Position numbers and translations under genes: made by a program. A stretch of 64,000 bases of DNA from Eucommia ulmoides (taxonomy: Eukaryota > Streptophyta > Magnoliopsida > Garryales > Eucommiaceae): contig CM028336.1 of assembly GCA_016647705.1 (NCBI GenBank), forward strand, positions 14,640,880 to 14,704,879, in the 5' to 3' direction. This document shows, piece by piece, positions 1-64,000 of the stretch. Position 1 is the stretch's first letter, and each line of letters starts with the position of its first letter. Under the pieces are notes generated by a model, which was given only the letters and a program-made list of their open reading frames with translations, did no database searches and was not told where the DNA came from.

Positions 1-690
1 GCCGGTTTTGGTGTTCCGGATGGCATATTGGATGGTGGAATTGACAAGACAATTGACGTTCAATGGCTGATTAGTCTCAATAGCATATAGAGTCAAGGCC
101 TTGTCTTTTGTAACATTAGTCAAATGAGTCGGCGGGTGCAGTTTGGCGCATATGAAATGGAACCAGATTTTCAGAAATTTGTTCAAGTACTTGGACGGGA
201 AAATAGCTAGATCTGGCCTCGTATGTACCCAATGCACATTTCCAGAACATATTGTCTTGATGACCGTGTCGAGATCCTCCTTCGCCATGTCCTCATCTAA
301 ATCTGGTTCCTCTATAGGCAATCGCAGGTGCTTGTTTATAGTTTTAGCATCAAACTTCACCAAACGATTCCGGACCATGGTCCGATGGTTCTCGCAATCT
401 ACAACATTTGCGAAGAATTCACAAACCAATGTGGCATCGCCTGGGCTCGGTTGTCTACACAAGTGCTTTCAACTTCTTTCTCATATCACATTCGCAATTT
501 CGTCCAGAAGCTCATCTAGTTCGGCGAAGCCACGTTCACGAATACAATTGCGTTTGTGCTCAAATCTGTTGCAGTATTGCTCCACCTGTTTTGAAACGAA
601 TAGGCTTGGATCATAATCCTATGTGGGATTGACGGCTCGCGAACCAGATCCCTCTTTCCTTTGTCATTTTGCAACGGCTTTCTTCGAAAT
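1..690 (-). pseudogene. Athila env-like ORF ('putative plant transposon protein' domain), decayed and cut by the window edge
   Basis: The minus-strand frame, interrupted by stops, reads like the domain found downstream of pol in Athila elements. Recognisable runs are a segment around KIWFHFICAKLHP and, about 20 residues later, KDKALTLYAIETN, near positions 60-190. Upstream the frame contains acidic stretches such as ELDELLDEIANV, followed directly by a TGA. Further TAG and TGA codons occur near 612 and 675. The biological role of this ORF in Athila elements is unknown; it is called env-like only by position. No transmembrane segment is visible in the part present. The C-terminal half lies outside the window. 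Confidence 0.65.
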
Positions 691-1724
691 AACTTTTTCT
701 ATTCAACACACAACAACCGATCACCAAATCACAATGTGGATCTTCACAATTTCAGAATTTGCACCTACAACTTCAAGAACACCAACAATCCCCAAATAGC
801 AATACACAATCCACAAGATTTCAACACAAATGCTTAAACTTCTCAACAAATCTTGAATCCAACAATCAAACCACCACAAAAAAAAGTTTTTCTTCCCAAA
901 ATCATAGTAGCATGAAAATTGCAATAGGGAACCAAAGGTTTCACACCAAATTTTCAATTTCTCAACCAATCTTCAAATCAACATCGAATCGACTACAAGA
1001 TTGTGAACACACAAGTATAATGGCGTTTCAAAACAACTTACTTGACGACTTTTTGAGTGCCCAATGGTTAGAAATTGAAGATCTTTCCACTTTGAACTCC
1101 AATCCTAGAACCAATGAAGTTAGGGTTTTGAATATGATTCTGAGGGTGATTTGTGGTGGGGATCTTTGTTTTTGAGTATGGGAGGATGGATTTGAGGTTT
1201 CAATGGATTTAGGAGAAAAAATGGAGGTGGATTTCGAGAGTTAGGGTTTTGAAAATGGGAATACATGAAACGACGTCCCTACTTATTGAAATAGGGGCTT
1301 TATCGCTGCAGCGAATGAATTTCTTGCTGCAATGATGAAGGGGCAGTGGCCATTCTATCTTGCCATCGCTATAACGATAAAAGAGCATAAAGTTTTCTGT
1401 TGTTTATTCTTTGCGGCGAAATCGGGCCTACAGGCCTAAGTTTGTATTCTGCATTTTTACCATCAGTCGGCCATCGTTTTGTTTCTGTTCCACTATTTCT
1501 CCTCGTTCAAGATCATATAACATCCTCGAACATCCAAGCTCCTCCATTTACTCAACAAACTTGCTTCGTGATTACTTTAAGCTCCAAAAAATTACTTTAG
1601 CAAAAATTGGCAAAAACCAATCCCGTGGGTTGTATATCAAAAAATGTGCTAAATTTAACGTCCCTAGCTGCACTTAACAACGATCCACATCAGTCAGAGA
1701 GATGTTCTCCACAACTCATTATTC
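691..1724 (-). other. Noncoding spacer between Athila pol and the env-like ORF
   Basis: About 1 kb separates the integrase end from the env-like frame. No convincing protein is visible; the open frames here are low-complexity. Bases 1300-1350 contain words such as TCGCTGCAGCGAAT and GGGGCAGTGGCC that also recur in the LTR at 8818-9045, so a short LTR-like segment is embedded here. The remainder is AT-rich and unremarkable. Confidence 0.5.
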
Positions 1725-2823
1725 ATTCCCAAAATAATGTTTGATTCTTTTTCCATTAACTCGGAAAATCCATCCGTCATCACCTTCCAATTCAACAGAG
1801 CCGAATGGAAATACTTGCTTGATCTGAAATGGTCCGGACTATCTGGACTTCAGTTTCCTAAGAAAGAGCCTCAGCCAAGAGTTGAAAAGTAAGACTTGTT
1901 GTCATAGGCTCCTGACGATGTGCTTATCGTGTCATTTCTTAGTTTTGTCCTTGTACAACTTGGCGTTCTCATATGCCTCATTCTGAAATTTCTCCATCTC
2001 ATTGAGTTGAATGGGACATTGTTGCCCCAAAGCATTGAGATCAAAATTAAGCTTCTTTATTGCCCAATAGGCACGGTACTCCAATTCAACCCGCAAATGA
2101 CATGCTTTTTCAAACACCAACCGATACAGAGACATTCCGATCGATGTTTTAAAAGCTATGCGATATGTCCATAATGCATCGTTTAATTTCACCGCCCAAT
2201 CCTTCTTGTTGGAGTGGACCGTCTTCTCCAAAATCTATTTTATCTCATAATTGGACACTTCGGCTTGGCAATTTGTTTGGGGATTGTATGGTAGCACCAC
2301 CCTATGCCGGACTCCATACTTTATCAGTAGAGTATTGAATATTTTGTTGCAGAAGTGGGTTCTTCCATCACTAATGATGGCTCGAGGAGTTCCAAACCTT
2401 GTCATTATGTTCTTTTGAAAGAATTTCAGAACTACTTTAGCATCGTTGGTTGGCGTGGCCATAGCCTCTACCCATTTTGACACGTAATCCACCGCTAGCA
2501 AGATATACTCCTGGCCAAAGGACGAAGGAAACGGTCTCATGAAATCAATTCCTTTAAACGTGAAAGAGTTCCAACTCGAGAATGAATGTTAAGGGTAACT
2601 CATGCCATCTCGAGATGTTGCCGACCCTCTGACATCGTTCACAGGTTTTTAGGAACGTATATGAATCACGAAAAAGAGTTGGCCAGTAAAAACCTAATTG
2701 AAGCACCTTAGTGGGCGACCGTGTTGCTCCAAAATACCCCCCACACGGTGATGAGTGACAATGATATAGAATGTTTTCATTTTCTCTTCTGGAACACATT
2801 GCCAGATGACTTGATCGGCGCAT
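1725..2823 (-). pseudogene. pol: Athila pol: integrase domain and C-terminal tail
   Basis: The integrase follows RNase H on the minus strand. The zinc-binding region near 2610-2760 retains the CERC pair but has GGYFG where GGHFG is usual. The catalytic core at 2235-2540 retains the first Asp ([12 protein letters not shown]), the second Asp (IISDGRTHF) and the Glu (AEVSNYEIK), so the DDE residues can all be seen. The C-terminal part at 1932-2231 continues the fold, and the tail near 1740-1830 ends in a run containing GWIFRVNGKRIKHYFG, typical of Athila pol ends. Stops and frame changes separate the pieces. Family function: insertion of the cDNA into the genome. This copy cannot make a full protein. 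Confidence 0.85.
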
Positions 2824-3059
2824 TTCTTGAACAATATCTGGTCATCCCACATATAATACTTTACATCAAATATGAATTTCTTTCTTTGGGTACTTGATAG
2901 GTTCAGCGACAACACCTTGCACGCGAGATAATTGATTATATTCATGAACCATGGAAATTTAACTTCAACATTGGACAATTGCTCGTCTGGGAAAACTTTT
3001 ATGATACATGAATCATCACCAACATCTTCTAACACGAGCTGGGAAAGATGATCGGCTAC

Positions 3060-4814
3060 CACGTTCTCACTCTCCTTCTTGTCTCGAATCTCAATATCAA
3101 ATTCCTAAAGCAAGATAATCCACCTGATTAGATGAGGCTTGGCGTCTTTCTTTGCAAATAAGTATTGGATAGTGGCATGGTCCATATAGATGATCACCCT
3201 GGATCCTATAATGTAAGAACAGAACTTATCACAAGCAAAGACCACCGCTAACATCTCTTTCTCCGTGGTGGTGTAATTCTCTTGAGCATCATTAAGCGTT
3301 TTGCTTGCATAATATATTAATCGAAAAATCTTCTCCTTGCGTTGGCCTAAAACAACTCCAACCGCATAACCGCTTGCATCACACATGATCTCAAACGACT
3401 CATTCCAATCCAAAGCGACTATAATTGGAGCCGAGATCAATTTCTTCTTCATGGCATTGAACGCTCCCACACAAGCATCATCAAAAATGAAAAGGGCATC
3501 ATTTTTAAGCAAATGGCATAACGGCTTCACCATTTTAGAAAACTCTTTGATGAATCGCCGATACAAGCCGGTATGGCCTAAGAAACTTATTATTTCCTTC
3601 ACATTGATCGGTGGTGGAAGTTTCTCGATTGTCTCAATTTTCGCCCGATCTACCTCAAGCCCTTTGGAAGAGATCCAATAGCCTAAGACGATTCCCTCAT
3701 TGACCATGAAATGACACTTCTCCCAATTGAGAACTAAATGTTTCTCTTTACATCGGTTGAGAACAAGTGATAAATTGTAAAGGCAATGGTCAAAGGATGA
3801 ACCAAAGACCGAGAAATCATCCATGAATACTTCTATTATATCTTCCACCATGTCAAAAAATATTGCCATCATATACCGTTGGAACATTGCCGGAGCGTTG
3901 CAAAGACCAAACAGCATACGATGATATGCAAATGTACCATACAGGCATGTGAACGTAGTCTTTTCTTGGTCTTCCGATGCAATGGCTATTTGATTATAGC
4001 CTGAATAGCCATCAAGAAAGCAATAGTTGTCATAACCAAAGAGATGATCTAACATTTGATCTATAAATAGGAGAAGAAAGTGATTATTCCTTGTGGCCTT
4101 GTTTAGTTTTCTATAATCAATGCACACTCTCCATCCCGTGATGGTTCGTGTGGGAATTAGATCATTCATCTCGTTCTTAACAATAGTCATGCCTCTTTTT
4201 TTGGGAACAACTTGCATCAGACTTACCCATTCACTATCCGATATAGCATAGATGATTCCGACATGAAACAACTTCAACACTTCGACACGGACCACCTCCT
4301 TCATCACAGAATTTAGCCTTCTTTAATGTTCAATGGAGGGCTTGAATGAGTCCTCCATCAAGATTTTATGCATGAAAATAGTCGGGCTTATTCCCTTGAT
4401 GTCAGAAATAGACCACGCGAATGTGGATTTGTGTCGTTTTAGGATACTAAGCAGTTTGTTCTTTTCTTCTTGAGTCAAAGGCGATGAGATGATGACCGAA
4501 TCGGTGGAGTCCTCCCCCAAGAATGTATACCGAAGGTGATTCGGTAATTGCTTAAGAATTAACCCACTGTGAGGTGGATTTGGGGGATCGGACGAACTAA
4601 CTTCATCATCAAGGGTCTCTACTTGAACCAAATCCACTACGTCTTTAGGTATAGCTTTCAAAGATAGGACGTAGTCCACAACACCTTCATTTGGGGTTGA
4701 ACCTTTTTCACCAAAATCCCCCATCGATAGGAAATTTGTGAGAGTGTGCTCTAAAGGATCTCGATTGAAGTTTTCATGAAAGACTTCCCTAAAGCAGGAG
4801 TCTACCACTTCCAC
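3060..4814 (-). pseudogene. pol: Athila pol: reverse transcriptase and RNase H
   Basis: A 400-residue open frame (3105-4307) covers most of RT and the start of RNase H; a second open frame (4323-4814) holds the linker between protease and RT. RT motifs are [31 protein letters not shown] and the catalytic box [10 protein letters not shown]. The RNase H part shows [32 protein letters not shown] and [11 protein letters not shown]. The frame closes at 3105, but the domain continues downstream in another frame toward ADHLSQL near 3050. A stop separates the linker and RT frames. Codon quality is better here than in the rest of the element, but the polyprotein as a whole is broken. Confidence 0.9.
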
Positions 4815-5990
4815 TCAATTATAAGTTGTGCACTCATCCGAAAACTTAATTGTATTGAAAATGTTGGACTTCACTTTATCATCATTTACCCTCAATGTCA
4901 AGTGCCCATTGTGAACGTTAATCAATGCCTTCCTGGTAGCGAGAAAAGGCCTCCCAAGTATAATGGGAATCTCCTGGTCTTCCTCCATCTCCAACACGAC
5001 AAAATCCACCGAAAATATGAATTTGTCCATCTTTACTAACACGTCTTCAATTATTTCCTTTGGATAGGTCAATGAACGATCCGCCATTTGCAGAAAAATT
5101 GTAGTTGACTTTGTATCTCCAAGCCTTAATTTTCGGTAAACGGATGACGGTATGAGATTGATACTTGCTCCTAGATAACAAAGGCCCTGTTTGGTAACCA
5201 TTTCCATCCCAAATATTCCCATCCCATTCCCAGATTTTTGGGATTTCTGTTTGGGAATAACATTTGGTAATTTTTATTCCCGTTCCCATTTCATTCCCAT
5301 TTGAGAATTGTGCCTACTTTTTTCTTAAGAAATGAGAAAAAAAAAAGTTATTTCTCATTATTCTCATCCCATTCCCAAAAATTACTGACACTATTCATTC
5401 GCCTTCTGCTGCCAACCGACCGCCGTCGACAGCCATCTCCGACAATCGTCTTTAATCACATCCAGCATCACCGGCCGCTTACCGTCCGGCCACAGTCAAC
5501 CACCTGTCGGTCACCGTCCGGCTGCCCCCGCTATCTGGCAAAAAAAAAAATATTCTCAAAACAATTTTTTTTATTTTAGGATAAAATCGTTACCAAACGC
5601 GATTCAGTTCCCAAAAAAACAAAAATTATCGTTACCAAACGTAATTCTACTCCCATGAAGGAAATATAATTCTCATCTCATCCCATTCTCATCCCACTGC
5701 TGGGATGGGAACAGAAATGGTTACCAAACGCACCAAAGCATCTTCTCAAAGTGAGATTTCCTAATTGTGCACAGAATAGTGAAGTTTAAGGGATCTTTCA
5801 ACTTTTGAGGCAACTTCCATTAAAAGATCGCACTACATTCCCCCATAAGTTTAACGGTCTCATATTCCTCCAATTTCTTCTTCTTGGTCATGATATCTTT
5901 TAAGAACTTCCCATAATTGGGCATTTGTTCCAATATATCGGCAAACGGTATGTTGATACGGATTTTCTTGAAAATGGCAAGAAATTTAGC
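4815..5990 (-). pseudogene. Athila protease, split by an inverted-repeat element and with its catalytic Asp lost
   Basis: Downstream of the insertion, 4815-5182 encodes LGASINLIPSSVYRKL and later IPIILGRPFLATRKAL, the retropepsin-like protease of Athila. Upstream of it, 5735-5990 encodes the preceding segment ending KSHFEKM. The two halves join exactly when the 552-bp element at 5183-5734 is ignored. In this family the active-site motif is CDLGASIN; here it reads CYLGASIN, so the catalytic Asp is Tyr (GAT to TAT) four codons from the insertion point. Either change alone would inactivate the enzyme, which in the family cleaves the Gag-Pol polyprotein. Confidence 0.82.
5183..5734. mobile_element. 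MITE-like terminal-inverted-repeat element, copy A, inside the Athila protease
   Basis: The left end reads GGCCCTGTTTGGTAACCA and the reverse complement of the right end GGTGCGTTTGGTAACCA. AAA flanks both sides (5180-5182 and 5735-5737), and removing the element plus one AAA restores the protease codons. The element is 552 bp, has no coding capacity, and has a GC-rich centre between AT-rich arms. A truncated relative lies at about 42705-43079 in opposite orientation. The GGCC-TTTGG ends with a short duplication suggest a class II element, perhaps PIF/Harbinger-like, but the superfamily is not certain. Confidence 0.82.
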
Positions 5991-7578
5991 AAATTAAGAA
6001 TCCAATTTCTTCTTTTGAAACCGTTGCGGATATATCAAAGGTGGAGTAATTATCGGTGGATTGTCTGGAAAAGAGATAGATCCTGGATTCACCTGTGGAG
6101 CTCCCTTCTTCTCCTTAACTAGAATAGGTTCTTTCTCAGCATCAATTTTTTCCGTTGGCTCATCCTCCTTTGGCATTGGTGATTCTATTTCCGTTTCGCT
6201 CCTCAAGGTGATGGCTTTGCAATCCCTAGGGTTAGTTTTCGTATCACTTGGAAACGTCCCCAAGGTTTGCCCTTTTATGGCACTAGCAAGCTGACCAATT
6301 TAAGTTTCGAACGACTTTACGGTTGAATTTTTATTCGTGCAAGTTGTCTCAATATTGTCAAGTCTCGTCTCATGCTTGTTGAGCCGATTATGCGTTTCTT
6401 GCATAATGTTTTACGTTTCCTTGATGAACAAGATGAGCAAATCTTCCAACGATGGCTTATTTCTTTCCATCATTTGTTGTTGCATAGGACGACTTTGTTG
6501 TTGCGGCTGATATCCTTGGGATTATGAAGAGTATCTGGGAGGAGGTCGCAATGCTTTCTGATTGTTCAGATAAGAGAAATTCTCATAATTCCAAATTCTG
6601 GGGTGGTAATGAGTTGGGATGTTGTTGGCAGGCCTAAAAGTGTAGTCCTAGTTGCTGACAAAGTGGCATTCCTCAAACTCACTATCAACCCTCGGTTGTG
6701 AAGTACTTGCCACATTTTTCGTTTCTTGACTAGACAAAGAATCTCTGGTAGAGAAAGCGACTAGCTGCTCCGTGTGTTTTGACACTTGGGCTAACAAAGC
6801 AGTAAGAGGATCAGCCTCATGAATAGCGGCTACCTTTCGTCACACATTTCGCTCATAAGGCCTTTGATAGTTATTGGTCGTCATCTCTTCCAAAAGTGTT
6901 TGAGCCTCGTCCGGAGTTTTGGATAACAAAGAGCCTCCCGATGCGGTATTCACAATTATTCTAGTTTGTCCATTCAACCCGTTGTAGAAGAGTTGGGTTT
7001 GAAGCCAATCTTGGTACCCATGTTGGGGGCACTTTCTCAATAAGTCCTTGAACCGCTCACACGCATGTTCGAGTGGCTCATAATCCGGTTGGCGAAATTG
7101 AGCAATCTCGCATCTCCACTGTGATGTCTTCGAATGGGGAAAGAACTTAGTGAGGAACTGTTGAGCTAGTTCCACCCAAGTTGAGATATTTCCCGGTTAA
7201 ACGGACTGAAACCAACCCCTAGCTATGTCTCAAAGGGAAAAATGCGAATAGTCTTAGCCGAATGACATCCTCCGTGACTCTATTAATCTTCACGGTGTCA
7301 TAAATCTCCAAGAATGTCGCTAGATAGATATTTGGATCCTCGTGGAGATTCCCACCATATTGGTTCTGTTGAACCATGTTGATCAGGGCGGGTTTCAACT
7401 CAAAGTTGTTTGCTTGGATCGGCTGCCTCTGGATCCTTGAGTAGTTGTCAAACATGACAAGTCGAGAGTAATCCCTAAGGACATGTTGTTGTTGAACTTC
7501 CGGTTCCAGTAGTTGTTCCGGTAGCACTTGAGGCACCAACAGTTGTCGTGGCACACGATCATCACCACCATCGGCTAT
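5991..7578 (-). pseudogene. gag: Athila gag
   Basis: On the minus strand the frame begins at 7578 with ATA where ATG is expected (next residues ADGGDDRVPRQLL). The retrotransposon gag domain spans roughly 7440-6850: LKPALINMVQQNQYGG, EDPNIYLATFLEI, then after a frameshift near 7225 and a TAA near 7198, TWVELAQQFLTKFF and FKDLLRKCPQHG. The C-terminal part (6840-5991) is rich in Gln, Pro and charged residues and has scattered stops; no intact CCHC zinc knuckle was found. Family role: capsid/nucleocapsid of the intracellular particle. Start loss, frameshift and stops make this copy non-functional. Confidence 0.82.
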
Positions 7579-7797
7579 TTCTTGAGTTCAATTTCTCTTC
7601 TCTCTTCTTAGCCTTCTTAATGTACATTCAATCTCCAGATCAAGAGTAAGGAATTCCAAACTTTGGCTATATCGCATACGCTGTTTGTTACCACAACAAA
7701 TGAAAATGATTTAAACACAAACAAATAAAAGAAAAGAGTGTTAAGATTAATATTGAGTTGCTTGGTAGTAATATCAACTTAAGTAAAAACTTTAAAT

Positions 7798-7814
7798 CCC
7801 CGGTAATGGCGCCA
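7798..7814 (-). promoter_or_regulatory. Primer-binding site of the Athila-like element
   Basis: The minus strand reads TGGCGCCATTACCGGGG a few bases after the LTR end. This resembles the TGGCGCC-starting sites used by Athila elements, where a tRNA (usually Asp) primes minus-strand DNA synthesis. Its position next to the LTR fixes the element's orientation. Confidence 0.8.
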
Positions 7815-7820
7815 AAAACT

Positions 7821-9242
7821 TGTTGCGATATTTTTATGGTTTGATTTTACTCGCAAGTGCACGAGGTCAAGTTTAATAAAGTGGATCCGAAGATCGAGTG
7901 TCGTCCACTAGGATTTATCGTTAGAACTAGTTAAGTACTACAATTGACATAACACAATTTTATCTAGACAATTCAAGATTTGAAATGTGTTTGCTATTTG
8001 AAAACTAATTAAACCTAAATAACTTGGGATGAATTCTATGAGAATGAATTACCTAAAGATTAATTTCGGTCTCTAATACATGTTTGACTTAGTCTAGTTT
8101 ACATTAACGGTATTCAATTTATCTGACAATATAGGTATTGAAAACTCACTCATTACCTCTCCCGAATGTAAAGTAAGTGAATATGCACTCGTGTCAATAT
8201 CGATATCCCTATCTAGCATATAAACGATTACATGAGTCTTGCCCCAATCTCATGGATTGCACACATTCTAATAATCTTCCGAAACATTGGAACGTCATGT
8301 TATGTTTAACCCTAGTCCGAATTTGGGGTTACCTCTTCCGAGTGTCAAACCCCGTATTCTCAAACCAACCACAATATCATACAAAGCATACTATGGATGT
8401 AATAAAACGGTAAACACAATCGAATATTTATGAACAACCATTAACAAAACACGAATTCACTCAAACATGTATATTCATGAACTAATCAATCTCTAGATAA
8501 TAACTACTTAGCTACTCATGATCATAACTGAATATTCAACAACACATGAGAATAACATCATCATATAACCAGTAAAGTTTAGAAACGAAGAGAAAAACAA
8601 AGAAGGAACGACAAATCTGTAAAGTGGATGGTTCCACTTCTACAAAAAATGGTCCAAGATCATTTCCTCTTCTCCAAATGTGTTCTTTTCCTCTTAGGTC
8701 TAATCTAGGGATTCTAAGAACTCTCAAAATGTTTTTGACAAGGTTGGAAGTAGGTGGATACAAATAGAGATAAAAAAATATCCTAAAAATATAAAGAAAA
8801 CATGTTGCCAGCTGTTGCTTGGTCTCTGCCGCGAGAAGGAATTCGCTGCATCGATGGGAAGTCAGTAGGGCCTCTGCCTACTAATCGCTGCAGTGAGCAA
8901 TGTGCTCGCTGCAGCGAAGAAGGGTCAGAAGGTCCACTGACCTTTGATCGCTACAGCGAGCAATATGCTCGCTGCAATGATAAAGGGCCAGTGGCCCTGT
9001 GATACTGGCGCTGGAGCGAGAAATCTCTCGCTGCAGTGAAAAGGCTGTAGGATCACCTTTTTTTTTATTCTTTTTTCAACATTTCTCCACCGACGTCTTA
9101 CCGATTAGCTCGATTTTCAACCGTTTTTGTCCCTAATACCTGATTTACACGAAAATGAATAAAAATGAATTAAAAAACTACAAGAACACTCAAAAACTAC
9201 CAAATTCGGGTTGAAAAAAAAGGAGGTAAATTCAATCTATCA
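7821..9242 (-). repeat. 5' LTR of the Athila-like element
   Basis: Read on the minus strand it begins TGATAGATTGAATTTACC and ends ATATCGCAACA, so it has TG...CA ends and is 1422 bp. The end is fixed by the adjacent primer-binding site; the start was chosen by comparison with the solo LTR at 13978-15623, which begins TGATAGGTGTGATC. Near the end lies a motif beginning GTGGACGACACTCG shared in kind with that solo LTR. Bases 8818-9045 hold imperfect repeats of about 55-65 bp built around CGCTGCAGCGAG. Confidence 0.78.
8818..9045. repeat. Minisatellite with GCTGCAGC palindromes inside the Athila LTR
   Basis: About four imperfect units of 55-65 bp each contain CGCTGCAGCGA or a close variant, followed by a GGCCACTGACC-type word. 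A single diverged unit is also seen at about 1300-1350 outside the LTR. Function unknown. Confidence 0.6.
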
Positions 9243-11224
9243 ATTACAGTACAATACCTTATAGGTGTATCTGTAAGTTTGTCCAACCGATACAACCAAA
9301 ACTTCAAGATTTCAAATATTACTTAATTCCAGTTGACCATTTTTCCATTACAGATGATCGTTTTGGACAATATATGAATTTATGAAGTACATAGATCAAT
9401 GTAAAGTACTAAATTCATCAAAGATTGTGGGTAACACATTTAAGATTATGCATTTTATTAGTTAAAGTGTTGTGTGTGTAATCCTAATCGAGTTGAAAAT
9501 TTATCAGATAAATATTAATGATGTTTTACCTATGAAGAACTAAAACATCATTTCTCCAAAAGTTTTTTTGATCTTCCATACAATTTGCTCAGCATGTTTG
9601 ATTCAGATTCATTATCATTAAGTCATCACTTGGTTTATCATTATCGCTTCACTAAATCTATCACATTTTGTAATAAACATATTATTTTGAAAAATCATCA
9701 AGTCATTGTTATCATTAACATCAACTTGTAATATCAAAATCCACTTCGTTATATCAAAATCAATTTTTTTGGTTTCAAACCCTTTATGTTAAAAATATCA
9801 AGGGAAATTTGTTATATAATTTTTAAGAGATATATATATTGAAAAATAAACCTCCAACTACTATAATAAAACTTTCAGTCCTCAAAAATTTTTAGAAATA
9901 GTTCTTTATTATTTGACTATCATTTTTTCATTATTTATATACAATGTCATTATATTAAAAAATTAAATTGTTAACATACATATTTTTATTTTTCTATTTT
10001 TAAACATTTTAATATAATTTAATTTTGATTATGTTGTTGTGAATATGAATATTCATTGTTTTTCACCTAAAAAATCAACGAACCACCATCCTAGACCCTC
10101 TACAAAAACCACCCGAAAATCAAAAAAATTGAAAAATAAAATTACAACTACGATCCACAATAACCAAATCGGTGTGGATATTTCATCAAACCATGAACAT
10201 TCACCCAAAACACCACGAACAACAAATTAAAACATCGAATATCCTTTAAGATGAACAAAACAAAAGCGACACCAACATTCACCAATTATAAATGATACAT
10301 TTATCCCACAAACTAAATCAAACAGATCAAAAAACAAGGGTGCACATTCACAAAAACAAATCAAAGAAATACCTTGGATCAACGAAAACATTATTAAGCT
10401 AGGAAAAAAAAAAGTTTATAAAAATCAACAAAATAAAAACAGATTCAACAAAATAACATTCACCAACACCAAATTGTAAATGGACATCCATCAAATCACA
10501 TAATAGGAATGAACATTCAGATCAAGCTATTTTCCATGAACATTTAAATCAGATTTTTCAGATCTGGAAATCGGAGAGAGAGAGAAATAGCACGGCAATG
10601 AACTGCAGGCTGAGAACGAACGGAGAACGGTCGAGAACGACGAACAATGAAAAACGACTGACAATAGCGAAACCCACTACCCTCTGTCGCCGCAACCATC
10701 AAATCGCCTCTTCGAATTGCCTCCCGCTGTCGCAACGACAAACCATTTGCAACCGTTTGCAGTACGGGCGAACTACGACTGCCCTCCCGCTGTCAGATTT
10801 GGAGATATAGAGAGAGAACGTGTAAGAGATTCTGGAGGCGTGGTGGTGATTTTCAGAATATCAGATCTGGATGATAGGGTTTTGGATTGTTGTCAGTTCT
10901 AGGGTTTCAAATCGCCATCGAGTCTAGGGTTTCGAATCACCGTGGAGGTGTGGTGGTGGTTTTTCGAATTTCAGATCTGGAGGCTAGGGTTTCGATTCTC
11001 CATCGATTCTAAGGGCTCGAATCGGGGTTGAGGCGAGGGTTTCGAATCGTCGTGGAAGCGTGGGTTTCGAATTGCCGTTGGTTAACAGAAAGATTCTAAA
11101 AATGGTAGAGTGGGGGCTATGACCTTTTAGGGATAAATGGATGACACATTATTTGTGTGTGAATATTATTAAGCAAGGTAATATATTTATATAGGGGTAT
11201 AAGTGTCTCTTTATTAGTAAATAT
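9243..11224. other. AT-rich interval between the two Gypsy elements; no convincing gene
   Basis: No conserved protein was recognised on either strand. Bases 9243-10560 are AT-rich. Bases 10560-11100 are GC-richer and purine-rich, with repeated words such as GGGTTTCGAAT and AGATCTGGA. Bases about 11183-11215 (TATATAGGGGTATAAGTGTC) resemble 59608-59633, so this interval may include the end of a non-autonomous DNA transposon related to the insertion at 58219-59780. Ends and target duplications could not be fixed. Confidence 0.4.
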
Positions 11225-11992
11225 TGATGTGGATAAAATCGGGCCTCCTCCACGTGTCAACAATCCGGGTCAGATCTGTCACGTCACCAACGGCCTCATA
11301 CCAGCCCGGTGTATAGACAACCCAGGCAACCCCCAGGTCAGTCAGCTTTGTGCAAGAGGACCTCTCCTAGGAGCCCTGTGAAGACGGCAACCAATGGAAG
11401 GTCAGAGTGCCCAGACCGTCTTTCACCATTAAGACCAACCTGACCCGCCTCCTTGGTAGGTCAGGCCCAGGTCCTCGCCATCAACAGTGGAGGGCCCAAG
11501 GCCCAGACCCATAGCTCTAATCCGTCGTGCCGCTCACGTGCCTGACTACTTACCGGTAATCCGAGCTTAAGGCCTTAATCTTATTTTACACTAATCACGC
11601 TTCCGCCTATAAATAGAAGGCTTTCCCAACACTTTTAGGGGACGAGAGATCCATTCTAGAGAGAGAAACTTCGTCATAGGTCATTCAAACAGGTCGAGGT
11701 AACAGTAACTCTCCTATCTATATTTCTACCCCGGGTTCTTACTCTCACGCCGGAGGGGGCACATCGGGAAAAACTCGGTCCGTCCTGTGTGCAGGTGACA
11801 GATTGGAGTTCGGCCCGGACAACGACTAGGACCGCGGAAGGAAAAAGAAGACCTAGGCTTGGACTCCGGCCAGAGTAAACCTGTCCGGCTCGGCTGCAGC
11901 ACGTGAGGAAAGTTTAGTTATCGTATCTCTTTCTCCCTGATCCGAGAGTATTTGGACCATACTGCTAGTCAAACCAATTTCCAACACCAACA
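11225..11992 (+). repeat. 5' LTR of the Tat-like element
   Basis: It is 768 bp with TG...CA ends, starting TGATGTGGATAAAATCGGG and ending CCAACACCAACA. The first 490 bp align by eye with the 3' LTR at 23077-23566 with scattered, largely transitional differences. A TATA box lies at 11608-11616. Confidence 0.85.
11608..11616 (+). promoter_or_regulatory. TATA box in the Tat-like LTR
   Basis: TATAAATAG is in the middle of the LTR, with the equivalent TATAAATAA at 23460-23468 in the 3' LTR. Position and conservation fit the U3 promoter of the retroelement; transcription start was not determined. Confidence 0.65.
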
Positions 11993-12013
11993 ATTTAGCG
12001 TTGTTTGTGGGAA
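11993..12013 (+). promoter_or_regulatory. Degenerate primer-binding site of the Tat-like element
   Basis: The sequence after the LTR, TTTAGCGTTGTTTGTGGGA, looks like a mutated form of the TGGCGCCGTCTGTGGGA site common in Tat elements. Several C-to-T and G-to-A changes separate the two. Confidence 0.6.
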
Positions 12014-12066
12014 GCGCTACTAAAAGCCTTCTCTGAGTTATTAGCTATCTGCTCCGCTAAAGTTTA

Positions 12067-13977
12067 ATGAACACAAGGTCTAGTCACTCTTACCGATCAG
12101 AGAACATAAATCACCCGGTGAATAAACAATCCGATGAGGATATGTCACGAGCACTAAGGCTGGAAACCAGGGTCACAGCCCGACGAACGATCAACAAAGA
12201 AGACGCAGACGTTGAAAGGCGAAATATCAATATTGAGGGATAATCCCATCAACCAAGCCCCGCCCCGGGACTCTACTCGGGCCAGGCGTCCAGGGTCGTC
12301 GATGTCGCCAGGCTCGATAGCGTGGAACGCTAGCTCAATAAGTTCTAAGAATACGTCAACATTCTCTTCTCCCGTATTCCTTCACATCCGGTTGAAGGGG
12401 GGCCAGACCTCCATGTTGCGGAGGAGAGGGCTCGTTTACAGGAGTCCGTTGATTGAGCGCTCGTCTATCACAGACAGATGGCTCGGGCTCGGCCTCAAGC
12501 CGCTAACTGGGCACTAAGATAAAGAGATCTTGACCCCCCAGTGGCCTTAGCATCCATTTCAAGATCAGCTCAGGGACGACGGTCCGAAGAACGGCTGGGG
12601 TCACCACCGGCTCGAGGGTATAGCTGCCGTGAGCGATCCGAGCAGCGATCTCATCAAATCCGAGAGGTAGACTCCCACTCCCTGCCACAAGCTCGTAGGG
12701 GGGAGCCCAGGCCTACTGCCGGTAAGATTGTTGCCCCAAAGAGGGTGATGACTACGATGGAGCGACGTCTGGCAGAAATGGAGGCCACCTTCAGTCTAAT
12801 ACGCAATACCGGGAGAACCCCCGGGTTGCATACTGGAATCCGATCTCCTTTCACCATGGAGATCACGGAAGAGACAGTTCCGTACCGATTCTCCAACCCT
12901 CCAACGGCCCAGTACGATGGGACAACTGACCCGATGGACCATCTCTCCGTGTATGTTTCCCACATGAATATGCACGCTGCCACCAACGCAATAAGGTGTA
13001 AATTCTTCTCTCTCGGGCTGACCGGTTTGGCTAGGTCGTGGTTTAACGACCTCCCACCGGCCTCAATCTCCACATTCCTCTAGCTCGAGCAACAGTTCAT
13101 GGAAAGGTTCAGTCGGTCACGGCGTAGGCCGAAGACTATCTCTCACCTCCTCGGCGTCAAGTAGGAGGAGAATGAATATTTGGCTGATTACGTGCACCGA
13201 TTTTGGATGGAGTCTCTCATGTGTGAATGGGTGTCTGATGAGATGGCGCTCAATGCCTTTATTGGCGGACTAAGGCACATGAGGCTCCTAGATGACCTGA
13301 ATTCCAGGGCAGCAACCAGCCTCCGCAAGGTACTTGACCTCAGCGCCAATTTCTAGAAGGCCGACCTCGTCAACAAGATCACGAAAGAGAAGGAAGATCT
13401 TCTCAGAAAGAAATCCCAAGCCAACGAGGGGATGAGCCGATCTCAAGCTTCCAGGAGACTCCAAGCGGAGGGAAGGTTGTGGCCACTGCCCGGTGATAGG
13501 AGACCGCCTTCAAGTCCCCGCCATGTTGTTTACACTCCCCTAATCGCCTCCATCGCAACCATTTTTGCTGAGAAAACCGAAAAAGGCATTTTCTCACCTA
13601 CACCTCCCTAAAGGGGGAAACTTTTAGGAAGGTCGACCGATAAGTACTGCGACTTCCACAGGAACAACGGCTATGCTATCAATGAGTGCTTCTAGCTGAA
13701 GGAGGAAATTAAGGCCCTCATCCGAAAAGGTTACCTTGGAAATTACATCCGCCGACTCAACGAAGATCGGTCCGGCAGAAAATGACCATCACGACGGATA
13801 CGGAGGACAACGCAGAAAGCGGAATAATAACCGGGCTCAACCTCATGGTGAGTGAACTGGGGACGACTCTGACCTGAGGATTGACGATGGAATTAACGTC
13901 ATCCATAGTGGCTTGGGTTTCGATGGAGAGACGTCTTCTTCTCGGAAGAGGTACAAAGGCAAGAGTAAGAGAAAGGC
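12067..13977 (+). pseudogene. gag: Tat-like gag, first part (interrupted by a solo LTR)
   Basis: The frame starts at ATG 12067 (MNTRSSHSYRSEN), 75 bp after the LTR. The gag domain is around 12840-13400: PYRFSNPPTAQYDGTTDP, LTGLARSWFNDLPP, LEQQFMERFSR, LADYVHRFWMES, FIGGLRHMRLL. Downstream, KYCDFHRNNGYAINECF followed by LKEEIKALIRKGYL matches the region before the protease in this lineage. In-frame TAG codons stand where Gln or Trp would be expected, for example before LEQQF, after GVK, after ANF and after NECF. The frame is cut at 13977 by the solo LTR and continues at 15629. Confidence 0.85.
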
Positions 13978-15623
13978 TGGTGGCCGCTAAATATGCACTG
14001 TCACTTTCACCGCAAGCGTACAGATCAAGTTTTAGTATAGTGGACCTTTCAGTTGGGTATCGTATCCACAGGGATTGGTTGAAATTACTATTGAGTATCG
14101 TGATTGTCATAACCCGACTTTATCTAGGCGACAAAAATGGAATATAATTTATACTAATACTAAACTAAAATACTAATTTAATTAACTATACTATAAATAC
14201 TAATTTGAGATTGTTTAGGAGAGTAGATTTCCTAGGGATTAATGTTATTTACTTAAATGTGTTTGGTTTCGGTTTAGTTACCATTAATAGTGTTCGGCAT
14301 ATCCGACAATTTCGGTTCGTAAACTCCTCCATCACCTCTTTCGAGTGTAAGACGGGAGAATACACAACTTCGAATCAACGTCGAAATTTTTCTCAACGTC
14401 TTAACGACTCTTGGTCGCATGAGTCTCGCCTCAACGTCATTGATTGCACACAATCCAACTCCCTCCCGGGTTATTGGATCATTGCGTTGTGTTTACCCTA
14501 TCGATAATCTCAATTCTAAAACTCTCCCGTCACCTCTCTCGAGTGTAAGACGAGGGAATACGTGACTTTGCATCAACGCTGAAGTCCCTCTCAACGTCTT
14601 AACGACTCTAGGTCACGTGAGTCTTGCCCCAACGTTATTGATTGTCCACAATCCCATTCTCTCTCGGGTTATTAGATCGTGGCGTTTGTCTATTCTAGTC
14701 TGAATCCGGGGTTATCTCTTCCAAGAGTCAAACCCCGTATTCTCGATATGTAAATCTAATTACGATAAACAACAATAAGGCACACACAATCAACATACGA
14801 AGAACAACCAAGAACGAAATATAAACTTAACCAAAACTACATTTTCATAAATAAAATGTTAATCCCCATTTACAATCCATGTTTAGCTCAAGGTTCTAAC
14901 CATTTATACAATATAAAATGAGCTAAATATGCTCAACAATCTACAAAAATGAAGAAAACAAAGAGAGAAGCGAAGAACTTAGCCGATATCCAAAGATTTA
15001 GCGCTAAAACCGTAATCCAAAGATTTAGCGCTAAAACCGTAATCCAATTGCTCCTCCTTTATCTTCCTCTTCGGGATTGAATGCGCACTCTCCTAAACTC
15101 TCTCTCTATTCTATCTAACCCTAAGAAGGCCTTAATGGTCGGAGAGAGCTCAAAAAATAAGATGGGATAGGGTATTTATAGACAAAATATCTTAAAAAAT
15201 ATCTATTTTGCGCAGAGGCCACTGCCGAGGTGGTGGAGTATGTCGGTTAAGTTTCACCGAGGCGATGGAGAAAGCGGTGGCTTTAGAAGACATCCTGAAG
15301 TTTCTCCGCCATGGATGTGGATCTTGCATCGCGGCAGTGGATAATCAGCAAGATATGTCCCTTCTCAGCATCTTCACCATCGCGACGATGGTCTGGACGC
15401 CGTGACGGAGAGCTTGTTTGCAGAATCTTGCCGCCTTACTCATTTTTTCACCGTTTGCGATATAATTTGATCGTTTATGCTTCGATTTCATACATTTTTA
15501 CCCCACGCACCTGTTTTAATACAAAAAAAATAAAAATATATTAAAACATATAAAAATAACTATAAACGTACTCGAAAACTAACAAATTTGATTTGTAAAT
15601 ATGTAGGTAGATCACACCTATCA
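13978..15623 (-). repeat. Solo LTR with perfect 5-bp target duplication, inserted in Tat gag-pol
   Basis: The segment starts TGGTGGCCGC and ends CACACCTATCA, is 1646 bp, and is flanked by AAGGC on both sides (13973-13977 and 15624-15628). Removing it with one AAGGC rejoins the host frame as KSKRKAKQGIYKVN. Read on the minus strand it begins TGATAGGTGTGATC, like the Athila LTR at 7821-9242, and its distal part has an equivalent GGATACGATACCC motif. No internal region or second LTR is present, so it is a solo LTR left by recombination. It contains imperfect repeats around 14330-14700 built on GTCACCTCTCTCGAGTGTAAGAC and similar words. Confidence 0.9.
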
Positions 15624-15628
15624 AAGGC

Positions 15629-16350
15629 GAAACAGGGCATCTATAAGGTTAACATGGTAGATGTTGCCTCCCATAATGTGATCTCCTTCAATGAAGTCGA
15701 CCTGAGGAGGGTGCACATTCCGTATGATGACGCCCTGGTCATAACAACCCTAATCAATCATTTCAAAATCACGAGGATACTCGTCGATGGAGACAGCTCA
15801 GCGAATATTATCTTTAAGGGAGCTTTCGATAAAATAGATATAGAATCGAGCTCTGTGTAGCCCGTGAGATCCCCTCTCGTCGAGTTTGGTGGTGACGTAG
15901 TTAGTTTAGTCGGCTGGGTCTCTCTGCCCGTCACCGTCCATCGCCACCATCTGGTCCAAGTTCCTTATAGTTGATAGGCTATTTCCATATAATGCAGTCA
16001 TGGGTTGGCCTACTGTGGCCACCCTGAAGGCCGTATGCTCCCCATATCACCAGAAAATGAAATTCCCCGCGAATTCAGGGGTTGGAGAAGTACAAGAGAA
16101 CTAAGAGACTGCCCGGTCCTGTGCAAGAAGCGCCTTAGAGAAAAAATAGCAATTACAGTTGGGACCCGAGCTGTGTACCCCACGTCGGTTTGATGGGGAG
16201 CTCGTGGTCCTAGCTGACGTGGTTGAGCCCGTTCCGATCAATGATCCGCGTGCCGACGAACCCATCCCACGACCCCATGAAGATCTGGTCAACGTCCCCA
16301 TTCACCCCACTATAACTGAGAGGACGGTGAGGATTGGCACTCGGCTAGGC
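15629..16350 (+). pseudogene. pol: Tat-like protease region
   Basis: After the solo LTR the frame resumes with AKQGIYKVNMVD, then HIPYDDALVITTLINHF and RILVDGDSSANIIFKGAF. The retropepsin motif in this lineage is VDTGSSA or VDSGSSA; here VDGDSSA keeps the Asp but loses the Gly. A TAG follows at 15858 and several further stops precede RT, so the polyprotein cannot be continuous. Family role: maturation of Gag-Pol. Confidence 0.75.
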
Positions 16351-16379
16351 CCAGAAGAGTGATCCAACCTCACTGAGCT

Positions 16380-17290
16380 GCTGGTGAGGAACCACAATAT
16401 TTTTGCCTGGTCGCACAACGAGCTTCCCGATATTAATCCCAGTGTTGCCATGCACCGGTTGCACACTGACGTTCATCATCCACCTATTCACTAAAAAATA
16501 AAGAAGTTCCATCTAGACTGGAAGAAGATAATAAAAGAGAAGATGAATAAGCTCGTCAGGTCAGACGTCGTAGAAGAGGTCAAGTTCCCGGATTGGCTTA
16601 CGAATGCCGTGTTGGCCCCGAAGGCCGGCAACAAATGGAGACTTTGCGTCGACTTCAAGGATATAAACAAGGCCTGCCCGAAATATTTCTTTCCCCTTCC
16701 AAGGATTGACACCGTAATCGACGCTACGACGGGGCACAAACGACTCAACTTTTTTGATGCTTATGCCAGCTACAATCAGATCCCCATGTATCTCCCAGAG
16801 AAAATAAAGACCTTGTTTATCACAGATAAAGGCACTTATTGCTACAAAGTCATGCCATTTGGCCTCCGCAACGCAGGGGCAACCTATCAGAGACTTATCC
16901 ATAAAATGTTCAAGGAGGAAATCGGGAACACGATAGAGGTGCACATCGACGATATGCTCGTGAAACGTAGTCCGGCTAAAGATCACCTCGACCACATCTA
17001 GGCCTACTTCGATAAGCTCTAAGCTCACTGCATGAAGTTGAATCCAAACAAGTGTATTTTCGGCGTGCCCGCCGATAAATTCATGGGCTTTATGGTCTCC
17101 CAACTCGACATTGACACAAACCCCAACCATATCAGCGTGGTTCTCGGCATGGCCCCTTCTCAGAATAAAAAGGAGGTCCAAATGCTGATAGGTTGGTTGG
17201 CCGCCCTAAACCGGTTCATCTCCAGGTTATCCAAAAAATGCCTCTCATTTTTCAAAATCCTCTGGGGTAACAAGGCATTTGAATAGACCG
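16380..17290 (+). pseudogene. pol: Tat-like reverse transcriptase
   Basis: A 152-codon open frame (16543-17001) carries WRLCVDFKDINKACPK, FFDAYASYNQIPM, MPFGLRNAGATYQRLIHK and the catalytic box VHIDDMLVKR with both Asp residues. Two stops follow (TAG in HLDHI-AYFDKL, TAA before AHCMKLN); the thumb continues as MKLNPNKCIFGV, DKFMGFMVSQ, AALNRFISRLSKKC. The stop before the finger region is TAA where CAA (Gln) is expected. Frame +1 is otherwise kept throughout, so most damage is by substitution rather than by indels. Confidence 0.87.
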
Positions 17291-18000
17291 AGGAGTGTGA
17301 CAGCACCTTTGAAAAACTGAAAAGATATCTCTCATCGGCTCTCCTACTCACTACGCCTCAGAAAGGTGAAGACTTGCTCCTTTACATTGTAGCCTCCCCA
17401 ATAGCCGTCAGTGCTGCCTTGGTCAGGGAGGACACCGGTGTCTAGAACCCAATTTATTACTTGAGCCGTGTCCTAACCGACGCCGAGACGAGGTACACTA
17501 AATTCTAGAAACTAGCCTATGCCCTGTTGATCATCTCAAGGAATCTACGCTAGTATTTTCAAGCTCATACCATTGTAGTGTTGATGGACCAACCGTTAAG
17601 GCAAATTCTCTACTCTCCTGACATCTCGGGGAGGTTAATGAAGTATAGTCTGGAACTGGGTTAATTAGCATTATTAGCCAAGCTACGGTTAGCTCGAGAG
17701 TTTAACGTGAGAACCTTTCTGATGATGTGCAATTCCCAGCTCGTGGTCAATCAAGTCAACGACGATTACCTTGCGAAGGACCCAAGCATGGTGGCCTACC
17801 TGGAGAGGGTGAAAGACCTGATAAAACTCTTTGAGAAAGTGAAAGTCACTCAAATACCCCGAGAAGAGAACAGGCACGCTGACGCCGTGGACAACCTAGC
17901 CTCAGCAGTCAAATACACGCTCAAGAGAATTGTCCTCGTTGAATTTCTCACCGAGCCAAGCACAGCCTCCTCGAACGAGATCGCGACGATATGAGCCCTG
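17291..18000 (+). pseudogene. pol: Tat-like RNase H
   Basis: Fragments read TEECDSTFEKLKRYL, then DLLLYIVASPIAVSAALV, NPIYYLSRVLTDAETRY, KLAYALLIISRNLR and YFQAHTIVVLMDQPLRQIL, separated by TAG codons. A longer open part (17707-17994) has VNQVNDDYLAKDPSMVAYL and REENRHADAVDNLASA, the conserved end of the plant Gypsy RNase H. Stops stand at Trp or Gln positions. Family role: removal of the RNA template and primer. Confidence 0.82.
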
Positions 18001-19260
18001 GATTTCGAGCCGACTTGGATGAACCCTATAGTGAGCTATCTTACCTACAGAACGCTTTCGAGTGATCAGGCTCACTCTCAAAGAATACGGTACCAGGTAG
18101 TGCAATATGCCCTCATCGGTGGGATTCTTTACCAAAAATCCTTCTCCGATCCGTACTCCCGGTGTCTCCGACCTGAAGAGGCCGACTATGTTATGAGGGA
18201 AGTCCACAAGAAAATTTGTGGAAATCACTTGGAGGGCAGGTCCCTAGTTAGAAAGCTACTCCTGAGTGGGTATTACTAGACGAAGATGCTGGAGAACAAG
18301 GGAGAATTCGTGAAAATGTATGATAAGTGCCAGCAGTTTGCAGCGTACCGTCATGCCCCTTCGACCGAGCTGGTCTCGATGTCCAGCCTTTGGCCGTTCA
18401 CCCAATGAGGGATTTATTTACTTGGCCCATTCTCCCAAGAAACTAGCCAAAGAAAATTTTTGGTCGTTGCCATCAACTACTTCACTAAGTGGGTTGAAGT
18501 CAAGCCACTTGCAACGATCACCAAGCAACGGATTCGGGACTTTGTATGGAAATACATGATTTGCAGAATTGGCATACTGAGGGCTATTGTCTCCGACAAT
18601 AGAAAGCAGTTCGATAACAACCTGTTCGTCGAGCTGTGTGTCGGGCTTGGGATCAGGACGAAATTCTCCTCTCCCAGACACCCTCAAGCCAACGACCAAG
18701 TTAAAGTCACCAACCAGACTATCTTGCAAAATCTGAAAACCATGTTGGATAAATAAAAGGGGTTATGGGTGGAGGACTTGTATCCCGTGCTGTGGGCTTA
18801 TCACACAATAGCCCGGACCCCTACTGGCAAGATGCCTTTTGCGATGACATTCGGATCGGAGGCTATAATTCCCGTGGAGGTCTAAAAACCCTCTCCCCGT
18901 ACAGCCCGACCATTTGACCCAGCTGAAAATGAGACAGACCTGGCTCTCAACCTCGACCTTCTAGAAGAAAAGAGGGAGAAGGCTCAGATTCATCAGGCCG
19001 CCTATCAGCAGAGGACGACTCGATACTATAATCATTGTGTCCGACCTCGATCTTTTGACGTTCGGGACCTCGTCCTAAGGAAGGTCACCCTAGCTACTAA
19101 GGAGCAAAATGCGGAGAAGTTAGCACCGAGCTGAGAAGGTCCTTATCGTGTGGCTCGCATAGCCCGGCCAAGCACGTATAACTTGGAAACGGAAGAAGGG
19201 GTACCACTCAAGTACCCCTAGAATGCTGAGCACCTAAAATGCTACTACCAAACCGATGAG
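18001..19260 (+). pseudogene. pol: Tat-like integrase, catalytic residues altered
   Basis: The zinc-binding part near 18190-18350 shows REVHKKICGNHLEGR and a CQQFA run. In the core, the first catalytic Asp is Asn (VAINYFTKWVEV, normally AIDYFTKW), the second is kept (IVSDNRKQFDN), and the Glu is Lys (DQVKVTNQTI, normally GQVEVTN). The C-terminal part continues with EDLYPVLWAYHTIARTPTG and later EGPYRVARIARPSTYNLE near 19140-19190. In-frame TAA, TAG and TGA codons interrupt it. With two of three DDE residues changed, this copy could not integrate DNA even if the stops were read through. Confidence 0.85.
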
Positions 19261-20247
19261 CGAAATCCGCAAACTTGTCATAAATTTTGTATTTTGATCT
19301 CACGAGAATTGTAATGGACAAGTTGAAGTCAATGAAAAGTGAGCATTTTTGGTTCAATAAGTTTCTAGTTTTCGCAATCCGTTAAAAAGCACATCTACAG
19401 ATCAAACCCTAAAGAAGATCGACAAACTCGGGAAAACTAAGCTCTACAGATCATCTGGGGGCAAAACAATCCGAAAAAAGTTCTAGGGCGGAAAATGGAA
19501 GCCCTCTATGTGCCGAGAGGCCAGGGTGAGCCATCCCTAAGCCTTTCTCCCTGCAAAGGCGAAGCCGAGCAGCCCCCATTCCAATGGTCGAGGCGAGCTG
19601 TGCTGCAGCCATTCCTCCGGACAGAGGTAGCACTTTAGCCTCGGGGATGAAAAAAAAAAAAAAAAAAAAAGAGAGGGTCGCACCTTGGAAAAGATCGGCA
19701 AACCCAAAGAAATCGGGCTGGTTAGATCGTCTGGGGGAAAAAATCAAGGATAGAAACTAAGGGAAAAACCAAGTGGTGAGACTCTGACGAGCACCAGAAA
19801 GAAGACCGCAACAGCTCGCTCGTCGCGAGTTGCTTTAGTAATCTGGGGGCAAAGTGACCAACAACAGCACATCCACTGGCCCGCATACCAAGTGATGAAA
19901 AACTGTCGGGCACCACAAAGTCGACCACAACAGCTCACTCGGCACAAGCTCTTCTGGTCGCCTGGGGGGCAAGGTGTGTACAGATTGCTGGGCACAGGAG
20001 TAAGACTCCAGCTCGGCAAATCTTGTGAACTTACACATAAAAAAAAAAAAATCATCATCATCATCCATCCAATAAAATAAAGGCTGAAAAGTATAGACAA
20101 GGTTTGTGCAAGGGAAAAAACAGAAGTTCTATTAAGTTGTCAAAACGTGATTACAAAAAAGAGAAGTGGGACTACTACTCGTGATATACAAGCCCGTTAT
20201 TTGTCGGGCCGAACAAAAAAAAAACTAACTAAAGCTAAGTTAGGTAA
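19261..20247 (+). other. Tat 3' noncoding region with CTGGGGGCAA repeats
   Basis: No plus-strand protein follows integrase. The segment has repeated blocks ending in TCTGGGGGCAA or a near variant (19454, 19728, 19844, 19960), an A20 run near 19650 and an A-rich run near 20040. Similar repeats are common in the 3' untranslated part of Tat elements. No function is assigned. Confidence 0.55.
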
Positions 20248-22535
20248 TCTATTTGGGCTGAGGGTTGAGGTGCTACTGTTCTAGACTAGGCTGCTCGCCA
20301 ATGGCCTCCTCTGTATTGGCCTGGTCACGGCTCCCTGTTGGACAACTCGACCCAACTTCTGGAAGGGCTAGCTCAGTGGTCAGCTCGTCCATACCTACAT
20401 CCTACTGGGTCTGAGCATCGGTAATGTCCTGGTCGGTAAGCTCGAGGGTTATTTTCGTATGGTCGACCTCCGGGAACTGGCGCTGGATAGAGTTAACTGC
20501 TCCTTTGAAATCGAGCTGGATCACGCCAACAGTGATGCGGTATCGAAGCCTAGTGAATTCTTCACTCTTCTTATAAAGGGCGACTGCCTCAGCTCAAGTC
20601 TCAGCTCAGGCTCTCTCCAGCTTGGCCGCTTGGTCCCTCTGAATCTCCTCTAGTCGGGACCTGGTAATATGCTCAGATCACCTGAAGTTCTCGGTCCTCT
20701 TTTCTGCAGCCTCCTTCTCGTAGCGTATCCGCTTTATCTCGTTGCACATCCGCTCCATCTCCTTGTGGTAGTCTTCCAGGAGACAGATGTCCTCCTCCCT
20801 TTGTTTCGTTAGCCCTTTCGAGCGATTGGATGGCCTGGTGTAGGTGGGCACTGGCCTCCAGCGAAGAGAACATCCCCTGCAAGGTCGACAACATGGTCAT
20901 TAACAATTTAAAAAAGTAAGTGCTGCCCGAGGATAACAACGTACCGAAAGTACATGCCAATTCATGTCAGCGTAGAGTTTGGCGTCGGACTTTGAGGAGA
21001 ATCTTGTCCTGTCCATCGACGGTACCATCCGCAGAGCGAAGTTCATCAGCACGGTAGGGTTTTGGGTGGTAGATTTGTCGAGAAGAAGCCCTGTCTGGAT
21101 AACGACCTCTCTAGGCCTCTTGCCACGCCTTTGTGGCTGCTTTTTTTCTTGGACCTTGATGGTGGGTCGGCTCCTCTTGTGATGTCCGGTTGGTGCATCA
21201 GACATCCCCGCCTTCCTTTTCCTCTTGTCTTGTCTCGCGAAAAGGGCGGGATCTCCCCGGATGATTCCTGTCTACTCAGTTCTTGCGATGGCCGGGGTCC
21301 CAAGCCTTCTTTGGGTAGGGACAGGCCCCGCCTGGTTGACAAGTCTTACTTCCTCGGTCTTTTGACCGACATGGCGCACCTCCACTCCCTTCGCCGCCAT
21401 CCAGGCTATCGCCACCATGTCCATTTGTAAAAAAAAAATGAATGATCGTCAGTCGACGAAGAAAAATAATTTCAAGTAAAATAAAATGATTGGACTGAGC
21501 TTAAGGTGCTTACCGTTCCAAGAATTCTGGTTTAGGGTCGGCGCAAACAGAGAGGGGTCACTCCAGAAATAAACATCATACAGGCACGATGTGAGTAGCA
21601 AGCCGACGTGAGTGTACAGGGTCTAAAGAATCACCTCTTTTTTTTTAGGATCTCTGAGTTGGGCTTACGTTTCTTCATCACTGAAAAGGTGAGCATGTTA
21701 GAATAGGAACCTGGGTGAGGAGGAACGAGGTCTGAGCTGAGAAGGCTTACCCAGATCTCCCCAATGCCTCTAGACCAGAAAATCAAACAACGGCGCCTCA
21801 TCAGCCTCCTACCTGGTACCTCCTAAGAAAAAAACTCCCGACTTCCAATCCTTGATAGAATCGGGGTAACCCTTAAGGAATTTTCGCCGGGCCGAGAGAT
21901 AGAACTAGCCCTTCCTGTTAGGCATGACTTTCACTAAGAATAGCGTATGGAACAACTCAAGGGACAACGTAATTCCCTCGTCCAGGAAAATGGTGTAAAA
22001 AGACACGATCATGCGGATTCTGTTGGGAGAGACTTGTGATGGACACAGACCTAAGTCCCAGTAGACTTCCCTTACCCAAGGGTAGATGGGGAATCGTAGC
22101 CCTGCTTGCAATTACTGGTTGTAAACTGCGAAGAACCCCTCGGGTGGGTCGCATGCTCAGTCATCTAGCCCGGGAGCACGTAGCTCGACCAAGTTAGGAA
22201 TCACGTATGTAGTACGCAGTTTTCGAAAATCTTTTTCTAAAAGGTTGGATTCCATCCTCAAGACCAAAGCATCCAGGGAAACCTCACAGGCCGGTCGACG
22301 AGAAGTCGAGCTCCCCTAGAGAGGATATCCGGACGTTGATGGTCTGGCGGCCGTAGAACCACCGGAGGAGCCCATCTCACTCCTTGTCCTCAGAGACCTA
22401 CAGGGGATACCAGGCGTAGGGAATGCCCCTAGTCCCCCCCTGAGACTCCTCGAAAGAAGACGTCCACTGAATGGCGAGCTCTTGCTCACCTGCCAACCCG
22501 GAGGCCGAAGGGACGCGCACATCATCGAACTCCAT
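20248..22535 (-). pseudogene. Antisense extra ORF of the Tat-like element ('putative gypsy-type transposon' domain)
   Basis: On the strand opposite to gag-pol, a frame begins at ATG 22535 (MEFDDVRVPSASGWQ). Between about 22150 and 21770 it contains AGLRFPIYPWVREVYWDLGL, SPNRIRMIVSFYTIF and, after a stop, FYLSARRKFLKGYPDSIKDW, matching in style the plant domain annotated as putative gypsy-type transposon. A charged, coiled-coil-like part follows (20950-20680). Stops interrupt it several times (for example TAG after PNRKG at 21905). Tat elements are known to carry additional ORFs, sometimes antisense; their role is not established. No promoter for this strand was identified. Confidence 0.7.
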
Positions 22536-23076
22536 CACGAATGAGCTAAGCTCAATCTAGATGCCTGGGAAGTATGTTGCTATCACATCGATTAGGGACG
22601 CGCTACTTCCCAACCAGCTGGACCCAAAGACAAAAGACATAAAGAAGAAGAAGATATGAAAAGAAAATAAAGAAAGACAAAGGCAAGAGAAGTACCGTGC
22701 TCAAGAGGTCGGGAAGAGCTTTCGCAGGAATCTGGTGAGAAAATTTCAAGAGTGGGATGCGTATTTATAGGGTGCCGAGAAGCCAAACCATCGCATCACA
22801 TCGAACAGTTCGTAGGACTTCCATTCCCGCACCCTTAGACATGTGTCGTACATCCGGTCGGACTGACAGTTTGGCTTCCAGGGGAAACCAAAGGGCTCAT
22901 TTGGTAGAATTCGGTCTAGCTTCTAGGGAAAGCCAAAGAGAACGCCTGGTCGAGCTACACCATCCCAATTCTACCGTCCCTTCTCTCCATCGGCCCGGCT
23001 GATCATTCCCAGAGGCTTGACCTCTGAATCCTCAACGTTTCATGTCCCATTTCCATGCTAAGGCTTAGCAGGAAAC
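22536..23076. other. Region between the antisense ORF and the 3' LTR
   Basis: About 540 bp lies upstream of the antisense ORF start. It includes a TATTTATAG word near 22763 and two imperfect copies of a GGCTTCCAGGGGAAACCAAA-type segment (22871 and 22918). No coding sequence was recognised. Bases 23068-23076 (GCAGGAAAC) are at the polypurine-tract position before the LTR, but the tract is poor. Confidence 0.45.
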
Positions 23077-23566
23077 TGATGTAGGTAAAGTCGGGCCCCC
23101 TCCAAGTGTCAACCACTCAGGTTAGATCTGTCACGTTACCAACGGCCTCGTACTAGCCTGGTGTATAGACAACCCAGGCAGCCCCCAGGTCGGTCAGCTT
23201 TACGCAAGAGGACTTTCCCCAGGAGTCGTGTGAAGACGGTAGTCAATGGAAGGTCGGAGTGCCCAGACCATCCTTTACTATTGAGACTAACCTGACTCGC
23301 CTCCTCGGCAGGTCAAGCCTAAGTCCCCGCCATCAACAGTGAAGGGCCCAAGGCCCAAGCCCATAGCTCTAATCTGCCATCCCGCCCACGCGCCTGACTA
23401 CTTACCGATAATCCGAGCTTAAGGCCTTGATCTTATTTTACACTAATCACGTTTTCGCCTATAAATAAGAGGCTTTCCCAACACTTTTGGAGGACAAGAA
23501 AACCATTCTAGAGAAAGAAACTTCGCCATAGGTCGCTCAGACAGGTCGAGGTAACAGTAACTCTCC
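23077..23566 (+). repeat. 3' LTR of the Tat-like element, truncated
   Basis: It starts TGATGTAGGTAAAGTCGGG and follows the 5' LTR to ...GGTAACAGTAACTCTCC, where similarity stops abruptly. About 280 bp of the LTR end is missing and is replaced by Del-like LTR sequence. Confidence 0.85.
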
Positions 23567-24573
23567 GAGAATCAAATGTTTTTGGTGAGAACATTAATTA
23601 AATAAAAGATCGATCTCGGCTCAGATTTTGACTTTAGATTTCAAGTAGAATATCTAACTCTTCTAACATTTTTATTTAATCTCTCTCTCTCTCTCTTGAG
23701 TATGTGATTCATGCTAAGTTGTTGTTAAATTTTAACTGTTAGTTTTCATAAAACATTTAGGGATATTATGTGAAAATTATGAGAGACACACGTTTATATG
23801 TTTATTTGTGGTTTGATTAAATGTACGTATTGGAGAGGTTAAAATTCTACTGAGCGTTAACTCACAACCCCACAGTGTTGATTGTAGGGCCGATGAGAGC
23901 GAGACGAAGACGGGAATTTTAGTAGAATTTCTATTTAAAATTGTAATAGTTGTATTTATTATTCACCGTTGTAAATTCGATTCAATAAATCGATAAATTA
24001 TAAATTCGATAATTATAATTATCGTCGTCGTATTATAAATTATAATATTTTTATAAAACAAAATATTTGATTATTTGTCGCTCGTCGGATTGTAAAAATT
24101 ATAGGATTTTATGGAATAAATATTCGGTCAAAATTGTGGTTATTATTAGAAGTTGTATGTTGAATTCGAAATCATTAGCCTAAATTGTGTAAAATTACTT
24201 ATCTACTTATTGCATATATTAAACAAATTGATGATAGTCTATTACAACAACTACATTTATATGATTTTGACAATGTCTATTGGTAATTTTACTTTAAAGG
24301 TTGTAATTAATAAATTTATAAATGATATTTTCCTTGATTTATGCTATTGACATATAAATGTCAATTAAATTTAAGAAAAAAAAGTACAATTTAGACCCTC
24401 TAACTATTGACACATTTTTAAGTGGTCTCTTTAAGTTTCAACGTTTCATTTCAAACCCTCTACGTATCATAAAATTCGTCCCTCCATTAGAGATTCCGTT
24501 AAAATTAACAGAATCTCAGGAACAAAATGGTCTTTTCACGTTTTTTAAATTTTTTAATCATTTTTAATTAATT

Positions 24574-24621
<48 letters not shown>

Positions 24622-25198
24622 TCCTCCCCTTTCTCTTTCTATCTCTCTCTCTCTCCTGCCACCTCCCTCTCCCTCCCACCCCACTCCCGTAACAGGGGGT
24701 GGGGTGGGAGGGAGAGAGGGGAAGGGGAGGAAGAGGGAGAGGGAGGTGGCGGGGAGAGGGAAGGAGGGAGAGGGAGGTGGCGGGAGAGAGAGAGAGAAAA
24801 AAAAATTAATTAAAAATGATTAAAAAATTTAAAAAACTTGAAAAGACCATTTTGCCCCTCAATTCCGTCAGTTTTAATTGATTTTCTAACAGAATGACGA
24901 ATTTGAAACGTTATGATACGTAGAGGGTTTGAAATGAAACGTTTAAACTTAGAGGGACCACTTAGAAATGTGTCAATAGTTAGAGAGTCTAAATTGTATT
25001 TTTCCCTAAATTTAACGGAAATTTAACGATTGTATTGAAAAATTTAAATCGATGTATTTTTGTATTAAATATAATTGGTCGCTGTAGTGTTGTTAAATTT
25101 CTTGGAGTTTACGAGTAATAAATATTGATCGTTCGGTTTTAGCGGAATTTCTCCTTGAGAGAAACCGTGTGACGACCCTGGGAAACCAGGTCATTACA
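23567..25198 (+). repeat. 5'-truncated LTR of a Del/Tekay-like Gypsy element (contains a MITE)
   Basis: The 3' part of this LTR matches by eye the Del-like LTRs at 45446-46517, 47823-49473 and 51109-52067: shared words include TTTCAAGTAGAAT, ACTCACAACCCCACAG, AGGGCCGATGAGAGCGA and the end GAAACCGTGTGACGACCC. It ends GGTCATTACA and is followed at once by a Met-tRNA-type primer site, so it was a 5' LTR. Its own start is missing. Bases 24375-25006 are a separate inserted MITE. Confidence 0.75.
24375..25006. mobile_element. Mutator-type MITE with about 200-bp inverted repeats and a 9-bp target duplication
   Basis: TAAATTTAA flanks both ends (24366-24374 and 25007-25015). The arms, about 24375-24572 and 24803-25006, are inverted copies of each other: both contain TACAATTTAGACYCTCTAAC and TTTCATTTCAAACCCTCTACG. 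The centre has a TA microsatellite and a pyrimidine/purine palindrome around 24655-24785 that could fold into a hairpin. The element is 632 bp with no ORF. Long arms plus a 9-bp duplication fit Mutator-like MITEs. Confidence 0.85.
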
Positions 25199-25200
25199 GG

Positions 25201-25212
25201 TGATATCAGAGC
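25201..25212 (+). promoter_or_regulatory. Primer-binding site of the Del-like remnant
   Basis: TGATATCAGAGC follows the LTR end after two bases. It differs at one base from TGGTATCAGAGC, the complement of the initiator Met-tRNA 3' end, which is the usual primer site in this lineage. Confidence 0.75.
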
Positions 25213-25869
25213 GAGTTTGTGACTACTCTAGGTTTGGTTTATGGTACCCTTTACTGTGATACTGTAAAAAAAATAAAATGAACTGATGCTTTTGGTTTCA
25301 CCATTATCCGAGAATTATCTTCTTAGTTCATTTGTTGGTTCTTCCTACAAATTTCTGAATAGTAAAGTTAATTTATCTCTTGCGGCTACAATATTAGCAA
25401 TCTTGCAAATTCATTAATTTCTTGCTCCGTTTGTCGATATTTTGATGTGGAAACATTTTAATTTTATCATTCCTGATTATTATTTAGCTTCATCCGTGCA
25501 CAGATCTTTGGCCTTTTATGAGTTTTCAAATTATAAATAGATCCTTTTATTTCTTATTGATTTACATTACAGTTTTGGATGAGAAAATGTGTCATTTCTT
25601 ATCTAGTCTAGTTGAATGTTATCAAAATGGCGACTTCTCTTTCTTAGTTTTTCCAATGGCGGTCTGTTAGTTGCACGTTGAATGGAGATGTCAGCACTTA
25701 GAAGCCGAATATGACCCTGGAGAGAATATTTCTTTGGCTACTACAGTTACCGTTTGCCTGACAACTAGGCCGATCTTCCACCCCGCACCTGCCAACACCT
25801 AGTCACCCACCCAGTAGCTAATGCCACTACTGGTCCATAATAAACATAACCAGAATCCTAACATAGGAA
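25213..25869 (+). other. Noncoding remnant of the Del-like internal region
   Basis: This segment lies between the primer site and a small LTR end fragment. A frame beginning ATGGCGACTTC at 25627 is quickly interrupted; nothing could be assigned confidently to gag or pol. The rest of the element appears deleted. Confidence 0.4.
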
Positions 25870-25935
25870 ATTCTTAATGTTAATTTCTCCAAAGGGAGAA
25901 ACCGCGTGGCGGCCCTAAGAAACCGAGCCGTTACA
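25870..25935 (+). repeat. Last about 66 bp of a Del-like LTR
   Basis: The segment AAAGGGAGAAACCGCGTGGC...GAGCCGTTACA is a close match to the end of the LTR at 25140-25198. It is probably what remains of the 3' LTR of the same element. TA-rich microsatellite follows. Confidence 0.65.
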
Positions 25936-26004
25936 TGGGTTATCTATATCTATATCTATATATCTATCTATATATATATATGTGTGTGTATATTTTTATT
26001 TTTT

Positions 26005-27896
26005 TCAAAAAAATAACTCAAACCCGGGGTCCCGGTTTGTGCTGAAAAACCAAAGAAACCTGAGGTTAAAAATCCCAGGTTTTGGCATCATTTTTCGACA
26101 AATGAAGTGGTGTGTTCTATGCTAGAGAAGTTAGAGAGAGAGAGAGAGAGAGAGAGAGTTCATTTGTGTGTGTGAGGGAGAGAGGCCAAATTTGTGACCG
26201 AGATAGAGAGAGAGAGTTACATGTGTGTGAGACAGAGGGAAGAAGTAGTTAGTAATTGTGTGTGAGAGATAAAGACTTTGAGTTGAGAAAGAGAGATGGA
26301 GCTACATTTTATAGAGGAGAGTTTCGTAAATTACACTTATAATCCCTTTACCTTATTGTAGATTTTTTTTAAATGCATTATGTAGTTTATTCTATTTTAA
26401 TTTTAAATTTAATATAAATCTCTTAATTATATTTTATCTTGTATTTTAATTCAATAGTCAATATTTTTTTTATATCTTTAATCAAATACTTGTAATTAAG
26501 ATTTGTATCATCGGCCACTAGTGTCACCTACTTCCTCCCATCGCCAAATTTTTTTTAGTTACATGTAACTATTTTTTAAAAAAATATATTTTTAGTTATA
26601 TTTTAATATATTTTTCAGTTAAAACAAAAAAATTAATTGAATTTGACGAAAAAAATATATTAAAAAAATATTAGTGAGAAAATATTCAAAAATAATCATA
26701 AAGTTTAGGTGTTAAAATGTAATTTTTTTTCATCAAATTTCCTTTTCCACGAGGAGAGAGCACTAAACAAACTTTTCATCTAATTTTTAAAAAATATTTA
26801 TGATAAAAAAATAAATAAATCAAAATTAAAATAAAAGGACAAATTTGTCTATTTTATAAAAATTAAAAAAAAAAATTATTTCATGCATATTCAGTTAATT
26901 TAAATGAAAAAAATAGTTTTAACTTTGTTCAAAGGTACAAATAGGTAAAGTGGATTATTTTAAAGTAAAAGAGAATAAAGTGATAATTAAATAAAGTAAT
27001 GAGGAGATAAAATATAATTTACTCATTGCAACTTTGTTTAGTGCTCCTTCCCTCTCCTCGTGGAAAAGGAAATTTGATGGGAAAATTGCATTTTTTACCC
27101 CTAAACATTTTGACTTCTTTTGAATACTTTCTCCGTAAATTGGCTTGAGTAAATTGCCTTTTATCCGTTCATTACTTTGTCTAATTATTACTTTATTCTC
27201 TTTCACTTTAAAACGATGTATTTTACCTATTTTTACTTTTGAACAAAATTAAAATTATTTTTTAATTTAAATTAACTGAAAATGCATGAAATTAATATTG
27301 TTATTTTATTTTTTGATGGAATAGACAAAATTATTCATTTATTTTAATTTTGATTTAAATTTTTTTATCATAAATATTTTCAAAAAATTGGATGAAAATT
27401 TTATATATTACTTTCAAAAAATTGGATGGAATATTGACTATGAAACTAAAATACAAGATGAAATATAATTAAGAGATTTATATTAAATTTAAAATTAAAA
27501 TAGAATAAACTATAGAATACATTGAAAAAAAAAAAAAAAGACAAATATTCTACAATAAGATGAAGGGACTATAAGCGTAATTTAGTAAAGTCTCCTGTCT
27601 AAAATGTAGCTCTCTCCTTTTCAACTCAAAGTCTCTCTGTGGCACACAATTACCAATTACTTCTTTCCTCTTTCTCACACACATGTAACTCTCTCCCTTA
27701 CTATTTCTCTATCTCGGTCACAAACTTGGCTTTTCTTTCTCCCATACACAAACAAGCCCACTTTCCCTTTCTCTAACTTCTATAGCACAAAACACACCAC
27801 TTCGTTTGTTGAAAAAATTATGCATAAACCCCGGGTTTCTTTGATTTTTCAGCACAAACCCGAGGTTTACAACCCCGGGTTTGATTTTTTTTTTTA
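26005..27896. mobile_element. Compound inverted-repeat (foldback) element
   Basis: The outer arms, about 26005-26480 and 27430-27896, are inverted copies: both show CAAACCCGGGG, TTTGTGCTGAAAAA, GTGACCGAGATAGAGA, AGAGTTACATGTGTGTGAG and CTTTGAGTTGA. Two further segments inside, near 26676-27040 and 27041-27415, also occur as inverted copies around CCTTTTCCACGAGGAGAG. No coding sequence was recognised. No target duplication could be fixed because both sides are TA repeats. It could be a Mutator-type foldback element with a nested second element. Confidence 0.75.
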
Positions 27897-27928
27897 TTAT
27901 ATATATATATATATATATAGTGAAAGTG

Positions 27929-27963
27929 AACCATATACCTAGGGTTGTGAACCCTAGGTATAT
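27929..27963. other. Short perfect hairpin
   Basis: CCATATACCTAGGGTT, a GTG-type loop, and AACCCTAGGTATATGG form an exact inverted repeat with a 16-bp stem and 3-base loop just outside the foldback element. Function unknown. Confidence 0.7.
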
Positions 27964-28404
27964 GGAAGTTGCATTTTTTTATACTCGGGGTTGGTGAGGG
28001 TTGTGCAATAAAGATGGAAAACATCATTTTTCAAAAAATAAGTTTTAAAAAACTAATTTTTTTGTAAACAACTTCAATTTCGGTCCCCAAGTGACAATTT
28101 TAAGAAATGGTTTATTTTATAGAAGGTTTTATTTTGACTCCAAAACTTTATTATTTCTCAAAATTCATCAAATTAACAATCAATTTCACTTCGTTTTTTC
28201 AAATTGGGAATTCCAATAAAAAAATGGATATTTTAATTTCATTCTTTTCAAACTAATTTGAGAAAAATCATAAAAATTGCATTTTAATTAGAGTTTTTTA
28301 TTAAATAGTCCCTTATAGAGAGATCAGTTAGAGTAAAACCCTTTTCACAAGACCGTTTAGGACTCAGACCATCCCGTACGATGGGTTTAGATTTCAGTCC
28401 TCCG
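27964..28404. other. AT-rich flank and likely left end region of the MULE
   Basis: No gene was recognised before the first transposase exon. The MULE border must lie in this stretch or slightly left of it. The right flank does not contain a clear inverted copy of it, so no terminal inverted repeat could be defined. Confidence 0.4.
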
Positions 28405-28685
28405 ATGAAGACAAGGCGAACGGCAATGGACGATAATACCCCTATTCACACCGACGAGCCAAATGGACGAATCGTTTTGGTTATGGTAAGCGACAAAACA
28501 GAGATTTTCATACGCTGATTCAAATACATGTACGACATTCCTTATACAGGCGCGGATTTTCAAAAACATTCGATTCAAAATTGTAGGCGTTGCAGAACCG
28601 ATACGAGGTGAACATTTTGAAACGACGGCGACGGCGGCTATATCACGCGACGGCGACTATATCACTGTGTCTAAAGGCGAAACAG

Positions 28686-30012
28686 GTCAGTTACTCGATT
28701 GTATTCATTGAAAAGTTATATAGTCGCGTTTAATATCGTTTTTTGGGTTTTTCGGAGTTGTTACAACGTTTTCGAAGTTGGATGTTCGAGTTTGGCGATG
28801 AACGAATGCCCATTTGTGAATAATGTACACTCCTGAGGAAACGTAAGCAGCACGTTAACGTTAATGCACTGGGGGTTTATTTTGTACATCACGACGTAAT
28901 AACAATGTCAATATAAGCAAACACAGTCAGGGTGTTTAATATCGTTTTTCGGGTTTTTCGGTGTTGTTACAATGTTTTTGGAAGTTGGATGTTCGATGGG
29001 TGGCGATGAATGAATGCCATTCGTGAGGAATATACGCTACGAGATAACGTGAGCAATGCGTTAACGTTAACGTACTTCCGGTTTTTGTGTGTATGACAAC
29101 GTAAGAACAATGTGGATACAATCAAACACAGTTAGAAAATGGGTGTACATGGTAAACTTAACTAACTCACAGTTTTTCAGCTTTTTTCTGAAAAGTAAGA
29201 TGCTCCAAGATACAACGGTTATCGGGGTGTATTCAACGAAACGCTTTCAACGTAAACATGTTTTAACTGTAACTATTTTTTTTTTGCGTTAACGTTAACG
29301 TAATGATTGTACACTGTAAAGTTATTTAACTCACAGTTTTTTCAATTTTTTTCCAAAAAGTAAGATGCTACAAACTACAGAAGCACTCGTTTTGTATTCA
29401 ATAAACAATAAAACGGGTAACGTTAACAGGTTTTTAACAAGCTGCTATTTTTGCGTTAACGTTAACGTTAAATGCATTACCTAAAAAATGCATTAACGTT
29501 TACGAATCAGTGTAGTGTTGGATTACGTTAATGTTAACACATTAAGTAATGCATTTAACGGTGACGCATTAAGTTAATGCATCAACGGTGACGGTTTACA
29601 ATGGTCAAACCACGAAACCTGATTTTGTGGATGTATTTTTTTTTATTCCCAAAATTTTTGCGTTAACGTTAACGCATGAAGTAATGCATTAACGTTTACG
29701 CAATCAGTATAGTGCTGGATTGCGTTAACGTTAACGCATTTAGATAATGTATTTAACGGTGATGCATTAAGTTATCTAGACTGTTTTTTTCCCGCACAAT
29801 TACGCATTTTAAGTTTATGTGTTAACGGTTACGCAATTAATCTAACTGCTGGACCAGAGTAACGCAGTGTTAACGTTAATGTAACCCCTGTTTTTACAAG
29901 TCAATTTGATTGCGTTAACGTTTACGCATTTACTAGTAAGCGCGGTTACAGATTAATGTTTATCTACTGTTTTTTTCTTCCACTTTAGGTTTGCATCTGT
30001 CTGATCTTGCAG
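28686..30012 (+). repeat. Transposase intron 2: tandem duplications carrying the TTAACGTTAA motif
   Basis: The 1327-bp intron contains a two-copy tandem repeat of about 206 bp (28731-28936 and 28937-29141, starting TAATATCGTTTTT) and a second of about 165 bp (about 29145-29309 and 29310-29475, with ACTCACAGTTTTT and AAAAGTAAGATGCT). Each unit has a TTAACGTTAA copy at about the same place. Further copies and near-matches continue to 29930. Introns this long and repetitive are unusual for a transposase gene. Confidence 0.8.
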
Positions 30013-31128
30013 ATTTACTCGGGGGGTCAATGGCTACACACATATTTTTTATGTGCAAGTTTGATGGTTACTCGTTGGGCGTCAAGGTGGATGATGATTT
30101 CACGCAAGCGGTGCTTATTCAAAATGTGTTGTCGTGGTAGGACGTGTTGAGGGATGTTTCGTTCGAGATGTTTTATTCCATACCAGGGCATGACAGGTGC
30201 CTAATATCGTGTCAGGATGACGTAGAGGTAATGGTTAGCCTTGCACGAGCAATGAAGCTTGAATATGTCGGGGTGGAGATAAAGGTACGCGGCAGAGGTA
30301 GCGGACCAAGCGGCAGTCGGGACAGGATGTTATTTGAATATCTAACGGGACAGGGGGAGCGGGATTGCATGGACGGGGAGGACGACATGTTGTCCGTTTT
30401 CTGCCCATTGCCTAAAAAGGCATTATTGTCCGATCATTGGGCTGAAGGTCTTAAAGAAGCCGGGCAGATTTTTAAGGGTGGAATATCGGAATTTAGAGAA
30501 TCACTGAGGAAATATGCTGTACAAATGGGTTTCACATTTCAGTACATAAAGAACGACAAGAAGAGGGTGACAGCTGAATGTTCGCTCAAGGAGGAGAGGG
30601 ATTGCAAATAGAGAGTGCATGACAGGCTAGACGAAATGAATGGGTTTTTTTACATTTGGGAGTTCCAGAGAAATCATAGTTGCGGCGCTGCTTATAGGAC
30701 AGCGAGGAATGAGAAGATGAACTGTAGCGTTGTGAAGTCATGTCTTTTAGACTTAGTTCGGAATACCCCGTCAACTCGCCCAATTGACGTTGTTCACACG
30801 TTCAAGAACAACTATGGGATTGAGATCCCATATCACATTGCATGGAATGGCGTGGAAAAAGCTCGGGATGATTTGTACGGCGACCACGAATCGTCTTATG
30901 ATCAATTGTGCTGGTACTTGGATGCATGCAGGCAGACGAATCCAGGCAGCCACCTGGCGTTGGATTATGATAAAGAAACTAGGCATTTCAAGAGACTGTT
31001 TGTATCGTTCTATGTGACTGCGCACGGGTTCAAATACTGCAGGCCGATGCTGTTTCTAGACGGGACATTTCTGGGGGGTAGATACAAGGGGTGTTTGTTG
31101 GCGGCCAGCGCAAATGATGGAAACAATG

Positions 31129-31443
31129 GTAAATTGGTTGATTACTTATTACATAAACGCAATAACACTTATCGTTAACACATTAGATGCAATTAACGCT
31201 TTCCTTTTTTTTTTTTTACATTTTTTTTAACAGTCTTTGCGAGGGGGTGTGGGGGGTGGGGGATGTGTGTGTTTCTGATGAGACAAGCTGATCATGTTTG
31301 GGGATGAGTAATGGAATTTTTTTGCAACGTTAACGTTAATGCGTTAACGTTAATGAGTTAACGTTAACGCATTAAACGGCTGTGTATACAATATTTTTTT
31401 TCATTGCGTGATGATATGTTTTGTGTTTTTCGTAAATGGACAG
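31129..31443 (+). other. Transposase intron 3
   Basis: The 315-bp intron begins GTAAATTGG and ends ATGGACAG, splitting the codon for Gly in NNG-LFPVAF, a place where the family sequence is otherwise continuous. It has three adjacent TTAACGTTAA copies at about 31327-31372. Confidence 0.75.
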
Positions 31444-32481
31444 GTCTTTTCCCGGTTGCATTCGCTGTTGTTGATGCAGAGAACGATGACAACTGGTATT
31501 GGTTCATGACCAATTTAGAAAAAATTGTGGCGAAAGAACGTGTGCTAACCTTCATTTCTGATCGACATAGTGGCATTCTTGAAGGGGTCCGGAAGATGTT
31601 CCCAGATTGTTTTCATTCTTATTGCTTGAACCACCTGAAGAACAATATGAGAGACAAATTAGCGGGTTTGAAACAAGCGTGGAAGGAGAAGCTCGTGCAC
31701 AAATATTCGATGATGGCATATGCGACGACGCTTGACAAATACTACCAGCTGAGGGAAGAATTAAGAACAGAAGGTATGGGACGAGTAGAGAATTTCCTAG
31801 AGGATGTGCCGCCAGACAACTTATGCAATATGTTTTTCAAAGGCAAAAGATATGGGGAGATGTCATCCAACCTAGCGGAGTCATTCAACGCATGGATTCG
31901 TGATTACCGGCACCTGCCGATCATATTAATGGTCGACAAGATTAGGTGCAAGGTAATGAACCAGTTGTCAGTGAGATGTGCCGAATCACTCCAGATGACG
32001 GGTTTCCTATGCCCAGTACGCGACAAAATATTGTCGCGGATGATAAGTGACGGGCAGACGTGGAATGTTGTTGAGTGCGGCAACAATGTATATGAAGTGC
32101 ACTCGATCCCATCTGTTCTGGTTGATGTGGATAAAAAAAAGTGCTCCTGCTTCGGGTGGCAGGAAAACGGGTTCCCGTGTGTTCATGCTTGTGCGGCGAT
32201 ACAAAAAAAACGGCCAGAATATACATTCATCCGATGAGTCATTTTTCTTGGTGGAATATTACCGAATGACCTACTCGGAAGGTATATATGGTGTACCCAC
32301 CTTCGAGAAATCGGAATGGAATGCATCGGAAGCTGTAATTATCCCGCCGATCACAAAAAAACAACCAGGTCGACCGCGGAAGAAACGCATCCCATCAAGG
32401 GGTGAGATCCCAGAAATAAGATGTGGTAGATGCAAAAAGAATGGGCACCACAACAGGAAGACATGCACTGCTTCAATTTAA

Positions 32482-33670
32482 AGCACAGAGTAATCAAATA
32501 TTCCCTTTTATGTAGTTTTGACACAGCAACACTTTATGTGTTTAATGTCAGTGGGGGGTGGAACCTCGTTTTTTTACATGATGTTTTTGTTTTGCGTAAA
32601 CAGGTAACGAACACACACAAACTTTTTTTTGTGTTTACGTCAACGCAAGTATGATTCGCACATTTTAATGTTCAACGCTTTCATAATTTTTTTGTATATA
32701 TTTAATCGCATTAACGTTAACGCATTTACAAGACCCACCTCAACTAATCGCCCATGGTTAAATGCCTTTTTTTTGTAACCAACCAGTTAAGAGCAATCAC
32801 AGTTTGCATTAACGTTAACGCGAACGCATTTTACAACCAAAAAACTCAAATAACTAATCGAGTAAACATTAACGGTTTTTTATTACAAACCAGCATAAGA
32901 GCGATACAACTACGTTAACGTTAACGTGAACGAATATTACAACAACTAATTGTGTTAACATTAACGCAGTAAGGAAACCATCACATGTAACTTATAACGC
33001 GTTAACATCACGACAAATACAACCCAGTAACAAAGTCAAACGTTAACGCAGTTCTTTAAAGTTCAGAAACAAAACAACTGCATTTGTTTTTGCGTTAACG
33101 TTAACGTGAACGAAAGTACAAATTGCATTAAAGTTAACGGATTAACAAACCAGCCCATTTAACATATTTGCGTTAACGTTAACGCAATTAAGATACAACT
33201 ACGTTAACGTTAATGCAATTTTTTTAAGCATTTAAGGTAATTTGCGTTAACGTTAACGCAATATTTTACAGACCTGAACAAATCAAAAAAAAATTGCGTT
33301 AACGTTAACTTGCAAACGTCAAAATTGTTCAGTATGACCAACAAACTAAACCAAATCTAAACATTAACTAAGCCCATTAACGTTAACGCGTTGGGTTACA
33401 GCCAGCGCATGTAAAATTACAAATTGCGTTAACAATTAACACAATTACAAACCCAACATCAAATTCAAAAGGCAAAACATTCAACGCAATAAATCAACGG
33501 ATGAAATAAGAGTTAATTACATTTTTGTTCGAGTCAACAATAACGCATTTGCACGTTAAAGCACTGATAAAACACACGCACCCACAATCGCAAAAAATGA
33601 ATAAATCAGGGGGATATATACATTTTCTCAGATTTTTGTTTCGTATCATTGATAAACTCCCCCCCACAGG
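32482..33670. other. Noncoding centre of the MULE between the convergent 3' ends
   Basis: About 1.2 kb without a recognisable gene. It holds about nine TTAACGTTAA copies, most extended to TGCGTTAACGTTAACGC, spaced roughly 30-150 bp apart between 32705 and 33390, plus many single-step variants. Polyadenylation signals for both genes are probably here, but none stands out. Confidence 0.6.
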
Positions 33671-33882
33671 TCAGGTTGTGCCCTGCTCTGGTTGGGTTGT
33701 TTCAACATCGACGCCCACCATGGGGACCCAACTGTAGTGCGGATGGTTGAGCAGAGCGTGTATTACGTCTCTCCGGACACCCCGTACATCTGCCACCGAT
33801 AGTTTTTTCGGGACGGGCATATTTGTAGCATATTGTTTCATAATGTACATAACAAAAATGCCGCAATCAGTCCTGCAAACCC

Positions 33883-33898
33883 GGGGGGGGGGGGGGGG
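33883..33898 (-). other. G16 run forming the polypyrimidine tract of the last intron
   Basis: On the minus strand this is a C16 run 10 bases before the acceptor TTTGCAG that precedes the exon with TDCGIF. A pure-C polypyrimidine tract is unusual, and homopolymers of this length are prone to length change. Confidence 0.7.
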
Positions 33899-36220
33899 AA
33901 GGTAAACAGATGAGAATGATAAATTTGCAAATACATACAATTTTTAGTACACATGTTTCGAACGGGTGAACTTACGCCCCGCGTTGTTGTGGCGAATCGA
34001 GACATTGTTCTATACGTGCGTCACCCCAATCTGGATGTATTTTCATGTTGATATGTCGTTCCACAAACCTTTTCTGTTCAGAATTTAGGTTAGTCAAACA
34101 AAACAGAGTGTAGTTAGAGACAATCAAAGTAGTCACACATTAAATCACATACCACCGTAAGTGCATCATTATAATAATGATCGGTCGTGTTCTTCCTAGG
34201 TCGGATGGAATTGTAGAACGTCCATTTTTTATCGGGTATATCCAGCACCATTACAGTCCAATGATTGGGTGACGCATGGCGACCGGTAGTGTTCATCGGG
34301 AACACAATATAACGGGTTTCTTTGCTGAACGCGGCGGAGATTGTGTAGTACAGTTCCTTCAGCAGCACATTGTTGTCCTCCCGTATAAGATTCTATGATT
34401 TTGTTTTTACGTGTTATCTAGTTTGGATGAAAAAGGAAAAAAAACTAACATGTGCTAAAGTGTCTTACCCAAATGCATGATAGCGCGAACCGCGTTTCGT
34501 GCAGCAGCACGATTGGCGTGGTCATCCACACGCGATTGATCTAATTTGATCTTCCAAACACTCTCCATACGAATCAATAACCTGTAAGTAAAGGGAGGGA
34601 GAAAGACAAACACGTTAACTTAACGTTAACGTTACGTTAACGCAAATTTTGTCAACACAAGTACATTTTTACGAAACAAGTTGATGTAATCAGTTAATCA
34701 GGTCAATCACAAACACTATGCTGACGGTTTCATACATTATCCGACACACGTCGCTCCATAATCATGCAAATGATGTCGCCACACGAGACCGTGGCCATGG
34801 GTTTCCCACCTCCAAACACAAATGTACTGGAACATTGTCAAAAACAACATATCACATGATCAGCAAACATTTTTATGGAAAAAGAAATTTCAAAAGTAAA
34901 CAGGCACTTTGAGTAATTTTTTATTTTTTACCCTGGTCCCTTTTTGGAAATCACAATCAACTTCTCCCAATCGTTGTCAACAAGCATCGCACCAACGGTC
35001 GTCGAATTATGAGCTGGGAGTACTGCATTGTCTTCATACATCGTTTCCAGGGGGAGCTCATCGACGTTAACTATGTCAGATCTCTCTTTCTGCTTCCCTT
35101 TCCCTTTTGCTTTGGGGTAGACAAAATTGCTGCCTTGTTTCTTTGGTTGCCTCTCCTTTTTCTTTACCCGACCAACCATGGAGCTAACTTTTTGCGTTGC
35201 CTCCCCAGGCAACGGCGCATCGGGGGTGTCAGTCGGCATAACCATAGACAGCGGTTGAGGTTCTTGAGGAGGTTCTTGAGGTTCGCGAACTGCGAGAGTG
35301 GTAGGGGTACCCCTACCCCCCATTTGCATGTGGGCGTTCAATTTCGTCTGTAGGTCCTGTATTTGTTTATTGAGCGCCACACGCATTTTAACGTCTGATT
35401 TGGCTATCTCCTTCTTCTCTTGCCACAACAGTTTGTTTATTTCTTGTTCTGCCTTCAAGTCAAGGGCAAGATCATTATATTTCTTCTTCATTTCGCCAGC
35501 AGCATCAACATGTTGCTGATTCAACGTTTCGATTATTTTTTTCAGTGTTTCCACCTCCTGGGCAAGTTCGTCATATCTCCGCCTAAGGTTAGCTTGTTCT
35601 GTATCGACGGCGGCCTCTTTATACTTCTGAGTCACGTCATGCACGCTCATTTCCGTTAGGATGTCTCTCTTCTCCCCAATTGATTTCGCTAATCTTGCAG
35701 AGAGATTAGAGACAGAACGCTCATAACTTTCTTTTTCTTGCAAAGACGACGCTTTCAGATTATCAATCTCCTTTTTTTTCTCGACTTTGGCAGCGGTTAT
35801 GATTGCGATCACCCTATGCAACGCTGCAATGGTCTGATCTTTTTCCATCTTATTCGTAGAGAACTCACCCTGCATTTGGTCGATCTGTCTGCGGATGTCA
35901 TCAACTGCACCTGCGGAGACAGATGGTGGCCTCAAGTCACCCACTGAAGGTGTGCAAAATGCACTCTCAGCGGGGGCAGCATCATCACCCAAATCAGTTG
36001 CGGTTTGAGTTGGGACGGGAGAAGGATGATATATGAGGGGTGTGAGATACCGCCCTATGATGTCGTCAACCATTACATCATAGCCATCATCAGCAGCAGC
36101 AGCGTCTGGATCTCCGCCCTTATTGCCCGGGCTATCGTTAATTGAGTCATTACTATCCTCTTTCAAAGCAATCCCCATTTGAAGCTCTGCCAAAGTCTCA
36201 TCAGCGGGCTGATCTTTCAC

Positions 36221-36723
36221 CTGGCAAGCATGTGCAAGCATTAACGTTAACTGAGCCACACACACACACCCCCCTCCCTCCCAAAAAAAAAAAATAACTA
36301 ACTGATTGTGTTAACATCAAAGTTAAATTGCTTGCGTTAACGGTAAATATAAGCACAAAAACCAACAACTAAGCTCGCTAATGCTAACGCAAATAACAAG
36401 TCAGCCACAAACATCTCTGGGTTTTGTTTATTGCGTTAACGTTAACGCACTTATTTATTGCGTTAACGTTAACACACTTATTATTTTCTATAACGCACTA
36501 ATTATTTGCGTTAACGTTAATGCACTTATTATTTGCGTTAACGTTAACGCAAATTAGTTATATGCTTTAACGTTAACGCATATAACAATCCAGCCATACA
36601 TAACTTATATTGCTTTAACGTTAACGCAACAACTAATTGCGTTAACCAAAACGCAAAATATCACATACCATGTTTTACGTACTAGCATCAAAGTTAAAAG
36701 CACAACATGTTTTTTTTGTTTAC
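36221..36723 (-). repeat. Third intron of the Ulp1-like gene, rich in TTAACGTTAA
   Basis: The intron between exons 3 and 4 (503 bp) has at least seven copies, six of them within 36431-36630, mostly in the forms GCGTTAACGTTAACGC and GCTTTAACGTTAACGC. One copy is 20 bp upstream of the exon 4 acceptor. Confidence 0.8.
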
Positions 36724-37642
36724 CTTATCAGCTGGCAGTAGCCCGAGGGGAATGCCTCCCAAGTTGGAAGAAAAAGTAGTGAGGCACCACCGCTCCAAAC
36801 GCGGCACACTATGCTCCCTACCCTCGGTGTGGTCAACCAACGTTGTGTGCTCGCACAACCAATACTGTAAGTAAAAGTTGTAATATGTCAAAGTAAGGTC
36901 CACAAACAACACTTGTAATTTGAAAAACGTTTTTCACAATGAGTATGTGTATACCTGGAGAGCAAGCACGCATCCCGTGACCGACCGGGGTTCCATGTAC
37001 GATTTCTTGAGGTTGGTTTCGAGATCTGTGAATATCGCAGCTGTCCAGTTGTAATTTGCCATGTCTTCAATCGTTTCAACATAGCGAACCAACGATTTCT
37101 GGACCTGCTGGCCAGTTGTTGCAAAGAAGAACATGGTCATCAGGTGTAGAATAACCATGCGCACAACATCCTGCACTGTTTCATTGTCCGTGGCGTTCAC
37201 ATTCGCTTGCACTTGTGATCTCAAATATGCAACACTAAACCTGCGGTCTGCGAATGTTAGCTTGGATATGAAGGGAGAGTGGATTTTGTGTAGCGACTCA
37301 AAACAATGGGTTCTTCGCCCGTTGCTATCCCGAATATAAGCTGGATGTCAAGCGGGGTTATCCGGATGAGCCTGCCTCCTATCCTAAACCCCCCACGTGC
37401 AGGGTTGTAGCATCGGATGATCATTTCAATGAGATCATCATTTTTGTGGACGTTTTCAAGCGTCACTCGCTGCTCATATAATGTCTCGAATATTTTTGCG
37501 AATGGGGTCCTGGCCAGCAGCATCTTATGCTGATCATTGAGTTTGCACTCTTTCAACAATTCATACGTCTGCTTAAGGTTAGAACGATAAAGGAATGTCA
37601 TCTGGCTCGAGCTTTCCTTTTTCGGTTTCTTAAGGAGTTTTA

Positions 37643-38572
37643 CTGGAAGAACGACATGGAAACATAGTTAATGCACATTACAAGCCACACGTTAACGTTA
37701 AAGCAGTCATCCATATCCCTCGTTATGTAACAAAAATAGGCAACTATTTGCATTAACGTTAACGCACAACAATATATGCGTTAACGTTAACGCATTTTTT
37801 TCAAAAACCAAAATATCGTACCAGATTTGAGAAAAATACAGACGAGTAACGCAAAACGGCCCCCTCCCTTTTTTAAAGCAAATGTTTATTTGCGTTAACA
37901 TTAACGCAATTAAATCCATGCGTTAACGTTAACGCAAGACGCAGCACATAGTGGTGTACCAGACAGACAAACAAACAAACCTAAATCTAAACACAAGACT
38001 CACTTTAATGTTAACGTTAAAGCAGTCATCCATATCACTCAGTACGTAACAAAAATAGGCAACTATTTTGCTTCAACGTTAACGCACCACAATATATGCG
38101 TTAACATCTTTGCATTTTTCTCAAAAACCAAAACGTTGTACCAGATTTGAGAAAAATACCGACGAGTAACGCAAAAGGGTCTACCTCCTTTTTACAGGCA
38201 AATGTCTATTTGCGTTAACGTTAACGCAATTACATCAACGCGTAAACGTTAACGCAATCGCAGTACATAGTGGTGTACCAGACAAACAAACAAACCTAAA
38301 TCTAAACATACGACTCACATTAAAGTTAACGTTAACGCAAGCATTCTTTTTAAATTCATTCTTTTCGGAGGCAAAACAACATGTGGGTCAACATCGCAAA
38401 ACCACGAAACAAAACACAACGTACGATTTCAAAAAAATGTAAAATCAAAACAGGGGAACAGAGCATGTCAGAGTCGAGTAAAATAGACGAACATCATCGT
38501 CTCGTTTTGTGATTTTGATTTCTAAAACGCTGTCGCCGAACAAAAGTGTATCGATTTTAGGGTTTCACATAC
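37643..38572 (-). repeat. First intron of the Ulp1-like gene: about 319-bp tandem duplication with palindromic motifs
   Basis: Two copies of about 319 bp (about 37683-38001 and 38002-38325) share GCAGTCATCCATATC, AAAAATAGGCAACTATTT, CCAGATTTGAGAAAAATAC and TAGTGGTGTACCAGACA. Each contains several TTAACGTTAA copies, including extended GCGTTAACGTTAACGC. The intron is 930 bp, and in both genes the repeats lie in the intron nearest the element's outer end. Confidence 0.85.
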
Positions 38573-38636
38573 CGTCGAGACTGATGGATCCTCGTTTCTG
38601 TGTCGAAGACGAGGGGGCGCGTTCAAAATTCTCCAT

Positions 38637-38876
38637 TATCTGAAGACAGCTGGGCAATTTTAGATTATTAGTTTCAGGGTTTTAGGGTTTCAGAATTCTT
38701 AAGCGTGGAGAGAATAGATAGCGTGGAGAGAATAGAGAGCGTTTTAGCGATTTTTTGTACTCGAACGTGCAGTTAGTGGAACGTGTAGCAGGACATATCG
38801 GAATCAGAACGGACGCGGTAACAACGCCGACTACTAACAGCGCGTTAACGTTAATGCAATCCGCTACTGTTAACAG

Positions 38877-38924
<48 letters not shown>

Positions 38925-39985
38925 CCATTGCAAAGATATCGGCAAGCTCTTTAATTCGATCACATTTTTATATGATTTCATTCATAAATCAGGTATATAG
39001 AAGCGGATTACATATTAGGGGGGTTTATTTAGTGCCCTGTTCATGTTGTTGTGGGTTGTATCCTCAGAATGGCATGTTCCATAAATAAACTGTAAAAGGA
39101 AGGGCAAAATAGAAGGATTTTTTCCTAAAGAATTGAGGTGGTCTGAAAACTTAATACACATTGTACTAGGGTCTAAATTGTGAAGTAGCCTCTAACAGAG
39201 GACTAAAAAATAAAATACCCTTTTAATTAAGGGAAAGTGCCCCTTACACCTAAATTACTTCTTCCGGAATAGGATAAGGCATCGGATCCCCCTTGGGAGT
39301 GGAAGAAAAAGGTTTTGGGATGATCCTTAACCATTGCCACTATTGGGTATTACCTGTTGGAGTGAAAACCCTTGACATTTCACGAAATACCAAAAATAAG
39401 TGGGGCTAAAATGTAAAAACCACGCAATAGGGGGGTTGTTAGTCACTAGGCACTCCTTGCGCATTCAACGATACACATGCATACCCTCGATGCGTGGATT
39501 AGGGAACGCCTATAAAAGGCAACACCTCCTCCTATTTTTCATACACACTTGATACACATCATCCAACCTATACACTTTAAATACTAGATCTTCCTACACA
39601 CAACACTCATATCTTACCCCATTATCTAGTTATCCCACCATTTTCTCTCACTAAAACTCCCCTTAGACACACCTTTATTTTCCATTTAAACCGTTTGAAA
39701 TCGAAGACTAATAAAAAAAAAAAAAACTAATCCAAGGAACACTTAAAAAAAAGTCATGCATTTTACTTTTGTTTACTTTACTTTTTCGTATTTATTTTTC
39801 CGTTCTGCATCTTTCCGTGCTTTTACTTTCTCCCATTTACTTTCCTATTCTGAGACTTTCCGTACTTTAACTTTTCTGCACTCTACTTTTATGTATTTAA
39901 CGTGTTTTCGTGATTTATTTTTCTGCAACTTTACTTTATGCACTTTAGCTTATGTATTGCATTTATATTTATGTACTTTTTAACA
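38637..39985. other. Right flank of the MULE, then AT-rich DNA before the Copia element
   Basis: Bases 38637-38876 are probably the outer end of the MULE: they contain a 21-bp tandem pair (AGCGTGGAGAGAATAGA) and a last TTAACGTTAA at about 38846. An A47 run (38877-38923) follows. Bases 39480-39520 have CCTATAAAAGGC and then a CA/CT-rich leader-like stretch, as in a promoter or a retroelement LTR. Bases 39750-39985 are simple TTTACTTT-like sequence. No coding gene was recognised. Confidence 0.45.
39505..39520 (+). promoter_or_regulatory. Possible TATA box
   Basis: GCCTATAAAAGGCAAC is a good plant TATA match followed by a pyrimidine- and CA-rich stretch. Which gene or LTR it served is not known. 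Confidence 0.35.
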
Positions 39986-39990
39986 TATAT

Positions 39991-40473
39991 TGTTAGGAAA
40001 ATTGGTTTCCTAATCTATTTTGGGCAATATATTATTAACTCAATTATATTTTCTATTTAAATTAATGGGCTAAAATTAAGTGATCTAATTAATTTGGGTA
40101 AGCTCGTAAACTACTTAAAAGAATGTGGATTAAATGTGTAGATACCAGAAACTATTGGGGTTAAATGTGTAGATACCAGAAACTATTAGGGTTATGGTTC
40201 CCAATACACCAAATCAATCGACGACTCCCTTCTCCCCATATGGAAGAGAATTGACAATCCCATTGAGGAACTCTAGAGATTTGGTTGAGGAAGATCACGT
40301 ACCCACTCAATATGTGCCCTACTCGTGATCGATTGTTGCAGATTTTCGCATCGGTAGTGGATTGTTCATAATGGATCCAGGTACGCGATTTACATGTTTA
40401 ATAAAACTTTTGATGATTTGACATGTTGATTTAGATATTATAAATTAAGATCTATAGGGATTAAATCCCAACA
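39991..40473 (+). repeat. 5' LTR of the Copia element
   Basis: It is 483 bp and ends GGATTAAATCCCAACA, itself a near palindrome. A 37-bp segment containing GTGTAGATACCAGAAACTATT is tandemly duplicated at about 40133-40195, absent from the 3' LTR. Confidence 0.85.
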
Positions 40474-40475
40474 AA

Positions 40476-40488
40476 CGGTATCAAAGCC
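40476..40488 (+). promoter_or_regulatory. Primer-binding site of the Copia element
   Basis: CGGTATCAAAGCC two bases after the LTR differs at two bases from TGGTATCAGAGCC, the initiator Met-tRNA complement used by most plant Copia elements. Confidence 0.75.
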
Positions 40489-41998
40489 TACTTCATGTTG
40501 AATATTAGGGTTCTTGAGTTTTTCAAGTTCGTAGTATTTTAGGGTTTGAGTTTTCTCCATTAAAGTTTGATTATTTGTGAAATAGTGGGAGGAAACATTA
40601 AGATTTTTATGTGATTTATGTGATTTGATTCAATTTTTGATAAATACTACGGATTTGTTATGAATCTAAGGAAAGAAAATCCCTAATTTTTGGAAATTTT
40701 TGGGTGTTTTTTATCCAAAATTTTTAGATCTGATCAAATCGGTCCATTGATTTGGTCAGGGAGGGTTCGCACAGTTTTAACACCTGTTTGTATTTTGGCT
40801 ATTGATTCAAGATTTTATGAAAAGCTCAGAAAGAGAGATACAACATTTATGTTTTGAGTTTTTCCAGAATTAGATTGAATCATGGTCAAATTCAGGATTG
40901 AAGTTGATTAATCTACATTGCTAACCGAATCGGTCAACCAAATTTTAAAATTCGATCGATCAATTGCTTCAGAACGCTATTTTTCCAGATCTGGTCGATT
41001 CAGTTGACCGAACCATATTGGTCGATCAACCGACTACTTCAAAGAAGAGGCCACTTGGCTTTTGTCCCTTTCGGTCAACCAAATTTTTAGGACCAATCGA
41101 CCGATTCGATGCCCCAATGTCGAAAATTTTAATCCGTTGCACAACATTCGATTAAAGAACCATTAGGATGGTCGACTAATAAAATCTTGTATCTTGAAAT
41201 AAATTAAAATGAAACAATATGTTACCAAAGTAATCTATGTTGCTTAGTTTTATTTTATTTTGGGATATTAAGATGTTGATGTTTGTTATTTATGCAAACA
41301 ATAGTCTGTCCAAAAAATGGTTATTGTTTAGTCAAATAATAAGTATTGGTAGTTGTTGATATTTGTTATTTATACGAGCAATAATAGACCCAAAAGAAGG
41401 TTATTGTTTGGCAAAATAATGAACATTAATTAGAGGATTATTATTTATGCAAATAATAATCGGTCCAAAGGAAGGTTATTATTTGACCAAACAATAAACA
41501 TTAATTTGGTGTCTGTTATTTATGCAAACCATACCCTCCAAATGAAAGTTATTGTTTAACTAAATAATAGATATTAATTTAAAATTACCATGGTTATTAT
41601 TTATACAATCAATAATGGGCTCAAAGGAAGGTTATGGTTTGGCTAAATAATAAACGTACATGTGGGAATAAATGTGTGATAATTATCAAGTTTCCATGTG
41701 AACAGTAAGTCGATCCAAAGAAATGCTTATTGTTTGACATGATTTATTGTCAACATTTAATTATTGCATTGAGAATACTGCTTACAATTTGGTGTTTCTG
41801 CCTAAAGGTTAAACATCATTATTGTGCTAGGTATCTTGTGATGGGCCCCACCAATATAATTATTTTGTTTATATTATATGTGTTAAAGTTTTAATTTGAC
41901 ATAAACGTTTATGTTATGAGCTTGTGTTCGTCATAGTTTTCTGTTTAGTTAATGTTTCTACTGCTACTAATACTACCCACATGAATTATGTTTAGTGC
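40489..41998 (+). other. Copia leader region with about 78-bp tandem repeats
   Basis: The stretch between the primer site and gag is noncoding. Bases about 41280-41665 hold five imperfect units of about 71-82 bp containing GTTATTTATGCAAACAATA and GGAAGGTTATTGTTT. Function in the element is unknown. Confidence 0.65.
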
Positions 41999-42700
41999 TT
42001 AACAGCACAAACTTTAAGGATTGGAGAGAGAACATCTCAATTGTTCTCGGCTACATGGGTCTTGACTTTGCGCTAAAGAAATAACAACCTTCACCTCTCA
42101 CTGAAGACAGTTCCCCTGAGGCTAAAAGGGAATATGAGAAGTGGGATCCTTCTAATCGCATATATCTTATGATGATCAAACGCACCGTTTCGAAAACATT
42201 TAGGGCGGTATATCCAACGAAGTAACTACTGTGACGTTCCCTAAATAAATAGAAAAACGTTTTATTGAGAACAAAAAGGCAAAGACAAGTATACTTTTAG
42301 TTGATCTTGTCTCGATAAAGTATATATGAAAGGGGAACATAAAGGAGTACATTATGAAAATGTCCAATGTCGCTTCGGAACCAAAGGCACTAAAGTTAGA
42401 GTTGTCTAAGGATTAACTCGTGTATTTAGTACTTATTTTTCTTCCTGCACAATACAGTCAGTTTATGGTGAGTTATAATACTCAAAATGATAAATGGACT
42501 CTTAATAAGCACTTATCTGACTGTGTGTAAGAAAAAGAAAAGAATTAAGCGAGAAAAAACAGAAAGTGCTCACTTTGCCACTACCTCTAAAGGTAAGAAA
42601 CGACAAAGAGATAAAGGTCAGGAAACCACAGTTGGAACACGATAGTCTAAATTGTAAAAGAATCAGGATAAGGAATTTACGTGTATCTTCTATTAATGAA
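41999..42700 (+). pseudogene. gag: Copia gag fragment
   Basis: The frame reads NFKDWRENISIVLGYMGLDF, then after a stop LTEDSSPEAKREYEKW and SNRIYLMMIKRTVSK, which matches the N-terminal gag of plant Copia elements. Further on, VSYNTQNDKWTLNKHLSDCV corresponds to the middle of gag. Several stop codons and frame changes interrupt it. The zinc-knuckle region is missing, apparently lost at the border of the inserted MITE copy B. Confidence 0.75.
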
Positions 42701-42704
42701 GATA

Positions 42705-43079
42705 GTGACTAGCGGGTGGGTGACGGCGGTGGCAACGATAGTGACCAGCGGGTGGGTGACGGCGGCGGACAACCGGAGGTGACTGGCGACGGTCGCCGGA
42801 GATGGCTATCGGACGGTAGCCAGCAACGGCGACGACAACGTATGGCGGCGGCAGACGATGGCAGATGAACAGTAACAAATATTGGGAATGGAATGAGAAT
42901 AATGAGAAACAACTTTTTTTTGTTTCTCATTTCTTAAGAAAAAAATAGGCACAATTTCCAAATACGAATAGAATGGGAACGAGAACAAAAATTACCAAAC
43001 ACTATTTTTAAACAGAATTCCCAAAAATCTGGGAATAGAATAAGAATTTTTGGAATGAAAACAGTTACCAAACGAGGCC
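42705..43079 (-). mobile_element. MITE-like element, copy B (truncated), in Copia gag-pol
   Basis: Its right end, read in reverse, is GGCCTCGTTTGGTAACTG, and the next 200 bases follow copy A at 5183-5400 closely, including CCCAGATTTTTGGGA and TTTTTTCTTAAGAAATGAG. The left inverted repeat is missing. The inner part is made of GGCGGTGG- and CGGGTGGGTGAC-type repeats, with a 32-bp tandem pair near 42710-42770. TTA follows the right end, and the Copia protease frame begins within a few codons. Confidence 0.8.
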
Positions 43080-43560
43080 TTAGCTTCTGTAACTAGTAAC
43101 ACTTGGTGGGTAGATTATGGTGCTACTACTCATGTAAGTGTGTCTATGCAGGGTTACTTCTGGAGTCGAAAATCGATTGATGCTGAAAGATGCATCTATG
43201 TGGACAATGGCGAAATAGTTGTGGAGGCAATATAGATTTTTAGATTATCTTTAAAGATTGGTTACTTTTTGGATTTGAAAAATATATATGTAATACCGCC
43301 ATTTAGACAGTATTTGGTTTCTATTTCTATTTTAGACAAATTTGGTTTTTTCTTGTTTATTTGGAAATAATATCCTTTGTCTTTTTTGAGATTCAAATAT
43401 TATTGCAACTGTCTCTTTAATTGATAATCTATAGTTGTTGGATACTATTGTTTCATATAATGAAACCTTGCAAATGAATACTCGTGACACAAAATACAAA
43501 TTAGTTAATGAGAATTCATACTTTAGCACAAGCGTTTAGGGCATATCTCTAAACAGAGAA
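43080..43560 (+). pseudogene. pol: Copia protease and gag-pre-integrase region
   Basis: The protease motif TWWVDYGATTHVS stands where WWVDSGATTHIS is typical of plant Copia elements, so the Asp is kept but the following Ser is Tyr. VSVSMQGYF and IYVDNGEIV follow, then KTGYF with stops, and a gag-pre-integrase part near 43440-43560. Frame changes and stops are frequent. Confidence 0.72.
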
Positions 43561-44440
43561 TAGAGAGGCTTGTTTCTGACATAATTCTTAATCCCCTTGA
43601 TTTAACAAATTTCACAGTTTGTATTGAATAAGTAAAAGAAAAATAGACAAATATAAGGAAATTGAGTGCCAATAGAAATTCTATAGTCTTAGAATTAATA
43701 CATATTGATACCTACAAACCATTCCCTACAGCATTTTGGAATGGACAACAGTATCCTATTACATTCATAGGCAACTACTCTTGTTATGGGTACCCATATT
43801 TGATTCATGAGAAGTCTTAATTCTTGGACGTATTTAAGGCTTTCAAAGCTAAATTGAAAATCAACTAGGTAAGAAAATTAAGGTCGTCAAATCTAACCGT
43901 GGTGGTGAATATTATGGTCGATATAACGAATCAGAAGAACAACGTCCAGAACCCTTTGCTAAATTCCTAGAGGAATGCAAAATCCTCCCATAGTACACCA
44001 TGCCGGGAAAACCTAGTATGAACCGTGTAACTGAGAGACAACATAGAACGCTTAAGGACATGGTAAGAAGTATGATAATTTATTATTCTTTACCAGAATC
44101 ACTCTGGGGAGAAGCGCTTAAGATTGTAGCATATATCCTAAATAGAGTACCACATAAAACGGTAACTAAAACCCCTTAAGAATTGTGGTTAGGCGTAAAG
44201 CCTAGCATAAAGTATTTACACGTTTTGGGTTGTCCAGCAAAGGTAAGGCCTTATAGGCCAAATAAAATAAATCTGGACTCAATAACAGTTGGCTACTGCT
44301 TTGTTGGATACACTGAACGGTCGAGAAAATTTAAGTTTTATAATCCCTCGAATTTAGATATTTTTCGGGATGAAAATGCGAGATTCCTTGAGGGTGTTGA
44401 GTTTGAGGGGGAAGGAGAACATAAGAAATGTTGTCTTTGA
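43561..44440 (+). pseudogene. pol: Copia integrase
   Basis: Fragments include LIHIDTYKP-type sequence near 43695-43720, KIKVVKSNRGGEYYGRY (the second catalytic Asp, normally SDRGGEY, is Asn), [31 protein letters not shown] (the Glu is retained) and [19 protein letters not shown]. An open stretch (44183-44440) encodes LGVKPSIKYLHVLGCPAKVR and RSRKFKFYNPS, the usual integrase C-terminus in this family. Order and spacing match Copia pol; stops make it non-functional. Confidence 0.82.
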
Positions 44441-45041
44441 AGAAAATTATGTTATTAACGGTGATTAGGTCTCTATACCTATTATTGTTCAATACACAGC
44501 TTTCTTTGGAAAAGAATTTATTATTGACGGTGATCAGGCATCTATACCTATTGCTACTCAAGACACAGCTTCGGCTCTAGACAACAATGTTCAGGCTCCT
44601 ATTCTTGAATGGATTAAATTTTATTTACTCTGCAAAATAAAGTAGATTTCTACAGAATAAAATAAATGGATTAAATTTTATTTACTCTGAATATGTTCTT
44701 TCTAATTGTGGTTTAACATAAGGATAGAAAGACTAAGGATTGATCTCACTAAAAACTAAAGAAGAACCGATTTAAAATAGGCATGTCTGATATCATATTG
44801 CATGTAATTTCCATACTATCCATCCACATTTGATCTATGTCATTGAGTGTATTAGTATGGTGATCATCGTGATTTAGTCACAACTATATTGTGAAATAAG
44901 TTGCGGTAATTTCATTGTTAGTATATGAGATGGACTAGATTGTTTATGGAGAAATCTAAGGATAAATAGCATACATATGCACGCCTAAGAAATTTTGTGA
45001 TATAATTATTTCAGGAATAATATATAGTCCAAGTGGGAGAT
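44441..45041 (+). other. Copia 3' region with RT/RNase H deleted
   Basis: After integrase there is a duplicated stretch (GACGGTGATCAGGCATCTATACC at 44533 and a similar one at 44458), then an imperfect repeat of TGGATTAAATTTTATTTACTCTG at 44611 and 44667. That second repeat marks a probable deletion junction, because reverse transcriptase and most of RNase H are missing. The remaining bases lead to the polypurine tract at 45031-45041. Confidence 0.6.
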
Positions 45042-45445
45042 TGTTAGAAAAATGTATTTCCTAATCTATTTTGAACAACATATTATTAACTCAATTATAT
45101 TAGTTATTTAAATTAATAAACTAAAATTAAGCGATCTAATTAATTTGGGTAAACCCGTAAACTACTAAAAAAATGTGAGTTAAATGTGTAGATACTAAAA
45201 ACTATTGGGGGTGATTAGAGAATTATGGGAACCCTAATCACATAATATATAAAGAAAACATTAGGATCATGGTCTCCAAAACACCCACTCAATCCGTGCC
45301 CTACTCGTGATCAATCGTCTCAGATTTTCACATCGGTAGTGGATTGTTCATACTGGATCCAGGTACACGATTTACGTGTTTGATATAACTCTTGATGATT
45401 TGACATGTTGATTTAGATGTTATAGATTCAGATCTATAGGGATTA
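45042..45445 (+). repeat. 3' LTR of the Copia element, part before the Del insertion
   Basis: It follows the 5' LTR from TGTTAG to TCAGATCTATAGGGATTA with internal differences. The remaining bases, TTAAATCCCAACA, are at 52070-52082 after the nested element. Confidence 0.85.
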
Positions 45446-45925
45446 TGTAATGACCCAGTCTCCTAGGGCTGTCACGTAGTTTCTCCCCTTGGAGAATTAA
45501 CACTAACACCGAACGACCAATATTTTATTTTATAAAATCCGATAAACTTTGCAACGCTATGGTGACAAATTATATTCATCGAATACATCGATTTAACATT
45601 TTTTTCAAACAGTAAATAATAAATACAATTATTACAAATAGAAATTCAACTAAAATTCTTGCCGCCGTTTTCATTATCACCGGCCCTACAATCAAAACTG
45701 TAGGTTGTGAGCCAACGCTCAGTAGAATTTCAACCCCTCTAATACGTGTATTTAATTAATACTACAAATAAAACACATATGCATGATTTTCACATAATAC
45801 ATACTCACAAATATTACATTCACCGACAATAATAATATAAATCTCATAATGAAGAAATTAAATACATATATTAAAAGAGTTAGAAATTCTACAAGAAATC
45901 CGAAATATGAACCTTAATATGAACC

Positions 45926-45991
<66 letters not shown>

Positions 45992-46083
45992 TCCACTGTT
46001 TTTTTTGTTTGTTTTTTTTTTTTTTTTTTTTTTTTGTTGATCACTTTCACACGTGTAAACTATATAGGCATTTCATAATTGTG

Positions 46084-46155
<72 letters not shown>

Positions 46156-46517
46156 ACACATGAGAGAAATCGTGGCCACTATTTTTCTTTCTATGGCCAC
46201 AATTTGGTTACTTACTTGTTAAGAATTTAAAAATTACATTTAACACCCTATAATTATAAACTAATTTATATTAAACCTAATAATTACTCTTATTTTTTCA
46301 CAATTATCAAATATTTATTATAAATTTTCATAATATATAAAACAACTGGAGAATATTACACTTATATAAAATAATATTTATAAAAATATAAATTTAGCAT
46401 TTAACTTAAAAAATTATCAAATATATATTTATACTACAAATTTACAAAACCGTCCTCAAAATATTAAACTTATATAAACTAATATTTTTCAAAAGTATAA
46501 ATTTTTTGGGTATTACA
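45446..46517 (-). repeat. 3' LTR of the nested Del-like element
   Basis: It is 1072 bp. It contains two TA microsatellites (45932-45988 and 46088-46135) and a T-run (about 46012-46036) not found at the same size in the 5' LTR. The polypurine tract on the minus strand, AAGGAGGTTAGAT, lies just before its start at 46518-46530. Confidence 0.85.
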
Positions 46518-46530
46518 ATCTAACCTCCTT

Positions 46531-47822
46531 AAATAAATATCGTCTTCGAAATTTCTTTTAAAACAATAATAATTCAAAATCGCATTGCACAGTCATGTTA
46601 GTCACACTCGATTCTAGAGCAATTGTTCTCTATGTAGGGTCTCGTAACCGAAAGTCACTCACAATTCATGACCGATAAAATCTATTCCACACATCGCTAC
46701 ATTCGCATTCACAGTGGTCTACATTATATCCAACAACCTACAGACATGGTCCATTTTGGTCAGTAACACCTAGCACAGATAGTCAATTGTTAAAGAATCC
46801 TATATTTCTAAATGCTTCCGCTGCGTTACTTTGATAAAAATAGTAATAAATAACAATACATTTTTAAACCATCACGGTAACCTCATTGAATTTAGTCTAT
46901 CTCAATTCCAACAAGTCTACGACTTCGATAATTTTTCTACTTGGCATGACTTTTCAAGTCCATTGCTATATCCCATAATTAGTATTTATCAATTTTTCCC
47001 AACATTTCATGCCAACATATCACAACAACCATCATCTTATCCAATAGATAACCTAATTCCTTATGAATTATCTTGTAAGACTAAAAATAATTAATTTTAA
47101 TATCCACATTAAAATTTCAATAATTTTGTAAATTTTTTCATAAATATCAACACAACTAAGCTTCAAATAATTTTTTTTTATTTTTTATAATATGTCTAAA
47201 ACACATAAATACTTTCCAAGCACATAAATATGTTTCAAAACACCTAAATACGTCTCAATCATATAAATACATTTCAAAACACATAAATACATCTCAAAAC
47301 ACATAAATATATCTCGAAACACATACATACGTGTAACCATATAAATACATTTCAAAGTATATAGGAATCACATAAATACATATCCGAAGTCACGTAAGAT
47401 AATGAGTTTAATATTGAATTCAATACTTACATAAAATGTATATAAGAAAATATTACATAAAGTCTCCAATCGAATTTCTACAGCACTAATTAAGCTCAAA
47501 AATTCAAATTAACATTTTGAAGTAACAATTGGCTCCCACTATTCTCATAATGACTCCACACTCCGACTCCACCTAACGTTAGTAGTGGACCAATATATAT
47601 CTGAGTTACTTTTATCGATGTACTGTCTTCGTAGTATAAAAGTATTTTATGGCTCAAATATTTTTATCAAAATTTATTTTCCAATAAATTAAAATCACAC
47701 TGGGCAGTATCTGAATCCTCACAAAAATATCATCATAATCGCACAACTGAAGTGAAATAGACAACCAACTCACTTTTATATAATAAAATACGATACATGT
47801 TTGCCAGTCATAGGATCGTTTA
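46531..47822. other. Internal Del-like sequence with a 20-bp minisatellite
   Basis: No gene was recognised. Bases about 47199-47390 hold about nine variants of a 19-21-bp word, CACATAAATACATCTCAAAA. Bases 47560-47822 are the first copy of a longer tandem repeat that continues after the solo LTR at 49474. Confidence 0.55.
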
Positions 47823-48159
47823 TATAATACCCAATTTTTTTTAAATATTATTTTATATAAATTTAATATTTATGGGATGATTTTATAAATTTGTGGTATA
47901 AATAGTATTTGATAATTTTTTGGGATTGAGTATTAATTTTAAATTGATTTTTAAAATTTTATGACTATTGTGTTATTTAAAATATATTTTTAAGAGTTTT
48001 GAGATATAGTTAATATTTTTTTTTTCAAATAGGAACACTGTGTAAATTAATTAATTAATGATCCATATTGTTGCCTTCATATAGGAGGAAACAATACCAT
48101 AAGTATATATTTATATATTATATATGAATATACGTGTTATACATAGGATTACTTATAAC

Positions 48160-48203
<44 letters not shown>

Positions 48204-49473
48204 GCATATATTTACATACGCAATTATTGTTTCTTGAATAAACATACTCCTGGTTAAACATATGGATATATTTATAAATACTCCTAGTTTCTTGAATAAA
48301 TATATTCCATTATTATAAAATATAAATATATAATTATTCATATATATATAATCAATTATTGAATATAAACATATTCAATTATTATACAGGGATAATATGC
48401 AATTATTGTTTCTTACACGTGTAATATGCATATGAGAGTAATCATATACGTATATAAATATTTAACACGTGAGTTTGGGATAGCTTCTGTTGATTTTACC
48501 GAAAAGAGTGATTAGGAAATATCTTATATATAAACATATATATGATAATAAGGGACAGTTTATATATATATATATATATATATACGAAAATATGCTAACA
48601 AGTTTTGAAGAAAGAAAAATATGGATTCCGGTTCGAATTTCAAGTAGAATTTCTAACTCTTTTAATATATGTATTTAATTTCTTTATGTTATTATTGTTA
48701 CTGAATTTTAACTGTTAATTCCCATGAGATAATTATGATTATGTGAAAATCATGCCTATGTGTTTTATTTATTGTATTAATTAAATGCAAAGGGTTAGAA
48801 TTCTACTAAGTCCTGACTCACAGTCCCACAGTTTTAATTGCAGGGTCGGTGAGAGCGAATCGGCGCCGAGAATGTTATTCGAATTTTGATTTTTATTTGT
48901 AATAATTATATTTATTATTCACTGTTGTAAAATTGACAAAATTCGATGATTAAAGTTTGGTGAAAATATTATTTTGTAATGTAATCGTTATAAAACTCTC
49001 AAACTAATAATTGAGAATAATCGTTGTTTTAGGATGTTATAGGAAAATAATTATTATTATCTTATCCATAGCAACCATAATTTTATCAATCTAATTAATG
49101 ATTTATCTTAGATACACAATTTTAGTGTTAATTCTGTGTCAGTAGAATAACCTGGATACTAAATAGGATAACTCTAATTTATTATGAGAATCCATATAGA
49201 CATATAGTTAGCAATTATTATTTTTAAATTGACACAAACCTATGAGCAAATAACCATATAGTTATTCGGGTTTAATTAATATAATTTGTAATATTTGTAT
49301 TTATTATTTACGGTTGTAAAATCGATGCGATAATTCGATAATTATAATTATCGCCGTAGCTGTAAAATTTCTCGAATTGTTTTTTATAGAATTAAATATT
49401 GGTAATTCGAATGTAGTATTCATTCTTCAAGGGGAGAAACCGCATGGTGACCTTGGAAAATCGGGTCGTTATA
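47823..49473 (+). repeat. Solo Del-like LTR in opposite orientation inside the nested Del-like element
   Basis: It starts TATAATACCC (TGTAATACCC in its relatives) and ends CGGGTCGTTATA, 1651 bp. GTTTA (47818-47822) and ATTTA (49474-49478) flank it, a target duplication with one G/A difference. Shared words with the other LTRs include TTTCAAGTAGAATTTCTAACTC, AATTTTAACTGTTA and GCAGGGTCGGTGAGAGCGA. An ATA-type microsatellite is at 48160-48203 and a TA run near 48561-48584. It is longer than its relatives, so a further small insertion is likely within 48040-48600. Confidence 0.78.
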
Positions 49474-51095
49474 ATTTATGTCACGATCAGGAGTTATAAC
49501 GGTATTGTAACCTGTCCAACTAGGGCAACCAAGGTGGCTACCAGCATCAAGTTCATTTAATATCTCCAATTATAAGAGCAATCACTCTGTAGGATTTGCC
49601 TAACAGATAACAACATATATACACCACGTAGAATTTGTCTGACAAGTAACAACATATATCCACATCTCGCAGGATGTATCCTCTTGACGAGAAGACAACT
49701 ATGGTATAGTCGGATAATAAAAATCACTTTCCACATTTAAAACTTTACTTGATCCGCATAACGTTATAAAATAATCTATTTTAATAAACTTGTTTTTTAT
49801 TACATTTTAGTACGAAAATATGATTTGACAATTTATATAGAAGATAATATACTTATCTTATCAGTGTACAGTCTTCGTAATAAAATAATTTATGGATCAA
49901 GTATATATATCAAATACCACTTTTTAAATATAATATAAATATGACTGCACACTGAGCTGAAATAAAATTTAATCGCTACCATCACAATAAAATGATGCAT
50001 TTAAATCAACCAATCAAATTATTTTGATATATAATAAAATATCTCACATATATTTTTTTACTAGCCATAGAGTCATTTCACCTCATGATCGGAAGTTATG
50101 ACAGTACCGTAACTTGTACAATTGTGTCATCTATAGTGACTATCAGTGTCAAGACCATTCAATATCTCTAATGGTAGGAGCAACCACCCTATAGGACTTA
50201 CTTGACAGGTAATAACATATATCTACCCTACAAGACTTGGCAGATAGATAACAATATATATCTACATCTTGTAGGACATGCCCTCCTAACGAGAAGACAA
50301 ATATGACATAACAAGATAATAAAAAACAGTTTTCACCCTTAAATTTTTTCTTGATCCATTAATTATCATAAAACTTTCTATTTCCTCAACACACTTTTTG
50401 TTTGTTTTTTTTTTTTTTTTCAATTTAATACGAAAATATAATTTGATAATTTATATAGAAGATAGTAAATATCTTTAAATTGATCCTCTCAATTCAACGA
50501 CAAATCTAATGGTCCACAACTACTATGACACTCACCAAAACTTATTTAACTTACTATTGGTAAGTTACATTAATCAAACGCCACCTAAAATGGTAGTATG
50601 TTCAATTTAAAACTTGTAGAAACCAAAGTGAAATAATGGTAACAACACATGGGTGCAAAGTGTCAAACCACCCAAAAAAACATGAAGGATGTTCATGCTT
50701 GCAAACGTGGGCCAAAAATATAATTCTCCCATGAAAACATAAGAGATACAAATGTCATTAAAAAAAAAAAATATCTTTTTTTTTTTTTGGCATCAATTCA
50801 TAAAAGACAATTTGTCAACCTATAGTTTAAGGTGCTAAAGAATTTAATTTTCAATGAAGAAATTTAAATTTTTCTTACTAGGTTTGCTAAGAAAATGGGA
50901 TTCTCAACTTAGTCTTCCATATCTTCCAATTAGCAGTCTATCATGGTTTGTGGCCTTGACTTTCTGTATCAATATTTATTTTATTATTATTTTTCTGGAA
51001 TAATGAATTATACGAAAATTATTATTTTTAAATATTACTTTACTTATTATGAACAATAAGTACTATAACCCAAGTCAAGGGTAGTCGCAAACCTA
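49474..51095. other. Internal Del-like sequence with a tandem duplication of several hundred bp
   Basis: A segment near 49480-49740 (CACGATCAGGAGTTATAACGG, AGATAACAACATATATA, TTGACGAGAAGACAACTATGG) recurs near 50083-50340 with the same word order. The stretch before each (47560-47822 and 49800-50080) also corresponds. The solo LTR therefore sits inside the first copy. No coding sequence is visible, including in the T-run region near 50405 and 50765. Confidence 0.6.
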
Positions 51096-51106
51096 CTCTG
51101 ATACCA
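51096..51106 (-). promoter_or_regulatory. Primer-binding site of the nested Del-like element
   Basis: The minus strand reads TGGTATCAGAG two bases after the LTR end, an exact start of the initiator Met-tRNA complement. Confidence 0.82.
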
Positions 51107-51108
51107 CT

Positions 51109-52067
51109 TATAACGATCTGATCTCTCAGGGCTGTTACGTGTTTTCTCCCATTTGAGAATTAACACTAACACCGAACGATCAATATTTTATTATATAAAA
51201 TTCAATAAATTTTGCAACGGTACGATGACCAATTATATTTATCGAATACATTGATTCGACTTTTTTTTTTTTTTTTTTTCAAACAGTAAATAATAAATAC
51301 AATTATAACAAATTTTCGTTCTCACCGGCCCTACAATCAAAACTGTGGGGTTGTGAGTCAACGCTCAATAGAATTTCAATCCCTCTAATACGTGTTTTTA
51401 ATTAATACCACAAATAAAACACATATGCATGATTTCTATATAATTTTCATATAATACATACACATAAATATTATATTCACCGACAATAATAACATAAATA
51501 TCACAATGGAGAAATTAAATTTATATATTAAAAGAGTTAGAAATTCTACCTGAAATCCGAAATTGAAATTTGAACCATAATATTTTTCCTACTCAGAATT
51601 GTGAATCTGTAGTTTTTTTTCCCGCTAATATAGACTTTTATATATTCATCCCCTTATAATATGTTTGAGAGGATATATATGTGTGTGTACACATGAGAGA
51701 AATTGTGGCCACTATTTTCTTTCTTTTTTATTTTTTATTTTATGGCCACAATTTGGTTACTTAATTGTTAAGAATTTGAAAATTACATTTAGCACCCTAT
51801 AATTATAAACTAATTTATATTAAACCCAATAATTATTCTTATTTTTTTAAAATTATTAAATATTTATTATAAATTTTCATAATATACAAAACAACTGGAG
51901 AATATTACACTTTTATAAAATAATATTTTTAAAAATATAAATTTAGCATTTAACTCCAAAAATGATCAAGTATATATTTATACTACAAATTTATAAAATC
52001 GTCCCCAAAAATATTACACTTACATAAAATAATATTTTTTAAAAATATAAATTTTTGAGATATTACA
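51109..52067 (-). repeat. 5' LTR of the nested Del-like element
   Basis: It is 959 bp and aligns by eye with the LTR at 45446-46517 over nearly its whole length, apart from microsatellites. It shows the Del-like LTR start TGTAATATCTC and the shared word CACCGGCCCTACAATCAAAAC (plus-strand reading). Confidence 0.85.
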
Positions 52068-52077
52068 AATTAAATCC

Positions 52078-52178
<101 letters not shown>

Positions 52179-52359
52179 TCTTCGCGTTTTATTATACTAA
52201 AGAAATAAAAAAAATAAAAAAATACTTGTTTTGTTAAAAAAAAAAAAAATCTCCCATGCCATCATTTAGGTTTTTCAACTAGCATGAAACTTCAAATGTT
52301 GGGTATAGGGAGGCTCTTCTCTAAATCGTTTTTTAAAGTTTAGGTTAAATTGGCAAAAA

Positions 52360-52985
52360 GAAATAAATTATACCAACTCTACATTACATTTTCATGTTCT
52401 CTAAAAGCTTTTCTTTCAAAATAAAAATAAAAAATCTTCATTTAAGAAGTTTACTTTTTTAAACTTTATCTTTATTTAATATGTTTTCTCAAAAATCGTT
52501 TTTGTAAGAGTTTCAAAAATCATTTTCCTAGTTTACAATTATTATTTTTTCCAAATAAAAAACCAAAGCATCAAAACGAAGTTTTTCTTTCGAACAAGAA
52601 ATTTTCGTTTAAATAGTTTACTTTAAAAAAAAAAAAACAAATCTATCTTTATCTAATAGGCTTTCTCAACTTTTTTTTTTTTAACCAATGATTTCAAAGA
52701 AAATTAAAATCCTTTTCCTTGCTTTTAAAATTTTTTAAAGTTATCTTTATTTTTCGAAATCAAAACTCAAATACCAACAAAAAAAATATTAATTCAAAAA
52801 AGAAATTTCCTGTAAGTCATTTACCTTTTTTTACAATTCTTTGTTTTACATGTTTGTCTCAAAAATTATTTTTTCTACGGGATTAAAAAAAAAATTCCTT
52901 GCTCTTAATGTTTCCTTTTCATATATTTTTTCAAATCAAATATCAAAATCAAGTTTACTTTACGAAAAAAAAAAAAAAAAAGCCG
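52360..52985. repeat. T-rich tandem repeat array, first segment
   Basis: About three units of 170-200 bp each contain, in order, AAGTAGTTTACTTTTT, a CTTTATTTAATATG word, CTCAAAAATCGTTTTT, TTTCAAAAATC, and TCAAAACTCAAATATC. Relatives are at 57770-58218 and 59782-60140, so a longer array appears to be split by two insertions. Confidence 0.72.
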
Positions 52986-53738
52986 CTTTCCAAACAATCC
53001 TAAAAAGTAATAAAACTACCAATTAAACTCGCAACTTTTTATGTGAACCGAGCAATCCTTATAGCATTTTCATGACTAAAATGTTCCTAATTAATTTGTC
53101 GCTTCATAAATACCATGTAATCACTTTCCCTCTATGCGGAACTAAATTAGTTAACTTACTAGTTCTAGGTGGAATAAAAATGTTTGTTTTGATCTCAATA
53201 GGAACATGAAACAATAAGTTTTTTACACAACAATAATGTGCACTTAATTCTCTTTAAAATAATATATTAATCATATTTTTGGATTTTTTTTATCGTAATG
53301 AGTGTATATGTTACATATAACATTTAGTAATTATACTATGCTACATGTAATAACAATGTTACATGTAACATTACTGTATTTCTATTTATACTTGCATATT
53401 TTACACCATGTTAAATGTAATACTTCGAAAATTTATATTTTTGAAAATATTATTTTATATAATTTTAATATTTTTCGGGTTATTTTATATGTTATGAAGA
53501 TTTAGGGTGTAAATGAATATTTGATAATTATTGGGGTTAAAAGTATAGCTATTGGGTTTAATAATAATATTATATAATATATGGGAGTGTTAGTATAATT
53601 TGGATAAAAAAAAAAATTGATTAATGCCTTGTCCTGTGTAAGTGGAATACATGCAAAGGGAATGAACTTGAATAATGCCTTGTCATCATGTGTAATGAAG
53701 AAAACAAAGAGATAATTAAAGAAAATTGGGTCTTACTA
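52986..53738. other. AT-rich interval with an LTR-start-like fragment
   Basis: No gene was recognised. Bases 53338-53402 (ACATGTAATAACAATGTTAC and following) recur at 57015-57080. Bases about 53417-53620 begin TGTAATACTTCGAAAATTTATA and resemble the start of the Del-like LTRs. Bases 53722-53753 are a 32-bp near-perfect palindrome, AAAATTGGGTCTTAC and its complement. Confidence 0.5.
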
Positions 53739-54206
53739 TAAGACCCAATTTTTTATTTTACATATTTTCAATTGCATTTTATAATATTTGAAAAGTATTT
53801 GGGTTTAGTGTGTGATTTTAAATTTTACATTAATTTTTTTTTAGGAGTCACTATGGTATTAAAAATTTAACTTTAAGAATTTTGGGGTTAATAAATTAAT
53901 TTGACTTTTAAAATTTGGGGGGTTAATTATAATTTTGAAATGTGAATTTTAACTTTTGGGTTTGTAAAAGATATTTTAAAGATTCAAATGGGGAGTATAT
54001 GTAATTTGATTCATTAGTTTACAAATATATATATATATATATATATTAATTAATTAAATAACTAAATGAAAAGTAAAGAGAGAAAACTTACCAAATGAAT
54101 GAGGAAGAGAGAGAGAGAGAGATAATTAAAGAGTAAAGAGAGTGTGGATAATGGGAGAGAGAGTTGACATGTGGTGTCGTGGTCTTTTTTAACTCTTTCG
54201 TATATA

Positions 54207-54237
<31 letters not shown>

Positions 54238-57013
54238 TAATTAATTAAATAACTAAATGAAAAGTAAAGAGAGAAAACTTACCAAATGAATGAGGAAGAG
54301 AGAGAGAGAGATAATTAAAGAGTAAAGAGAGTGTGGATAATGGGAGAGAGAGTTGACATGTGGTGTCGTGGTCTTTTTTAACTCTTTCGTATATATGTGT
54401 GTGGATAATGAAAGAGTTAAGAGAGAGAGTGGATAATGGGAAGACAAAGAGAGTGGATAATGGGAGAGGGAGTATTTTTCCCCTTTTTTTTTTCCTCTCT
54501 TTTCTAGTATTACTAGTTTATACCCGCTTTATGCACCAGATATTAAATTTTTACAGAATTTAATTTTTTAATACATATAATTTATTGTTTAATTTAAATT
54601 ATTTATATTATTAATGTATAGCTTAATTAGGTTATAGTAACTAGTAAGTGTATTTAAACTTTATTGTTTAAATTTATTATAAATTTTATTATGCAATAGT
54701 ATATTCTATTGATAATGCATTAAATATGTTATTAAATTATGTATTAATTTTACTATGAAATAATGTATATTTTTGCAAAGCTCACGAAGCGAGAGAGGTT
54801 TGTTTTTGTCCCTCATTTATTCTCAAATATAAGTTTCTGCTTTTAGTATATAGTATAGTATATGATATATATAATTTCTCTACAAAAACTCTTTGTCATC
54901 TAAATAGGTATACCTAATAATAATATGATGTGTTATTATTAACACCTATTTCTAACGGAAGTGAGATATGATTTTTAGTCAATTAACCCCCACTATTTAA
55001 TGTTCGACACATCTGGTCTCTCATAATTGAAATTGGATTCAATTTGTCCCAAATTACAAATTTGTTAATAAACACTGACAGTCAATTTCGGTAGTGTAAG
55101 GTTATTTTTTTTCATTTCGCGTATGATGTCAATTTTCATGAGTTAATTACACTTTGCACCCCTATGTTTCATTCTACAACTTTTAAAATTTATATTTTAT
55201 TTTTCACCGTAATTTGTTATTTTGGTCATGAAAGTAAAATTTTATTTTCAAATTAAACCTAATATGCTAATGCTAAAAACTATATTGCTCTTTAATAATA
55301 ATTAAAGACTAAAATGATATAATTAAAACAAAAAGGTATATATATATATATGACCAAATTTTAGGGTTCAAATTCTATTTTTTGTATTTCATCCCCCAAA
55401 CTAATTTATGGGGTTTATTGGATTTTTTTCTAAACTTCAGGGTTCATATTGTATTTTTCGTCACGTTTCGACTCCTTCGATGCATTGCTCCTTATTCTTC
55501 TTCTCCAGTAGGAGTCATTGGCGCTATGCACACAAGATTGAGAAACTTGTTGAAGATCTTTGTCGTGCGCACAATCCCAAATTTATTTTATCCATTACTA
55601 TTCTTCTGTCTTCTTCTCTCCTACATATGGGCAAGTGAAATTTTAGATCTGAGGTTGTTCGTAGATCTTGGATAGGAAATTTTCGGTCTGTTTTTATTTT
55701 TATCTGAAAAGTTTTATCTTCTACCTTCAATTTTACAGATGTAGGGAAGCAAAATTTCAAATCCAAAATTATTGTTCTTAGGTCTAGGAAAGCTAAATCT
55801 CAAATCTAATTTTTTCTTTCATTTTTTTTGCTTCTTCCTGCAATTTCACAGATGTAGGGGAGTAAAATTTGAGATCTAAAATTGTTCTTCTTAGATCTAG
55901 GAGAGTGAAATGTAAGATTTTTTTCTCTTCCTTAATATCGGAAACAAAAAGCGTCTAAGCTAAATGTGGAAAACATCAAAATGATGATGAAGGCGATAGT
56001 GATGACAAGGAGATAAGACATCTCGGTGGTAAGCGGTTGTGTAGATGATCAACATAGATGTTTTTGCAAGGGATTTAATTGATGGTCGTCGCCAGTAGTG
56101 CCTGCGACGGATCTGGACAAAAGGGACGGTGGCGGCATCGGATGTGGCTGAAAGAAAATCTGGTCGATTGATGGCCGACGATGGTAGTGGCTGCAATGGA
56201 TATGGACAAAAGCGATGGTCGCTGCGTCGAATGAAGTTGGAAACTTTGGATTTGGGTAGGAGCCCAGTGGAGGGGGAGCTTGTTTTCAGATCCTGTGTTG
56301 TGGAGGGGAAAGGAATTTGTAATGGCAATGGGTGATATTTTAGTGGGTGTGGTAGTGGGTGAAACAAATGGTTGTGGGTGATATGGAGATAAGGTTAGGA
56401 TATATAAGGAATAATTGAATGAATTGATCATAACCCTTGGTTTGCTTTGTTTTAATGGGAGAATTAATAATGGACAATTATTTTAATGGGGATATTAAGA
56501 GAGTATAGAGAATCATGATCGTTGATTGTAATGGAAGAATATGAAAAGAGGGATGAACAATACTTGCATGTGGTTCATTACTCCAACTTGGCTTCTGCTT
56601 TTATATATAACATATAGATATATAAATGTGTATATATGAAGACAAATGAAAGGAAATCTCATCGTCTATCAATTTCTTTTCTTGTTAAGTTGATATGTGG
56701 TGCCATGTGTCCAACATCCATGAATGCATGTCATTTTTTTAATGAAACAAATTATACACACCCTTTATTTGAATCTTTAAAATATCGTTTAAACCCAAAA
56801 TTTAATATTCAAATTTTAAAATAATAATTGACCCCCAAATTTTAAAAGTCAAATTAACTTATTAATACTAAAATTCTTGAAATTAAATTTTAAATACCAT
56901 AATGACTCCTAAAAATTTTTAAAGTAAAATTTAAAATCACACACTAAACTCAAATATTTTTCGAATGTTATACAATGCAATTGAAAATATGCACAACAAA
57001 AAATTGGGTCTTA
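53739..57013. mobile_element. Non-autonomous inverted-repeat element of about 3.3 kb
   Basis: Both ends read TAAGACCCAATTTTTT inward, and the arms remain inverted copies for about 270-290 bp (53739-54025 and 56735-57013), sharing TTTCAATTGCATT, TTGAGTTTAGTGTGTGATTTT-like and AGATTCAAAT words. The interior has a near-identical 191-bp tandem duplication, repeated AGATCTAGG-type segments at 55600-55930, and a GC-richer stretch at 56090-56330 resembling the interiors of other non-autonomous elements here. No transposase was recognised. Target duplication was not resolved. Confidence 0.72.
54046..54405. repeat. 191-bp tandem duplication, nearly identical copies
   Basis: Copy 1 is 54046-54236 and copy 2 starts at 54237. 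Both read TTAATTAATTAAATAACTAA, then the same GA-rich and GTTGACATGTGGTGTCGTGG sequence. The only difference noticed is one dinucleotide in a GA run and the length of the TA run, so the duplication is recent. Confidence 0.85.
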
Positions 57014-57769
57014 CATTACATGTAATAACAATATTACATGTAACATTACTGTATTTCAATTTATATTTGCATGTTGAATATAGCATTCAATCCAACTGAA
57101 ACAATACTACAATATTTGCATCGCATCTGCTTATAACCCTCTCGTTCTTTACGTGATGCAACATTACCTGTGTTGAATCATATTTCATATAAATATTACA
57201 TGTAACATCTTATAGTTCATGTGACACCAATGTTGAATGTAACATTCGGTGATTGATATTTTTTTTTTAAGTTCTAAATTGTGATGCATGTGGATACTAT
57301 ATATAACATTAACTATGATATTAATTTTATATATAATATCACTACATTCTGTGTGCCTCGTGATTGTTGAAAACAATATTCAATGTAATAGAAACTAAAA
57401 ATTCTGGAGGTACCATATTGAATGTAACATGAATATGAAAATTGAAATATATGAAGAAAAATAGTGAATTTGATATCATTTTGAAAATCTTATTTAGACG
57501 AATCTAAATATATAATTAGATTGTGAAAAAAATACGTATAACAATAATTATTTTAATTTTAATAAAATAATTTTGTCAAATATGAAACTCACAATCCCTA
57601 CTGTACAATCCTCATTGCAGCAAATCTAGTGAGGGCAAATTGTCAATAGAAACTGTACGAATTGGAATTTTGGGACTGCGCTTTGCATGTAATTTGTAAT
57701 CTTGGATTTGTCAATTTATTATTTAATTGGCAGGTTTAGTCGATAATTTGATGGCATTTTTGGGTCCTC
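57014..57769. other. AT-rich interval with many ACATGTAACAT-like words
   Basis: Between 57014 and 57435 short palindromic words such as TTACATGTAA, ATGTAACAT and their variants recur at least seven times. The rest has no recognisable gene. Confidence 0.5.
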
Positions 57770-58218
57770 CCGGTATTTTTCCCCCAAAAAAAAAATCATT
57801 CAATTTGTTTACTTTTTCAACTCCATCTTTATTTTATATGTTTTTTGAAAATTGCTTTTACTAAGGATTTCAAAAATACTTTTACTTGTTTCTCAAAATT
57901 TCCTTTTCACATATCTTTCCAAATCAGAAAACTCAAAAAATCAAAAAGCAAAATTTTCTTTCACACAAGAAATTTTCATTTTAGTAGTTTACTTTTTAAA
58001 CTCTATCCTCATTTAATATGTTTTTTTCAATTTTTTTTAAGGGGTATAAAAAAATTCCTTTCCATTGTTCTAAAAATTTACCTTTTACATGTATTTCCAA
58101 ATAATAATAATAATAATTAAAAAAAACATCAAATTAATAACATATTTTTTCTTTAAAAAGAAATCGTTGAAGTAACGGTATCTTTATTTAATATGTTTTC
58201 ACAAAAATTGTTTTTATT
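57770..58218. repeat. T-rich tandem repeat array, second segment
   Basis: About two and a half units of the repeat described at 52360-52985, with TTTACTTTTTCAACTC, TTTAATATG, AAGGATTTCAAAAAT and TTTCTTTCACACAAGAAATTTTC words. Confidence 0.7.
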
Positions 58219-59781
58219 AGAATAATTAATTATTTAGTTCTTTAGAGATGTATAAACTAGAAAATAGTCATTTGATTCAAATAATTAACTTTATGGTCCT
58301 CACAGAAATTATAGAAAAAAATCCTCAATAAATGCTCTCCCAATTTATTTTTATTTACGAATTGTGTCATTAGGACTTCTGTGTGAATGTTCACTCTATA
58401 TTTAAGAATCATTATTAGTTCACTCATATATTGATTTCACACATTCTGTGTGAATATTCACACGTTCTCTCAAAATTCACTCAACAATAGTTCACACAAT
58501 TTGTGTGAATGTTCACTCAGTATTCTCAAAAACAAAATTCAGTTTATTCAAATTTCACTCTACATTTCATGACAATCAAAACAGGTCATTAAATAACACA
58601 AAAAAATTCCACAAAAATTAACAAAAACATCACATGAACATTCACTAATTTGAAATTTCACAACGATAAATTTGAATATTCATGTGAAATATTCTCACAA
58701 AACACATCGGTTAATAAACATAAACTCTACAAAAATCAACAAAAAAATTCACATAAACATTCACACTATTATTTTAATAGTTATGAATGTTTAGGTGAGA
58801 AAATATAAAATAAAATTAAAAATTTAAAAAAAAAAAAGAAAAGGCAAACATAAAAATATAACAAAAATTAAAACTTCAAGAAAAAAAGGGAGATTAATTA
58901 GTTGATAACCCTTCTTATCATTCCATTCATAAAACATTCACATGAACATTCACGTAAAATGATCAAAACACATCGATAAATAAACAAAAACTCCACAAAA
59001 ATCAATAAAAAAAATTCACATGAACATTCACACTACTATTTGAATAGTTGTGAATGTTTACAAGAAAAAATATAAAATTAAATTAAAAACTTAAAACTAA
59101 AAAGGGGGGAGGGGGGGAGGCAAATGTAAAATAAAAAAATTAAACTTCAACCAAAAAATGGGAGAAAAATGTAATTAACACCCTTTGTCATTCCCATCCT
59201 TGTTTTTCACCTTTTGCTATCCAGTGCGTGTTGTCAGCAAACAACGAACAGAGAGAAGAACATCTGACGAACGGCGAACAAGAAACAAAAGATTCGACAA
59301 GACAGGATGATGGTGATGGAAGAACATCCGGCAAATAGCGAATAGAAGGTGAAATCATTAGCGAGGCAGAGCAATGGCGATGGATCTGAACGGTGGCGAG
59401 GGTAGACGGCAATTTGACAATAGCAAAAGGCAGATAATGGTGAAGGGGTCTGAACGACTATAAGAGTAGATGACGATTTGGACAAAGACAATGAGCAGAC
59501 GGCGACAAAACAGGGCTGGAACGCTCTGAACAGCTTTGTAAGAGAGAGAATGGAGACACTATCGGCTAAGAAATAATGAGATTAGGGTTTCTCCAATTCA
59601 CTTTAATTTATATATATAGGGGTATAAATGTCCCCTTGTTAAATTGATCAACGATTAAAGGACTAAATAATAACAATATTTCACAGAAAGATTACATCAT
59701 GATATAACAGTTTAAAAAGTTTTTTTTTTTTTTAATTAAAATAACTCTTAAATAAGGGTTAAACAATATTTTTTTTATTTT
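58219..59781. mobile_element. Non-autonomous insertion in the T-rich array, with 9-bp-type flank repeat
   Basis: The tandem-repeat unit is interrupted at GTTTTTATT (58210-58218) and resumes after TTTTTTATT (59782-59790), so a target duplication of about 9 bp with one mismatch is likely. Inside, ATTATTTAGTTCTTTA near the left end has an inverted partner ATTATTTAGTCCTTTA near 59650-59670. A 266-bp unit is duplicated in tandem (about 58660-59190). Bases 59230-59560 are GC-richer. No intact protein was recognised. Confidence 0.6.
58660..59190. repeat. About 266-bp tandem duplication with GTGAATGTT/AACATTCAC words
   Basis: Units share AACACATCG, AAAATTCACATGAACATTCACAC-like and AATAGTTGTGAATGTTTA segments. 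Upstream, 58440-58540 has TGTGTGAATGTTCACTC and its partial inverted partners, so the whole stretch is dense in small hairpins. Confidence 0.7.
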
Positions 59782-59959
59782 TTTTTTATTAAGGATTTCA
59801 AATTTTTATTTTATTTTATTTTCACATGTTTTATACTCAAATATCAAAGCAAAGCTTTTCTTTCAAAAAGAAAATTTCGTTTAAGTAGTTTACTTTTTTC
59901 AACTCTATCTTTATATAATAGGTGTCTCCAAAATTGTTCATTCTAATGGCTTCAACGAG

Positions 59960-60004
<45 letters not shown>

Positions 60005-60140
60005 TATTTCCTTTTCGTATGTCTTTCTAAATTACAACTCAAATATCGAAAATCAAAATATCTTTCAAAAGAGAGATTTCCTTCCAATATTTAACTTTTA
60101 AGTTTAATATAAAAAATCAAAGCTACTTTTAGTATTTTAC
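59782..60140. repeat. T-rich tandem repeat array, third segment, with a TA microsatellite
   Basis: About two units of the same repeat (GGATTTCAAATTTTTATTT, TTTCTTTCAAAAAGAAAATTTC, AAGTAGTTTACTTTTTTCAAC), interrupted by a TA run at 59966-60001. Confidence 0.65.
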
Positions 60141-62280
60141 TTTTTAGCTTAGGATCAAAATATAGGCTGGATAAACCATGGCACCGAGGAGAATTCCCAT
60201 TCATAGGGTTTTGGTAGTGATCTTGATGCAATAAATTAATGCCTCGGCCATCTCTTAGCAAATGTTGATCATCTCCACAATCGATTTGATGATTGATAAC
60301 GTAAGATGTAATGCTACTTTTTCAGTTCGTCGAGCAACCCGTGAAGCCAATGAGATTGATATCTCTTTTTTGTTGACGACAAAGGAGTAGAGGTTGAAGA
60401 AAGATTGAGAAATGGAAGAAAAAAAGGAGAAGAGTAAGATTTTTTTTTTACTTGGTAAGTTTGTTTGTTTGAGTTTGGACTAGTTTCTAGTTTTTTTTTT
60501 TTTTAATTATTTTGTTATTTGGTTATGTTTTTTTATTTTAATTGCTTAGGTGTTTTTTAATTACCTTAATATATCCAGATTATCTTTAATTATTAATCCT
60601 TGAACTATTTTCTTTCTCAAGTATTATTGATCAAGTTCTAATTGTGTTATTATTTTTATCGTATGTTTATTGGATATTATTGTCGATTAATATATTATCC
60701 GTAAATTAAATATGTTTAATGAAATTTTGATTTATTTATTGTTCAAAGTGGATCATAATGTCAAGGGGAGCCTTATTTGGTTATTGATCATATTAATCTT
60801 TTTTTTTTTTTTCTCGAATGACTTGTCATAATTAAAAAAGAGGATTTCAACCATAAGGGACCCTTCATTTTAGTTTCGATGATAATGTCTCAAGTTTCGA
60901 GTACTAATTCTTTCTCAAGTTAAGTATTTGATTATAGGAATTACAACAAAATTGGTATATTGGGACATAAAAAAATGTCACAATATAGTCTCTATTGCAC
61001 CACTTGAATTTTTTAAAACACTTGAACTGGTGCCCTATAAAACACCGCTCCAATAGGTTATAAATACATTTTGTAGTGCCCTTTTTGTTTGAACTTGTTA
61101 AAGCAATAATAAATGTCTTATAAGATAATTATTAGTACACCATATATTACCTTTACAATATTTTATATTTTTTAAATTATATATATTAAGACACAACAAA
61201 GTGTTGTGAAAAAATCTATATTAGGACATAAGAATGTTTCGCGAATTGTGTCAAAGAGAACCAACATATAAAAACATTGTTTACCATCTCAAAAAGTATC
61301 TAATTTTTTTTTTTTTTCAAATTATTTTAAAATGTCAAAATACACTAAATTCAAACAATAAAAGCTAAAAGTTCCACACAATACAAAATATATAAAGAAC
61401 TCAAATTACCCAAATACACAAGCTAATAACAAACAAGAACATTACCCATTAACCAAAAAATAATGTCAACTTGTTTTTGTTCCCCACTACAAGATTCATA
61501 AATTAAAAACTTCCTGTAACCAAAACAAGATTCATAAAATAAAAAAATTTCCAACAAAAATATATTTTTAAAGTTTAATGCTCCATAACATACCATACAT
61601 TTGTTTTCATCCATATATTCAATCTTCATTCAAAGAAACCTATATAAACAAAACATATACATAAAAAATTAATAAGTCGTAACTCTTAATAATATTCAAC
61701 AAAATTCATAATATTCAAAATAAACATACCAAAGACAACGGTCATGCAATAGGTGCTATAATGACATCACCAATTATTACGAAAAGTCCATAAGGACTAA
61801 TTAGACGTTCATCCCATTTGACCAGGACTTAGACATATACTTCACACCAATTGGGCCCTAATTCTTCTTCTCATACTTGTACCGATGACTCAATAGTATG
61901 GACATTAACATTTCGCCACAATTTCCATTGTGTTTGTTATGCTCTTCAACAACACTATTGCTCCACTCTACTAGTTCCATTTCAATAATGAAAAACAAAA
62001 CAAAAAATAATGTAATGTTAAAACAAAACAAAACAAAACAGTTCCTAAAAAAATAATTTTTGCAGAAATTTCAGTACAAAGACGTCGCAGCACTGAGAGG
62101 AAGGCAAGTCGGAGAGGTTCGGCAGAACAGAGATGTAAGGTAGGCAGATTTAAGTGCACTCAATCCTTTATCTCGTATTTCATCCAACAAAACCCCATAA
62201 ATTTGATCTGGAGTTTTTGTGAACAGTTTCCAACTGGAATTTCGGGAAACAAGCAATACATATTTCATTTAGATGCAAAT
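60141..62280. other. AT-rich interval without a convincing gene
   Basis: A short plus-strand reading near 60280-60360 is faintly like the RNase-H end of a LINE (VRRATREANE) but too short to call. Bases 60937-60990 (TTACAACAAAATTGG, then TTGGGACATAAAAAAATGTC) resemble the end of a CACTA-type element; no partner end was found. The rest shows no structure. Confidence 0.35.
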
Positions 62281-63919
62281 AAGAACAAATGTATCAGCTG
62301 AACAGGCAAACCATGAAAATCAATATAAGCAATATACACTTGACTAGTAATAGTTCTAATTGAGGGGTAATTATCATCTTCTCATTAAAAAGTTTGCTCT
62401 TAGCGGAGGCAACTTCAAGCTTCCCTTTGCGCTTAATCAACTGTTTTCCCATAGTTCCAGTTGATAACTTTAAATCTATGGCTTCACTGTTCAATACCTA
62501 CAGTGAATAATAACAGTAAAAGGTCCAAGCTTTTGATGCTCAGCCAATAGCTCCAACTGACCACTGGCATGTATTGAAGAAGAATTAAACACAAGGGAAA
62601 AAAAAAAAACCCAAATCAAAACCTCAATATAACTAGAGAAACAAAGAAGAATTGAGGAACTAGAACAAAAGGATAGAGACATAACTGAAGGAGGATAAGG
62701 GGAAAGGGAAGGAATACCTGTCCACATCGGAGGTGCTTCTAATCTGTGGAGAAGCAACTCTTGCAGGTGAAAAGTCAGAACTTTTCAGTTTGCACTCAGA
62801 AGCTAGTAGTATGGCCTAAATCCACAAATCAGATAGATAATTTATCTAAGTGACAGATCAAACTTTTGGCTCGAGGGCCTCAAATACTACAAATACAAGT
62901 CCCAAACTTAATAGGATAGGATATTATTTGACTAATTGTCTAGATTAAAAATAGTACAATTTACAAGTTGGAGGACAACCAAATAGGGCCTAAACTGACT
63001 AATTGTAAAATGGGCCAATTTGTGAACTGAAGGACTACCAAACAGGGGCAATGTGATATTCTATAGAACAAGTTTACGCAACCCAAGACATTCAAATCTT
63101 ACCTTTTTAACAGCTCTTCGTGCAATAGGCTGTTCATTTTATCATTACTAAGTCCACATGCATTCGAATTAATGTTGGATAGTCGTTTTGCTGCCTCTAA
63201 AATCTCTTCTTCGTTTGGGAAAACTATAGCACCAAGACTGCATTGATTATACACAAATAACATGTAGAAGAAAACTTTAAAAATCACCTTTAATCATGAT
63301 AAGAGTGAGTATAAACAGAGAGAGTGAGCATTAAAGGTTCATATATAGAGTTGTATTAATTTGCAATTCTTGTGTTTTAATTCCTAACAACCAAACAATA
63401 CCTTGATAAAATTCCCAAACACAGTGGGAAAAAATCCTATCTCAATGAAGATCAAACACATAGTGTTAGCACCTCATTTCGAAATTAAAGGAAAAATGGA
63501 GCTTAACTCACAACTTCAATGTCGATTGTATACCAGAAACTTCATTCTCTCTCTGCAACAGGTCCTATACGTGACCGCCAATCGCGAAATCAATCACGAA
63601 ACTGGAAATTCCCGCATCAATCGCGAAATCCATCGACGGTTAAAATCCACAACACATGGATTCAGTCGAATTCATATACGAATTTTACTTACAGAGAATC
63701 ACGGCCGAAAGGTTTGTTCGGTGGAAGGGTGTTGTTCGAAGAGAATAGGGCTGAAGTGTTGGCTAGGTTTCGGTGGGTGAAGAACCTGAAGAATGGTGGA
63801 AGAGGAGGCTGGAACGGTGGAAGAGGAGGATTGAACGGTGGATTGGCTAGGGTTCTTTTCTTTCTAAGGGCACAATCGCAGAGAGCGGGTGACGTAAAAA
63901 TTATCGAGAGCCAATGCAA
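62280..63919 (-). CDS. Possible host gene, multi-exon, product not recognised
   Basis: Exon 1 (about 63919-63694) encodes a Pro-, Phe-, Arg- and Asn-rich N-terminus (NPPLPPFQPPLPPFFRFF, then THRNLANTSALFSS) of the kind seen in organelle transit peptides, and ends GATTCTCT|GTAAGT. Exon 2 (63237-63103), preceded by ATGCAG, joins it in phase and encodes LGAIVFPNEEEILEAAKRLS and ACGLSNDKMNSLLHEELLKR, ending AAAAAG|GTAAGA. Further candidate exons are 62816-62720 (LASECKLKSSDFSPARVASP) and about 62495-62340 (SEAIDLKLSTGTMGKQLIKR), but the junction from exon 2 to the third is out of phase. These peptides look like ordinary protein, unlike the transposon remains nearby. The start codon choice is uncertain, and the promoter may lie beyond 64000. 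Confidence 0.4.
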
Positions 63920-63956
63920 AAACGAGTTTCTTTTACATATTAAATTTTTAATTTAA

Positions 63957-63980
63957 TTTTTTTTTTTTTTTTTTTTTTTT
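63957..63980. repeat. Poly(T) run
   Basis: About 24 T residues upstream (on the minus strand) of the possible host gene. No other promoter signal could be placed. Confidence 0.85.
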
Positions 63981-64000
63981 TGTATGCATTTAATTATTTA

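Follow-up and report, generated by a model that had tools for sequence, protein, structure and literature searches.

Activity has been proven for two systems of Arabidopsis thaliana, VANDAL21/Hiun with VANC21 and VANDAL6 with VANC6 (Hosaka 2017, PMC5735166). The VANC domain is DUF1985. VANDAL21 arrays lie in tandem repeats of variable number, and the region of VANC that defines specificity is left to future studies (PMC5735166). KIU (Kaonashi)-type non-TIR MULEs also recognise specific motifs and lose methylation, according to a review (PMC13317346).

Here we analyze a 10.9 kb element within a 64-kb stretch of Eucommia ulmoides DNA (the window). We consider it likely that this element belongs, as a now defective copy, to a large MULE family whose VANC-type anti-silencing system is sequence-specific and relies on a protein that would read the word TGCGTTAACGTTAACGCA (class A). 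As in VANDAL21 and VANDAL6, a MULE transposase accompanies a rapidly diverging gene (of DUF1985 type there, with a DUF1985 match below the Pfam cut-off here), a short word is dense in non-coding DNA, be it intronic, intergenic or terminal, the number of tandem repeats varies between copies, and the word differs between related families (PMC5735166). Terminal inverted repeats that are absent, or short and degenerate, are a further VANDAL feature matched by the element. In contrast, the VANDAL words YAGTATTAY and AGTTGTCC/AGTTGTAC are non-palindromic and CpG-free, whereas the class-A word is palindromic and contains CpGs; VANDAL21 arrays share one orientation, which the class-A array lacks because its word is palindromic; and VANDAL21 encodes three genes (VANA, VANB and VANC) rather than the two found here (PMC5735166). 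The VANC21 and VANC6 words are absent from the window element; the first-pass annotation described the motif as unlike those known for VANC proteins.

The element resembles KIU-type MULEs in having a Ulp1 domain in a VANC-like gene and no long terminal repeats, but differs from those described in the available review text, where its word does not appear, in having a PMD-like region rather than a clear DUF1985, short imperfect terminal repeats and two convergent genes (PMC13317346). An antisense second gene, a SWIM transposase and 9-bp duplications (the latter in several listed groups) are shared with MULEs carrying an antisense PMD gene (Dupeyron 2019, PMC6446971) and with grapevine ULP1-like MULEs, some of which have the opposite orientation (PMC2528002). 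The accessible parts of these two sources mention no motif array such as that of the window element. We found no report of the TTAACGTTAA/TGCGTTAACGTTAACGCA motif among the VANC, VANDAL, Ulp1 or PMD papers listed, as judged by titles and the beginnings of abstracts, nor any pertinent title among the papers listed for the motif sequences themselves (the motif list of Sasaki 2022 lies outside this comparison). The kind of system is already known from VANDAL and KIU MULEs; new, as far as checked, are the words themselves, a palindromic target that holds three CpGs and loses the central one most often, and the presence within a single genome of four or more word classes that co-diverge with the protein.

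Structure of the element and its genes

The MULE occupies positions 28291..39220 (10,930 bp). Its right border is supported by alignment with copies L038 and L025 (judged by eye), by a target site duplication and by terminal repeats. The 9-bp sequence TTTTAATTA flanks the element at 28282..28290 and 39221..39229, at the border seen in the copies (the duplication itself was examined in the window copy alone). A target site duplication of 8-11 bp is a criterion for MULEs. End-to-end alignment identified short, imperfect terminal inverted repeats at 28291..28322 (+ strand) and 39189..39220 (- strand), which are about 32 bp long and degenerate (24 matches over 33 alignment columns). The first-pass annotation correctly placed a MULE here, but gave its extent as 28300..38876; the right end is at 39220, and the former edge adjoins a poly-A tract (38877..38923) inside the element.

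Also borne out was the earlier description of two convergent multi-exon genes; these are a transposase gene on the + strand and a Ulp1-type (Peptidase_C48) gene on the - strand. Exon borders were derived from splice consensus and reading frame, transcript-free. The transposase gene (28405..32480, +), recognized from Pfam domains and reading frames, has inferred exons at 28405-28485, 28550-28685, 29989-31127 and 31445-32480, the first two being the least certain. The matches to MULE (1.1e-17), DBD_Tnp_Mut (7e-13) and SWIM (3.5e-9) are all above the Pfam cut-offs, and 40 relatives were identified in the protein database. No third gene was found among the open frames.

The second gene (33671..38636, -) is delimited by domains, frames and exon-2 relatives genome-wide, and has nine inferred exons. 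Exons 1 to 3 are at 38573-38636, 36955-37642 (encoding the PMD/DUF1985-like region) and 36724-36864; exons 4 to 6 at 34932-36220 (a coiled coil, called by reading the sequence rather than by a dedicated program), 34736-34826 and 34469-34581; and exons 7 to 9, spanned by the Ulp1 domain, at 34153-34392, 33976-34073 and 33671-33872. Matches of the second protein to PMD (2.4e-6) and DUF1985 (0.0049) are both weak and under the Pfam cut-offs; DUF1985 scores 0.0005-0.008 in five of six relatives, and the sixth (L047) matches neither PMD nor DUF1985 in Pfam. The Ulp1 domain is clear (4.3e-14). Alignment to SENP5 and Ulp1 shows that the His, Gln and Cys, which we take to be functional residues together with an Asp, are kept, and that the Asp is replaced by Asn, as it also is in L006. 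KIU-type non-TIR MULEs reportedly carry a Ulp1 domain in the VANC gene as well. No database relatives at E<=0.001 were recovered for residues 22-300 (1,153 candidates) or for the Ulp1 part (206 candidates), in a search requiring shared 5-residue words and similar length.

Both genes are broken in the window copy: the transposase gene contains one frame break and two in-frame stops, and the second gene is out of frame at points in exons 2 and 6. Neither protein can be made intact by this copy, which counts against the anti-silencing reading. Exon 2 of the second gene is under constraint in the family: the median dN/dS is 0.22 over 136 pairs, drawn from those loci (17 of 30) in which the exon-2 frame is open. 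The median is reported because pairs differing in length were used without realignment, which inflates the mean dN (0.119).

The motif array of the window copy

The sequence TTAACGTTAA occurs at 36 exact sites between 28855 and 38854 and nowhere else in the window (shuffled sequence gives a mean of 0.18 and a maximum of 2). All 36 are intronic, intergenic or 5', and the inferred exonic sequence (5,318 bp) contains none, for which the chance is about 4e-11 (assuming independent sites and a 10,930-bp element). This agrees with the earlier report of about 36 copies confined to the element's non-coding DNA. The palindromic array is likewise as first described, but the full unit is longer than TTAACGTTAA: it is the 18-bp palindrome TGCGTTAACGTTAACGCA, present in nine perfect copies in the element, with three CpGs, one at the dyad and one in each arm.

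Eight sites, with local tandem duplications, lie in transposase intron 2 (28855..29879), three with 14 bp spacing in transposase intron 3 (31330..31367) and nine between the convergent genes (32711..33386). In the second gene, one site is in intron 5 (34620..34629), seven in intron 3 (36241..36624) and seven in intron 1, held in a tandem repeat of about 320 bp present twice (37691..38339); the last site is 5' of the gene (38845..38854). The spacing of VANC sites is said to have helical periodicity, whereas 10.5-bp phasing is absent in the window copy (p ~0.64-0.67).

The arrangement bears on three alternatives to an anti-silencing target. Subterminal repeats of CACTA and hAT elements are bound by transposase, and the palindrome could similarly be a transposase binding site that serves transposition, especially given the DNA-binding domain (DBD_Tnp_Mut) of the transposase. 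However, every tenth of the non-coding DNA contains sites, and the outermost 564 bp on the left and 366 bp on the right are free of them; we regard this explanation as unlikely. A host transcription factor that activates the element's expression is a very unlikely reader, even though many sites are found in regions typical of enhancers, near 5' ends and in early introns. Sites are at least as dense where the genes' 3' ends face each other (7.6 per kb) and in the second gene's intron 3 (13.9 per kb), and the different words of related lineages, described below, would be odd for a conserved host factor. The third alternative, in which tandem duplication and common descent produced the arrays as a by-product with no reader, fits the many sites in tandem or local duplications. 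Within duplicated pieces, moreover, the word shows no clear excess of conservation over the sequence around it (8/91 mismatches versus 104/697). Against this, the same word is present in seven separate non-coding segments of the element. Together with the evidence from diverged relatives, given below, this leads us to consider the by-product explanation unlikely.

Distribution of the motif and of related genes in the genome

We identified 1,015 exact copies of the TGCGTTAACGTTAACGCA 18-mer genome-wide and none of its reversed control. Among the 50 first listed, 28 have a scored exon-2 match no more than 10 kb away (0.19 expected). The other 22 are more than 10 kb from any such match; two of these are inside the element L006/L007, and 20 have no tie to any gene found. 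Two motif clusters examined for genes (L005 and L008) contain none that are recognizable.

Exon 2 of the second gene has at least 150 matches in the genome, at 95 to 55% identity. All 30 close copies (90-95% exon-2 identity) have the array, with 9-21 sites per 3.7 kb and 445 sites in total, none of them in exon 2. In every locus counted, the class-A word is missing from exon-matched stretches, which also counts against by-products of duplication. Tandem repeats with units of 287-320 bp and up to 4.4 copies were called in 15 of the 30, and repeat number differs between copies. Among sites in these 30 copies with one mismatch to the motif, a transition at the central CpG is the commonest loss (145/267, a count that shared ancestral changes enter repeatedly).

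Word classes in diverged relatives

Fifty loci (L016-L065) were picked by protein match alone, the last 20 (L046-L065) from 120 further scored rows so as to span the identity range, mostly at full length. At least one class-A site is present in 36. The 14 without one are exactly those at <=64% protein identity. Family members lacking the motif, which the first-pass annotation listed as refuting its idea, therefore exist among diverged relatives, but most of these carry another repeated word in its place, as the VANC model predicts. Sites of TGAGTTAACATACAC type were identified in six of the 14, of GTGAACATCAAC type in three clear loci (L060 has two sites), and GGACATTCAC or GTGAACATTCAC in four. 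A class label names whichever of five patterns is commonest at a locus (two sites or more); the patterns were fixed after loci had been inspected, those for classes B-D being chosen post hoc. Some classes are sparse: L009 (71% identity) has two class-A sites in 10 kb and L056 (68%) has one, class B has two sites in L065 and three in L062, and class C two in L060. Of five control loci that lack an exon match, two (L011 and L013) also have a 9-mer present seven times; repeated 9-mers can thus occur where no exon match exists, which favors by-products of duplication.

Mapped onto the exon-2 tree, word classes require six changes, whereas shuffled labels need 14.4 on average and none of 200 shuffles is as low. 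The final tree retains 14 of the 31 class-A rows (window and L016-L045); an earlier tree comprised the 39 rows that then covered over 150 exon-2 residues. Because non-coding DNA is inherited together with the gene, some congruence would arise from inheritance alone, and because both genes are on one element, it would also arise if the transposase were the reader. The word is kept where 0% of the intron is alignable (window versus L057) or only 1-18% (L051/L059 versus L047/L062/L063), a persistence that by-products of shared ancestry do not readily explain; other same-class pairs have introns alignable at up to 99%. As far as checked, and in the sample taken, at least four word classes therefore appear to co-diverge with the second protein within one genome.

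Proposed mechanism and implications

Since a VANC-type system predicts both arrays and congruence of word and protein, these results strengthen the idea of anti-silencing put forward in the first-pass annotation, which at the level of sequence is partly supported as a whole. A family-specific system with its own motif is favored by the arrays in 30 of 30 close copies, the weak PMD/DUF1985 matches and the co-divergence of word and protein, but fits less well with the gene-free clusters L005 and L008 and with the 20 of 50 listed 18-mers that have no gene tie.

We predict that the PMD/DUF1985-like region of the second protein recognizes the 18-bp palindrome TGCGTTAACGTTAACGCA at many intronic and intergenic sites, probably through a symmetric pair of protein units, and that the bound protein would strip or block host silencing wherever a copy holds a dense array. 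Subunits could be paired through the coiled coil, and SUMO-linked silencing proteins could be targets of the Ulp1 domain. Target words would shift as protein lineages diverge, so that each lineage may free mainly its own copies.

A more speculative possibility, which we hold as doubtful, is that the class-A word is itself a methylation sensor, with the protein binding only the unmethylated word and array and protein forming a two-state switch. Bound copies would remain unmethylated and keep the word, whereas silenced copies would be methylated and lose it via deamination. Silencing would thus erase the target, and tandem duplication would restore it.

This one genome offers a way to address how a VANC-type protein locates its word and how the two change in step. 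At least 150 exon-2 matches, and at least four words whose distribution mirrors the protein tree among the loci sampled, would be enough to map specificity residues comparatively. The palindromic, CpG-bearing target may allow a direct test of whether VANC-type systems read methylation themselves, and more words would become available for sequence-directed demethylation tools.

Element borders and genes

The element spans 28291-39220 (10,930 bp), as judged from copy comparison, a flanking duplication and terminal repeats. The first-pass annotation had recognised a MULE at 28300..38876; its identification stands, but its right edge does not, because other genome copies still align to the element beyond the poly-A tract adjoining that edge. 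The window copy and two others (L038 and L025) diverge, by eye, at about 39220. The 9-mer TTTTAATTA starts right after this position, and an identical 9-mer ends at 28290 on the left, a border examined in the window copy only. Short imperfect inverted repeats mark the two ends and match at 24 of 33 alignment columns. The DNA to the left contains a long foldback-like inverted repeat just beside the element (25989-27913, arms 75-83% identical) and, at 3105-5273 and 12523-17001, open frames that by eye resemble fragments of LTR retrotransposon polyproteins.

The pairing of a transposase with a Ulp1-like gene, proposed from the first reading, is borne out. The plus strand encodes a Mutator-type transposase, 45-50% identical to the best eight of 40 database relatives, mostly from Camellia or on short contigs. 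The second gene, on the minus strand, has nine exons (about 976 residues). Exons 2-3 of this gene resemble PMD/DUF1985 (PMD 2.4e-6, DUF1985 0.0049, both below the Pfam cut-off), exon 4 looks like a coiled coil, and the last exons encode a Ulp1 domain (4.3e-14). For both genes, exon borders were set by splice consensus and frame only. Aligned with solved SUMO proteases, the Ulp1 domain has Asn at the usual Asp position (34153-34392, minus strand), as does that of L006 (9643-9882). Both window genes are broken, the transposase by two stops and one frame break and the second gene by two frame breaks. The exon-2 frame is open in 17 of 30 close copies elsewhere in the genome.

The palindromic word and its distribution

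The window contains 36 exact copies of TTAACGTTAA (the class A word), all within 28855-38854 (shuffle mean 0.18) and none in the 5,318 bp of inferred exons, in agreement with the earlier count of about 36 copies confined to the element's noncoding DNA. The word is part of an 18-bp palindrome, TGCGTTAACGTTAACGCA, which can be viewed either as a pair of adjoining 9-mers in inverted orientation or as a tandem pair of GTTAAC. Each arm position matches the palindrome in 25-32 of the 36 sites, and nine sites are perfect. The sites are spread over seven distinct stretches of non-coding DNA, at densities of 4-14 per kb (introns of both genes, the intergenic stretch and DNA 5' of the second gene), and each tenth of the element's non-coding DNA contains sites. 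None lies within the outer 564 bp on the left or 366 bp on the right.

In the assembly (946,670,599 bases, 391 contigs), TTAACGTTAA occurs 17,635 times, against 5,658 for its reversed control, and TGCGTTAACGTTAACGCA 1,015 times, against none. A genome search with exon 2 scored 150 of 2,391 candidates (protein identity 95 to 55%). The first 50 18-mers listed all come from contig C1. For 28 of them a scored exon-2 match is no more than 10 kb away (0.19 expected); of the other 22, two fall in L006/L007, another relative that carries the pair of genes, and 20 have no tie to any gene found. One locus, L005, has 19 TTAACGTTAA sites in 1.4 kb (5730-7107; G000:C1:4893730-4895107) and no gene match. 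By eye it has many arms of the form TGCATTAACGTTAATGCA with altered arm CpGs, and it aligns with the window element only over short, motif-bearing pieces; it is possibly a non-autonomous relative. In L008 (2164-8858; G000:C1:3424001-3434000), where no element gene was found, motif sites flank open frames that by eye resemble a Copia-type retrotransposon; a retrotransposon insertion may have interrupted a motif-bearing element here.

Turnover of the word along the second-gene tree

The motif accompanies the best exon-2 matches and is lost with distance: the word is present in all 30 close copies (90-95% identity; 9-21 sites per 3.7 kb, 445 in total, none inside exon 2) and in none of 14 sampled loci at or below 64%, where other words occur. 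Between these, the site count in 1.5 kb of 5' intron drops with identity, from 8 (81%) and 8 (79%) through 4 (75%) and 4 (71%) to 1 (68%) and 3 (67%); L009 (71%) has two sites in 10 kb. Of the 14 distant loci, six have class B (TGAGTTAACATACAC), though L065 has just two sites and L062 three. Three have class C (GTGAACATCAAC, accompanied by AGAACATTTACG), which is also weakly represented in a further one, L060, and the D and D' words (GGACATTCAC and GTGAACATTCAC) occur in four. Of these loci, six (L046-L051) have longer exon matches, and there the words lie outside exons, save one shorter class-D match in L046. L061 has sites resembling ATGTGAACATTCACAT, which also form an imperfect palindrome, and L050 has GTTGAATTCA five times, plus two class-D sites.

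On an exon-2 tree of 36 rows, class A is set apart by a single branch (97/90), just outside which lies L056, nearly devoid of the class-A word; a branch likewise sets class C apart (100/100) and, weakly, class B (81/55), and D and D' jointly form one group (87/71). The labels, set after the loci had been inspected, need six changes on this tree (shuffled mean 14.4, none of 200 as low). Since some 9-mer also appeared seven times in two of the five control loci that lacked an exon match, and the labels are post hoc, the argument rests on words common to several loci and not on excess in any one.

Shared ancestry must explain the sharing in part, several within-class pairs having 80-99% of the intron alignable. 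Between the window copy and L057, however, 0% of the intron can be aligned, and yet both carry the class-A word. Similarly, the class-B word is common to L051/L059 and to L047, L062 and L063, between which 1-18% aligns and 2 to 11 sites fall outside the aligned part. In pairs of this kind the word has lasted longer than the sequence around it.

Tandem repeats often hold the arrays: eight close copies have 293-bp units (287 bp in one) repeated 2.3 to 4.4 times, seven have two copies of a 320-bp unit, and none was called in the other fifteen of the 30. These 30 contain 267 one-mismatch variants, of which 145 show C-to-T at the central position, or the complementary change, and 122 show any other change, a tally that counts shared ancestral changes repeatedly. 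With the element taken as 28340-38876, its earlier borders, its non-coding DNA has an observed/expected CpG ratio of 1.56, or 1.02 once the motifs are masked; the ratio is 0.96 for exons and 0.85 outside the element, so the element is not CpG-depleted by this measure. Taken together, the word seems to be gained through duplication and lost largely through CpG transition.

Relationship to known anti-silencing systems

Anti-silencing systems with DUF1985, DUF287 and Ulp1 were reportedly described across eudicots by Sasaki in 2022, and the general kind of system is already known. In the published account of VANC21 and VANC6, the protein binds short words that lie in intergenic DNA and introns, their density matters, they turn over by tandem repeats and related families use different words (PMC5735166); a review states the same kind of recognition for Ulp1-carrying (KIU) elements (PMC13317346). 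The family described here has the same word placement, tandem turnover and family-specific words. Unlike the VANC systems, the window copy shows no single word orientation, no periodicity of site spacing and two genes in place of three; given these differences and the DUF1985 match below cut-off (0.0049), we do not take it as a proven VANC member. As far as the literature consulted shows, what is new is the words themselves, the series of at least four of them along a single protein tree in the same genome, and a target that is palindromic and carries CpGs at the dyad and arms. From the match to VANC21/VANC6 and KIU recognition we infer binding, a binding domain and demethylation: the second-gene protein most likely reads TGCGTTAACGTTAACGCA, and would thereby shield its own element family.
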